Shown piece after piece: positions 1 through 64,000 of a stretch of 64,000 nt of DNA. The position numbers and the translations under genes are program-made. How positions within the stretch are numbered: position 1 is the stretch's first letter; each line of letters begins with the position of its first letter. The stretch covers positions 74,074,919 through 74,138,918 of the forward strand of contig CM057464.1 in the NCBI GenBank assembly GCA_030035585.1, in the 5' to 3' direction. This DNA comes from Dugong dugon. Taxonomy: Eukaryota > Chordata > Mammalia > Sirenia > Dugongidae. The notes under the pieces were generated by a model. It searched no databases, was not told where the DNA came from, and worked only from the letters and a program-made list of their open reading frames with translations.

Positions 1-2802
1 AAAGATCACAGCCACCAGAAGAAAGGAAATAATAAAGATCAGAGCAGAAATAAATGAAATAGAGAACAGAAAAACCACAGAAAGAATCAACAAAACCAAA
101 AGTTGGTTCTTTGCAAGGATCAACAAAATTGACAAACCACTGGCCAGACTGACAAAAGAAAAACAGGAGAGGACACAAATAACCCAAATAAGAAATGAAA
201 TGGGGGACATTACAACAGACCCAACTGAAATAAAAAGGATCCTAACAGAGTATTATAAAAAACAAAACTCCAAAAAATTTGAAAACCTACAGTAAATGGA
301 TAAATTTCTAGAAACACTACCTACACAAACTAACACAAGAGAAGAGATTGAAAAGGTAATAAAAAAAAGCTGCCATCAAAAAAAGCCCTGGCCCAGATGG
401 CTTCACTGGAGAATTCTACAAAACATTTACAGAAGAGCTTGCACTAGTACTACTCAAACTATTTCAGAACACAGAAAAGGAAGTAACACTTCCAAATTCA
501 TTTTATGAAGCCAGCATAACCCTGATACCAAAACCAGGCAAAGAAAGAACCAAAAAAGAAAATTACAGACCAATATCTCTCATGAATACAGATGCAAAAA
601 TTCTCAACAAAATTCTGGCCAATAAAATTCTGCATCATATCAAATAAATAATACACCATGACCAAGCAGGATTCATACCAGGTATGCGAGGATGGTTCAA
701 CATTAGAAAATCAATCAATGTAATCCACCACATAAATAAAAGGAAAGAAAAGAATCACATGATCATCTCAATTGATGCAGAAAAGGCATTTGAAAAAGTC
801 CAACACCCATTCCTGACAAAAACTTTCAATAAAATAGGTATAGAAGGGAAATTTCTCAACACAATAAAGGGCATCTATGCAAAACCAACAGCCAACATCA
901 TTCTTAAGGGAGAGAGGCTAAAAACATTACCCTTGAGAGCAGGAACAAGACAAGGATGCTGTTTATCACCACTCCTATTTAACATCGTGCTGTTTAACAT
1001 TGTGCTAGAGCAATAACGCAAGAAAATAGATAAAGGGCATCCAAATTGGTAATGAAGAAGTTAAAATGTCCCTGTTTGCGGATGATATGATACTATAGAT
1101 AGAATACCCTAAAGACTCCACAAGAAAACTACTGGAACTAATAAAAAGATTCAGCAGAGTAGCAGGATACAAGATAAACATACAAAAATCAGTTGGATTC
1201 CTATACACCAATAAGAAGAATGATGAAAAGGAAATCAGGAAAACAACACCATTTATAATAGCCCTAAAAATATAAAATACTTATGAATAAATCTAACCAG
1301 AGATGTAAAAGACCTATACAAAGAAAACTACAAAACACTACTGCAAGAAACTAAAAGAGATCTACATAAATGGAAAACCATACCATGCTCATGGATAGGT
1401 AGACTCAACATTGTGAAAATGACAATTCTAACCAAAGCAATTTATAAATTCAATGCAATTACAAAGCAAATACCAACAACATTCTTTAAAGAGATGGAAA
1501 AAATAATCATTAACTTTATATGGAAAGGGAAGAAGCCCCGGATAAGTAAAGCACTATTGAAGAAGAAGAATAAAGTAGCAGAACTCACACTACCTGACCG
1601 CAGAACCTACTATACAGTTATGGTAGTCACAACAGCCTGGTACTGGTACAATGACAGATACATTGATCAACGGAACAGAATTGAGAACCCAGATGTAAAT
1701 CCATCCATCTACAGTCACCTGATCTTCACAAAGGGCCCAAAGTCCATTAAATGGGGAAAAGACAGTCTTTTTAACAAATCGTGCTGGCAAAACTGGATGT
1801 CCATTTGCAAACAAATGAAACAGGACCCATACCTCACACCATATACAAAAACTAATTCAAAATGGATCTAAGACCTAAATATAAAGCCTAAAACTATAAA
1901 GTTCATAGAAGAAAAAATAGGATCAATGCTAGAGACACTAATACATGGCATTAACAGGATACAAACCATAACTAACAACACACAAACTCCAGAAGATAAG
2001 CTAGATAACTGGGATCTTCTAAAAATTAAACACTTATGCTCATCAAAAGAGTTCACCAAAAGAGTAAAAAGAGAACCTACAGACTGGAAAAAATTTTTGG
2101 ACAGTACAAGTCAGACAAAGGTCTAATATCTAAACTCTACAAGAAAATGCAACCCCTCTACAACAAAAAGACAAATAATTGAATTAAAAAATGGGCAAAG
2201 GAAATGAACAGACACTTCACCAAAGAAGACATTCAAGGGGCCAACAGACACATGAGGAAATGCTCGCGATCACTAGCCATTAGAGAAATGCAAATTAAAA
2301 CCACAGTGAGATACCATCTTACCCCAGCATTACTGGCACGAATCAAAAAAACTGGAAATAACAAATGCTGGAGAGGCTGTGAGGAGATCAGAACTCTTTA
2401 TGCACTGCTGGCTGGAATGCAAAATGATACAATCATTTTGGAAAATGATATGGCACTTTCTTAGAAAGCCAGAAATAGAAATAGAAATAAGACCCAGCAA
2501 TCTCACTCCTCGGAATGTACCCTAGAGAATTAAGAGCTGTCACACGAATAGATATATGCACACTCATGTTCACTGCACCATTGTTCACAACAGCAAAAAG
2601 ATGGAAACAACGTATATGCCCATCAACAGAAGAATGGATAAGCAAACTATGGTACATACACACAATGGAGTATTATGCAAAGATAACGAACAATGATGAA
2701 TCTGGGAAGCATCTCATAACATGAATGAAACTGGAGGACATTATGATGAGTGAAATAAGTCAGTCACAAAAGGACAAATATTGTAGGTGACCACTATTGT
2801 GA
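1..2802 (+). pseudogene. L1 ORF2 pseudogene (RT and C-terminal domains)
   Basis: ORF2p is the L1 endonuclease/reverse transcriptase. Recognisable pieces are a finger/palm stretch at 684-1016 containing '[16 protein letters not shown]', the catalytic FADD at about 1075-1086 followed almost at once by a stop, a thumb/C-terminal piece at 1413-1871, and the C-terminal region at 2204-2724. Breaks include stops near 295 and 1016 and a frameshift near 1016. Around 970-1010 a short in-frame duplication repeats the residues LFNIVL. The TGG codon of the C-terminal W-M-K-L motif is TGA at 2722-2724, and the ancestral stop is near 2800. The copy cannot encode an enzyme. Confidence 0.93.
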
Positions 2803-3772
2803 AAACTCTTGAAAAGGTTTACACACAAAAAGAAACAATCTTTATTGGTTATGAGGGACAGGAGGGGTGGCGGAGGGGAGAATACTAAATAGATAATAGA
2901 TAAGTGGTAACTCTGGTGAAGGGTAAGACAGTACACAATACTGGGGAAGCCAGCACAACTTGTACAAGGGAAGGTCATGGAAGCTCCACAGACACATCCA
3001 AACTCCCTGAGGGACTGAATTGCTGGGCAGAGAGAGGGCTGTGGGGATCATGGTTTCAAGGAACATCTAGCTCAACTGGGATAACATAGTTCATAAAAAA
3101 AAGTTCTACATTCTTCTTGGTGAGTAGCATGTGGGGGACTTAAAAGCCTATGAGCAGTAATCTAAGATACTCCACCGGTCTCACCCCTTTGGGAGCAAGG
3201 GAGAATGAAGAAAATAAGATACAATGGGAATATTAGTCCAAAGGACTAATGGACTACAACTACCACGGCCTCTGAGGACCTGAGTCCAGTACAACTAGAT
3301 AGTGCCCAGCTACCACCACTGACTGCTCTGACAGGGATCACAACAGAGGGTCCCAGACAGAGTTGGAGAAAAATGTAGAACAAAATTCTAACTCACACAC
3401 ACACACAAAAAAGACCAGACTTTATTGGCCTGACAGAGACTGGAGAAACCCTAAGAGTATGGCCCCTGGATACCCTTTTATCTCAGTAATGAAGTCACTC
3501 CCAAGGTTCACCGTTCAGCCAAAGATTAGACAGCCCCATAAAACAAAATGAGAGTAATGGGGCACAACAGTCCAGGGACAAGGACTAGACGGAAGGAGGG
3601 GACAGGAAAGCTGGTAACAGGGAACCCAAGGTTGAGAAGGGACAGTATTGACATGTTGCAGGCTTGTTAACCATTGTCATAAAACAATATGTGTACTGTT
3701 TAATGAGAAACTATTTGTTCTGTAAACCTTCATCTAAAGTACAATAAAAAATAATAATAATAACATAAAAAA
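1..3772 (+). mobile_element. L1 LINE, 5' part outside window, decayed ORF2 plus 3'UTR
   Basis: The stretch reads as L1 ORF2 from just before the reverse-transcriptase domain to the end, then about 1 kb of 3'UTR. It ends in an A-rich tail after an AATAAA at 3743-3748. It matches, in opposite orientation, the full-length L1 at 7303-16869 over its whole length. The 3'UTR has only one copy of the terminal module (about 3640-3750), while the other L1s here have two or three. The many stops and frameshifts suggest an older copy. The 5' end and target-site duplication lie outside the window. Confidence 0.95.
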
Positions 3773-3844
3773 AGACTGATATGAAATGATTTTCAAGAAT
3801 ATTGCTAAATGAAAAAAGCAAGAAAAAAAAGAGAACACAGAAAG
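3773..3844. other. Short non-repetitive spacer
   Basis: A-rich sequence between the L1 tail and the LTR-like repeat. No feature was seen. Confidence 0.4.
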
Positions 3845-4440
3845 GTCTGAAATTTTACTTTACTTAGAAGTTAACAAGTAAGCTGTCATAGATGCTAGAT
3901 GGAGGCACAAGACTCCTGGGTCAGAGATAAAGAAAATTTATCACCCACAGCAAGAGCAGTAACACGAGTATAAGAATTTGTGCTGATTCCTCAAGCCTCA
4001 ACTCCCATGGGGCAAAGCAAAAAGGGCCATGTGTCTTCTTCTTCGTATGCAGTGGGTTGCATTACAGGGGAGAAACTCTATGCTTAGAGAATCTGAATCT
4101 TTTATCATGGGCAATAATCATATCTATCCTTTGCTCTGGAGGTAAAAACTATGTTTATTACACTTGACAGTGAGCAAGCCTTCCCTTTGCTTCGAAGGGA
4201 GACTTTATTTCTACCTTCCAAGGCTGTAAGCAAATTTACCCTTTGATCCCAAAGGAGACACTATTTCTATCATTCAATTCTGTTCCCCATACAAAACTCT
4301 TGAAAGAATATTCTGCAACAAAGACAGTTAGTGCTTCTATTTCCAAAACATACAGAAATTCAAGGGATCCAGGAAGTATTATTTCCCAGTAATTGCCATC
4401 CTTCATTTTTATACCATCTTGGCTGCTGAAAATTTTCCTA
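3845..4440 (-). repeat. LTR-like repeat, copy A of a divergent pair
   Basis: The sequence shares order and many short blocks with 5665-6100: 'tgaaattttac' near the start, 'gactcctggtca', a TTTAT (reverse AATAAA) segment, 'ggttgcattacag', 'cctttgctct.gagg', 'ttccaaggctg' and 'cttgaaa.atattc'. Two similar flanks around about 1.2 kb of unrelated sequence are the layout of an old provirus reduced to LTRs plus remnant. The minus orientation is inferred from the reverse-complement poly(A) signal. The family was not assigned, and two independent insertions of one repeat are an alternative. Confidence 0.5.
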
Positions 4441-5664
4441 TGACTAATCCTTATTGGCCCCTCTGATTAATCTGACAAACAGAGGCTGGGACAAAATCTG
4501 CTCAATTTCTCTGATAAACAATGTTTAACTAGGTTACTCTCAAACTCCAAGCAGCAGACTTACCGTACTTCTACACAAATAATGCGTGTCTTCTGTTTGT
4601 TTGCCAACTTGCCCTCCTCTGTAAGGTATTTTTGTAAGCACCACTATGCTATTTTTTTTTGCATGCTGCTGTAAAAAAATTAGCATAGCATGCTTATGAA
4701 AATACCTCATGGGGGAAAGGGCATGGTTGGCAAACAAATGTAGAAGACGCCTATTATTTGCATAAAAATACAACAGGCTAACCTGCAATATTGACCTCAG
4801 CAATTCCGCACCCCCAAGGATCCTGGATCTAATTAGCTCAACAAACCCCATGCCGTAGGTGCTGGCCCTTGCATCAGAAACAGAGTTGTTTACTTTTTGC
4901 CTAGTCTGTGATGGTGGATGTGTTGCCATGCTCAGTATGATGATGGATCCAGGCAGCAATAGTGGCATTTTAGATGATGGAAGTTTGGTCAGTAGCTTAA
5001 TTGCAGTGGGCCCCAGACGGTTCAATCAGCAGGACCCATAGCAAAAACGTTGAGGCTTTTACTATCATCTCCAACTGGATCTAAGATTGGCCTGACAGAC
5101 TGCAGAGGGGCTAAGGTATAAGAAGGCTCAAGTGTGTTATTCTTCCTTAGTATTACATATCCCACCACGAAATGAGCCAATCAAAGTTCTTATGATTCAC
5201 CTGGTTTCTTTCACAGTGTTGGCCAACGTATTTTTCCTTCCATACTCTAATTATTGTAGGAAGGAGAGTAGAACCTTCTGCCTGCAAAGGACTGATTCCA
5301 TAAATAGTTGTTGCAATAAGGTGGACCTGACGCTGACCCCTAGATTGCCAAGGAACTTAGCCTGCCCTAAGAGCAATCAGCACAACCAGGGCACCACTCA
5401 TGCTCTTGCCTTTGAACATACTTCCTGGTACTCAATCTACAACCAACTTCCCAACTGCTCATCATTAACAGGCTATAAAGTAGAGGACCATTTATTGCCT
5501 AGTTGACCATAAAATCTGGTCAACATGTTTGTTACCAATTCCTATGGACTTCTTTCAATTCTTATTAACCCACCCATGAAGCCTTCAACTTTCCTCTTTC
5601 AGAAAGCCATGTCTCTGGCCAACATCCTATCCTCATCAACAAAACTGTTAAAAACTGTGAAGGG
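4441..5664. other. Core between LTR-like flanks; no gene recognised
   Basis: This interval holds the palindromic element at 4570-4775 and otherwise unassigned sequence. Open frames at 4540-5025 (-, 161 aa) and 5132-5506 (+, 124 aa) show no family motif that I recognise. The first includes the palindrome, so I do not treat either as a gene. It may be internal remnant of an ancient endogenous retrovirus. Confidence 0.4.
4570..4775. repeat. Palindromic (inverted-repeat) element
   Basis: Two arms of about 85 bp face each other around a T-rich centre near 4660. The left arm 'gtgtcttctgtttgtttgcc' is answered by the complement of 'ggcaaacaaatgtagaagac', and 'ctgtaaggtatttttgtaag' by 'cttatgaaaatacctcatgg'. 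The arrangement suggests a non-autonomous DNA transposon or a self-complementary repeat. A related arm with the same centre occurs at 44775-44905. The family was not named. Confidence 0.7.
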
Positions 5665-6110
5665 CTGAAATTTTACCCTATGTCCTAGCTAGTAAGTTAC
5701 ACTGCCACAGTTTCATGGATTCTGACAGAAAACATGAGACTCCTGGTCAAAGACAAAAGGCTTTATTACTCACATTAATAACAGTAGTCAGAGTATCAAC
5801 ATCTTGTGCACTAGTCCCCTGAGCCACAATTCCCACAGGGCCATATGAGGAGGACCAGGCAATACCTACATGTGCAGTTGGTTGCATTACAGAAGCTACA
5901 CTTAGGGAACCTGAAAATTTCATAATTAGTAGTAAGCATGCCTGCCTTTGCTCTAGAGGGAGACACTAGCTCCTGTCTTCCAAGGCTGCTTGCTATGCAA
6001 ACATCTTGAAAAGATATTCCAGAAGAATGGTGGTTAGTGCTTTGCTATTAAGACATGAAGAAATGCAAGAGACTCATGGAAAATTGTTTCATAACACAAT
6101 GATTACCTCA
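5665..6110 (-). repeat. LTR-like repeat, copy B of a divergent pair
   Basis: Partner of 3845-4440, with the same order of shared blocks but several indels. It contains 'ggctttattac' (reverse poly(A) signal context). Divergence between the two copies is high, so the insertion would be old. Confidence 0.5.
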
Positions 6111-6522
6111 ACTAATACTCAGTTACTGCCTTTGACCAAAATTCTTATTCATTCTCCAAGACTTGATTTGTCATTTACTCAAGAAACACTTTCCTGATCT
6201 GCTCAGATAAAACTAATTTCATTTCTATGACCGCATAGCACTTTGTATAGTATTATTTTAAAATATATTTGTAATCATTTCTTTGCCTTACTGTTTCCCA
6301 TTTTCTGCTTAGTAACCTCAGAGTAAACAGAATGGATACCTAATAAGCACTTGATTAATGTTTATTAAATGAACAAAGGAATAAATGAACTTACATCTAA
6401 AATTTAGAAAAGTAAAAAGGCTGACCTTTCATTTAGCAAACACATGTTAGCCAACATTATAACATTTACTAGACATATGGAAGTGAATTAACCAAACAAA
6501 ACTTCCTGCCTATAACAAGCCT
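6111..6522. other. No feature seen
   Basis: AT-rich sequence without coding signal. Part of it, 'aagcacttgattaatgtttattaaatgaa' by gist, resembles the 3' end of ancient L2-type repeats, but this is too weak to call. Confidence 0.35.
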
Positions 6523-6677
6523 GGAGCCCTGGTGGTACAGTGGTTAAGAACTTGGCTGCTAACCAAAAAGCTGGCAGTTCGAATTCACCAGCCGCTCCTT
6601 GGAAACCCTATAAGGCAGTTCTACTCTGTCCTATAGGGTTACTATGAGTCAGAATTGACTCGATGGCAACGGGTTTA
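6523..6677 (+). mobile_element. AfroSINE (tRNA-derived SINE)
   Basis: The tRNA-like head has an A-box-like 'tggtacagtggttaag' and a B-box-like 'ggcagttcgaattc'. A body follows with 'ggcagttctactctgtcc', then the tail 'gactcgatggcaacgggttt'. Such SINEs are transcribed by RNA polymerase III and moved in trans by a LINE. The tail matches the 3' end of the RTE copies in this window. Confidence 0.95.
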
Positions 6678-7286
6678 GAACAAGCTTACAATTTAGTGGT
6701 ACAGGGATCTGCCACCTTGTTGGGGAAGGGAATGCCACTTTTCTTACATATTGAATATTTAAGAGTTGATGAATGACTTGTGAGTTCTAAGAAATTGAGT
6801 TGGAAAAAAAAATAGTAGTCTGCAGAAGTTATCAGCATAATTCTTAAAGAAGTCTATAGTCTAAATTTATTTTAATAGCATTAGAAGGCCTATGTTACTG
6901 AGCCCAGTGTATCCTGTATATGATACTAGTGAAAAACAATGAATGTATTATCTGGAGCGAAGGTTTTAAAAAACTATGTTGTATGGCTGAGTGTATATCC
7001 ACATTTGGCATCAGATTTCTAATGGTTCACTTTCACAGAGCAACAACAAAAGCAATCCTATCTTGCATTTATATGTTGTTTTATTATTCCAAAGCACTTT
7101 TCTATCTACTTTTCACCTGTGAAGCTGCACTATGAGGTCTGCAGAACTGAAGGAAAGATTAAATAGCTTTCCAGGATTACCCAGCTAAGTTCCTGAATTT
7201 TATTCTTTAGGATGAGACTAAATATATCACAAACTATTTACTGAGTTTTGGCTAAAAAAATAATGAACCATTCTTTTATGCAGAAT
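6678..7286. other. Non-coding, with a MIR-like relic
   Basis: About 7040-7190 resembles a MIR in minus orientation ('actatgaggt', then 'ttccaggattacccagctaag'). The rest shows nothing recognisable. A 71-aa open frame at 6920-7135 has no support. Confidence 0.45.
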
Positions 7287-7302
7287 ATAAATGGTCTTTT
7301 TT
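7287..7302. repeat. Target-site duplication, left copy, of the full-length L1
   Basis: The 16 bases 'ataaatggtctttttt' recur at 16870-16885. The left copy runs into the poly(T) that is the reverse complement of the L1 poly(A) tail. The unoccupied site would read 'ctttttt/actcat', compatible with L1 endonuclease nicking and priming. Confidence 0.92.
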
Positions 7303-7303
7303 T

Positions 7304-8802
7304 TTTTATATATTTTATTGTACTTCAGGTGAAAGCTTACAGAGCAAATAGTTTCTCATGAAATAGTAGTACACATGTTGTTCTATGACATTGGTTAACA
7401 ACCCCACAATGTATTAAGCCTCTAAATTCCCAACCTTTTTTTTTTTTTTTTTTGATGAAAATTACAGATGGCCAAAGATACACCGTTTCAAAAATTTCTA
7501 CATTCACAGTTCAGTGACATTGACTACGCTCTTCCAACTGTGCTGTTATTCTCACTTAAGATGAAGGCTTACAGAACAAAATAGTTTTTCATTTAACAGT
7601 TACTACACATGTTGCCCTATGACAATGGTTAACAATCTCACAGCACATCAAGAATATCCTTACTCCACCTTGTGTTCCCTATCACCAGGGGACTTCCTTG
7701 TCCCCTTCTGTCTTCTGGACCTTGTCAGTGGACTATCGTACCTCTTTAGTCTCATTTGTTTATTTTTATTTACTTTTTTATTTTATTTTATTTTATTTAA
7801 ACACCATTTCAAAACTTTTTACTTACACATTTAAGTGATATTGACTATGCTCTTCCAATTGTGCTGCCATTCTCGCCCAAGATGAAGGCTTACAGGACAA
7901 AACAGCCTCCCATTTAATAGTTACTACAAATGTTGCCCTATAGCAGTGGTCAACAATCTCACAATACATCGACAGTGTCCTTATTCAATTTGTGTTCCTT
8001 ATCATCAGTTTCCTACTCTCCCTCTGCCTTCTGGCCCTTGTCACCGGACTCCTGTACCTCGTTAGTCCCATTTAGTTTTACTGGGCTGTCCACTCCCAGG
8101 CTTAACATCAAACCTCTAAGGTAACTTCACCTCTGAGCTGAAAGGGTGTCTGGGGACCACACTCTTGAGGTTTCTCTAGTATTCTTTAGGCCAGTAAATC
8201 TGGTCTTCTTTTTTTTTTGGGAGTTAAAATTATGCTCTACATCCTTCTCCAGCTCTGCCCAGAACCCTCTGTTGTGATCCTGGTCAGAGGAGTCATTGGT
8301 GGTAGCCAGGCACCATCAAGCTGTACTGGACTCAGTCCGGTGGAGGCCTTGGTAGCTGTGGACAATTAGTCGTTTGGACTAATCTTTTCACTGAATCCTG
8401 TTCTCTTCATTCTCCCTTGTTCCCGAAGGGATGAAATCAGTGGAGTATCTTAGATGGCCGCTCATAGGCTTTTAAGACCCCAGACACTACTCACCAAGGT
8501 AGAATGTAGAGCATTATCTTTATAAGTAGTGTCATGCCAATTGAGCTAGATGTTCCCCGAGATCATGGTCCCCAGAGCCCTCCGTCCAACAACTCAGTCC
8601 CTCGGGGGGTTTGGATGTGTCTATAGGGCCTCCATGACCTTTCCTTGTGCAGGCTGTGTTACTTTCCCCTGTACTATGTACTATCTCACCTCTCACCCAA
8701 GTTACCACTTACCTATTACCTATTTAGTATTCCCCCCCCCACCCCATCCCTGGTAACCAGCAAGGATTGTTACATTTTGCATGTGAATTTTTTCGTGGGT
8801 TT
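7304..8802 (-). other. L1 3'UTR with three terminal modules
   Basis: From the ORF2 end towards the tail there are three copies of a module containing 'gttaaccattgtcatagggc' and 'aaatgagaaactattttgtt' by gist, at about 7880-7970, 7560-7650 and 7320-7420. Between them lie a segment with 'ggaagagcgtagtcaatgtc' and an old A-run (T-run at 7437-7456). A TTTTA-rich microsatellite occupies about 7760-7800. The poly(A) signal is TTTATT on the plus strand at 7314-7319. A G-rich tract (C-rich on plus, 8729-8757) lies near the start. Confidence 0.85.
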
Positions 8803-11800
8803 TTACAATAGAGGTCTCATACAATATTTGTCCTTTTGTGATTGACTTATTTCACTCAGCATAATGTCCTCCAGTTTCACCCATGTTATGAGATGGTTCA
8901 CAGATTCATTGTTGTTCTTTCTCGTTGCATAGTACTCCATTGTGTGTATGTACCACAGTTTGTGTATCCATTCATCTGTTGATGGACATCGAGGTTGTTT
9001 CCATCGTGAATAATGCTGCCATGAACATAGGTGTGCATATGTCTATTCGAGTGATGACTTATTTCTCTAGGATATATTCCTAGGAGTGGGATTGCTGGAT
9101 CGAATGGTATGTCTATTTCTAGCTTTCTGAGGAAACGCCATATCATTTTCCAAAATGGTTGTATCATTTTGCATTCCCACCAGCAGTGTATAAGAGTTCC
9201 CGTCTCCCCGCAACCCCTCCAACATTTGTTATTTCCAGTATTTTTGATTCGTGCCGGTAATGCCGGGGTGAGATGGTATCTCATTGTGGTTTTAATTTGC
9301 ATTTCTCTAATGGCTAGTGATCGCGAGCATTTCCTCATGTGTCTGATGGCCATTTGAATGTCTTCCTTGGTGAAGTGTCTGTTCATTTCCTTTGCCCATT
9401 TTTTGATAGGATTATTTGTCTTTTTGTTGTAGAGGTGTTGGATTTTCTTGTAGATTATGGAGATTAGACCTTTGTCTGACTTGTACTGTCCAAAAATTTT
9501 TTCCCAGTCTGTAGGTTCTCTTTTAACTCTTTTGGTGAAGTCTTTTGAAGAGCATAGATGTTTGATTTTTAGAAGATCCCAATTATCTAGTTTATCTGTT
9601 GGGTTTTTTTGTGTTGATGTTTATGGTTTGTATCCTGTTAATGCCATGTATTAAGGCCTTAAGTGTTGGTCCTATTTTTTCTTCTATGAATTTTATAGTT
9701 TGAGGCTTTATATTCAGGTCTTTGATCCATTTTGAAGTACTTTTTGTATATGGTGTGAGGTATGGGTCCTGTTTCATTTTTCTACAAACGGATATCCAGT
9801 TTTGCCAGCACCATTTGTTAAAAAGACTGTCATTTCCCCAGCTGATGGATTTTGGGCCCTTGTCGAAGATCAGGTGACCGTAGGTGGATGGATGTACATC
9901 TGGGTTCTCAATTCTGTTCCATTGGTCAATGTATCTGTCGTTGTACCAGTACCAGGCTGTTTTGAGTACCGTAGCTGTATAGTAGGTTCTGAAGTCAGGT
10001 AGTGTGAGTCCTCCAACTTTATTCTTCTTCTTCAGTAGTGCTTTACTTATTCGGGGTTTCTTCCCTTTCCATATAAAGTTAATAATTAGTTTTTCCATCT
10101 CTTTGAAGAATGTTGTTGGTATTTGTATCGGGATTGCATTGTATTTGTAGATTGCTTTAGGTAGAATTGCCATTTTCACAATGTTGAGTCTGCCTACCCA
10201 TGAGCATGGTATGTTTTTCCATTTATGTAGATCCCTTTGGATTTCATGCAGCAGTGTTTTGTAGTTATCTTTGTATAGCTCTTTTATATTCCTGGTCAGA
10301 TTTATTTCTAAGTATTTTATCTTTTTAGGGGCTATTGAAAATGGTATTGATTTCCTGATCTCCTTTTCATCCTTCTCTTTACTGGTGTATAGGAATCCAA
10401 CTGATTTTTGAATGTTTATCTTGTATCCTGCTACTCTGCTGAATCTTTCTATTAGTTCCAGTAAGTTTCTCGTGGAGTCTTTAGGGATTTCAATGTATAG
10501 TATCATATCATCTGCAAACAGGGAGAGTTTAACTTCTTCATTACCAATTTGGATGCCCTTTATTTCTTTCTCTTGCCTTACTGCTCTAGCTAGAACTTCC
10601 AACACAATGTTAAATAGGAGTGGTGATAAAGGGCATCCTTGTCTTGTTCCTGTTTTCAAGGGGAATGTTTTCAGCCTCTCTCCATTAAGAATGATGTTGG
10701 CTGTTGGTTTTGCATAGATGCCCTTTATTATGTTGAGAAATTTCCCTTCTATACCTATTTTATTGAGAGCTTTTATCAGGAATGGGTGTTGGACTTTGTC
10801 AAATGCCTTTTCTGCATCAATTGAGATGATCATGTCATTTTTTTCTTTCCTTTTATTTATGTGGTGGATTACGTTGATGAATTTTCTAATGTTAAACCAT
10901 CCTTGCATACCTGGTATGAATCCTACTTGGTCGTGGTGTATTATTTTTTTGATATTATACTGAATTCTATTGGCTAGAATTTTGTTCAGAATTTTTGCAT
11001 CTATATTCATGAGAGTTACTGGTCTGTAATTTTCTTTTTTTGTGATGTCTTTGCCTGGTTTTGGTATCAGCGTTATGCTGGCTTCATAGAATGAATTTGG
11101 AAGTGTTGCTTCCTCTTCTATGCTCTGAAATAGCTTGAGTAGAACTGGTACGAGCTCTTCTGTAAATGTTTTGTAGAATTCTCCAGTGAAGCCATCTGGG
11201 CCAGGGCTTTCTTAGGTTGGGAGTGTTTTTATTACCTTTTCAATCTCTTCTCTTGTTATGGGTCTGTTCAGATTTTCAATATCACTTTGTTGTAGTTTGG
11301 GTAGGCCGTATGTTTCTAGAAATGTATCCATTTCCTCTAGGTTTTCAAATTTGTTGGAATATAGTTTTTCATAATATTCTGTTATAATCCTTTTTATTTC
11401 AGTTGGGTCTGTTGTAATGTCCCCAATTTCATTTCTTATTTGGGTTATTTGTGCCCTCTGCTGTTTTTCTTTTGTCAGTCTGGCCAGTGGTTTGTCGATT
11501 TTGTTGATTCTTTCAAAGAACCAACTTTTGGTTTTGTTGACTCTTTCCTTTGTTTTTCTGTTCTCTATTTCATTTATTTCTGCTCTGATCTTTACTATCT
11601 CCTTTCTTCTGGTGGTTGTAGGCTTTTTTTGCTGTTCTCTTTCTATTTGTTTGAGTTCTGTAGTTAATATTTTGATTTTGTCCCTTTCTTCTTTTTTGAT
11701 ATGTGCATCTATTGCTATAAATTGTCCTCTGAGGACTGCCTTTGCTGTGTCCCAAAGGTTTTGGTATGATGTGTTTTCATTCTCATTTGATTCTAGGAAT

Positions 11801-12612
11801 TTTTGGATTCCATCTCTGATTTCTTGTATTACCCAGTGATGTGTAAGCAGGGTATTATTCAATTTCCATGTAGTTGATTTTTTTCCTTGCTCTTTCTAGT
11901 GTTAATTTCTACCTTGATGACATTGTGGTCAGAAAAGATACTTTGAATTATCTCAAAGTTTTGGATCTTGTTGAGGATTGTTCTGTGGCCTAAGATGTAG
12001 TCTATTCTGGAGAACGTTCCATGTGCATTGGAAAAGAATGTGTACTTTGCAGTGGTTGGATGGAGTGTTCTATATATGTCTATGAGGTCAAGTTGGCTGA
12101 TTGTGCCCTTTAGGTCTTCTGTATCTTTGCTGAGTTTCTTCTTAGTTGTTCTGTCCTTTACTGAGAGTGGTGTGTTGAAGTCTCCTATTGTTATTGTGGA
12201 ACTGTCAGGTTCTCTTTTCAGTGTTGTTAGAGTTTGTTTTATGCATTTTGGAGCTCTGTCATTGGGTGCGTAAATGTTTATTATGGTATGTCTTCCTGAT
12301 TGATGGTCCCCTTAATCATTATATAGTGTTCTTCTTTGTCTTTTATGGTAGATTTTGTTTTAAAGTCTATTTTATCTGAGATTAGAATTGCCACTCCTGC
12401 TCTTTTTTGATAGTTGTTAGCTTGATATATTTTTTTCCAACCTTTGGTTTTTAATAAATTCACATCTTTGTTTCTAAGGTGTGTCTCTTGTAGACAGCAA
12501 ATTGATGAATCCTGTTTTCTTATCCATTCTGCCACTCTCCATCTCTTTATGGGTGCATTGAGTCCATTTACGTTCAGTGTAATTATTGATTAGATGTGAG
12601 TTTGTTGCTGTC
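8803..12612 (-). pseudogene. L1 ORF2 pseudogene (endonuclease, RT, C-terminal domain)
   Basis: ORF2p would nick DNA and reverse-transcribe L1 RNA. The start ATG at about 12612 is followed by a one-base insertion relative to the copy at 62768. The endonuclease part at 12281-12535 shows 'SSICCLQETHL'. The stretch 11212-11862 carries the region before RT. The long frame 9592-11010 (472 aa) carries '[18 protein letters not shown]' and the catalytic FADD intact. The C-terminal part is at 8898-9386 with the zinc-knuckle-like '[18 protein letters not shown]'. Frame breaks occur near 12280, 11870, 11212, 11010 and 9590 and in the last 150 codons. Length is normal, but the frame is broken about six times. 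Confidence 0.95.
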
Positions 12613-13045
12613 ATTTTGTAGTGCTTTTTTTTGTGATGCTGAAGTTTTCTTTGTTCTTCTTACTCTCTTGTGCTGAGTTACTTTTGTTTGTGGATTTTGT
12701 GTTCATTTCTTTTGTTTTTGTAGGTTTTGTTTTTGTTGAGACTTTATGTTTTTCATCTTTATTTTTATGAGTTGGTTTGTTAACTTTTTTTGTGGTTACC
12801 ATGAATTTTACCCTGATCTTTATAATTTTGAAGCAGTCTACCGTTACTTGGTATTGCCTTGCCTTCCTCTCCTTTAGAAGGTTCTATACCTATGCCGTTT
12901 GTTCCCTCTTTCATTGTTTTGATGTTGTTGTCATCCTTTGATTGATTTCTCTGATTCCCTGTTGTATATATTTTGTTTTTGGAAAGTCCTCTGTAGTTCA
13001 GTTCCTAAAATGGTATCTGGTTCATGTGAACCTGCGTCCTAGGTC
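12613..13045 (-). other. L1 inter-ORF spacer
   Basis: About 430 bp between the ORF1 stop and the ORF2 start, A-rich on the minus strand. The homologous spacer is kept in the L1 at 48893 (51522-51912) but missing from the one at 53273. It contains a GAGAG/TAAGA donor-like site by eye, apparently not used at the ORF2-deletion junctions. Confidence 0.75.
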
Positions 13046-14090
13046 CTAGGTCCTGCCTGAGGGCTGAAGCTGTTTGTCCTCAGATTGAAGAACTCCCTTT
13101 AATAATTCTTGTAAGTTTGGTTTGACTTTTGCATATTCCTTTAGTTTCTGTTTATCTGGAAATGACCTAATTTCACCATCAAATCTGAATGAGAGTTTTG
13201 CAGGATATATTATTCTTGGCTGACAATTTTTTTCTTTCAAGATTTTATATATGTCATCCCATTGCCTTCTTGCCTGCATGGTTACTGCTGAATAATCTGA
13301 GCTTAGTCTTATTGTTTCTCCTCTGTATGTGACTTCTTGTTTTTCACGAGCTGCTCTCAGGATTCTTTGTTTGTCTTTGGTTTTGACGAGTGTGATTATG
13401 ATATGCGTTGGTGATTTTCTTTTGGGGTCTCTCCTGTATGGGGTTCGTTGAGCTTCTTGGATGGCCAGCTTTTCATCTTTCATGGATATTGGGGAAGTTT
13501 TTAGTCAGCAGTTCTTTAATGATCCTCTCTGTGTTTTCTTTTTTCTCCCTGTTCTGGAATTCCTATCACTTGCAAATTTTTGCTTTTGATTGTATCCCAC
13601 ATAACTCTCAGGGTCTCTTCATTTTTCTTTGTTCTTTTTTCTGAGTTTTTATCAGAGTTATATTCAAGTGTTTGTCTTCAATTCCACTGATCCTGTCTTC
13701 CACCATTTCAAATCTGCTTCTCAGCCCTTCTATGACACCGTTCATTTCTGGAATCTTGTTGTTTATCTTTTGGATTTCTAATTGTTATCTTTGTATAATT
13801 TCTAGTTGCGAATTTATTTTGGCATTTTATTACTGCATTATTTTCCTGAATTCCTCCAATTTTTTGTCCACATTTTCCATGAATTTGTCTATTTTTTCCT
13901 GATGTTTGTCAGCTTTTTGCCTCAGCTCTTGGTGAATTCTGAGTATTAGAGATTTGAATTCCCTATCAGGTAGTTCCAGTGCATTTTCTTCCACAGGAGA
14001 GTTATCTGGTGTTTTCATTTGGACGCCTATTGGAGCCATCTTGTCTTGTTTTTGTAAATGTTTTGATATTGTTTGCTGTTTTCGGGGCAT
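13046..14090 (-). pseudogene. L1 ORF1 pseudogene (RNA-binding chaperone)
   Basis: ORF1p is a coiled-coil trimer with RRM and C-terminal RNA-binding domains. The N-terminal frame 13830-14090 begins MPRKQQTISKH and runs into a heptad-like charged region ('QELRQKADKHQEKIDKFMEN'). It ends at two adjacent stops where related copies read E-Q, and a third in-frame TAA follows about 18 codons later. The C-terminal 145 aa at 13046-13483 are open and contain 'RILRAAREKQEVTYRGETIR' and 'YPAKLSFRFDGEIRSFPDK', typical of the ORF1p C-terminal domain. The frame between them is broken. The downstream TAA is shared with the L1 at 53273. Confidence 0.93.
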
Positions 14091-14807
14091 TCAGTAGATA
14101 TTTCTCTCGTTTATTGATTGTAGATTTTTTTTTTTTTGTTTGTTTCGTCCTTGTGGTACAGCTGGGCAGATCTAGCTGAGGAGGAGCCACTGGGACGGGT
14201 TGCTTGTGGCACTCACCGCAGCCACCAGGACGGTCGGTAGTCAGTGCTGGGAAGGTTCCAATAGGGCGTGCCTGCACCGCTTGGTGGTGTGATGTCTAGT
14301 GCACGGTGCAGGTAGGTAGGGTGCAGCGGGAAGATGGTTATGTGTGAAGCTAAGCTGGATATGGGAGAGAGGAGAGAGAAGGAGGAGCAAAAAGCAAAAG
14401 CATACAAACATAAAAGAATGCTAGGGGAGCTTGTCATTGGAATGTACAGATGAGAGACTATGGGATGGAGGAAACCAGAAGGGGGAAGAGAAAGAAAAGG
14501 AAAGAATGAACAAATAAAAATCAGAAAAGTTAAAGAACTGCAAAGTTCCCAGGGATCCCGCTGATGCAGCTATGAGGTCTGGGGGAGTCGGTCTCAATTT
14601 TCACAGCTCAGCCTGGCCAGAAGGTACAGAGGCATACATTGCCTGGTATTCAGGGATCAAAAAGAGAAGGAAGAGATAGAGAGATGAGAAATTAAGCAAT
14701 GAAGAAAGACAAAAGGGAAAAAGAGGTAAAAGATGACAAAACTAATCAAAAAAGGAAGAAAAATAAAATTGAAAAAAAAAAAAAAAAAAAAAGGGCAACA
14801 CCAGCAG
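14091..14807 (-). other. L1 5'UTR, unique part downstream of monomers
   Basis: Non-coding leader between the monomer array and ORF1, pyrimidine-rich on the minus strand. It includes an A-run (plus 14773-14793) and the homologue of 49700-50459 and 54330-55159 in the other two L1s. Confidence 0.85.
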
Positions 14808-16510
14808 TCAGTGCCTACAAATGGGACCCAGAGAGCCCCCACTCAGGGGCGCAAATTCCAAGAAGCCGGTAGTCTCGGGGTTAAGAGACTGTGGCCACGG
14901 GAAGCAGAGGGGCCAACGAACAAAGGCCCCGGGATCCCACCAGCGTGGCAGCCCAGACCTGGAAACAGCCACGCGCCCGAACGCAGCCCCACAGCTCCGC
15001 AGAAGAGAGCAAAGACGGCACTCGGAACCAGGCACCGAGGCAAAAGGAGGGGGAGGCGGCAGAAAAAGTTTCGCTAGCTGCCAGCAAATGGCTCCCAGAA
15101 AGCCGCCAGCCCAGGCGTGCATAATCCAAGCACCGGCCCCCCCCAGCCCAGGGATTCTGGCCACGGAAAGCAGAGAGGCGAACGAGCAAAGGCCCCGGGA
15201 TCCCTCCAGCACAGGAGCCCAGACCTGGAAACAGCCACACGCCTGAACGCAGCCCTACAGCCCCGCAGGAGAGAGCAGAGACAGCACTCGGAACCAGGCA
15301 CCCAGGCAAAAGGAGGGGGAGGCGGCAGAAAAAGGTTCACTAGCTGCCAGCAAACGGCTCCCAGAAAGCCGCCAGCCCTGGCGCGCGGAATCCAAGCACC
15401 GGCGCCCCCCAGCTCAGGGACCCCGGCCACGGAAAGCAGTGGGGTGAATGAACAAAGGCCCCGGGATCCCACCAGCGTGGGAGCCCAGACCTGGAAACAG
15501 CCACACGCCCGAACGCAGCCCCTCAGCTCCGCAGAAGAGAGCAAAGACGGCACTCAGAACCAGGCACCCAGGCAAAAGGAGGGGGAGGTGGCAGAAAAAG
15601 GTTCGCTAGCTGCCAGCAAACGGCTCCCAGAAAGCCGCCAGCCCGGGCGCGCGGAATCCAAGCACTGGCGCCCCCCAGCTCAGGGACTCCGGCCACGGAA
15701 AGCAGAGGGGCGAACGAACAAAGGCCCCGGGATCCCACCCGCACGGGAGCCCAGACCTGGAAACAGCCACACGCCCGAACGCAGCCCTACAGCCCTGCAA
15801 GAGAGAGCAGAGACGGCACTCAGAACCAGGCACCCAGGCAAAAGGAGGGGGAGGTGGCAGAAAAAGGTTCGCTAGCTGCCAGCAAACGGCTCCCAGAAAG
15901 CCGCCAGCCCGGGCGCGCGGAATCCAAGCACTGGCGCCCCCCAGCTCAGGGACTCCGGCCACGGAAAGCAGAGGGGCGAACGAACAAAGGCCCCGGGATC
16001 CCACCCGCACGGGAGCCCAGACCTGGAAACAGCCACACGCCCGAACGCAGCCCTACAGCCCTGCAAGAGAGAGCAGAGACGGCACTCAGAACCAGGCACC
16101 CAGGCAAAAGGAGGGGGAGGTGGCAGAAAAAGGTTCGCTAGCTGCCAGCAAACGGCTCCCAGAAAGCCGCCAGCCCGGGCGCGCGGAATCCAAGCACTGG
16201 CGCCCCCCAGCTCAGGGACTCCGGCCACGGAAAGCAGAGGGGCGAACGAACAAAGGCCCCGGGATCCCACCCGCGTGGGAGCCCAGACCTGGAAACAGCC
16301 ACACGCCCGAACGCAGCCCTACAGCCCCGCAGGAGAGAGCAGAGACAGCACTCGGAACCAGGCACCCAGGCAAAAGGAGGGGGAGGCGGCAGAAAAAGGT
16401 TCGCTAGCTGCCAGCAAACGGCTCCCAGAAAGCCTCCAGCCCGGGCGCACGGAATCCAAGCACCAGCGCCCCCCAGCCCAGGGACCCTGGCCACGGAAAG
16501 CAGGGGATCC
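14808..16510 (-). repeat. Tandem 266-bp monomers of the L1 5'UTR (promoter array)
   Basis: The landmark 'ctagctgccagcaaa' recurs at 15074, 15340, 15606, 15872, 16138 and 16404, exactly 266 bp apart each time. There are therefore about 6.4 monomers with no net indel. They are GC- and CpG-rich, unlike the AT-rich surroundings. The units starting at 15606 and 15872 look identical by eye, and the next differs at a few sites. By analogy with mouse L1, tandem 5' monomers are promoter units. Because 266 is not a multiple of 3, the open frames across the array are by-products. Confidence 0.95.
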
Positions 16511-16630
16511 CCAGCTGAGGCAGAGAGGGGTGGGGGGTGGGAGAGCGCGCACCGCAGTTTACCGGTCGTTCTGTCTCCGACCAGATGCTCTGCAAGGCTG
16601 CTCTCCCGTTCGCTGGTCTCCGATAGGAAT

Positions 16631-16642
16631 CCAAGATGGTGG
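16631..16642 (+). promoter_or_regulatory. YY1-like motif, opposite orientation
   Basis: 'ccaagatggtgg' matches the YY1 core (CCATC/AAGATGG) on the plus strand, antisense to the L1. The equivalent position in the other L1s reads 'ccaccatcttgg'. Confidence 0.5.
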
Positions 16643-16849
16643 ATCCACGCTGCGTTAGCTGGTAAGGAATCTCTGCATGGGTCTCTCCTCGCTCTCCGTT
16701 CTCTTTTAGTATTCTCACTCCGTTTGGTGTTTGGCTGAGTTCTTTAACTCTTCATTTGGTGTTCTAGGGTTTCAGGATTGTTGATTCTCTGTTAGGCTTA
16801 GTTTTTCGGATCTTTGCTATGGAGGGACGGCGTGGTGCTTCTGCCTAGA

Positions 16850-16862
16850 GCGCCATCTTGCC
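16850..16862 (-). promoter_or_regulatory. YY1-like motif at the L1 5' end
   Basis: The minus strand reads 'ggcaagatggcgc' about 8-20 nt from the element's first base. In human L1 a YY1 site at nearly the same place positions transcription start. The same place in the copy at 53273 reads 'ggcaaaatggcgc'. Confidence 0.65.
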
Positions 16863-16869
16863 CCCTCAC

Positions 16870-16885
16870 ATAAATGGTCTTTTTT
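16870..16885. repeat. Target-site duplication, right copy, of the full-length L1
   Basis: Identical to 7287-7302 over 16 bases. The lack of mismatch suggests a fairly recent insertion. Confidence 0.92.
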
Positions 16886-16946
16886 ACTCATATTTTTCAA
16901 TCTTACATAGAATTAAATGGAGGCATATTTTGATGGGTATTTCTCA

Positions 16947-16977
16947 GACACACACATACACACACACACACACACAT
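16947..16977. repeat. (CA)n microsatellite
   Basis: Alternating CA with one 'cata' interruption. Confidence 0.9.
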
Positions 16978-19589
16978 CCCAGCAGTAAAAATAGGTGGCT
17001 TCTATATACAAAATCAATCCTCCTCGTAGTGACAGATATGATCCCTTATTTCATTCCCACAGTACTCGTCCTACAATTATTTGTGTTGCTTTTTCCCTAG
17101 GAAACTGACACCATCCACAGTAGAAATTTCTAGATAGATTTTTATATGTTCTACTCACTTGATTTCTTTAAGAGTAATTTTATGTGTAAATAAAGTCTTT
17201 ATGGAGATTGAAATATCCTGTTCCATTGCCAGTATTCCCAAGGAAAACTGCCGCTACGGTCAAATCAAATGCTCCCACTGCACAAATGAGAAGTCTGAAT
17301 CAGGAAATTGTGTGATTTTTCTTTTGAAAGTATACTGGACTTTTTATGGGGGCATTAGATATCAAATTTTCCATAAGAACCTATTTTTATCATTTTATCT
17401 GAAATATGTACATGCTGCATTTCATGGTAATGTTAAACTCTTCATATTTTGCTATTTGTTATTTCTTAGATATTAATTTCTCTTCTAACTCAATATAGTC
17501 AGAAACGCATAAGGCATTTTCACTGATATAGCAGATACCCACAGGAAACTCAGACCTCTGGAGCAAGCTAATGAAGTTTCTCTCACTGAGTGCCTCTCTA
17601 CGATGAAAGGCTGAATCAACAAAGCTGATACCTGAAACCCTTCTTTCAGGCCATCCATGTTCCAAGGTGGATTCAAAGGAAATCTCTGGCACTTTAATAT
17701 GAATTTATTTGTAGCCAAGTAAAAATAAGGTTTCTAATGTAAGTCATCTAAATGTCTTAGACTTCACTAAAGCAAAAGATAAAGGAAGGTATCCTTTTAC
17801 CTTTCAGCAATTTGAGGACACCCAGAAGGAAAAATGGAGTATGTGCAGTACATCCTTTTCAGCTGCATTAAGTAAAAGTTTTGACAGAGATTAAAAACCA
17901 GTTTTAAAATGTGAACTCTCCTCAATAGGTATGTATACTAATATTTGTTCTTGGCATTCAGTGGAAAATCAGTGCTGAGTGTCAATATAAACACCACATA
18001 ATTAAACATGAATTCCTCCTAGAAATGTATAAATTTGATAAACATTTGAATAAATCAGGAGTAGCTACAAAAAGCCCCGGAGTATTATAAGGGGCATCTG
18101 CCACATATGGCAGATTAAAATGTAGTAGAATAATGGACAATACAAAGTCATCTAAAATTATTTATTATAATAAAAAAAGGAGGCTCTTAACATCTGCACC
18201 ATGTAAGTTCACTTCCCAGTAAATGAACTGAACTTCTAAAAGTGGCTTGAGTAATAAATGCATACATATGTGCTTAATAGTCCTCAGTTAATTACTTTTT
18301 AATACAAAAACACAACTGGAATATGAATAAAATGGGCTATGAGAGCTGAAAATAGAGAAAATTAAAATAGATTGTGTGAACAATTTATGGAACATGAATG
18401 GTATTAAAATCATAGGGAAAAAGCAAGAAAGTAAGAAAAAGCACACTCACAAACTGAAGACACAAACAGAACAAATCAAGAGGAACAGTCATTTTTAATG
18501 CAAGAATTCAAAAAAATCACCCAGTAAAAGCTTTAAAATTAACATAAAGGAATTAAAAAAAAAAAACCTGTGTTGTTAGAGCATGTGACCCTACACACAT
18601 AGTTATGCTACTTTCAATGCTGGCCATTATTTACATTATTCAGTTTCAAGAAATAAAATAATTTATTCTTGCATTCACGGCAATTCAACAATAAAATAAT
18701 ATGAAAAATTAATAAAATAATAAGAATATGGAACAAAATAAATTAATAAAATAAATATGAAAAATCAGCCAACATAATCTATTTTTTACTATGGTAGTAA
18801 AACCTACAAAAGCTGGAAATTGTGTAAAGCAGAAATCTGTCTGAAGAAGAAAATTCAAATATTTTCCACTCAATAGAGAGTAAAAGAAAAGTGGTGACTG
18901 CACCTTCTCAAAGGCAGAAAACTTGTGAGACCCAGGAAAACAAGACAGTCCTGTCAAGTTCTGGCTCTCGAGTTCACTGTAGTATTATTATTATTGCTTT
19001 AGTAAAAGTCAAAATAGTAATAAAAATGTTAATTAGAAAATCTAAAGGAAATGTTAGACTTAAAATATTTTAAGTATGGAAAGTTTCCTTTCCTCAGTGT
19101 CTTTGCCCAAGTATTTTTTTTTTTTTTTGTCTTCTAAGATTGTTCTGCCTTCTGCAAACAAAAATATATATAAAAGTTGAATCCCCCATGCAAACTAAAT
19201 GATATCAAATATCAATGATATGATATATATCATAGAAATACTTTCTGGGATGATAAATTTCTGCAAACACTGGTTTATAATAGAAAATGCAAGTATTTAC
19301 CTGAAGCTAGTGATACAAGCAGCATGACCTTGTTGCCACAAAGCTTAAGAAAACTACTGAGATGTGTAATTTTGTTAGAGTTGTAGAGTTAATACTCCCA
19401 AGCTGTTAGAGTAGGGCTCTGGCTCGGGGAGCATGACTTAGAAATCACAACTCATGGTTCTAAATAGTTACTTCAATTTTTATTATTGTTGTTATTATTA
19501 TTAAACTGTTATTACTGACAAAAAGTAATTACATCAATGACTTTTTGGTTATGCCAATGTTGGTTGTACAACACTGGAGGTTGGAAAAT
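16978..19589. other. Non-coding, mostly unique, AT-rich
   Basis: No gene recognised. There is a T-run at about 19113-19127, an AT-rich tract at 18660-18770 and 'gatatatatcat' near 19225. Short frames at 17159-17476 and 17459-17718 have no family resemblance. Confidence 0.5.
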
Positions 19590-20700
19590 CACATCAGAGA
19601 TGTGCTATGAGTTTTCAGTTTTTTTAATGCTTTCATTAAGCACAATAAGACTATTCAGCCATCCACAGAACCCATTCAAACTACCATGTGCTAGAGAAGT
19701 TATACATTCGAAAATTTTGATTTCTATTGTTAATGGGCTACACCACTACAGCAGATGTTGTGAAGTGCCACTCAGATCTCCCTTTCAAGACTAGGCATTC
19801 CCAGAAGCTGAAGTTTTGGCAACTGATGGTGTTTCATTGAGCCTCTTCTCAGGAACTGCCCTCTGCTAAAGAAAGCCACCTTATCCAAGGTCATGTCCCC
19901 TCCCCATGAACAGACTGGTGAGCATCCAATGAATGACTGATGTGGAGACATAAAGTTTCAGCCCCTTGGCATCAAGGTAGTACAACTCTGCAAGGCCATC
20001 CTAGCTCCAGAGATAACCTGTGACTGGCTGAGGCCTTTGTTATCACTACACCGTAGATCAACTTCTCCCTCCACCTAGTCCTACTTCCTTCATTTCCCCA
20101 CAGGTATTGAGCCAAGGACAGCAGCTTCCTACACACAAATATTAGTCTGAGAATTTGCTTCCTGGGGAACCAGATGTAAAAAAATTGATGGCAGAAATGA
20201 GATAGAAGAAGTGGTATCTAGATTGGGATTTGAGAGCTAGATCACTTGCTGTCTAACTGTGAGTTCCCATCCTTGGAAGTAGGGAGTAAACTGGCAGTCC
20301 CTGGAACCTGTGGCAGTGCAACTGTTAAAACATTCACTGGAAGGGAATGCATTGGTGTGTGCAACACCTCAGGCTTTTGCCAGGTTTAAATGAAGTTCTA
20401 ATTGCAAGAATAGTGGAATTAGATGGACATTATTTGGGCTCAACAATGCATTTGAAAAAGACAAAGAAAAGGTTAGAGTGATTAATCAACTATATAAGAC
20501 ACAGTGTGAAGATTACAAGGTCTACCTGGCAGCATATAAAGAGACTTTCATATCCTTCAGCCATAAGACCCAGAATTATGTCTCAGTAGCAAGCTACAGA
20601 GAAGGTTGAACTCTCCACCCAGGGAAACCTGACAGATCAAGGTCAGAGCCGTGATTGGGAAGGAGGAGAATCCTGCTGATTTAGAACGGAAATAGCTGGG
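19590..20700 (+). repeat. Possible degenerate ancient LTR plus internal relic
   Basis: 19800-20180 ends with 'tttgcttcctggggaacc', a motif common at ends of old mammalian LTR-type repeats. The following 500 bp read like a decayed internal segment. No open frame, terminal repeat pair or assignable family is visible, so this is a weak call. Confidence 0.3.
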
Positions 20701-21829
20701 CCAATGAATTAGAAAATCATCGACTCCCAGATTCTCCCAATCCCACCAGAGGTGGAAGTATCACCCTCCTCTCCATTTAAGGCTGGTGCTTCTGCCACCC
20801 CCAGCGTGGTTAAAAACAATGCAATCTTCCACGTTGCAAGACAACATGTTTCCCTTTGTATTTTCCCCTCATCTCTTTCTGGCCATAGGATCAATAACTA
20901 GGATCAATTCATAACATAAACAAGCCAGGGATATACTGGCCCTGCACATGAAGAAAAATGACTATAAGCAGAAAGAACGGCTGGACCTCTCGCACATGTA
21001 CCGGTGGGATCCAGGGTCCAGTAGAAATACATGGGGCTAACTTTTGTAGGTTCTGGGTCAAGGATAAGAAATTTACCAAAGCAGTAACGTACTGAAGAGA
21101 GGGGCATTCCTCTCCCTCTCCGTCTCTTGTCTTTCTTTAATTTAAATCTCCTATAGCCAAAGACTACTCTTTGAACTTGAAAGGAAACTCCCTGGGTTGA
21201 CAGAAGAAATTAAAATTTAGCTTTGAAGACGACATCGGGCTTATTTGATATTCTTGCCTCTGAGTATATGATGCCAATTGGAATTATTAATGTAGTTCGT
21301 TTGCCTTTTAAATTAGTAATTTTTCCATAAAAACATTTTCCAACAAGTAAATAGCTGTGACTCCTGTGTTTATTTATAGCATTATTCAGCCAGGTTTTGA
21401 ATATGAGCTCTCATTTATCCTCATGTTGAAGTGAGTGCCCCTCTGTTGCCTCTCAAAGGTTCAAACCGAGGTTGACATTGCCAAGTGGAACAGGATGGGT
21501 GGAGCTGACAGTGTCAGCACTGGAGGTGGATAAAATTGTTGGCAAACTCCAGAATGGGATAATGTCTCCAAAGTGTTTTGAGCTCCTTGCTGAAAGACCT
21601 TGAATAATTTCCACGAATTATTTTGATTCTAGCAAGATCTGTATAAGGTAATCTGCTCTGCTATCAACAATGATGCCTTTCATTGCAAATTTTAAACAGG
21701 TATGTATATTTTAAAATGATACATGATAAATGTTTAAAATATTTTAAAATGACAAAATATTGGATAAAACTTTTCACATCTTCCAGTTAACTTTAACCAG
21801 GGCAAATAATTAACATGAAGTAGTAACTA
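20701..21829. other. No feature seen
   Basis: Non-coding sequence. Two short minus frames (20709-20894 and 20904-21107) lack support. Confidence 0.4.
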
Positions 21830-22000
21830 TGCTAAATGCTTCATAACCACTTTCTCATTTCATCTCCATAAACTCATGGGGCAAGTTCCATTATTATTTT
21901 CACTTTAAACAGAAAAGGGTGAGGAAAAGCTATTAACGATTTCCTCAAGTGTGCATATAAGTTGATGGTAGAGCCAGGTTGTTAGTCTCCAGAGTTTTTC
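21830..22000 (-). repeat. MIR relic
   Basis: The order of old MIR landmarks in reverse is visible: 'aaactcatggggcaagttcc', 'ttattattttcactttaaac', 'ttcctcaagtg' and 'tggtagagccaggttgtta'. MIRs are ancient mammalian tRNA-derived SINEs. Confidence 0.65.
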
Positions 22001-22139
22001 ACCACCAAACTGGAAGGCTTACTATATCATCATTTTTTGATAAATATCTAAGATTAACTTTAGTAATGGTACCGGAAACAGCGACTGCTAGAATAACTAA
22101 TGCTTTATTTTAGGAATGTTTTAACTAGAGTAACTTTTA

Positions 22140-22340
22140 AAGGAAGAAAGGCCTGGCGATATTCTTCCAAAAATCAGCCAATGGTGGGGGGGAATAAAAG
22201 TCCTATGGATCGCAATGGTTCTATCCACAACTGATTATGGGGATGGTACAGGACTGACCAGGAAGGCTTTCGTTCCCTTATCCACGGGGTTGCCATGAGT
22301 CAGAGGCTGACTCAACAGCAGCTAACAACAACAACTCCTG
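22140..22340 (+). mobile_element. Internally deleted RTE derivative (head plus tail)
   Basis: The first half, 'ggaagaaaggcctggcgata' through 'atcagccaatgg', matches the RTE 5' head at 46715-46800. The second half, from about 22236 ('ggggatggtacaggactgac' through 'gccatgagtcag'), matches the RTE 3' end at 58280-58350. About 3 kb of coding region is absent. The element ends in 'ctaacaacaacaac'. Confidence 0.75.
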
Positions 22341-23149
22341 TAAAATTAATCTTTTTATCCGATGGGCTTTCTCCGAACAGGTCTAGCATATAAATGAACA
22401 ACAAAAACATGAATACCTGTTTCTATGCCTATGGTTTGTCTAATGACTATAATATGTAGGATACTGTACTTAGCTTTGCCACAACTATTCATAGGTCTCA
22501 GGATACCCCATTTTATAGATAAGTAAATGAGGTACATCATGGTAAGAACACTTTCCACTATACCGTGGATGGTGAATAGATTCAATGCAAAATTCGACCA
22601 CAGACTGTAGATCTCTGGATAGCTGTACCAAGAAGGCCCACATGACAATGCCTGGACTCACTGTGAAAGAATACTGTGTTTGATAACCTCTGTCTTCCCT
22701 GAGCCTGAAATGGAGGAGTGGCAGCATTCATGCTCGGCATTTTTTATCTCTACACTAGGCCAATTACCCAATGCCAATAGGTTTTGTATAGTATTTTTCA
22801 GACTATCTGACCCTTTAAACTCTTCACTGAGTATTCAGTAGTCATTTCAATTTGTTTGTTAGTTTTTGGACATCTGAATTAAAAAAAAAAAACAACAGAG
22901 GTTCTCTGGATTTATTATATAACTTCTTACTGCATTTTTATTCAGCATCCTTTTATACTATTAGAACTTTCTGATTAACTTTTCACTGATACAGTGGATT
23001 GATGTGATGTTCTGCAGAACGTCCAGATATTTCACGTCCCTTCAAAACATATATATGATGATCAGAGAGTTAATATAGCCCTGGGAGAATGCCATACACA
23101 TCTACTGTTGTCTTTCCCAAGTAAATGGGAATTGTTTACGATCTCCTTT
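22341..23149. other. Non-coding; weak MIR-like patch
   Basis: 22490-22640 contains 'accccattttatagataag', as in MIR or L2-type repeats in minus orientation. Overlapping open frames there have no family match. Confidence 0.35.
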
Positions 23150-24680
23150 CCATCAGGTATAAGAAAGAATGCATTCTCCAGATCATTGGCTGCATAACAC
23201 GTCTGAGGCAGTGTTCATTTGCTGTACAAAATTGCCACAAGTGGCACAGAAGAACATAAACTACAATTAGGGATGAATTTAAGGGAAATCCTTCTCATCC
23301 TCCAAGATGTTTCTGGTTTTGGTAGAGACTATACTGGTGATTTAAATGGGTTTATGATGGGCCTATCACCTCTACATCCTTTAGATACTTCAGGATGACA
23401 GTAATCTGTCATTTCTCCCAGGATGCTTTTTTTTTTTTTTTTTAAATATCTTAGCTGAAGGAGAGTAGGTGAGCAGTTTCAGAAGCTTTCACTTGCTAGT
23501 CCCTACTATGATAGTTCTTACCTTACAGGCCAATAAGCTAGTGAAGGGAAGGGACTTCTGCCAACTACTAAATATGTTTATTCCAATTGTACATTCAAGT
23601 GATGGTAAATGGCTACTGGAGGAATAGGGATCCAGGACTCCAGTTACTATGTGGTCCTCCTATTCCCCCATTCTAAAATAACGGGCCATAATGACACTTT
23701 GGGTCTCCAGGTATCAATGTCAACTTAGACCTTGTTTCAAGGGTCTTCAAAATGTCTGACATTTCTTTTTCTTCCATGTACCTTTACTTAAATAAATTAC
23801 TATAGATCCCTTTGGTCGCAGATTAGATCAATTACTATATGCAGTTGCCATATTATTGCAGGGTCTTTCCTCATGGAAATCTGGCTTCTCCTTCAAACAG
23901 CTCATTTTTGCTCTGAAAACTGGCTCAAATCTATATAAACCAGCGAAGGAATCATGACTTATATTAAGGCAGATAATCTCAGCTAAATGATCAGCTACAT
24001 CCTTGATTTATTTCATTGTATACATCAGGGTGTCTCAACCTCCACACTACTGACATTTTGGGAGGAATGATTCTTTATTGTGGAGAGCTGTCTTGTGCAT
24101 TGTAAGATGTTTAGCAGTAGTGCTTGTCTCCACTTACTAGATGCCTGTAGAGCTCAGCAATTATGACAAACAAGAAAGTTTTTGGACATTGCCAGATGTC
24201 CCCTGAGGGGCAAAATCACCCTTGATTGAGAACCACTGGTATATAGCAATTCTCTTGTTGGCTACCTATTTCTCTTGTCCCTAAGGTGCCCTAGGTACAC
24301 CATAGCTCTCTGTGGATCATGCCCCTGACCACTCTTCTGACCGTTATACCCATAAGTTATACCTACCGTGCTTGTGATGATTAAGCATCACTGTTTGGCC
24401 TCTGGTTTTCTGGGATGAGCCAATCATCCTGACTGCTATCAGTGGCTTACGAAGAATATCCCTGGCCTACAAAGAACAGCCAGTGCTGAACTTTCTAGTG
24501 ATGCTCATGTCCCTCCCATCAGTGCATTCCTTACTGCCTTGGTATCAGGAGTCTTGACCTTGAGAGTCCAAATACCTGTCATTGTGCAAATCTTCTAGAA
24601 GTTCCTTAAATTATAAGCGGAAGCACTCTGATCACTGTTAGCAACCCAGCATCAATTTACCAAGGGCACCATGGACTTCT
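23150..24680 (-). pseudogene. Degenerate ERVL/MaLR-type retroviral internal relic
   Basis: Words such as 'gcattctccagatcattggctg', 'ctgaggcagtgttcatttg', 'gggtctccaggtatcaatgtc' and 'ctggctcaaatct' recall the pol/protease-adjacent part of ERVL- or MaLR-class endogenous retroviruses in reverse orientation. Many stops and indels are present and no open frame is left. A MER5A DNA transposon at 24026-24238 interrupts it. Class assignment rests on remembered similarity and is moderate. The downstream part (24250-24680) is less certain. Confidence 0.5.
24026..24238 (-). mobile_element. MER5A-like hAT (Charlie) DNA transposon
   Basis: The element starts 'cagggtgtctcaacc' and ends 'gattgagaaccactg', the inverted terminal repeats of this non-autonomous hAT family. 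Internal words match ('gccagatgtcccctgagggg'). Flanks 'gtatacat' and 'gtatatag' are consistent with a decayed 8-bp hAT target duplication. It has no coding capacity. Confidence 0.88.
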
Positions 24681-24689
24681 GTGACTACT

Positions 24690-25440
24690 GATAAACCAGG
24701 TTTCCGTTTCATACATTCATTCTGTGAGTCCTTATTGCCTGGGATACAGCAATGAACAAAACAGACAGAATGTTCTGTCATCATGGAGATTACAGACAGC
24801 TAGCAAAAAATTAGTAAAATAAAAATAGGTAAAAAATATACTTATAGGTGTCATTAACTAAAAGAAATCAAGGAAGGGTATGGGAGATGTTGCAATTTTA
24901 TGTGAAAAGAACTGAAGGAGTTGGACAGAGGAGAGGGAAGCTAAGCTAGACAGGTATCCTGGGGAAGAGGCTTCTAGGCGGGCAGAACAGCCACTGCAAC
25001 AGTCTCTGAGCAGACTGACTGGAATGTGCCCACTGTGTTAACTGCTACAGTGTTAAATGAAGAAGACTGAGCAAGAGGTAAAGTACCAGAAAATAGGATC
25101 TGAGCTGTAGATAGGGCCCAGGCAAAGGCTTTTATCTCTAGGCAGGTAGGAAGCCCCTGGAGGGCTTTGGAGCAGAGGAATGACATGATCTGAGGTATAA
25201 CTTTACTGTGCTCACTCTGCTCTGTTGAGAATAGAATGAATGGGGTCAGGGTGGAAACAAAGACACTAAATGTTAGGAGGTTATAGAAATAACCCAGATA
25301 GGGGATGACGGTGGTATAGATTAGGATGGTTTGGGTAGAGGGGGCAAGATTTGACTCTGATTGTGTCTGACTAGATTTGCTAAAGAAATGTGATGGTGTG
25401 TAAGAGAAAGAGAGAAGACTCTGCAGATACAATAACTTGT
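24690..25440 (+). repeat. Ancient mammalian interspersed repeat, copy 1
   Basis: It shares the order of segments with 60540-61790: 'attcattc', 'gatacagcaatgaacaaaac', 'atggagattacagac', then 'ggaatgacatgatctgagg' and 'ggatgacggtggtatagatt'. This is a widespread old mammalian repeat that I recognise but cannot name safely. The 152-aa minus frame over it (24974-25432) is antisense noise. Confidence 0.6.
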
Positions 25441-25736
25441 CATCCTGACAAAATAAGGCTCCTGAATCTCAAGCTGGTCAGGGCAGATAAGCACGTTCTA
25501 TCCTGATTTCCTCTAGAAGTCTGACAATATAAAATGCATAGAAAGCAAAAATACTTACGAGAGGAAAATAGTCCCAAATATAAGAAAAGGTAAGTAAGTG
25601 GTTAAATTTATTCAGAATCCTCTTTTCCATTAAACTCTTCCCTAAGTTCCCTTGGAATACTACTATTTTCCTACCAGAAGCTTTCTTTTAATTTATGCAA
25701 TTAAATTCAATCACCCTAATTATACCATCCATTTAT
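25441..25736. other. No feature seen
   Basis: AT-rich spacer. Confidence 0.4.
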
Positions 25737-25780
25737 GGAGTTGCTATCAGTCGGAATTGACTGGACAGCAACAGATTTTT
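25737..25780 (+). mobile_element. AfroSINE/RTE 3'-tail fragment
   Basis: 'gagttgctatcagtcggaat' and 'gactggacagcaac' match the common 3' tail, but the head is absent. This suggests a severely 5'-truncated copy directly upstream of another SINE. Confidence 0.7.
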
Positions 25781-25802
25781 TTTTGTTTGTTTTTTTTGTT
25801 TT

Positions 25803-25992
25803 GTGTGGTGCAAAGGGCTAACTTGCTCACCTGCTAACTGAAAAGTCGGGATTTCGAGTCCACCAGAGACACCCAGGAAAAGAAACAATCCAACAATTAT
25901 GAAAAATCGGTCATTTCAAACCCAGTGGAGCACAGTTCTACTCTGACACACATGGAATCACCATAAGTCAGAATTGACTCAACAGCAACTGG
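25803..25992 (+). mobile_element. AfroSINE, longer diverged subtype
   Basis: The head 'gtgtggtgcaaagggctaac' has a B-box-like 'gggatttcgagtccacc'. A longer middle section follows, then 'cagttctactctgacacaca' and the tail 'ataagtcagaattgactcaa'. The middle section resembles the subtype at 32985 rather than the short form. Confidence 0.85.
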
Positions 25993-27086
25993 CTGCAGGT
26001 TAATAATATCAATATTTTTCTCTCTCCATTTTACCCGCAAGCCCCCTAAAACTGAGAACTCACTTATAGATACTAGCTTGTAATAAACAGGTTTAAACAA
26101 AGATTTATTATTTCTCTAGTCACTAAGCATTAACACATATGGTTGTTTTGAACCTGTTTTCCACCTTATGTGATGAGCTCCTGAGCCTGAATATTTACTT
26201 CTTACTGCAACATCGGGCATCAAGCCAGCCCAGAGTAAAATCACTACGCAGTAGGTTGCCTGGCAGCGCCTCCATACTGCCTGATAGGACTTGCCATCAG
26301 CAACCCCAGCTCCTCATTGAGCATTTCTGGACTAACTCCTCACCTCTTTTCTAACATATGGGCCTTTCCTGACTCCCCAAATTCTAATTAAAACTTGTGT
26401 TTTGTTTCCTTAGGGATGTGATGTTGCTACTGGATTTATTATACTTCCCTTTCCAGGTGGCAGATTTCATTTTAGAGACCCCATTTCTCAAACCCCAGAG
26501 GTGTCTCTAATGTAAGGAATGTGAGCAGGCTGGTGAAGGGTGGTTTGAGGCTGTTGAGTTTCTGATCCTTTTAAAATCACAACACATGAGCATTTGTTCA
26601 TCCCATGTAAGTCTAAATCTAGCCCTGCTTAAATGTTCTCCATACACAGGGTTTGGGATACTCAATAAATTATGTTTCCTGAATCGTGTACAGCTGGTAC
26701 CCATACTGTACTTAAAAGCGCTTCATATGCTTGAAGACTGTGCCTAATTCATTCCACAACCTTCTATCCTAAATCTGAACAAGCAAGCAACAGAGTACTT
26801 AGATAAAAGTTTGGCCTATAGGGGCTAATCTAAAATACTCCCATCTTCCTCTGGATTTGGTTGGAACCTAACCAGAGAACCTAGTCCTTTTCAGGCTTCA
26901 TTTTAAGGGACAAAGAAAATTCAGAAAAGATTTTCAAAGTGATTAAAGAAGAAGCTTACAGGAAGGGTGAGCGAGGATAAGAAGTATTAGAAATATTTAG
27001 CCTTGAGCATAGAAGACTAAAGGGCAATTTTTTAACGTACATATGTGAATAGTTACCCTACGGAGAATTAAACAAACAGTTGTTGT
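25993..27086. other. No gene recognised
   Basis: Non-coding, apparently unique sequence. Confidence 0.45.
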
Positions 27087-27250
27087 GGAGCCCTGGTGGC
27101 ACAGTGGTTAAGAGCACAGCTGCTAACCAAAAGGTCAGCAGTTCAAATCTACCAGCCACTCCCTGGAAACACTTGGGGGCAGTTCTACTCTGTCCTATAG
27201 GGTCACTATGAGTCAAAATGGACTCGATAGCAATGGGTTTTTTGGTTTAC
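27087..27250 (+). mobile_element. AfroSINE
   Basis: Complete short form with head 'ggagccctggtggcacagtg', B-box-like 'agcagttcaaatctacc' and tail ending 'caatgggttttttggttt'. It is followed within 3 bp by an RTE 3' end in the opposite orientation. Confidence 0.96.
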
Positions 27251-27252
27251 AG

Positions 27253-27408
27253 GTTGTTGCTGCTGTTGTTAGGTGCCATAGAGTTGGTTCCAACTCACAG
27301 CAACTCTATGCACAACAGAACTAAATACTGCCCAATCCTGCACCATCCTCCCAATCGTAGTTACACTTGAGCCCATTGTTGCAGCCACTCTGTCAATTCA
27401 TCTCATCA
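27253..27408 (-). mobile_element. RTE LINE 3'-end fragment
   Basis: The reverse complement of the RTE terminus: 'gttgttgctgctgttgttag' then 'ggttccaactcacagcaac', 'cctgcaccatcctcccaatc' and 'gttgcagccactctgtcaat'. It is severely 5' truncated. Confidence 0.9.
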
Positions 27409-28865
27409 GACAAAATTTTGTGAAATAAGGACTGTTAATTACTTTGAGATGAATGCAATATCACTGTCATAACAGTAAAGTAATCACACATCCCTTTACA
27501 TTTGAGGTGGTCCTGGTTTACTCCTGTTGTCTTAGAGTAATTATTAATACTGCCCCCTTTCATTCTCAAAATGTCCTGGTTTGGACTATAAATTACATGA
27601 TCATCCTACTTAAATGGTCTATATTAACTTACCTTGAAGGAATACAGACTTAACTACTATGTATGCCTTCCAGTCCTATCATTTTATGCCTTAACTGTAT
27701 TACATAAGCTTTCAAAGTGACAGAATAAGGTCACTGTCTTTGTCCCTGCTTATAGTTCTCACAGTCCCACCATGTGAATATGAAGACCAAGACCAATAAC
27801 AAATAAGCAAAGCCACCCCCCTAAGAACGCTTCAACCCAGTATATGGGGAGCCCTACAGACTGAGACTTTTCCACTTCACTGAAAATGTTATATAGAGTT
27901 AAGCTCTAGGCAAACGTGTGAAAGAAGGAGACTTATTTTCAACCTGTTTCCTCCAGAGCTGCTCCTTGAGTCTTCCTTTTTTCCTATCCCTCAATGAGTC
28001 TGCTATCTCAGAAGCACCCAAACAACTGCTTCCTCCCAAATCTCATTAAAATTTGCCTGGCTTGGTTTAAAATCTGCTAGGACTATGATCTTGGCTATAT
28101 AAATGCTATCTTCACCCAGAGGTAGCACAGAACTTTTGGGCAAGTAGGCATTTCTACGCTGTTCATGTATTGGTGAAACTAACTCTTAGACACATATCGA
28201 GCAGCCTGGAATCTCTTAGGTTTTGGTCTCTCTGAACCACTTGATGAAATGATCATCCTAAGGGAACACCATCAGTCTAAAGGGCCTAGGCAGACATGCA
28301 CCAAGGCTAGAGAGGAGCAGAGGCCAGAGGGTTATTAAAATAGAATTAAATGGGACTTGTGCCCCAAAGTTTTATTGTAGAGGAAACACTACTTATGTAG
28401 CTCCCTGTTTACTTTTCTCAGTTTATTTGCCCCTCAATGTGTCCAATTAAATTTTACATTTCCTTATTATAAGAAAAACAGCTGTACAGATATTTGCAGG
28501 CAAGTTAAATCTATATGGCAGAGACCGCCATACCCACAGCTAGACTATACTCCCCTCCCACCCTCACATCTGTATATGACCATTCAAGCAAGTTCTGGAC
28601 AACTTAGTGTCAGCAAAGTGTGTCACTTCCTGAGTGAAGTGGTAGGAAGTAGATGTGTAGATGTGCCTTCCCCATGATCTCTTTCCTCATCCCCCAGCTA
28701 AGTAGAAAGGACTCCTTGAATCTATAGGAGACCAGAGCCACAAGAAGAAGGAGCCTGGGTCCCTAAATGACCACATGTAGGACTGCCCAGCTGGATTATC
28801 CACATTGGATTTGAGCAAGAAATCATCTGCGATTATATTAAGCCCCAGAGAATGTAGCTAGAGAT
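27409..28865. other. No gene recognised; possible old repeat at the end
   Basis: Non-coding. About 28440-28860 ('gaaggagcctgggtccctaa', 'gactgcccagctggatt') resembles an old mammalian repeat that I could not assign. Confidence 0.4.
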
Positions 28866-28930
28866 AGAAATGATAGCTGACAGACAGATGGATAGGTAGA
28901 TATGTAGACAGATAGACAGACAATAGATAG
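28866..28930. repeat. Degenerate GATA/GACA microsatellite
   Basis: Imperfect tetranucleotide runs 'agatggataggtagat' and 'gacagatagacagac'. Confidence 0.8.
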
Positions 28931-29368
28931 CTGCTGTGGAGTTAATTGCTACTCGTGGTGACTTTATATACAACACAACAAAACATCGCCTGGTCCTGCA
29001 TTATCCTCACTATTGATGACATGTTTGTGTTCATCGTGCCAATAACTATTGTGCCAATTCATCTCATCGAGGGTCTCTCTCACCCTCAGGGGCCCTCTAC
29101 TTCACCAAATATGACATGCTCCTCTAGCGACTGATTCCTTCTGATGATGTGTCCAAAGCAAATGAGTCAGACAATGTTCTGTTGGGATCCAAAGATTTTT
29201 TCAGAAGGAGATCTCAGGTCTTTCTTCTTATTCTGTGTTAGTCTGGAAGCTCAGCTAAAACCTGTCTGCCATGGGTGGCTCTCCTGGTATTTGAAATACC
29301 AGTGGCACAGCTTGCAGCATTACAGCAACACTCAAGCCACCACGGTATGACAAACTGACAGACTATGG
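28931..29368 (-). mobile_element. Internally deleted RTE derivative (head plus tail)
   Basis: Read on the minus strand, the RTE 5' head (about 29368-29170: 'gtcagtttgtcataccgtgg', 'gctggtatttcaaat'-like) joins directly to the RTE 3' part (about 29165-28931). The coding region is missing. The join differs from the one at 22140-22340, so the two deletions are independent. Confidence 0.8.
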
Positions 29369-31160
29369 TGGCATTTAGCTATATGAGCTAATTAAATCCA
29401 TTCTTAGATGTGGAGAGACTGAGCCTTGTGTTTGCAAAATCTCTATACGTTAAGATGAAAAGATTTTTAAGTTAATACTGAGAAAGATAACTGAGACTAA
29501 AAAAAGGACAGTAGCTTTTGCAATGCTGCCTTAACTGTCTATGCAATTTCCAAGTTTTTCATATGCTCCAATGCCTGGCATCAAGAGGAAAAACATGTAT
29601 TCATAAGTAAATCTGATTTTGTTCTTAAGGATACACATAAGTCTTTTGGGCAAAAATAAACTAGTCCTCTTCCCATATTATAGAAACAAAGCATCAGGTT
29701 TTTATTTATTTATTTACTTAAACTTATTTCATTCATTCATTCACAAATTGGACTTGAGGAACTGTCAGCAGGCAAGAGAAATGGACAGAAACACATGACT
29801 GTTCACAAAAGAGTAAGAATAAATCTGTGTTAAAAGTAATTTCTCAAGCAGCAGTGTTTCTGCATTATGAACAATGAGTTAGTATCAAACTGCTAAAGCA
29901 GAACCACTCACTTGCTCAAAGCCTTGGATTTCCATTTCCAAAGCCCAGAGCTTTCTTAGGACTTTACAGCATGGCCAGTATAATCCGAGGTAGACTATAA
30001 AGGTGTAATAGTGGAATGTCTTTCCAACTTTAAGAAATGATTTCCAGTGGCTCTGAATAACTAGACATCATCACTGTCCTGTCCTGTTCCAAAAAATACT
30101 TCCGGCATGTCCTGTATTATGTGAATCTCATGTTCTGTTTCATGTGATACGCATAAGCTGTTCTGTCCAAATTCCAATTCCAGCTTTTTATAAGTTCAGC
30201 TGTGATCTACAGTTCTTTCTGTTAAGTCTTTTCCATAATCCCTCCGTTCCATATTATATATACACCTTCAGTGCTTCCTTCGCTCTCTCACATCCTAACA
30301 CCTTCATTTAATCACCTCTTAATCATCTGCCTGAAAAGTAAACCCTCCAGTCACTTGTTTCCTTCCAGATGCTGCTGTTGAATGACTCCCCATGGACATC
30401 ACCTAACATTCCATCCATGTTCATTTGGCTGTTGCAGACTGTGATTCCAGCACTCCAAAGCTTTTAAGCTCTTTCCTTCCAAGAAAACTCATAGCTAACA
30501 TGATTATTTCCCCACAAAAACAGCTAACATCTGCAGACCGAAACATCAAAACAAAGAAAAAAATTTGCACAACTCTACTAAAGCTGGATGCAAACTTTAG
30601 CAGCCATTTTAGGCAATAAATCAACGTTCATTTCAATTTCTATTAAAAAAATAAACCATAGTGGCTGACTTCCAATTTTCCCTCAGAGGAGTGGTTAGCA
30701 AACAATGACTAATTAGTCTTTATGCTTTCTAGCTAAGTGAACTAAGCCTCTACTTGAAAAGTCAATCTCTAACAAAATCCATCAGGCTGCTCAATAAAGT
30801 TTAATTTCATTCTTCTTATAAGCAATTAATTATAGCAGCATTATGGAATTTAGTCAATACTCTAATACCCAACAAATGCTTATTCTAAAGTAACAGCATG
30901 AGTGTTTATCAAAATGATTTATTCCCAGAAGTTACTCATATAAATAACAATGCTGAATATAATTAAACTATATTACCTTATAAAAATCATTTGAAAAAAC
31001 TGGTATTATTTGTCCCACAATTTCAGTTACTGCCGGTTGCTATTTATAAATTAGAAAATAAGGTTCTTACAATATAAAATTGAGATAAATCCCAAGTCTC
31101 CTAATTTCCGGCTGTTTCCCATATAGACAATAACAGCCTTTAGTCATGGACTATTCCTCT
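29369..31160. other. No gene recognised
   Basis: AT-rich, unique-looking DNA with a short (TTTA)n at about 29700-29718. Short frames near 30421-30624 on both strands are mutual shadows. Confidence 0.45.
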
Positions 31161-31161
31161 A

Positions 31162-31345
31162 GTTAAGCGATTCTCAAACTTTAACGTACAACATAATCCC
31201 CTCTAGTTTTTGTTAAAACACAGTTTCCTGGGACAATCTCCAGAGATTATGACTCATTAGGTGGGGTTCGTCCATAAATTTGCATTTCTAACCAGCCAAC
31301 ATTTTAAAAAAACTCTGTATGATCATGCTTAAGTAACAACTCATT
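31162..31345 (+). repeat. hAT/Charlie-type short DNA transposon relic
   Basis: 'gcgattctcaaactttaacg', 'tgttaaaacacagtttcctg', 'gaggggttcg'-like and 'aaatttgcatttctaacc' follow the order of a short non-autonomous hAT element of the MER5/MER20 kind. The 3' terminus is degraded. Confidence 0.6.
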
Positions 31346-32243
31346 ACCATCAATTATAACCATGATAAAATCACTCTATCAATTAAATTTTAAACATATT
31401 AAAAAATTGCAACTTTTATATTAATGTACACTTTAATTCTACATATAGTACTTTCTAACTCCTTCCTTTCAAACACGATTTTATTTCTAAGTAGAAATGA
31501 TTTATCTTCCCTCACTTGCACCATTCCAAGTAGGTCTTCTCAGCACACACTAGCCTAAATAACAGAAAAAATTTTAAATCATAACACCAGATTCTCAAAC
31601 AATTTTATAAAATCTCTTTACCAAGTTCACAATTCATTTCAACATTTTCCTGTGCGTTTTAGAAATACCAATACCACGAATTGTGTACTGAAAGGCACAC
31701 ACATGCCTACACACTATTTCAATATTGGCTATATGGTTGTTCAGGAAAGGCCTCAGGATCTGTTGACCCCCTTCCACACTCCCTGCACTGTAGGGCTCCC
31801 CTTTCAACTCCTCTGGAAGGAAGGGGTGCAACCTCAATGACCAAGTTATACATGGTTCCTCTAATACAGTTAGAGTAGGTCCTGCTGTCCAAATTCACAT
31901 GATAACAAATCTAATAACTTAAAATATTCTTTGAAACTTTCAGATAATATATGGAGGTCACAAGGACACTCAATAATTACACAGAACAAACTAAGCAATC
32001 AAGTACAGGCAGGCAGGACAGACACAGCAGGGGCAATGAAAGGTGTTTCTGGAGAGCTGAACAGGCTATCCTGGCCTCTCCTACACTCACTTTTCAGTGG
32101 TCCTCTCAGTTCTGATTATAGCAGTCTCATACCCAAATGTCCTCAATTGCTTCAGGTCCTCATCTCTCTTTGCATTCTCGGCAACTCATCATCTTCTCCT
32201 GAGTGCTCTGACTTCAAAACAATGCGCCTTGATACGCCACCAT
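31346..32243. other. No gene recognised
   Basis: A 183-aa frame starts at 31931 but continues into an antisense SINE, so it is taken as chance. Confidence 0.45.
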
Positions 32244-32456
32244 TTGTTGTTGTTGTTAGTTGCTATCTAGTCTATTCTGACTCATGGCTACCCTATGTGC
32301 ACAGAGTAGAACTGCCTCAGAGGGTTTTCAAGGCTGTGACCATTCAGAAGCAGACTGCCAAGCCTGTCTCCCGAGGCACCTCTGTGGGGGTTCAAACAGT
32401 CAATCATTCACAAGTAGTCAAGCGCTTAACAGTTTGCACCCCCGAGGGACTCCTAT
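32244..32456 (-). mobile_element. AfroSINE, long subtype
   Basis: Reverse complement: GTT-repeat tail, 'ttctgactcatggctaccct', 'agagtagaactgcctcagag' and ending near 'cccgagggactcc', the complement of the head. The long middle section is present. Confidence 0.88.
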
Positions 32457-32970
32457 ACCACCATTTACCCAACACTAATTAATATGAACTTATATATATA
32501 TTCATATATATAAACCTACATGCATAAAGACATATTCAGACACTCACAGACATATCTGAATAAAGATGGTGCCACTTTCAGTGGGTATGTGCATATGCAT
32601 ACACATGCAGATAAATAAATAAAAATTTACAGGAACAAGTTCATGAACAATAAATGTTTGTCTTCATAAAAATTACATCAACTAAAATTTATAAATACTT
32701 AGAATGCATTCAAAGATTCTGTCATTGTTTGCATGCTTGTTTTAGCTGATGATAGCTAATGAATCATAAACTAATGCTCAGGAGAATACTGATGTGTGAT
32801 GGAGGAAGGGGGTGTTAAAGCCAAAACATGAAAGTTAACACACACCCTACCAACAATATATAATTACGCTCAGCTACAATAGCAAAAAAGTAGCAAAACT
32901 ATAACATGCCAATTTTTTCTGATGTTCAATTCCTGTAATTTCTATGGCATATGAGAATTAATACTTCACT
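32457..32970. other. AT-rich spacer
   Basis: 'atatatatattcatatatat' near 32492. Nothing else was seen. Confidence 0.4.
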
Positions 32971-33199
32971 AATGATTAGGCAACAAGCCCTGGTGGTACA
33001 ATGGTTAAACACTCACCTGCTAACTGAAAGGCCGGTGGTTCAAACCTACCTAGGCACTCCACCGGTGAAAGACCTGGAGATCTGCTTCTGTAAAGATTAC
33101 ACTCAAGAAAACCATAAAGGGCAGTTCTATTCTGTCACATGGTGTCACTAAGAGTTGGAATGGACTTGACAGCACCTAACAACAAATGATTAGGCACAA
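32971..33199 (+). mobile_element. AfroSINE, long subtype, with target duplication
   Basis: SINE body 32987-33184. The head is 'agccctggtggtacaatggt', the long-form insert contains 'agatctgcttctgtaaag', and the tail is 'gacttgacagcacctaacaa'. Direct repeats 'aatgattaggcaacaa' (32971-32986) and 'aatgattaggcacaa' (33185-33199) flank it. The tail matches the RTE end at 58330-58355 almost base for base. Confidence 0.95.
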
Positions 33200-34471
33200 A
33201 TTTAATTTTTCATACCTATTTCTCCTTCATGAGAATTAATGAGATCATTTTTTACAGCCTGTTTCAGTCCATTTTGAACATTTTATATGTTCTCATTTCA
33301 GCATTCACTTTCTCCTGTCTGCTAGTTAATAGAAAACATCTCTAACTACATTGTTAATCTGAAGACAGAAAAAAGTTATTACTTGTAGGTTGAGTTATCG
33401 AATTATAGGATACCCATTATTACATGTGGATTTATCAAAACTACCTAATTAAGAGTTGATAAAAAATTACTAACAAGGATGGCGTTTTTATTCTCCTTTC
33501 CCAACCATTTGAGAAAAAGTTGTTGAGCTTCTCTTGCCTTAACAAAAAGAGGACAAAGTCTCATCAAACATCTTGGGGCCTCTGACTTCCTGAGATGAGG
33601 AAGGCGTGCACTGCAGCCTGGTGCTCCTGAGAAATAAAGCCAGCCCTTTGCGGCTTTCCAGTGAAAGGTGGAAAGGAGAAACGACATGCTACTGAAGCAG
33701 GCCACAGGGAAACTCGCGGCCATCTCAATATCCAGCACTTTCAGCACAGTTTTTAAAAATGCTAAGAATATATGGAAGGACAACAAAGCCTCAAGAAAGC
33801 AAATTCTGTGATCATGTAAATTCAAATGCTCACTCATACTGTGACTGGTGTGGTTCCTGCAGTTCCACATTCCTCAAATGGAAATATTCTGGCATCTTAT
33901 CTCGGGTCCGGGGTGTGTATATTAGAACAACCACTCTGTCATTCATTTTTCTTTCCCATACCTTATCTTTTTTATTTTATGGTCAGCTGTGTATAATTTA
34001 CTCTACTGTCTACAGTTTTGTGCTTTTTATGACAGTCAAACATGACAGAAAACAATTGCTTTCTATATTTCAAACAACCCATGTCTTATTAATAAAGATT
34101 TTTATTAACCTCCCAGTAGCACTTTGGCACATTTTTGGTGACTGAGTTATATAATTCCATTTATTGCATTATAGTAAAGTTTTACTCTACACACTCTGGT
34201 TTTAGATGGCCTCTTAGGAAAAAGGAATAAAGATTCAATGGTTGAAGTAAAGCAAATGGATTTTTCCAATAAAAGTTAGGAATTTTCAGTATCTCTATAA
34301 AGTCGAAATAGTCAATATTTGGTATCTGTGCAACAATACATTTTATACAAACTTAACCTTTTTGATATGACTTTGAGTCAACTGTACTTGCCCTGAATTT
34401 GAGATACTTACTGAAGAACTAAGAAATATATATGTCTCAGAAATATCCTATAAAACTATTTACCAAGTACA
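33200..34471. other. No gene confirmed; unexplained minus open frame
   Basis: The minus strand frame 33445-33870 (141 aa) lies over a locally less AT-rich patch (33590-33730). I recognise no domain in it. It could be chance, an exon or a retropseudogene fragment. Confidence 0.35.
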
Positions 34472-35385
34472 GTGTGACAGATCACTTTTATATTTACTTT
34501 CTTGCCATAGTCTAGTAACTCCCACCCAAGTGACTGGATGAGACTATGCAAATAAGGTAACTGTGGCCCACCAAGGGGACTGGTCAGTTTTGCCATTCCA
34601 CTAGGCTTAAAATGAGCCATCCCAGAGGTGAAAGAGAGGATCTCATCACCACCAAGAAAGAAGAGCCAGGAGTGGAGCATGTCCTTTGGACTCAGGATCC
34701 CTGCACTGAGAAGTTTCTGGAACCAAGAGACAGAGACAGAGAGAGAGAGAGCGCTATAACACCAAAGATGGCGAGAAGCAGCGGCAGAGAAATGGTGGCA
34801 GCAGAGGCAGGAGACTGGCAGGAGACAGCACAGTGGGTTTCTGGCCCATGGAGGAAGAAAGCTGAGCACCTCCAGGCAGGAGGCTTGCCGGCATAGTAGG
34901 GTGCCTCTGGGCTCTTGGTGAAGCTAGGTTTGCTGAACCATGGAGCCTGAGCTGAGCGCCTTCGGGATCAGACTTACTGGCACAGTGAAGTGCCTCTAGT
35001 TAATTATCGGCCGAGCTAAAAGAGCTTCATAACACTTGCCCGAGCAGGGCAGAGGCTGAGCCAAGGGGCTGATGGCCAGAGAGAAACCTGCCTGCGGGCA
35101 TGGCTGGGAAGAGGCTGCCCTGATTGAAGAACTGTATCCTGAGAGTTCCTGAACCTGAAATGTACCCTGTTACTTCCCTAATAAATCCCATAATCATGAG
35201 TATTGTCTGTGAGTTCTATGTGGCCACTGCAATGAATTATAGAACTCAGCAGAGAAGTAGAGAGTGCCACGGGAGGGACATCTGATGTCAGAATTGGTAA
35301 AAAGATTGGAACATGGAGGCATATTTGACCTCAGCCTTGAAGGAATCACCCTTGGGCTATTGATCTTGATTCTCCTACCTCCTTG
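34472..35385 (+). repeat. Probable solo LTR of an endogenous retrovirus
   Basis: Promoter-like features come first: an octamer 'atgcaaat' at about 34546 and a GA-rich tract at 34728-34753. A poly(A) signal AATAAA at 35180-35185 lies in 'ccctaataaatcccataatc', with a GT-rich region right after ('gagtattgtctgtgagttct'). This U3-R-U5-like layout and the local GC richness fit a class III-type LTR. I could not fix the ends or find a target duplication. Confidence 0.5.
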
Positions 35386-35804
35386 CAAAGTTGGAGGAGG
35401 TCAGAAGCCCCTGTCATGCCATTTTTACACCAAGAATGGGGAGAGAAAGGAGGGTTGGTTGTATATACAGAGTGAAAGGAGAAGGTCATTAAAAATTACA
35501 CAGAACTATGGAATGACTTTAAAGATTCTGAAGAACCTTGTTTCAGAAATAAGAGTGCTTCATTCAGGTTCTTCTACCTCAGGTTGTAAACGCTGGATCT
35601 CAAGGTGAACTAAAGGAGAAATGTGAGGTACATCATCCTAAGCATTTGTAACCAACTGCAGTTTATTTTCTTATACTGGTATATTAATACAGAACTTGAC
35701 TAATATGTTAAAAGAAAAATGTTATCTTAAAATGTTATCTTAAAATGAGTACAAAATTTGTTTCTTCTTATAACTGAAGTTCCTACCAGTCAATACACTG
35801 ACAT
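35386..35804. other. No feature seen
   Basis: Non-coding. Confidence 0.4.
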
Positions 35805-36020
35805 GATGTAGTGGAAGAAATATTGGCTTTAGAACCTGAGATGTAGGTTCACACCTAATGCCTTGATCTACTAGATATGTGGCCTGGAATGAGTTTTATT
35901 AACTCTATGAACCTCCTTTTCCTCATATCCAAAGTGAGAATAACAGGATCTACTTTAGAGAATTGTTTAAGTGTTCAGAAATGACATAAAGCCTTTAGCA
36001 AAGTCCCTGGAATAACTTCA
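35805..36020 (+). repeat. MIR relic
   Basis: MIR order in sense: 'ttggctttagaacctgagat', 'ctactagatatgtggcctgg', 'gaacctccttttcctcatat', 'agaattgtttaagtg'. Confidence 0.75.
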
Positions 36021-36381
36021 CTGTCTGATAAAGGGTAGCTGACTTTATTATAATAATTATTATTATATCCTTTCCCAAACACCTATTAATAAAACTCTAC
36101 TAACAGTTATGTAGTATTTTGTATCTCATATATTCCTTCATTTATGCCATGTAATAAACCAGTGACAAATCTAGAGCAGGTATGGTAAAATAATACTACC
36201 ATCAGTAAATAATACTTGTTGGATTAAACACACGAATGACATTTTATTTAATAAGCTACATCTTTCCCATCAAAAGGTCAACATCTGCATACATTCTACA
36301 AATACCAAGCAGATTTAACAGATCTGGCTCTTTAGTACATTTCATTAAAAACTTTACTTTGTCTTCTAGAGCTGCCCAAGA
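36021..36381. other. No feature seen
   Basis: AT-rich. It ends with a pyrimidine-AG just before the RTE 5' truncation point, probably coincidental. Confidence 0.4.
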
Positions 36382-38105
36382 AATGTGCAAAGACCTGGAG
36401 TTAGAAAGCCAAAAGGAAAGAACACAATAAGCATTTCTCAAGCTGAAAGAACTAAAGAAAAAATTCAAGCCTTAAGTTGCAATACTGAAGGATTCTAAGG
36501 ACAAAATACTGAACAATGCAGGAAGCATCAAACGAAGATGGAAGGAATACACAGAGTTCCTGTACCAAAAAGAATTTGTCGATGTTCAAACATTTTAGGA
36601 GGTAGCATATGATCAAGAACCAACGTTAATGAAGAAAGATGTCCAAGCTGCACTGAGGGCGCTGGCAAAAAACAAGGCTCCAGGAATTGACAGAATATCA
36701 ATTGAAATGTTTCAACAAATGGATGTAACACTGGAAGCGCTCACTCATATATGCCAAGAAATTTGAAAGACAGCTACCTGGCCAGACGACTAAAAGAGAT
36801 CCATATTTGTGCCCATTCCAAAGAAAAGTGATCCAACTGAATGCAGAAATTATCAAACAATATCATTAATATCACACACAAGTAGAATTTTGCTGAAGAT
36901 AATTCAAAAATGGTTGCAGCAGTATATTGACAGGGAACTGCCAGACATTCAAGCCAGATTCAGAAGAGGACGTGGAACAAGGGATATCGTTGCTGATGTC
37001 AGATACATCTTGGCTGAAAGCAGAGAATACCAGAAAGATGTTTACCTGTGTTTTACTGACTACGCAAAGGAATTCATAATAAATTATGGATAATATTGCA
37101 AAGAATGGGAATTCCGTAACACTTAACTATGCTCATGAGGAACCTGTACATAGACCAAGAAGCAGTCATCGAACAGAACAAGGGGATACTGCGTGGTTTA
37201 AAATCCGAAAAGGTGTGTGTTATATCTTTTTATAATACTTATTCAACCTGTATGCTGAGCAAATAATCCAAGAAGCTAGATTATATGAAGACAAACATGG
37301 TATCAGGATTGGAGGAACACTCATTAACAATCTGTGATATGCAGATAACACAATCTTGCTTGATGAAAGTGAAGAGGACCTAAAGCACTTACTGATGAAG
37401 ATCAAAGACTACAGTCTTCAGTATGGATTACACCTTAATATAAAGAAAACAAAAATCCTCACAACGGGATCAGTGAACAACATCATGATAGATGGAGAAA
37501 ATATTGAAGTTGTCAAGGATTTCATCTTACTTGGATCCACAATCCACCATGGAAGCAGTAGTCAAGAAATTAACCCACATACTGCATTGGGCAAATCTGC
37601 TGCAAAAGATGTCTTTAAAGTGTTAAAAGAGCAAAGATGTCGTTTTGACCCAAGCCATGGTATTTTCAATCGTCTCATATGTGTGTGAAAGCTGGACAAT
37701 GAATAACAAAGACTAAAGAAGAATTGATGCTTTGATGCCTTTGAATTATGGTGTTGGCGAAGAATATTGAATATACCATGGACTGCCAGAAGAATGAACA
37801 GATCAGTGTTGGAAGAAGTACAGCCAGAATGCTCATTACAAGCAAGGATGGCGGGACTTCGTCTCATGTACATTGGACATGTTATCAGGAGGGACCTGTC
37901 CCCGGAGAAAGACGTCATGCTTGGTAAAGTAGCAGGGTCAGTGAAGAAGAGGAAGACCCTCAATGAGATGAACTAACACTGTGGCTGCAACAACGCACAG
38001 AAACATAGCAATGATTGTGAGGATGGTGCAGGACCAGGCAGTGTTTCGTTCTGTTGATAGGGCTGCTATGAGTTGGAACCAATTTGATGGCACCCAACAG
38101 CACTA
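36382..38105 (+). mobile_element. RTE (BovB-like) LINE, 5' truncated
   Basis: The sequence begins inside the coding region ('atgtgcaaagacctggagtt') and follows the RTE at 48061-58362 to its 3' end ('gctatgagttggaacc', 'cacccaacagc'). Coding pieces are at 36809-37093 (RT fingers/palm, 'SRILLKIIQKWLQQYIDREL', motif A 'CFTDYAKEF'), 37356-37688 and 37767-37976. The catalytic YADD is YADN at 37338-37349 and is preceded by a stop. It is an inactive, 5'-truncated copy about 1.7 kb long. Confidence 0.93.
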
Positions 38106-40092
38106 AGTATCTATGCAAGCATATTTTCCATCCCCTCTAGCTCAAGTTTTCCTTTCAATATTTTCTAGAGCATACATTCAGCAGAATTATATTAAATATT
38201 AAAATCCTGTCATATGGGAATGGGGACTAAGTGATAGCAGACATTCATGAGTGAAACCCTGAATAACTACATCTGTTTCTCCACAGGTCTTGCAAATGTC
38301 TTTTAAACACAGCTCTAAAAACTAGGCAAACAGAGCCGCAAATTACCCTCAGCTTTTCTGTTTGACCAGGTTCACAGCTTTCTGTAAAATGCAAGGCTTG
38401 AACAGTTCCATAACATTTGAAAAATCAGGGAATTCTTGGCCCTTAAGTTAAAATTCTCAAAAAGTAGAAATTGTGTCTAACTAAAATAAGATCCATATTT
38501 TGACTTAAACATTAGCCTATGATCAGCTTCTATTTCACAGTGAAATAAATACAGATTGAATAAAGAATTTAAAAAGTGAATGCCAGACTCTGTACACCCA
38601 GTGTGTTACAGATGTATGAAAGTGGTGGCAGAGAGCCACTCTACTTCCTTCAAGATCCAAAAACATTTGGAAGGAAAACCCAGAAGGAAAGACATTTGAC
38701 AGACAAGCTCTCTTTGGGGTTTCCTGCCTCCTTGTTTCCCAAACTTCCCAGACCCCACTGCTTATTAATCAAGTTCACCAAAAAGACTTTATAAATGCTG
38801 ATTTCATAGAGTGAAACGTATAGTAAAGGCATTTTTATGTAGCTGAAGTTTCCTGCATCTGCATTTCCCTGTTTCACAAATCCAAGGAAGCGTGACTTGG
38901 AAAGTTAAAAGCACAAGTTACCATTTGATGCACTTATTTATTATCAGCGGGAGACTCGGCCCAAATGCTGAATCCAAATCCTCAGACCATAGTTTAGACA
39001 CTGCAGTGGAGAAGCTGTATAACCCTGCGGGTATCGTTACACCCTTCAGTGTTTCTACTCTTTCTTCTATGAAACGGAGTCATGTGAAGATGCGTATCGT
39101 ACACCGTGTGAACTTACTCAATAGAAACACAGATACAGAAAATGAATGAAAAAATAGATTCTACTGTCTTTGACTTTTGCAAGAGTAGCCAAGAAAGAAA
39201 GAAAAAAGAAAACAGGTTTTCAAACTTCTTAAAAATAGCACCAGGATTTAAAAATAGAGAGTATAGACAATTATGAAGAAACAGTAAGAGCTAAAATGAC
39301 TAAGTCTGGTATTTATAAAATAATATATTCTGACATAATCAACACATATTTTTTTGCCAGTAGGAAAAGCTTTTAATTAATGTAAAAGCACCTGAAGTTC
39401 ATACTGTGGATGTTTACTATATTTAATATATACAAATATTTAATTATATAAATATTTATTGAGGATCAAAGTACTCAGGTCCTTTGGATAACAGAAAGGT
39501 AAATAAAGTATAGCTGCATCCATTGAGAAGACCTCAATCTCACAGTGCACATATTATAAATTACATTTCAATCTATTCGATCATACTTGGTAGGGATCTC
39601 TGTTTCAATGCAGAAAACCAAGATAGGTCCACTAAGCACTACTCAAGAAGTAGGGTGGGGTGGGTAAGAAGCAAAGGGTATAAGAGAAACACAGTTTTGA
39701 CATTTGTAAAAAGTGAGCATCCACTCTCAAATCAAATTTGAAAAATTAAGAATGCAATCATAAAGATTATAGGGCTTTTAAATCAATGTGTTTTGTTTCC
39801 AGCAAGATAGATAGAGATATAAAATAACATGTATACACTCTCACACATATGTAACTAAATTAATAACTCTATGATTCCACTGTATTAATTCTGTCCATAA
39901 ATCTTCATCCATATTGTTATTCTGACCAGGAACGCCTTCAATCTATCCAAATCCCACCTGACCCTCAAATCTACCTCCACTACAAAAACTACAACTGTCA
40001 TCATTAACTCCCCCTGTGCTGAATTAGAACACATGTGCAGACCTGTTTTTTAACTGAATTACATACATTAGGGCTTTCTCCCTGACTATTCA
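38106..40092. other. No gene recognised
   Basis: Non-coding, AT-rich, unique-looking sequence. Small frames at 38576-38794, 38892-39149 and 39523-39741 lack support. Confidence 0.45.
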
Positions 40093-40222
40093 GAGCCCTG
40101 GTGGCACAGTGGTTAAGAGCTTGGCTGCTAATAAAAAGGTCGGCAGTTCAAATCCACCAGCCACTCCTTAGGAACCCTATGGGGCAGTACTATTCAACGG
40201 CAACAGGTTTGGATTTTTTTTT
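40093..40222 (+). mobile_element. AfroSINE with 3' internal deletion
   Basis: Normal head 'gagccctggtggcacagtgg' and B-box-like 'ggcagttcaaatccacc'. It then passes from 'ggggcagtactatt' directly to 'caacggcaacaggtttgg', missing about 35 bp of the usual body. Confidence 0.92.
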
Positions 40223-42404
40223 GGAAACTTCTATGTACATACAACCATATTAGCATGATTCTGATCACAGTGTAGATGCCAAGTATATAGACAGATAAGG
40301 GTGCTAAAGAGGCCAGTGGATTGAGATTAGTCAGTGCTTACGAGCACTATGCTGTGCTGCCTGATCAATAGCTTCTTTGCCAGTGGCAATGATTGTTAAT
40401 GGGATGGATAATGGTTTAGAACTATTTTAATCACAGACTGGAATCTACTAATGATATAATTTTTCACTCATATTTTATTTTCAGTTTCTTGTTTTTGAAC
40501 ATTCACAGTTGTGATGAACAAATGATATGACGACCAAAAAGAGCAAAGTACTTCATCAAGATCAGATGAAGAGTGATCCAAATAAACACCACAATGGAGA
40601 AACCAGCTTTCAGAGGAACACAGCAGTGAAGAATGAATATTGGATCTTGCATTGTGCCTTTAGAACAGAAGTTCTAGGGATTCTATTTCCCGTAACACTT
40701 GGTCCTTCCTCCCCCAGCCTGGTCTTCATCATCTGCAAGTATCAGTCTGGAACACCAGACAACAATTCTTCCTCAGAATAGCTGAGGGGAGGAAATCATC
40801 AGCTCCCTCAATCCAAAGCGTGTTTGGTACTCACAGCTCTGGTCCATTCATCACTGCCTAGAAAGAATAGCTTTTGTTTATATATTATATTTTTCAGAGA
40901 GCTTTCCCATTCTTGTTATTATTTGCTTGTTATATACATTCTATGAAAAACAGATTTAAAATATAACCTCTATGAACCTGAATAATTTTTAAAATTGTTT
41001 ATCTTCTGGTAAAATCCTCTTTACATAAAGTCTGATTCCAAAAGAATGTTTTAGGAACCAGATCTGCTAATCGTTATTATTTATATAAGTAAATAAAATT
41101 AATATCAGCAAATAAATATTGTTAGATTCAGGAAAGTAATTAAAAAATGCTTCAGTGCTCATGGAGAAATAAATTCTGATTGCCCAGATAAATAAGTTTA
41201 CCCAGGCTTGAAAGGGAAGATGGCAAACTTTCAGTAATGGGAAAACTACTTCTGCTTGCTGAATGATTATGATTAGGCTTTACACTATAAAAATAATAAT
41301 AATGGCAATGTTCAGAAATGTGCTGGATGATCTCAAAAACGCATTCCCATGTAATTGTCTACAAAATCAAATATCCATAGGCACAGAAAGATAACCTCCA
41401 TAACAAAGGCAGCCAAGTACATAGGAAACAGAGAGCAAGTGCTGCTTAAAGGCATTCATATGTACATATTTCATAAGCATAATCCTGACCAGACAAAATA
41501 CTTCCATAAGTTAATTTAGCTCAACTGCACAGTCAATTTGCATCTCTTACCTAAACCAAAAATAGATCAGTGGGAGGAAATGGGACCCTGAAGATCTCTT
41601 TCACTCCTAAGGCTTCAAGCAGGCTGGACAATCACTTTCAAATCAGAATTTTTGTTAAAATAATATTCTCCAAATACATGATTTTGCTTTATCTCTTTTA
41701 AAGACCATCTGTTACATGAAGGTGACCCAAAATGTTTTTGGTCTGCACAGTCTAGAGCCTTTGTTGATTAGGGGAAACAAGAAACAAAAAAATGAAAGCT
41801 AAGCTTGGAGGGGGGCGGTGGATAGACAAAGAGAAAAGAAAAGGGTCAGGGAAAGTTACAGCACAAACTGAATAAGCATAAAGGAAGCCAGAAGACTTGG
41901 AGGAGCTCAGAGCTGATGAAAAAAACAAGAACAGTGGATGGGGGGAGGGAAGGATGTGAAAGCCAGCTGGAATCAGAGAAAGCAAGGAAAACAGGAGCCA
42001 ACAGAAATCCAAGGACAGAAAGTATTGGAGATTGAAGCGAACAGGAAATTTATTGGAAACCAAGTTTGTTTTTCCTTCTGTATCCAACGCAATTCTATTC
42101 CAGGCAGAACTCTAGTCTCAACCTCAAAGAAGACAGAAGAAAAACTGAAACTCATAGGAGTCTTTCATGGGCTACAGCCAGCCAGGAGGTCTGGGAAGAC
42201 ACAGGAAACATGATATGACAGCAGATCCTCTGACAGCAGATAAACGGATGGAGAGGTGGCAGCGTCACCAGCACAATGTTTTCCAAAATTAAGTGAAGTA
42301 AAAGCAAAAATATTTGGGCTCCTATTTGGTGCTCCTGATCAGAACTTCCAGTACATTTTATAAACACCTCACTAGAAATGTTTGAGAAACACTGGTAGAG
42401 TGGT
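40223..42404. other. No gene confirmed
   Basis: Mostly unique DNA. A plus frame at 40527-40781 (84 aa) has a hydrophobic stretch and an acceptor-like 'gaacattcacag' upstream, but I recognise no protein. Antisense/sense frames at 41752-42213 are mutual shadows over purine-rich DNA. Confidence 0.4.
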
Positions 42405-42610
42405 GAAAATTACAGGCTCTGGAACTAGAATTGCCTGACTTCAAATCCTAGATCTGCTATTCACTAGCTCTTGACTATGAGCAAGTCATTTAACCTTTCT
42501 GTATCCCAGTTACTTAATCTGTAAAATGAATTGCTGTGAGAATTAAATGACTTTTTATATGTAAATCAGTTAGCCAGTACCTGGTACATGTTGAGAACTC
42601 AATGAAGGTA
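42405..42610 (+). repeat. MIR
   Basis: Clear sense order: 'acaggctctggaactagaat', 'gatctgctattcactagctc', 'gagcaagtcatttaaccttt', 'ctgtaaaatgaattg', 'ctcaatgaagg'. Confidence 0.88.
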
Positions 42611-44179
42611 GACATATAGCTATAAAAGTTCTTTGAATAGGGAACTTATACAAGATTACATATTTTTAATTGATTAAAAAATAAAAGATAAAAAAGATAT
42701 AAGATGGCTACGTCTCTTAAAAATCACCAGGGAGCATACTTCCCACTAACACAGAGACGAGGTCACAGTCCCCAGGGATTCTGCCCTTGGCTTCAGCATG
42801 CACAAGCCAAGCGTTGCACTCACTAGAAACCAACTTGTGAACAGCCTAGACATAAAGCTTTTTTTTTTTTAAAGCACATACAGTGAATCCAAATTAAAGG
42901 TGACCCAAACTCCAGAGTCCTTATGCTTGAGAAATGAAGACTCTTCTGAGATGCAATCAATCCAGGATTTGGCTCATCCTGAGATACCCAAAGAGACCCT
43001 ACCACAAAACTGTTGAGACTCATTTGATTGGTAACCCACCTTACTTCACAATCCTTTTCTCTTTAATCATTTCCCATGATATTATTCCCAACAATCATCT
43101 ACCCCTCTGTGCCAGCATCCCAAATAGTCCCAAATAGTTCTCCATCTCTCACATTATGCTAAGCCTCAAGTCCTTCTATTTTTCCCTCTGGAAACTCAGT
43201 TCTATAGTCAACAAGCTCCACCACATTTTCAATCTCTTTACTGAATATTCCCATTATCTCTTGGCCTTACCTGGGCCAAGTGTGGATTACCCTTAAGAAA
43301 GACAACTTACCTCTAACTCTCTTACGTAGATTTCTTGGTCTCCTACACCTCGCTTAGCAACTGGAGGTGTGTATGGTATCTTTAGTTTCCATTACTTCTT
43401 GAAGACTGTTACTTCTTTTTACTTGTATAAAAACCTCTCCTCCTCTGAGTTCCCTGTCATTTGATCATACTGTCCTTTATCCCTGCTTGACAACTTCTAT
43501 ATACCAATGCCATCACCATCATTCCCTTCACCCCAAATCCTGACACCATTCTGCAGTACATTCAATATCCTGGTGGACCTTCCATCCAATATCTTTGCCT
43601 CCCTATTCATTCACTTGGTTTTCAGTGAAATCCACTAGAATTTTAATCCATTCCAGCCATTAATTCACATGGTTATATATAGAGCTTGTTGTTGTAGATG
43701 ACTCTAAACTCAAATATTCACACTTTCAACTTTCTTAGTTAGTTGAGTCCAAAATTAAATCTTTGGTTTCATCAATATTACAAGTCTTTGAAACTCTTTA
43801 TATTTACCTCATCTGTTCACATCATGGTCCTGAGAATGGCAATTTTCCATGCTATCTGAGAAACCATGGTGTAACAGACTTTTTCTAGGTGAATGAGTTC
43901 ATTCTTTGGCATACATCTTTTGCTTCAAACAATAGCACTGACAGATTTAAATATGAAATAAGAATTTCAAAAAGATATAATCAGCCTTAAAGGTAAAACA
44001 TATAGAGTGGTAACTGAGACTGATAGATATGGTAGAAAACGGTATAAATATATCAATAGCCACATGAAACACAGTTAAAATTAAATTCACATAATAAGGA
44101 TGGAGACTAGTTAGATGAATAGCTTATAAGACAAACATTTAAAGTAAAACAACAGAAAAATGGACATGTATAGTCTTAA
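42611..44179. other. No gene recognised; possibly degraded LINE
   Basis: Non-coding. 43140-43870 is pyrimidine-rich with a look of old LINE 3' sequence, not assignable by eye. Confidence 0.35.
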
Positions 44180-44610
44180 AAACATTTATTTTTTTAAAAA
44201 AGGATGAAAAATAAATGAGTTAAATAGTCAACTCAAGAAAATCAAAATAGCAATTAAAAAAATCAGAGAAATAGAAGGATATTTTTATCAAAAGTAGAAA
44301 TCAATTGGTAGCAAATCACACACATGCACACATAGATTCAAATATACACACACAAACAAGGGATAAATAAACCTACCAAAATTTTTTTTATAAACTGATA
44401 AAATACATAAGGCTTCTAGAAAAGCTTACCAAGATCTAAAGATAGGAAAACAGAGAGAGAGAGAGAAAGCCAGAAATGAGAGGAAAAGCAAAAGGTAAGA
44501 TTAGAAAGAAAAAAATGATGACACAAAAATACTTTTACCAACTTTATACCCACAAAATGGAAAGATATGAAAGATATGAAATAAACTTACGTCAAGAGAG
44601 ATATAATATC
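44180..44610 (+). repeat. Possible old L1M-type ORF2 relic
   Basis: A-rich sequence with 'agaaatcaattggtagcaaa', 'taaacctaccaaa' and 'tctagaaaagcttaccaaga', in the order expected of the segment before the L1 RT domain. It is strongly degraded. Confidence 0.35.
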
Positions 44611-44774
44611 ATAAAGGAACTATTCATTTAATCATTCATTAATTCATTCATTAATTCAAGTTTTACTGAACATCTACTAAGTCACACATAAAGAGTGTAA
44701 TCTAAAGTCAGATACTGAAATTGGGCAAATATTACTTTTCACATTGTTTAAAAATATCTTAATTATTGTATTTG

Positions 44775-44905
44775 TATGCAAAAAAACACGTGTCTTCTAC
44801 CTTTGCCAACCGCATCCTCCTCCAGCAAAGAACTTTCATAAGTGCACTATGCTAACATTTTTACATTGCTGTAAACCATCAGAATAGTCTGACTTTGCAT
44901 AAAAT
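44775..44905 (+). repeat. Palindrome-related repeat, second copy
   Basis: 'cgtgtcttctacctttgcca', 'ttcataagtgcactatgcta' and 'acattgctgtaaa' align in order with the left arm and centre of the element at 4570-4775. The right arm is missing or decayed. Confidence 0.65.
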
Positions 44906-45099
44906 AATACTATTTTTAATGAAACAGTCAAATATTTTCATTCCTTCTTTGAACTTTAATTATTCTTCTAAACATTTTGCATATTTCTTAGAATGTAACC
45001 ACATCAAAAATTTTTGCAATATGGTAGGTGAGTATATTTTTGAAATTTTAAATTAAATCACAAAATTTGTATTTTCATATTCCAAATTCCCTATTGAAC

Positions 45100-46440
45100 T
45101 GTTTATTTTCCAACAATGGCAGACAAGCTTGCACAGAACAAACTTCTCACTGAAAACAGCTAAAGAAGCTGGATAAAATATTAACAAAAAAATACTTGGT
45201 TGACAGCCTTAGAGATCTGAAATAGTAATGAGAACTTCAGGGGCCAATACAGATGAATAGCATAAAGTGGTGGGCCCAACAGTCAGCATCACTTTTCTTC
45301 TTGATACATTTGCCAATTCCATACTAGTATCTGAGAGGCTGGGGAGGAAAAATTTTTTAGTTCAGGTCACAAGAAGCAGAAAAGACCCTGATAAACACCT
45401 AGGCCTTTAGTTAGGACCCCTGAAGGGTTATAAACTAAAAGTAAGTAAGGATGAAGGGAAAAGACAAGCTCTCACAACTAAAGTAGGCTCAGCTTCAAAG
45501 TAGCAAAGCCCCCGACTGGCTTAAGGTAAGCCATCCCTACACTTAATGCCAGCCACAAGCAAAAATAAATCCTTTCTGGAGAAGAATATTATCATTCTTA
45601 GCCTCAAAATACAGCTAAAATTTTTCTTATACCAGATGTCCAGCACACAGTCAAAAATTATTAGGCATACCAGATGAGAAGATACATGACCCACTGGAGA
45701 TCTGCATACTGGAGTTAGCAGACATAAAATTTAAAGTAACTTTGGTAAATATAATGAAACTCTAACAAATATTCAAGAAACGTATAACAAGATGGAGAAT
45801 TTTGGCAAAGAACAAAAAACTATAAAAAATAACCACAAAGAAAGTTTTATCCCCCAAATAAACCAAACCACCAAACCCATTGCCATTGAGTTGATTCTAA
45901 CTCCTAGTGACCGTATAGGACACAGTAGAACTGCCCCATAGGGTTTCCAAGAAGTGGCTGGAGGATTCAAACTGCCAACCTTTGGGTTAGCAGCCAAGCT
46001 CTTAACCACTGTGCCACCAGGGCCCCAAAATATAGTCATCAAAATTAAGATATTAAATAAGAATAACTGAAAATTAGAAAAAGCTGAAGAGAGAATTAAT
46101 AAAATGGAAGTAGGTGAAAAGAAAATGTGCAGTCAGACTATGGAGAGAGAAAAAAAGCATGGAAAATAAAGGAAAAACTATAAGAAATAAGTGAGACACA
46201 GGAAAAGGTCTAAGATTCTTAAAACTGTACAACTGTACTGGATAAGATAGGGACTAAAGCAATACTTGAAGAAAAAATGTTTGAATGTTTTCCAAAACCA
46301 ATGAAAGCCAACAAACATCAAGCCATAGATGCAAGAAGTGCTATGAACTATAGCCAAAAAAATAAAAAGAAAGCTACACCTACACACATCACAAAACCAA
46401 AGACAAAGGAAGATCTTTAAAGGAGTCAAAGAATAGAAGA
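45100..46440 (+). repeat. Old L1M/HAL1-like relic, interrupted by a SINE
   Basis: 'aagaagctggataaaatatt', 'taccagatgtccagcacaca', 'actggagttagcagacataa', then A-rich coding-like sequence ('gaattaataaaatggaag') resembles the 5' part and ORF1 of old L1M or HAL1 elements. An AfroSINE at 45859-46025 splits it, so it predates that SINE. No open frame remains. Confidence 0.55.
45859..46025 (-). mobile_element. AfroSINE
   Basis: Reverse complement of the complete short form: 'aaacccattgccattgagtt', 'cacagtagaactgccccata', 'gcagccaagctcttaaccac', 'gtgccaccagggcccc'. Confidence 0.96.
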
Positions 46441-46589
46441 TATGTTATCATCCAAGGACCAAAAATAAGACTAATGCCTTATTTCATTGTTTCCTGGCTT
46501 CTACTGTATCTGTTGAGAAATCTGCCATTTTGTACTTTTGTTATATACTTAATTCTACAAACAAAATACGTATGTGTAGTCAATAGTCC
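46441..46589. other. Short spacer
   Basis: No feature. Confidence 0.35.
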
Positions 46590-48892
46590 CACCACTTTTC
46601 TGTTAGTTTGTAGTACTGCAGGGGCTTGCATGTTGCTGTGATGCTGGAAGCTATGACAACAGTTACCAGCAGGGTAACGCATAGTGGACAGGTATCATTG
46701 GAGGTTCCAGACTAAGACAGACTAGGAAGAAAGATCTGGTGATCTATTTCTAACAAACAATAACAATAACAAAAAAAAAAAAAAAACTAGCCAATGAAAA
46801 CTTTATTAATAGCAGTGGAACACTGTCTGATACAGTGCCAGAAGAAGAGCCCCTCAGGTCAGAAGGCACTCAAAATAATGACTGGGGAAGAGTTGCCTCC
46901 TCAAAGTAGAATTGACCTTAATGATGTGGATGGAGTAAAGCCTTTGGAACCTTCATTTGCTGATGTGTCACTACTAAAAATAAGAAGAAACATCTGCAGA
47001 CATCCGTTAATAATCAGGACATGGGCAGTACAAATTATGAATCTAGGAAAATAGGAAGCTGTCAAAAATGAAATAGAATGCATAAAGATCGATATCCTAG
47101 GCATTAAGGAACAGAAATGGACTGATATGGGCCATTCTGAATCAGACAATCATATGATCTACTATGCTGAAAATGAAAAATTGAAGCAGAATGGCTTTGC
47201 ATTCATCATCAAAAAGAACACTCAAAGATCTGTCCTGAAGTACAATGCTGTCAGTGATAGGACAATATCCACATGTCTACAAGGAAGACCAGTTAATACA
47301 ACTATTATTCAAATTTACCCACAAATCACTAATGCCAAAGATGAAGTAATTGAAAAGTTTTACTAACTTCTATAGGCTGACATTGATCAAACATGCAATC
47401 AAGATGCACTGATAATTACTGGTTATTGGAAAGTGAAAGTTAGAAACAAAGAAGAAAGATCAGCAGTTGGAAAATACAATCTTGGTGACAGAAACAAAGC
47501 CGGAGATCTCATGATATAATTTTACAAGACAAACAACTTATCCATTGCAAATACTTTTTTTCAACAACAAAAATGATAACTATACACATTGACTTTGCCT
47601 AATGGAATACATAGGAATCAAGTCGAGTATATCTGAGGAAGGAGAGAATGGAGAAGCTCAGTATCATCAGTTAGAAGAAGGCCAGGGGCTGAATGTGGAA
47701 CATATCATCAAAAGCTCATACGCAAGTTCACGTTGAAGCTGACGAAAATTAAAGTAAGTCCATGAGAGCCAAAGTACGACCTTGAGTATATCCCACTTGA
47801 ATTCACAGTCCATCTCAAGAATCGATTTGATGCATTGAACAATGACTGAAGATCAGACTAGTTGTGGGAAGACATCATATATGAAGAAAACAAAAGGTCT
47901 TTAAAAAGATAGGAAAGAAAGAAAAGACCAAAATGGATATCACAAGATACTCTAAAACTTGCTCTTCAACAGCATAACTAAAGTGAAAGGAAAAAATGAT
48001 GAAGTAAAAGAGCTGAAAAGAACATTCCAGAGGGCAGCTTGAGAAGACAAACTACTATAATGAAATGTGCAAAGACCTGGAGTTAGAAAACCAAAAGGGA
48101 AAAAACATGCTTGGCATTTCTCAAGCTGAAAGAACTAAAGAAAAAATTCAAACCCCAAGTTGCAATACTGAAGGATTGTATGGGCAAACTACTGAATGAT
48201 GTAGGAAGCGTCAAAAGAAGATGGAAGGAATAAACAGTCAATGTACCAAAAAAAAAAAAAAAAAGGTCAAAATTCCACAATTTCAGAAGGTAGCAAATGA
48301 TCAAAAACTGATGGTATTAAAGGAAGAAGTCCAAGCTGCACTGAAGGCACTGGTGAAAAACAAGGCTCCAAGAACTGACAGAATACCAAGTGAGATGTTT
48401 CAACAAACAGATGCAATGCTGGAAGCGCTCACTCATCAATGCCCAGAAATTTGGAAGACAGCTACCTGGCCAACAGACTGGAAGAGATCCATATTTGTGC
48501 CCATTCCAAAGAAAGGTGACCCAACAGAATGTATAAACTATAGAGCAATATCATTAATATCAAACACAAATAAAATTTTGCTGAAGACCATTCAAAAAAT
48601 GGTTGCAGCCGTACATTAACAGGAAACTGCCAGAAATTCAAGCCAGATTCAGAAGAGGATGTGGAATGAGGGATATCACTGCTGATGTCAGAAGGATACT
48701 GGCTGAAAGCTGAGAATACCAGAAAGATGTTTACCTATGTTTTATGGACTATGCAAAGGCATTCGACTGTGTGGATCATAACAAGTTATGGGTTACATTG
48801 CAAAGAATGAGAATTCCAGAACACGTACGTGTGCTCATGCGGAACCTGAGCAGAGCTAGGGGATACTCAGTGCTTTAAAATCAGAAAAGGTC
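46590..48892 (+). mobile_element. RTE (BovB-like) LINE, 5' part (split by an L1 compound)
   Basis: The head starts near 'tgttagtttgtagtactgca' and matches the reverse complement of 29170-29368. The endonuclease region runs 46900-47560, with open pieces at 46794-47054 and 47127-47366 and the word 'GYWKVKVRNKEERSAVGKYN' in frame near 47420. RT fingers lie at 48221-48619, and RT motif A 'YLCFMDYAKAFDCVDH' near 48735-48780 still has its aspartates. Several stops and A-run expansions break the frame. The element continues at 57481, and together the two parts make about 3.2 kb, roughly full RTE length. Confidence 0.93.
48877..48892. repeat. Target-site duplication, left copy, of the L1 compound
   Basis: 'aaaatcagaaaaggtc' is part of the RTE sequence and recurs at 57465-57480. 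The preceding 'cttt/aaaa' gives the canonical L1 endonuclease site TTTT/AA on the bottom strand. Confidence 0.93.
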
Positions 48893-50459
48893 AGACTTCC
48901 AGGAACATGGCTCTTCAGGCAGAAGCACCACGCCATCCCTCCACAGCAAAGATCCGAAAAACTAAGCCAAACAGAGAAAACAGCAATCCTGAAACCTTAA
49001 AATATAAAATTAGGAGATAAAGAACTCAGCCAAGCACTAAATGGAGTGTGAAAACTGACAGAGAAAAGAGAGCAAGGAGAGGTTCATGCAGAGGTCCCCT
49101 ATCAGCTAACACAGTGTGGATTTGCCATCTTGGACTCCGATCAGAGACCAGCAAATAGGGGGTACAAGAAAGCAGCTTCATGGAGCTTCCAGCAGGAGAC
49201 AGAACAACCGGTAATTGGCGATATACGCTTTCCCACCTCCCACCCTTCTTCAACCCCTCTTGGCCTCCTCTGCTTCCCGCAGTCACAGTCTCTTGGCCAG
49301 GAAGCACCGGCTGCTTGGATTCCACCTGCCTGCACTGACTGACTCCGGGTGCCATTTGTTGGCTGCTGGTGTGGCTTTTTTCTGCTTCTTTTGATTTCTT
49401 CTTTACCGCTTACCCCTTCCCCCTCCTTTCACTCAAATACCTGGCTCCGTGTGCCATCTTTGCTTCTTCCTGGGGGGCTGCGGAGCTCCATTCAAGTGTG
49501 GAACTGCTTCCCAGTCTGGGCTGCCATGCTGGTGGGATCCCAGGGCTTTCGTTTGCTTGTTCTGAATTGTTTGTTTTCTTGTCCTTTTCTCAAGTTGGGA
49601 GCCCATTCTGACCAGGCAGTGCTACATGGCTTGGGACCTACCCCCTCAGCTTGCGCAGACAGGCAGAGGGATCCCTGAGTACATTTCTTTTTTTTTTTTT
49701 ATGGGGTTTTTTCTGTTTTTTGGGGGGATTCACTTTTTTTTTTAATTTGTTTTGTTTTCTTTTCCCTCTTTTTCCCTTTTTGTCTTTCTTTATTACTCAT
49801 TTTCTCATCTCTCTATACCTTCCTTCTCTTCCTGTCCCCTGAATACCAGGAAATGAATTCCTCCATGCCTTCTATCCAGGTTGTACTGCAGCACATGGGA
49901 ACACCAGGGGGATCCCTGGGAGCTCTGCTGTTCTTTTTTCTTCCTAAAATTTTTATTTATTCATTCTTTTTTTTTTCTTCTTCTTCCCCTTTTTTGTTTT
50001 TCTCCATTTCATAGTCTCTCATCTCTCCACTCCAACAGCAAGCCCCCCTAGCATTCTTTTTTGTTTGTTTGCATGTTTTTGGCTCCTGTTCCTCTCTCCT
50101 CTCTCCCATACCCATCTTAGCTCCACACATCACAATCTCCCCCCTCCATCCTGCCTACCAGCACTGTGCACTTGACATCACACCACCAAGCAGCACAGGC
50201 ACAGCCTACTGGAACCTGCCCTGCACAGATTACTGACCTGCCCTGGTGGCTTTAGTAAGTGCCACAAACAACCCACACCAGCAACTCCTCTTCAGCTAGA
50301 CCTATCCTGCTGTACCATATCTGAGAGACTGACCCTGCCTACAGATGCGCAAACAACAAAGAACACACAGCCCGCCTGCTCAGACATAACCAAATTTAAA
50401 AAAAAAAGGACAAAAAAAAACAAATCTACAATCAATAAACAAGAAAAAATAACTACTGA
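48893..50459 (+). promoter_or_regulatory. L1 5'UTR of the upstream ORF2-less copy
   Basis: Homologous to 14091-16869 in reverse, but with only about one monomer (words 'ggctgcttggattccacc', 'gccatttgttggctgctg', 'tgctggtgggatccc'). Pyrimidine-rich T-runs are present near 49690 and 49735. CpG content is lower than in the intact array. Confidence 0.8.
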
Positions 50460-51521
50460 ATGCCCTGAAGGCAGCAGACAATATCAAAACGTTTACAAAA
50501 GCAGGACAGTATGTTTCCAATAGGCATCCAAAATAAAACACAAAATGACTTTCCAGTGGAAGAAAAAGCACTAGAACTACCTGATAGGGAATTCAAACCT
50601 CTAATACTCGGAATTATCCAAGAGTTGAAGCAAAAAGCAGACAAAAATGAGGAAAAAATAGACAAATTCATGGAAAAGGCAGAAAAATTCATGGAAAATA
50701 CAGACAAAAAAAATGGAAGAATTCAGGAAAATAATGCAGGAACAAAACGCAAAAATAAATTCACAACTAGAAATAAAAAAACAACACTTAGAAAGCCAAA
50801 AGATAAACAATAAGATTTCAGAAATGGACAGTGTCACAGAAGGGCTGAGGGGCAGATTTGAAAAGGTGGAAGACAGGATCACCGGAATTCAAGACAAATA
50901 CTTAGATACAACTTGGTTTGAGGAAAAATCAGAAAAAAATAAAGAAGAAAAATGAAGAGACCCTGAGAATTATGTGGGATACAATCAAAAGCAAAAATCT
51001 TCAAGTGATCAGAGTTCCAGAACAGGCAGAGAAACCAGAAGACACAGAGAGAAGCATTGAAGAACTGCTGACAGAAAACTTCCCCAATATCATGAAAGAT
51101 GACAAGCTGACCATCCAAGAAGCTCAATGAACCCCATATAGGATAGACCCCAAAATAAAATCACCAAGGCATATCATAATCACACTCGCCAAAAGCAAAG
51201 ACAAACAAAGAATCCTGAGAGCAGCTCGAGAAAAACAAAACTCACAAGAAAGGAGAAACAATAAGACTAAGCTCAGATTATTCAGCAGAAACCATGCAGG
51301 CAAGAAGGCAATGGGATGACATATATAAAACCTTGAAAGAAAAAAATTGCCAGCCAAGAATAGTATATCCTGCAAAACTCTTGCTCAGATATGATGGTGA
51401 AATTAGGTCCTTTCTAGATAAAAAGAAATTAACAGACTATGTAAAAACTAAACCAAACTTATGAGACTTATTAAAAGAAGTCCTTCGATCTGAGAACAAA
51501 CAATATCAGACCACAGGCTGA
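50460..51521 (+). pseudogene. L1 ORF1 pseudogene (upstream ORF2-less copy)
   Basis: The ancestral start at 50460 reads ATG CCC TGA: codon 3, CGA in the full-length L1, is now a stop. The frame 50511-50813 keeps 'ALELPDREFKPLILGIIQEL' and the coiled-coil region with a short extra repeat ('MEKAEKFMENTDKK'). A frameshift follows near 50710. 50918-51130 and 51290-51521 cover the RRM/C-terminal region with further breaks. The codon run Q-L-E-I-K-K-Q lacks the TAA stop shared by the other two copies. Confidence 0.9.
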
Positions 51522-53272
51522 ATATAGGATACAAGATTGTACCAGCTAGATACCAACCTAGGAAATGAACTCTTAAGGACTATGAAAAACCAAAAGAATT
51601 ACAAAAGGGAACCAGAGAGGTTAATCTGTAAATGACAGCAGCATCAGAAAAATAAAAGAGGGAACAAACAGCATAGAGATGGAACCTTCTAATGGAAAGG
51701 AAGTCAAGCGATACCAAGTAATAATACACCGGTTCAAATCTAGGAAGATAAGGGTAAATTTCACGGTAATCACAAAGAAAGTTAACAAACCTACTCATCA
51801 AAATAAAGAAGAAAAAATAAAGTCTCAGTAAAAACAAACCTACAAAAACAAAAGAAATGGAAAAAAAATCCACAAACAAAAGGAACTCAGCACAGGAGAG
51901 TAAGAGGAACAACACTGGAGGTCATTACGCTGAGTGAAATATGTCAATCATGAAAGGAAAAACATTGTATGAGACCTCTACTGTATAACTCATGTAAATG
52001 TTGACACACAAAGGGAAACAATCTTTGTTGGTTATGAGGGATGGGAGGAGTGGGGGGGGCACTAAACAGACAAGTGGTAACTTTGGTGAAGGCTAAGACA
52101 GTACAAATTACTGGGGAGGCCAGCACAAATTGTACAAGGAAAGGTCATGGTAGCTCCACAGACGCTTCCAAATTCCCTGAGGGAATGAATTGCTGGGCGG
52201 AGGGCTGTGGGGACCATGGTCTCAGGGAACACCTAGCTCAATTGGCATAACACATTTTATAAAGACAATGTTCTACATTCTACCTTGGTGAGTAGCATCT
52301 GAGGTCTTAAAAGCCCGTGAGCAGCCATCTAAGATACTCCATTCATCTCACCCCTTCGGGAGCAAGGGAGAACAAAGAAAACAAGATACAAGGAAAAGAT
52401 TAGTCCAAAGGACTAATGGACCACAGCTAACATGGCCTCCACCAGACTGAGTCCAGTGCAGCTGGATGGTGCCTGGCTACGACCACTGACTATTCTGACT
52501 GGGATCACAATAGAGGGTCCTGGACAGAGCTGGAAGGGGATGTAGAACCGAATTCTAACTCACAAAAAAAGACCAGATTTACTGGCCTGACAGACTGGAG
52601 AAACCCTGAGAGTATAGCCCCTGGACACCCTTTTAGCTCAGTGGTGAAGCCCCTCCTGAAATTCACCATTCAGCTGGGGATTGGACAGCCTCATAAAACA
52701 AAATAAGACTAATAAGGCACAGCAGTCCAGGGTCAAGGACTACAAGGCAGGAGGGGACATGAAAACTGGTGATACGGAACCCAAGGTCGAGAAGTGACAG
52801 TGTTGACATGTCATGGGGTTGTTAACCATTGTCATGGGGCAATATGTGTACTGTTTAATGAGAAACGATTTGTTCTGCAAACCTTCATCTAAGGTACAAA
52901 AAAAAAAAAAAAGAATTATCTATATGAGATCAAATTGACAACAGCAACTCAGAAGGTTTGATGGGAAGCCCAGGGGACAGTGAGTTGAAGATAATGGTGA
53001 TGGAATAATTTAGAAAAGGATAGTGAGAATAGCAGCACAACTGGAAGAATGTAATCGATGTCACTGAATTGTACATATAGACTTTCAAAATGGTATAACT
53101 TTGGCTATGTATATTTTCACCAAAAAAAGATCCTAAAGATCAAGAAGGCAGAGTGTTGACATGTCATGGGGTTGTTGACCAGTGTCATAGAACAATATGT
53201 GTACTGACTGTTTAATGAGAAACAATTTATTCTGTAAACCTTCATCTAAAGTACAAGAAAAAAAAAAAAAAA
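51522..53272 (+). other. Spacer, ORF2 remnant and composite 3'UTR
   Basis: 51522-51912 is inter-ORF spacer. 51913-52000 is the ORF2 C-terminal remnant. A G-rich tract follows at 52037-52061. The first L1 3' end is at about 52795-52912, then 105 bp of unrelated sequence (52913-53017). Next come a segment with 'tgaattgtacatatagac' and 'ttcaccaaaaaaag' that looks like an older L1's 3' end, and a second terminal module. Confidence 0.8.
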
Positions 53273-55159
53273 GAGGTAGTCCCGGCAAAATGGCGCTCTA
53301 GGCAGAAGCACCACGCCATCCCTCCACAGCAAAGATCTGAAAAACTAAGCCGAACAGAGAAAACAACAATCCTGAAACCCTAAAACATCAAATGAAGAGA
53401 AAAAGAAATCAGCCAAGCACTAAATGGAGTGAGAAAACTGAAAGAGAATGGAGAGCAAGGAGAGATTCATGCAGAGGTCCTCTACCAGCTAACACAGCGC
53501 GGATCCACCATCTTGGACTCCTATCGGAGACCAGCAAACAGGGGGTGCGAGAAAGCAGCCTCATGGAGCGTCCAGCGGGAGAGAAAACAACCAGTAATTT
53601 GCGACATACGCTTTCCCAACCCCCACCCTTCTTCACCCTGACTCGGCATTCTCTGCTTCCTGCAGCCACAATCTCTTGACTGGGAAACACCAGCTGCTTG
53701 GATTCCAGACACCCGAACGGGCCAGCTCTCTGAGTGCCGTTTGTTGGCTGCTGCTATTGCTTTTTTCCACATCTTTTGATTTCTTCCTTACCTCTCAGCA
53801 CTTCTCCCTCCTTTCGCTCAAATACCTGGCTCCAAACACCATCTTTGCCTCTTCCCGAGGGGCTACAGAGCTCTGGTAATTTGTGATTTACGCTTTCCCA
53901 CTCCCTACCCTTCTTCACCCACACTCAGCCCCCTCTGCTTCCCGTGGACACAGTCTCTTGTCTGAGAAACACCAGCCCGCACTAGCTGGCTCTCTGAGTG
54001 CCATTTGTTAGCTGCTAGTGTTGCTTTTTTTTTCTGCTTCTTTTGATTTCTTCCTTACCTCTCACCACCTTCCCCTCCTTTCGCTCAAATACCTGGCTCC
54101 GTACAGCAGTTTGCTTCTTCCTGAGGGACTGTGGAACTCTGTTCAAGTTTGGTGCTGCTCCCCGGTCTGGGCTACCGTGCTGGTGGGATCCCGAGGCTTT
54201 TGTTCGTTGGTTTTGAATTGCTTGTTTTCTTTTCCTTTTCTTGAGTTGACAGCCCTTTCTGGCCAGGCGGTGCTGCGTGGCAAGGAGACATCCCCCTTGG
54301 CTTGCACAGATGTTCAGAGGGATCCCTGAGGACATTTCTTTTTCATTGTTTTTTTCTATTTTTGGGGGGGCCTTTCCTGTTTTTTTTTTTTAAATTTGAT
54401 TTCTTTTCTTTTCCCTCTTTTTCCCTTTTTGTCTTTCTTCATTGCTCAGTTTCTCGTCTACATGTATCTTCCTTCTCTTTCTGTTCCCTGAATACCTGGT
54501 GTTGTATACCTCTATACCTTCTAGCCAGGCTGTACTGCAACAACTGAGAGTGACTTCGCCAGACCTCATAGCTGCACCGGTGGGATCCCTGGGAACTTTG
54601 CAGTTCTTTAACCTTTCCAATTTTTATTTATTCATTCTTTTCTTTTCTTCCTCCTCCCCTTTCTTTTTTTCTCCATTTTATAGTCTCTCATCTCTCCACT
54701 CCAACGGCAAGCTCCCCTAGCATCCTTTTTTGTTTGTTTGTATGTTTTTCGCTCCTGTTCCTCTCTCCTCTCTCCCATATCCATCTTAGCTCCACACATA
54801 ATAATCTCCCCACTGCATCCTGCCTACCTGCACTGTGTGCTTGACATCATACCAACAAGCAGCAAAGGCATGGCCTAGTGGGACCTGCCCTGCACTGATT
54901 ACCGACCCACTCTGGTGGCTGTAGTAAGTGCCACAAACAACCCGCCCAGTAACTCCTCTTCAGCTAGACCTTCCCTGCCGTACCACATCTGAGTGACTGA
55001 CCCTGCCAACTGGAGAAGGAGGCAAAAAGTATTCTGCCCACAGACAAGCAAACAACAAAGTACACACAGTCCGCCTGCTCAAACATAGTCAAAATTTTTT
55101 TTAAAAAAGGGATGAAACAAACAAATCTACAATCAATAAACAAGAAAATTAACCACTGA
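53273..55159 (+). promoter_or_regulatory. L1 5'UTR of the downstream ORF2-less copy
   Basis: Two monomer-like units with the repeated words 'gccgtttgttggctgctg' (about 53725) and 'gccatttgttagctgcta' (about 54000), and 'cctttcgctcaaatacctgg' twice, at an interval near 265 bp. It is thus a shorter version of the array at 14808-16510. Confidence 0.8.
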
Positions 55160-56203
55160 ATGCCCTGAAGACAGCAGACAATATCAAAACATTTACAAAA
55201 ACAGGAAAGGATAGGTCCAGCAGGAGTCCAAAATAAAACACCAGATGACTCTCCAATGGAAGAAAATGCACTGGAACTACCTGATAGGGAATTCAAATCT
55301 CTAATACTCAGAATTCTCCAAGAGCTGAGGCAAAAAGCTGACAAACATCAGGAAAAAATAGACAAATTCATGGAAAATGTGGACAAAAAATTGGAGGAAT
55401 TCAGGAAAATAATGCAGGAACAAAATGCCAAAATAAATTCACAACTAGAAATTATACAAAGATAACAATTAGAAATCCAAAAGATAAACAACAAGATTCC
55501 AGAAATGAACGGTGTCATAGAAGGGCTGAGAAGCAGATTTGAAATGGTGGAAGACAGGATCAGTGGAATTGAAGACAAACACTTGGATACAACTCTGAGA
55601 AAAACTCAGAAAAAAGAACAAAGAAAAATGAAGAGACCCTGAGAGTTATGTGGGATACAATCAAAAGCAAAAATTTGCAAGTGATAGGAATTCCAGAACA
55701 GGGAGAAAAAAGAAAACACAGAGAGGATTATTAAAGAACTGCTGACTAAAAACTTCCCCAATATCCATGAAAATGAAAAGCTGGCCATCCAAGAAGCTCA
55801 ACAAACCCCATACAGGAGAGACCCCAAAAGAAAATCACCAACGCATATCATAATCACACTCGCCAAAACCAAAGACAAACAAAGAATCCTGAGAGCAGCT
55901 CGTGAAAAACAAGAAGTCACATACAGAGGAGAAACAATAAGACTAAGCTCAGATTATTCGGCAGAAATCACGCACGCAAGAAAGCAATGGGATGACTTAT
56001 ATAAACTCTTGAAATAAAAAAATTGCCATCCAAGAATAATATATCCTGCAAAACTCTCATTCAAATTTGATGGTGAAATTAGGTCATTTCCAGATAAACT
56101 GAAATTAAGGGAATATGTGAAAGTCAAACCAAACTTATAGGAATTATTAAAGGGAGTTCTTCGATCTGAGGACAAACAAATTCGGCTCACAGGCAGAATC
56201 TAG
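55160..56203 (+). pseudogene. L1 ORF1 pseudogene (downstream ORF2-less copy)
   Basis: The ancestral ATG at 55160 has TGA at codon 3, as in the upstream copy. 55256-55465 is open ('ALELPDREFKSLILRILQEL', coiled coil 'KADKHQEKIDKFMENVDKKL') and stops at TAA, at the same codon as the third stop of the full-length L1. Further frame breaks occur near 55610 and 55735. The C-terminal domain (55740-56203) ends at TAG exactly where the full-length L1 ORF1 ends. Confidence 0.92.
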
Positions 56204-56211
56204 GACACAAG

Positions 56212-57464
56212 ATGGATGAAACTGGAGGACACTATGCTGAGTGAGATAAGTCGATCACAAAAGGACAAATATTGTATGAGACCTCTATTGTAAAAACCCA
56301 TGAAAAAGTTCACACACAAAATGTAACAATCTTTGTTGGTTACCAGGGATGGGAGGGGTTGGGGGGGAAATACTAAATAGGCAATAGATAAGTGGTAGCT
56401 TGGGTGAAGGGTGAGACAGTACACAATACAGGGGAAACTAGCACAACTTGTACAAGGAAAGGTCATGGACGACCCATAGGCACATCCAAACTCCCTGAGG
56501 GACTGAATTGCTGGGCGGAGGGATCTGGGGACCATGGTCTCAGGGAACATCTAGCTCAACTGGCATGACACAGCTTATAAAGACAATGCTCTACATTCTA
56601 CCTTGGTGAGTAGTGTCTGGGGTCTTAAAAGCCTGTGAGCGGCCATCTAAGATACTCCATTGGTCTCATCCCTTCGGGAGCAAGGGAGAATGAAGAGAAC
56701 AGGATACAAGGAAAAGATTAGCCTGAAGGACAAATTGTCCACTGCTACCAAGGCCTCCACCATACTGAGAGCAGTAGAGCTAGATGGTGCCCGGCTACCA
56801 CCACTGACTGCTCTGACCAAGATCACAACAGAGGGTTCTGGACAGATCTGGAGAAGGATGTAGAGCATAATTCTAACTCACAAAAAAAAAAAAAAAAGAC
56901 CAGATTTACTGGCCTAAAGGAGACTGGAGAAACCCAAGAGTCCGGCCCCCAGACATTCTTTTAGCTTAGTGGTGAAGTCATCTCTGAGGTTCACTGTTCA
57001 GCCTAGAAGTGGACAGCCCCGTAAAACCAAATGAGACTAATGAGGTACAGTAGTCCAGTGATAAGGGCCAGAAGGCAGCAGGGGTCAAGGAAGCTGGTGA
57101 TAGGGAACCCAAGGTTGGGTAAGGATATTGTCAATGTTTTGTGAGATTCTTAACCATTGTCATAGGGCAACACGTGTAGTAACTGTTAAATGAGAAACTA
57201 TTTTTTTGTTAGCCTTCATCTTAAGTGAGAATAACAGCACGATTGGAAGAGCGTAGTCAATGTCACTGAACTGTGCATGTAGAAATTTTTGAAATGGTGT
57301 ATCTTTGGCTATGTGTATTTTCACCAAAAAAAAAAAAGGTTGAGAAGTTAAAGGGTTGACATGTTGTGGGGTTGGTAACCAATGTCATAAAACAATATAT
57401 TTACTACTGTTTCATGAGAAACTATTTGTTCTGTAAGCCTTCACCTGAAGTACAATTAAAAAAA
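56212..57464 (+). other. ORF2 C-terminal remnant and 3'UTR
   Basis: The remnant keeps about 30 open codons of the ORF2 end (W-M-K-L-E ... to TAA near 56291). The 3'UTR contains a G-rich tract at 56341-56366, a first terminal module ending near 57225, the 'ggaagagcgtagtcaatgtc' segment, and a second module to the tail. Confidence 0.82.
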
Positions 57465-57480
57465 AAAATCAGAAAAGGTC
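57465..57480. repeat. Target-site duplication, right copy, of the L1 compound
   Basis: Same 16 bases as 48877-48892. After them the RTE sequence resumes without loss ('tgcatcagggatttcc'). Confidence 0.93.
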
Positions 57481-58362
57481 TGCATCAGGGATTTCCCTTT
57501 CACAATACTTATTCAATCTGTATGTTGAGCCAATAATCCAAGAAGCTGGACTATATGAAGAAGAATGCGGCATCAGGATTCGAGAAAGATTCATTAACAA
57601 CCTGCGACATGCAGATGGCACAACCTTGCTTGCTGAAAGCAAGGAAGACTTGAAGCACTTACTGTTGAAGATCGAAGACCACAACTTTCAGTATGGATTA
57701 CACCTCAACACAAAGAGGAAAAAAAAAAAAAAAACCCTCATAACTGGACCGATAAGCAACATCTTTATAAATGGAGAAAATAACTGAAGTTGTCAAGGAT
57801 TTCATTTTACTTGGATCCATAATCATAGCCCAGGGAAGCAGCAGTCAAGAAATCAAAGAATGTATTGCACTGGGCAAATCTGCAAGGAGTCACTTTGAGG
57901 ACTAAGGTGTGTCTGACCCAAGCCATGGTGTTTTAGTCACCTCATATCATGTGAAAGGTGGACAATGAATAAGAAAGACCAAAGAAGAATTGATGTATTT
58001 GAATTACGGTGCTAGCGAAAAATACTGAATATATTATGGTCTGCTAGAAGTACCGATAAATCTTTCCTGGAAGAAGTACAGCCAGAATGCTCTTTAGAAG
58101 TGAGCTTGACCAGACTCTGTCTCATGTACTTTGGACATATTATTAGGAGGCTTCAGTCCACGGACAAGGATATCATGCTTGGTAAAGTAAAGGGTCAGCA
58201 AAAAAGAGAAAGACCTTCAACGTGATGGACTGACACAGTGGCAGCAACAATGTGCTCGAACACACTAACAATTGTGGGGATGGCGCAGGACTGGGCAGTG
58301 TTTAGTTCTGTTGTACACAGGATCGCTATGAGTTGGAACTGACTCTACAGCACCTAACCTTA
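57481..58362 (+). mobile_element. RTE (BovB-like) LINE, 3' part
   Basis: Continuation of the RTE from 48892. The RT motif C, YADD in active elements, reads HADG at 57608-57619. An A-run expansion of about 17 at 57718-57734 disrupts the frame. The 3' end, 'gctatgagttggaactgact' then 'cagcacctaacctta', gives the tail shared with AfroSINEs. Confidence 0.92.
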
Positions 58363-58638
58363 ACAACAGTAAAGGTTTATTTATATTGTAACATATGATA
58401 TACATATATTTAAGAAGTAAAGATAAACTAAATATACTTACAAAGAGAACCTGAAAAAAATCATCGTCACTAGATATGTACTAACAAAAATATTAAAACA
58501 CATTCTTCTGGTTGAAGGAAAATCTTCCCAGCGGTTGAATGGAGATGAAGAAAGGCATGAAGAACAAAGGATGTGGAAAATACGTGCTTAAATATAAATG
58601 AATATTGACTATATTAATATATATATTATAAATATTCA
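58363..58638. other. AT-rich spacer
   Basis: No feature seen. Confidence 0.4.
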
Positions 58639-58796
58639 ATGTGACCCATTGCCCTCCAGTTGATTCCGACTTTTAGTGACCCCATAGGACAGAGTATAAC
58701 TGCCCCATAGGGTTTCCAAGTAGTGGCCGGTGGCTTTGACCTGCTGACATTTTGGTTAGCAGCCTGAGCTCTTAACCACTGAGCCAACAGGGATCC
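58639..58796 (-). mobile_element. AfroSINE with target duplication
   Basis: Reverse complement of the short form: 'tagtgaccccataggacaga', 'gttagcagcctgagctctta', 'ccaacagggatcc'. Flanks 'aaatattcaat' (left) and 'aaatatccaat' (right) are a near-perfect duplication. Confidence 0.95.
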
Positions 58797-58878
58797 AAAA
58801 ATATCCAATATAGAGAATGAAAATATATGACAACAATATTTAAGGTAATTTTAATAGTATTAATCTGTATTATATTTT

Positions 58879-59044
58879 GGAGCCCTGCTGGTGCAGTGGT
58901 TAAGAGCTCGGCTGTTAACAAAAAAGTTGGCAGTTCGAATCTACAAGCTGCTCCTTGGAAACCATATGGGGCAGTTCTACTCTGTCCTGTAGGGTCACTA
59001 TGAGTTGGAATTGACTTAATGGCAAGGGGCTTGATTTTTGGTTT
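58879..59044 (+). mobile_element. AfroSINE
   Basis: Complete short form with head 'ggagccctgctggtgcagtg', B-box-like 'ggcagttcgaatctac' and tail 'gacttaatggcaaggggctt'. 'tattatatttt' before and 'ttatattttaa' after suggest a target duplication. Confidence 0.95.
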
Positions 59045-60005
59045 TATGTTATATTTTAATTAGTTAATGATGCACGTTAAAATCTTTAAGGTAATACTAA
59101 GAACACAATAAAACAGTGTATATCTGCTAAAATAATATAGGTAAAAATGAATAATAAATATACTACATTATTGCAAAAGAAGACAAAAAAAAAAAAAGCA
59201 AGAAAAGGAACAGAGAACATGTGAGACAAACAGAACACAAACGGTGGGGTGTTAGTTTGGTTCCTTTCTGAAAACTCCTCCCCAGCCAGTAATATGCCAT
59301 CATTTACATAGTTGAAAACTGGAAAAAAAGTATATATCCACCTTATTCTCTGATTAAACATAAATATAATGCACATGTTAAATTACATGACAAATGCTTA
59401 ACAATAAATGCTTTACTCTGAGTCATAATTTTTTGCTGACAGTAAATGTAACTTAAAGGATCAGGACTTAATGTAAAATAAATATGAATTTAATCTCATA
59501 TAAACTATTAATCTCATATAACCTATAATTTTGATTTTAGAAATCTAATATGTTTAAATTTTGTTTGTATTAGAATTTAGATCCTTGGAACTTTTATTGT
59601 TGGGACAAGGTATTAGTGCACGAAGAGATTTAGCTACTACTTAAGCAGCACATGAAAATCAGAGAAGGATTGGCTTTACTAGGAACTCTAGAATTAAATC
59701 AAAACTTCAAAATATACCAGTTATGCCAGCCTCACCATACCCATTTTTATAGAGTTAAATACAGAAAACAAAACTGACCATAAGACATATCTTGAATCCC
59801 AGAATTATCAGCTTTAATCTTTTGGTCAATTAAGGATTTTGTTTTTGCAAAACCAATGTAGAGGCCCAAAGATTTTAATTAGTGCAAGTGTGTTGTAGTA
59901 AGCTTTTCATTCACATTGGCCCATCTGATACTTGGTAATAAATTGCAAAACTTGAAATGCATATATTTATACACACATACATACACACACACACAATTTA
60001 ATTTC
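59045..60005. other. No gene recognised
   Basis: AT-rich, with a short (CA)n at about 59966-59994. A minus frame at 59086-59376 is low-complexity. Confidence 0.45.
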
Positions 60006-60009
60006 ATCC

Positions 60010-60150
60010 TGTAATTTACTGGGGAAATATCATTATCTCTAATGTACAAACTGAAAATCTGAGGTCTATTGAGGTTATTGCCTGCACAATGTAACAGAGT
60101 AAGTTGGCAGCAGGACAAGGTATAGGTTTCTGATTTTCTATTGCCCAGCA
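60010..60150 (-). repeat. MIR relic
   Basis: 'ctaatgtacaaactgaaaat', 'ttgaggttattgcctgcaca', 'gtaacagagtaagttggcag' follow the reverse MIR order. Confidence 0.5.
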
Positions 60151-60539
60151 CAGGACTCTCCTGAAACACAGGACATTGTGTCTGTCCCAACTTCAACCAA
60201 ATTATTTCAAATCACAGGAGCCCAGCTCATGATGCTGCCTGCCAGATTCAACAGTGAAGAATTAGTTAAGCTGTGTGCTGTGTCTTCACACCTCCAGAAT
60301 CCCTCTTCAACTCTTCTCTCCATCAACACATGACTAGATTTTATGAGATGAAGAGATGAGTCACAAATAGTAATAACGTCTATCCATCTATCAACACTAA
60401 AACCAAACTATTGCCGCAATGTCCTCATCTTATCACTTTATCATTCAATTGGTCCTACAATATGCCAATCATTGTTTTGGGTCCTGAAGAATTCTGAGAA
60501 TGATGTCATGGTCCCCAGACAAGAGATGCTTATGTCCTA
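60151..60539. other. No feature seen
   Basis: Non-coding. Confidence 0.4.
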
Positions 60540-61790
60540 AAAAGATAAGCATTCATTCATTCAGCAAGTATATGTGACTACCCAACACCATCCAGGCATT
60601 CTGTTAGATTCTGAGAATCCTATGGTGAATTGCTTTCTTGCTCTTATGGTGTTCAGAGTCTGGTAGGGGATTAAACATTAAATAATCACAAAAATGAATA
60701 TGTAATTCACATTATATACAATGAATAGCACATTGTGCAATTGAAAGTGTGACAAGGGCTGCTAACCTCAAGAATATGGGAAAATTTTCATCAGAGGGTA
60801 ACATTTGAGTTGAAGGATGCATAAAAAAAACAAAACCAAACCCACTGCCATTGAGTCATTTCTGACTCACAGTGACCCTATAGCTACCCTATAGGAAAGA
60901 GTAGAACTGCCCTATAGGGCTTCCAAGAAGCAGATGGTGGATTCAAACTGTTGACCTTTTGGTTAGCAGCCAAGCTCTTAAAACCAATTGAATAAATTTA
61001 TCTTAGCAGAGGGGAAAACAAGCAAAGGCCATCATTCCACAGGGAACATGATTTATTGGAAAATTCAAAGGCGGCCACTGTGGCTGAAGTGGCAAGAACA
61101 GTTGCAAAGAGAGAATAATTTGAGATGATGTTGCAGAGATGTGATGAGCAAACTGTGTGAGGCTTCATAGAACATACTCTAAGTGCTTGTGTTCATTCCC
61201 AAGAACAAAGTGATTCATGGAAGGCTGTGAAACAAGGGGATAGTATGCTTGTATTTGAAATAGAAAACATCTCCTGACTAGTTATGTAGACAGTGGACTG
61301 AAGAGGGACGGGACACATACATGCATGGAGATCAGTAAGGAGTTCATATGACAGATAATGCTATTTAGAAACTGGTGGTAGCAGTGAAGAAGGACAAATA
61401 GATGAATTTCAGAGAAATTCAAGAGGTAAAACTGCAGGACTAAGTGATACTTGGGGCATGAGGAAAATCAAAAGAACAAGTTCTTGGTTTGTGGCTTGCA
61501 GAACTGAATGAATGGTGATAATGTTCCCTGTAGTAGCAAATACTGGGGAAGTTCCAGGGTTTCAGGATGGAGACTATGAATTCAGTTTTGGAAATGTTAA
61601 GTTTGAACTTCTTTTGAGACATCCAATGATGATGTCACATAAATGGCTGGACATCAGGGCTGGAACTCCGGAAAGAGATGGGAATATAAATCTGGAAGAC
61701 AATGATATACAAATGGTAACTGAAACTATGAGTATGGATAAGAAGCCCTAGAAGGAGTATCAACAGCCATGAGTAAGCTTACTTACCAGC
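60540..61790 (+). repeat. Ancient mammalian interspersed repeat, copy 2
   Basis: Same family and orientation as 24690-25440: 'attcattcattcagcaagta', 'ttagattctgagaatcctat', 'ggccactgtggctgaagtgg', 'ttttggaaatgttaagtttg', 'gagacatccaatgatgatgt'. It extends further 3' than copy 1 and is interrupted by an AfroSINE. The 79-aa frame at 61512-61751 is part of the repeat. Confidence 0.65.
60822..60980 (-). mobile_element. AfroSINE (inside an older repeat)
   Basis: Reverse complement of the short form: 'aacccactgccattgagtca', 'agagtagaactgccctatag', 'ttggttagcagccaagctct'. The head end is cut short. Confidence 0.93.
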
Positions 61791-62404
61791 CAGATAGAGG
61801 CCATCGAGCCTGCCAAGGATAATGGGGAACCAGAGAGGTAGGGGTTAAGGCAGCAAACATTTGTTAGAAGTTCAAGAACGGGATACTTTTAAATAGTCAA
61901 GTGTCAGATGTCGATGCTCTTGAGTTCCAACAGGATGACACATAAGACATTACAGTTCAACAGAACACGGGTTAAAACAGAATTAAGCATAAACACCATG
62001 TGAGTGCCAAGGAACGGGCATTGACCTTGGAGGGAGAAAAAGGCTGGACAAACGAAGTGGTTTTAAGAAGGGTTAGAGGGATGAATGGGAGTTTCCCAGT
62101 CAAAGCAGTTGGCAATAAAGAAGGCAACGTGTAGAAAAGGTATATCTGTTTCTCCAGGAAGGAACAAAATGTCTTCATGAGGTTGATGGATGTCCCAAAA
62201 TTCTATACATCACATTGCTTAATCAGTAATTCTAGTCTTTTTGTTATACCTGCCTCCTCGCCTCAACAGGGCAAAGCAGACATCCTCCCTAGTAGCCTAT
62301 TCTCTATTATTGTCCTAAAACCCACAAAATGTGTAAATCAGAACACAAGGGTAGAGCAACCAGATATCAACCCAGATAGGGAAGTCACAAAAATAAATCA
62401 AAGT
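61791..62404. other. No gene recognised
   Basis: Non-coding. The L1 that follows may start as early as about 62300. Confidence 0.4.
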
Positions 62405-64000
62405 TAAAACACTGAAAATAGGGAAACAGAGATGTCAATATGTAAAAGATGACAACATTAAAACAAAAAAGAAGGACTAAAAAATGTAGACATAGATTTT
62501 TCATATGGAGAGGAAGTCAAGGCAATATAAAGAAATAAAAGACTGGTATAAACTTAGAAAAATAGGTGTAAATATTCAGGTAACCACAAAAGAAACTAAC
62601 AATCCTACACATCAAAATAAAAACTGAGAAAAATATAAGGACTCAGCAAATACAAAATCAACAACAATGAAAAAAGTTGAAAAGAAAATACATACAGAAA
62701 AACAACTCAGCACAGAAAATTAAGTAGAACAAAGAAACCATCAACAACACACAAAAAAGACATCAAAATGACAGCACTAAACTCATACCTATCAATAATT
62801 ATACTGCAAGTAAATGGACTAGAAGCACCGATAAAGAGACAGAAAGTTGCAGATTGGATTAAAAAGCACGATCCATCTATATGCTGCCTCCAAGAGACAC
62901 ACCTTAGACTTAAAGACACAAACAAACTAAAACTCAAAGGATGGAAAAAAATATATCAAGCAAACAACACTCAAAGAAAGAGCAGGAGTGGCAATATTAA
63001 TCTCTGACAAAACAGACTTTAAAGTAGAATCCACCATAAAGGGTAAGTAAGGAAGGACACTATATAATGATTAAAGCGTCAATTCACCAGGAGGACATAA
63101 CTATAATAAATATTTACGCACCCAATGACAGGGCTTCAAAATACATAAAACAAACTCTTAACAACATTGAAAAGAGAGATAGACAGCTCCACAATAGTAG
63201 TAGGAGACTTCAACACACCACTTTCAGTGAAGGACAGAACATCCAGAAAGAAGTTCAACAAAGACACGGAAGATCTAAATGCTACAATCAATCAACTTGA
63301 TCTCATAGACATGTACTGAACACTCCACCCAACAGCAGACAAGTACACTTTCTTTTCCAACACACATGGAACATTCTCCAAAATATACCACATATTAGAC
63401 CATAAAGCAAGCCTTAACAAAATCCAAAGCTTCAAAATATTAAAAAGTGTTTTCTGACCACAAAGCCATAAAAGTAGAAATCAGTAACAGAAAAAGCAAG
63501 GAAAAAAAATCAAACATGGAAACTGAACAACACCTTGCTCAAAAACTATTGGGTTATAGAAGAAATTAAGGATGGAATAAAGAAATTCACAGAATCAAAC
63601 GAGAATGAAAACACATCCCACTAGAACCTTTGGGATACAGCAAAAGCAGTGCTCAGAGGTCAGTTTACAGCAATAAATGCACACATCCAAAAAGAAGAAA
63701 GGGCCAAAATCAAAACATTAACCCTACAACTGGAACAAGTAGAAAGAGAGCAGCAAAAGAAGAGAGCAGCAGAAGAAAGGAAATAATAAGTGTTAAGCAG
63801 AATTAAATGAAACAGAGAATAGAAAAACAATTGAAAGAGTTAAGGAGGGCCAAAAGCTGGTTCTTTGAAAAGATCAACAAAATTGGTAAACCACTGGCCA
63901 AACGGACAAAAGAAAAACAGGGTAAGAAGCAAATAACCCATATAAAGAAATTAGATGTGTGACACCACAACAGACCCAACTGAAATTAAAAGAATCATAA
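62405..64000 (+). mobile_element. L1 LINE, 5' truncated, runs off the window
   Basis: It begins within the inter-ORF spacer (homologous to 12613-12970 in reverse) and continues into ORF2 to the window edge. No ORF1 or 5'UTR precedes it, so it is a 5'-truncated insertion. The exact start is uncertain by about 100 bp. Confidence 0.9.
62768..64000 (+). pseudogene. L1 ORF2 pseudogene (endonuclease domain)
   Basis: The ATG at 62768 opens 'MTALNSYLSIIILQVNGLEA' with the endonuclease landmark 'PSICCLQETHL'. A frameshift follows near 62985. 63067-63300 resumes the domain ('DITIINIYAPNDRASKYIKQ'), and the word for V-V-G-D-F-N-T is at about 63197-63217 in another frame. Further stops and shifts follow, such as those before 63480. 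The window ends just before the RT domain. Confidence 0.92.

Follow-up and report, generated by a model that had tools for sequence, protein, structure and literature searches.

Two L1 retrotransposons stand head to tail in the window, the whole stretch of 64,000 nucleotides of dugong DNA that was analysed, and the question they raise is whether their shared lack of ORF2 marks an amplifying ORF1-only lineage of the HAL1 type, as the initial annotation proposed, or deletions private to this locus. Our analysis gives a different answer for each copy: copy 1 belongs to an amplified ORF1-only L1 family, here termed family A, and copy 2 is a standard L1 with a private deletion that lies outside this amplification.

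Two ORF2-deleted L1 copies at one locus

The two copies are ~80-84% identical across long matching stretches of their alignment. Aligned to a full-length L1 of the same window, which served as a yardstick and carries tandem 266-bp 5'UTR units at 14893-16503, both were found to have kept the 5'UTR, ORF1 region and 3'UTR and to have lost ORF2, the gap running on the yardstick from position ~12651 to ~8875 in copy 1 and from ~13043 to ~8890 in copy 2. The architecture first read from the letters is thus borne out, as are left breaks that differ (~390 nt past the ORF1 stop in copy 1, 8 nt in copy 2) and right breaks that both fall within the W-M-K-L codons of the ORF2 C-terminus, ~8-10 nt apart. 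From 5' to 3', copy 1 consists of the 5'UTR, ORF1 and the intergenic region, then the junction, the last 24 codons of ORF2 and a 3'UTR with its A-rich tail; it ends at 53274, past its first A-run at 52915. The ORF1 start codon of copy 2 lies at 55160, and this copy is 94% identical to the yardstick over 55115-56206. Feature coordinates are collected in Table 1.

Table 1. Positions of the L1 features discussed, in window coordinates.
Feature	Position	Strand	Remarks
Full-length L1 used as yardstick	7295..16862	-	ORF1 end 13046, ORF2 start 12614
Left target-site duplication AATCAGAAAAGGTC	48879..48892	+	inside RTE element; 14-nt exact match to 57467-57480
Copy 1	48894..53274	+	belongs to ORF2-less L1 family A, 5'-complete; elements of ~4.4 kb elsewhere are collinear with it
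5'UTR splice donor CCG/GTAA	49209..49212	+	used by 4/29 5'-complete A copies
ORF1 of copy 1	50460..51521	+	354 codons in family frame; decayed (premature stops, frameshifts)
Intergenic region kept by family A	51522..51913	+	ends ~35 nt upstream of lost ORF2 start codon
Family-A junction in copy 1	51910..51914	+	GAACAAA/AAACTGG, ~3-nt microhomology; CAAC in copy 1
Last 24 ORF2 codons, 3'UTR and A-rich tail of copy 1	51914..53274	+	
Copy 2	about 53275..57466	+	ordinary L1 with private ORF2 deletion; directly after copy 1 A-tail
Copy-2 junction	56211..56213	+	8 nt past ORF1 stop, ~2-nt microhomology; single place genome-wide
Right target-site duplication AATCAGAAAAGGTC	57467..57480	+	encloses copies 1 and 2 together

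The AATCAGAAAAGGTC pair that surrounds both copies was equalled in 0 of 500 shuffles, and the RTE target site is uninterrupted at another locus (L014). For either copy alone no target-site duplication of its own was detected (p 0.62 for copy 1 and 0.56 for copy 2).

An amplified family and a private deletion

Each junction was searched across the 3.16 Gb dugong genome, with up to 3 mismatches allowed for the family-A pattern and reversed patterns serving as controls. A p53-domain search of this genome gave a single retrocopy-like place, which agrees with manatee and not with elephant, where 19 TP53 retrogenes are known (PMC5061548); elephant was rejected as the source. The junction of copy 1 occurs at 1,186 places, identifying this copy as a member of an amplified ORF1-only family, and that of copy 2 at a single place, identifying its ORF2 deletion as private. 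Reversed controls gave 0 hits for both, as for the family-B junction described below, and chance junctions were rejected on these grounds; copy 2 was likewise rejected as founder or member of a family, its junction standing at one place only. That both copies are private deletions arising after insertion, a reading that holds for copy 2, is scarcely credible for the pair, given that the identical break of copy 1 recurs throughout the genome in elements with differing flanks. The proposed HAL1-like lineage therefore stands for copy 1, whose junction is dispersed among copies that differ in their flanks and in part have target duplications of their own, and falls for copy 2; the opposing case raised in the initial annotation, in which both junctions would be unique to this locus, does not apply.

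All 32 loci fetched (12 + 20) contain the family-A junction, and the piece missing from them, from ~12650 to ~8877 on the yardstick, takes with it the endonuclease and reverse transcriptase. The 5' end of L1 is reached within about 50 nt in 29 of these copies, the other 3 of 32 being 5'-truncated. No pair among the 29 5'-complete copies has both flanks in common, which rejects segmental duplication of one locus, while repeats are common to 5 pairs on the 5' side only and to 4 pairs on the 3' side only. Target-site duplication scores exceed the 95% level of mismatched flanks in 13 of the 29; the remaining 16 do not rise above the null, as is expected of old copies, which is not in itself proof. 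When the first 11 loci were compared with shuffles, only 5 reached p<0.05. Tails that are A-rich, or in some cases A/T-rich, were seen at 11 of 12 family-A 3' ends inspected, the sequence of the twelfth (L015) stopping short of the tail. Across copy 1 and 28 loci (L011, L023, L033 and L037 left out), mean pairwise K2P is 0.111, or 0.084 without CpG columns, and half of the pairwise values, CpG sites excluded, puts the copies at a distance of roughly 3.5-4% from their source.

Traces of splicing within the 5'UTR indicate passage through RNA. Four of the 29 5'-complete copies (L016, L019, L022 and L023) join one donor to three AG acceptors, which in copy 1 lie near 49800, 50013 and 50193, and their missing pieces are bounded by the GT-AG of unspliced copies; having lost GT-AG introns, these four came through RNA. 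Among 7 unspliced copies, the donor and first two acceptors are kept in 7/7 and the third in 5/7; in copy 1 the first acceptor has lost its G. These copies resemble the spliced integrated retrotransposed L1s (SpIREs) described in PMC5860796 in the absence of intra-5'UTR introns, and differ from the elements of that account in belonging to an ORF2-less sirenian family whose ORF2 loss was not itself a splice product.

Loss of ORF2 and the relationship of families A and B

A second family, B, joins the ORF2 start codon to the last ~96 ORF2 codons. Its junction was found at 2,635 places genome-wide, a count made at a stringency other than that used for family A, and the structure was present in 14 of 15 loci checked. 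The coincident right breaks of copies 1 and 2 had been taken to point to a recurrent mechanism, which we considered as a hotspot or splicing acting on L1 ORF2 where the W-M-K-L codons lie. The proximity of the family-A and copy-2 breaks favours such a mechanism, but family B ends at yardstick position ~9094 and an older ORF2-deleted element in L011 at 8578, microhomology at the breaks amounts to only 1-3 nt, and the copy-2 junction has no second occurrence. Inspection by eye found no GT where the parental sequence continues beyond the left breaks of families A and B, and none at the left break of copy 2, where, with copy 1 standing in for the parent, TG was seen; canonical RNA splicing was rejected as the cause of ORF2 loss for want of GT at these left breaks. 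An AG precedes the right break of B in L044. Taking this evidence together, we consider a recurrent mechanism most unlikely.

Families A and B are alike from ORF1 to the 3' end and unlike in the 5'UTR. One account of this, to which we give an even chance, makes family A a second-step derivative of B through a further ~266-nt deletion and an exchange of 5'UTR. In keeping with this, A and B show no fixed difference (>=80%) across 816 non-CpG columns that span the ORF1 3' part plus the intergenic region and a single one across 390 columns of the 3' part, compared with 22 and 11 columns, respectively, that set both families apart from young L1s (4 and 6 young L1 rows). Moreover, removing 236-291 nt from B yields A in the 12 B loci measured (265-271 nt in 7 of them), and A copies are intermixed with B in trees. 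The trees include A_L011, A_L036 and A_L030, which were left out of the A/B distance and fixed-difference counts; A_L011 in one tree represents the older neighbouring element rather than the A copy, and in one tree each, L036 and L030 are placed apart from the A/B clade, so that their omission favours tidy groups. Against a derivation from B, the A 5'UTR is nearer to the L1 of copy 2 in 7 of the 9 segments compared, both when set against one typed B copy and when set against the other, and ~150 nt of A-type 5'UTR is absent from both B copies. Intact ORF2 starts preceded by the same intergenic type are also common (3,969 places), which makes two independent losses of ORF2 from one stock possible. 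We tentatively entertain, at somewhat less than even chance, a broader scenario in which, within one mammalian lineage, ORF2 was lost two or more times from a single L1 stock to yield two large ORF1-only families with unlike 5'UTRs and a common ORF1-to-3' sequence, forming a modular sub-population that competes with autonomous L1s for ORF2 protein.

In the history that we propose, a source element of family A had, as the sequences show, nothing left of ORF2 but the last 24 codons, with ~3 nt of microhomology at the junction and no visible splice signal, and kept its 5'UTR, a presumably open ORF1, the 3'UTR and the A-rich tail. Its RNA may then have entered new sites through target-primed reverse transcription, using in trans the ORF2 protein of autonomous L1s active at the time, as suggested by the target duplications, the A-rich tails and the traces of splicing; family A probably spread by borrowing ORF2 protein. 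Family B carries a different ORF2 deletion together with the same ORF1-to-3' sequence and another 5'UTR, and copy 2, a standard L1 following the A-tail of copy 1, takes no part in the amplification. We hold with high confidence the overall reading: a HAL1-type, ORF1-only family of the dugong lineage that numbers at least 1,186 copies, copy 1 among them, and probably used ORF2 protein in trans; a family B with another ORF2 deletion; and a deletion private to copy 2.

The state of ORF1 and comparison with HAL1 elements

An ORF1 frame of 354 codons extends across the 29 family-A sequences compared for divergence, none of which (0/29) is intact. Five premature stops are each common to 8-12 of the 29 and may reflect inheritance instead of recurrence. 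Over the 3' part of ORF1, 27 A copies average 2.8 stops in the ORF1 frame, and 12.4 and 10.1 in the two others; ORF1 was probably open in the family-A source. Pfam L1 ORF1 domains are present on the homologous pieces of both copy 2 and the yardstick, and none was detected on the N-terminal piece of copy 1.

Selection may have acted on ORF1 in family A, with the protein aiding in cis the RNA that encodes it, instead of the gene simply travelling as a passenger; we regard this as possible but on balance doubtful. Consistent with selection are the frame likely to have been open in the source and a lower nonsynonymous share among variants found in at least 3 copies than among singletons (35 nonsynonymous:19 synonymous versus 368:107, p=0.04). 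However, this p value is weak and recurrent mutation occurs among shared variants, fixed differences of A/B from young L1s in the ORF1 3' part reveal no visible constraint (9 nonsynonymous:3 synonymous), and the 5'UTR and 3' end may by themselves account for how the family spread.

HAL1 ('half-L1') families of mammals (Smit 1999; Bao and Jurka 2010; as cited in PMC5753468, PMC5322556 and PMC4161310) are described as having arisen several times, each independently (PMC5753468). Like them, family A is derived from L1, has kept ORF1 and lost ORF2, carries a poly(A) tail and target duplications, and presumably depended on L1 reverse transcriptase. It differs in that A and B come from dugong L1 stock and form two related families with unlike ORF2 deletions and 5'UTRs. 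The ancient HAL1 of human is older than the lineage-tied HAL1 families of guinea pig and marmoset. HAL1-1/-3 of guinea pig and HAL1-1C of marmoset, which appear in a table of young families in PMC3183009, resemble family A in being tied to one lineage, but the text of that source speaks of divergence below 1%, against the roughly 3.5-4% given above for A copies. The literature searched yielded no named HAL1 family for elephant, manatee or dugong. HAL1-type families, to which family A belongs, are known to arise repeatedly.

Elements of this type offer a natural way to ask how L1 ORF1 protein serves the RNA that encodes it. The size of the sirenian families, their two ORF2 deletions and unlike 5'UTRs, and the abundance of autonomous L1s of the same type would permit a codon-level test of selection on ORF1 versus inertia. 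Our results also suggest that counts of 'full-length' L1s made by end matching only could take in thousands of ORF2-less copies.

The paired L1 copies of the window

Alignment with the window's minus-strand full-length L1 bears out the initial annotation of 50460-56300, according to which two L1 copies (copy 1 and copy 2) keep 5'UTR, ORF1 and 3'UTR and lack ORF2. On the positions of the full-length element, copy 1 jumps from about 12651 to about 8875, retaining the last 24 ORF2 codons as counted on that element, and copy 2 from about 13043 to about 8890. A 14-nt target-site duplication, AATCAGAAAAGGTC, flanks the two copies jointly and neither has its own; their uninterrupted insertion site is visible in an RTE copy at another locus of the genome (L014). 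Since copy 2 begins directly behind the A-run of copy 1, the simplest order is that copy 1 inserted first and copy 2 afterwards, into the A-tail of copy 1.

Four reading frame remnants in the window are presumably of RTE type, and the last two belong to a single RTE element split by the two copies. The 3'UTR of the family to which copy 1 belongs (family A, below) carries an internal direct duplication; two family A loci (L021 and L031) are without the stretch between the duplicates or part of it, as if it had been removed between repeats. The tandem 5'UTR units of the full-length L1 form a monomeric promoter, as in mouse; hyrax and elephant L1s are reported to have units of this kind (PMC9022269).

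Features of the window, with strand and remarks where available
Feature	Position	Strand	Remarks
Full-length L1	7295-16862	(-)	reference for L1 positions
5'UTR of full-length L1	14893-16503	(-)	about six tandem 266-bp units
Reading frame remnant	37338-37688		presumably RTE type
Reading frame remnant	47055-47366		presumably RTE type
Reading frame remnant	48200-48619		presumably RTE type
Reading frame remnant	57449-57787		presumably RTE type
L1 copy 1	48894-53274	(+)	head to tail with copy 2; alignment
L1 copy 2	about 53275-57466	(+)	head to tail with copy 1; alignment
5'UTR splice donor CCG/GTAA	49209-49212		comparison with L016, L019, L022, L023
3'UTR duplicate, first	52783-52915		direct duplication
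3'UTR duplicate, second	53136-53272		direct duplication

An ORF1-only family sharing the copy 1 junction

Searches covered 3,158,355,915 bases in 196 contigs. The junction of copy 1 was spanned by a 71-nt query at 13 places, including the window, among the best 40 of 220 candidates (12 aligned over 1-71 and one over 2-68), and a 38-nt pattern with at most three mismatches occurred at 1,186 places (625 + 561), compared with 0 for the reversed control. The corresponding 71-nt query for copy 2 matched at full length at the window only, among the best 40 of 982 candidates, and its 39-nt pattern (at most three mismatches) at one place. Copy 1 is therefore a member of a family, here family A, and copy 2 is private, so that the HAL1-like lineage proposed for both copies stands for the first but not for the second. 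The left half of the family A junction runs on into an intact L1 intergenic region at 17,491 places (at most three mismatches, family B, described below, included); for the L1 of the window, the ORF2 start occurs at 6,544 places.

The right breaks of the two copies lie about 8-10 nt apart, which had been taken to indicate a recurrent mechanism. With right ends uniform over ORF2, simple arithmetic gives a chance of about 1 in 200 that two fall no more than 10 nt apart, for a pair that was chosen after the fact. Given this post-hoc choice, the one-off nature of copy 2, and the right ends of the other two ORF2 deletions encountered falling about 217 nt upstream (family B) and 300 nt downstream (an older L1 at locus L011), we do not uphold that proposal. 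The older element (L011 1819-4770, oriented), whose ORF2 deletion joins L1 12344 to 8578, sits upstream of a 5'-truncated family A copy. Splicing was rejected as a cause of ORF2 loss, the left breaks, judged by eye, having no GT after them; an AG precedes the right break of family B and, standing alone, is taken as chance.

Family A was sampled at 32 loci, comprising 12 other loci from the 71-nt search and 20 zero-mismatch pattern places, the latter all on two contigs and biased to undamaged junctions. Twenty-nine extend to about 50 nt or less from the 5' end of L1; the remaining three (L011, L033 and L037) are 5'-truncated. This high 5'-complete share is conditional on the choice of loci by a junction that lies 1.4 kb from the 3' end. 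No pair among 29 shares both flanks; in five pairs the 5' flank alone is shared and in four the 3' flank alone. Target-duplication scores exceeded the 95% level of mismatched flanks in 13 of 29 copies, and p was below 0.05 against shuffles in five of the first 11 loci.

HAL1 families are described as keeping ORF1 without ORF2, with A-tails, target duplications and dependence on L1 (PMC5322556), and as having arisen independently several times (PMC5753468). Family A shows the HAL1 structural features examined, and its source may have had a working ORF1. Our literature search, as far as the accessible text of its sources extends, found no name given to a family of this kind in dugong, manatee or elephant; an earlier name may exist.

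In a tree, the 3' part of one sampled locus (L036) falls outside families A and B, as in a chimeric copy. The genome is that of dugong and not of elephant, the species named in the initial annotation. A p53 domain search of it gave 11 matches: three clusters with three exons each, plus a single retrocopy-like place. One TP53 retrogene has been reported in manatee and 19 in elephant (PMC5061548).

A second ORF2-less family and its relation to the first

Family B was first noticed as three places 287-292 nt apart in the lists for the copy 2 junction query and the family A left half. Its junction, ACTACAAAATG joined to CAATCCCACTCC, fuses the ORF2 start codon to about its last 96 codons, and the junction pattern occurs at 2,635 places (at most three mismatches). 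Fourteen of 15 candidate loci inspected belong to it, the other (L053) being an L1 that runs on into ORF2; among the four loci chosen by intergenic variant regardless of the junction, three belong to family B. Both copies that were traced upstream extend to the 5' end of L1. Some family B copies (L046, L050 and L054) have a greatly lengthened intergenic A-run ahead of the ORF2 start.

Two origins of family A appear about equally probable: derivation from family B through a further deletion and 5'UTR exchange, or separate origins of both families from one L1 stock. Derivation is favored by fixed columns (80%), of which none in 816 non-CpG columns of the ORF1 3' part and intergenic region, and one in 390 of the 3' part, differ between A and B, compared with 22 and 11 separating both from young L1s (three A rows dropped; 4 and 6 young L1 rows). 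A-B identity from ORF1 start to 3' end about equals A-A identity, and the further deletion needed, as measured on 12 B loci, would span 236-291 nt, with seven of these loci giving 265-271 nt. Immediately upstream of ORF1, however, A-B identity is 80-83% versus 88% for A-A, and the 5'UTR of A is nearer to the L1 of copy 2 than to each of two B copies in seven of nine windows, with about 150 nt present in A and copy 2 and missing from both B copies. Origin from one stock is in keeping with intact ORF2 starts of the same intergenic type being common (3,969 places, at most one mismatch).

Age, ORF1 and spliced copies of family A

For copy 1 together with 28 loci, 29 family A sequences in all, pairwise K2P averaged 0.111, or 0.084 without CpG columns, and the minimum over all columns was 0.077, so that the sample holds no very recent pair. 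Half of the non-CpG value places the copies about 4% from their source, which at a mammalian substitution rate of 1.5-2.2e-9 per year suggests a rough age of some 20-30 million years.

The family A ORF1 spans 354 codons, and each of the 29 sequences has at least one stop or frameshift in it. Premature stops are scattered, and five are each common to 8-12 of the 29, which we read as recurrent damage at mutable sites; the shared stop at 51128 is consistent with CGA having mutated to TGA, arginine being encoded at this position in the full-length L1, and the other shared stops may have been inherited from a source with a stop. Singleton variants comprise 368 N:107 S (expected ratio 2.86:1); those present in at least three copies comprise 35 N:19 S (p=0.04 versus singletons). 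Fixed differences between both families and young L1s (9 N:3 S over 121 codons of the ORF1 3' part) show no constraint; selection may still have acted on ORF1.

Four family A copies (L016, L019, L022 and L023) lack 5'UTR pieces bounded by one donor and three AG acceptors, which shows that they were reverse-transcribed from 5'UTR-spliced RNA; they resemble human SpIREs, known spliced L1 copies (PMC5860796). The donor and first two acceptors are kept in all seven unspliced copies shown and the third acceptor in five, and the G of the first acceptor is lost in copy 1 of the window.
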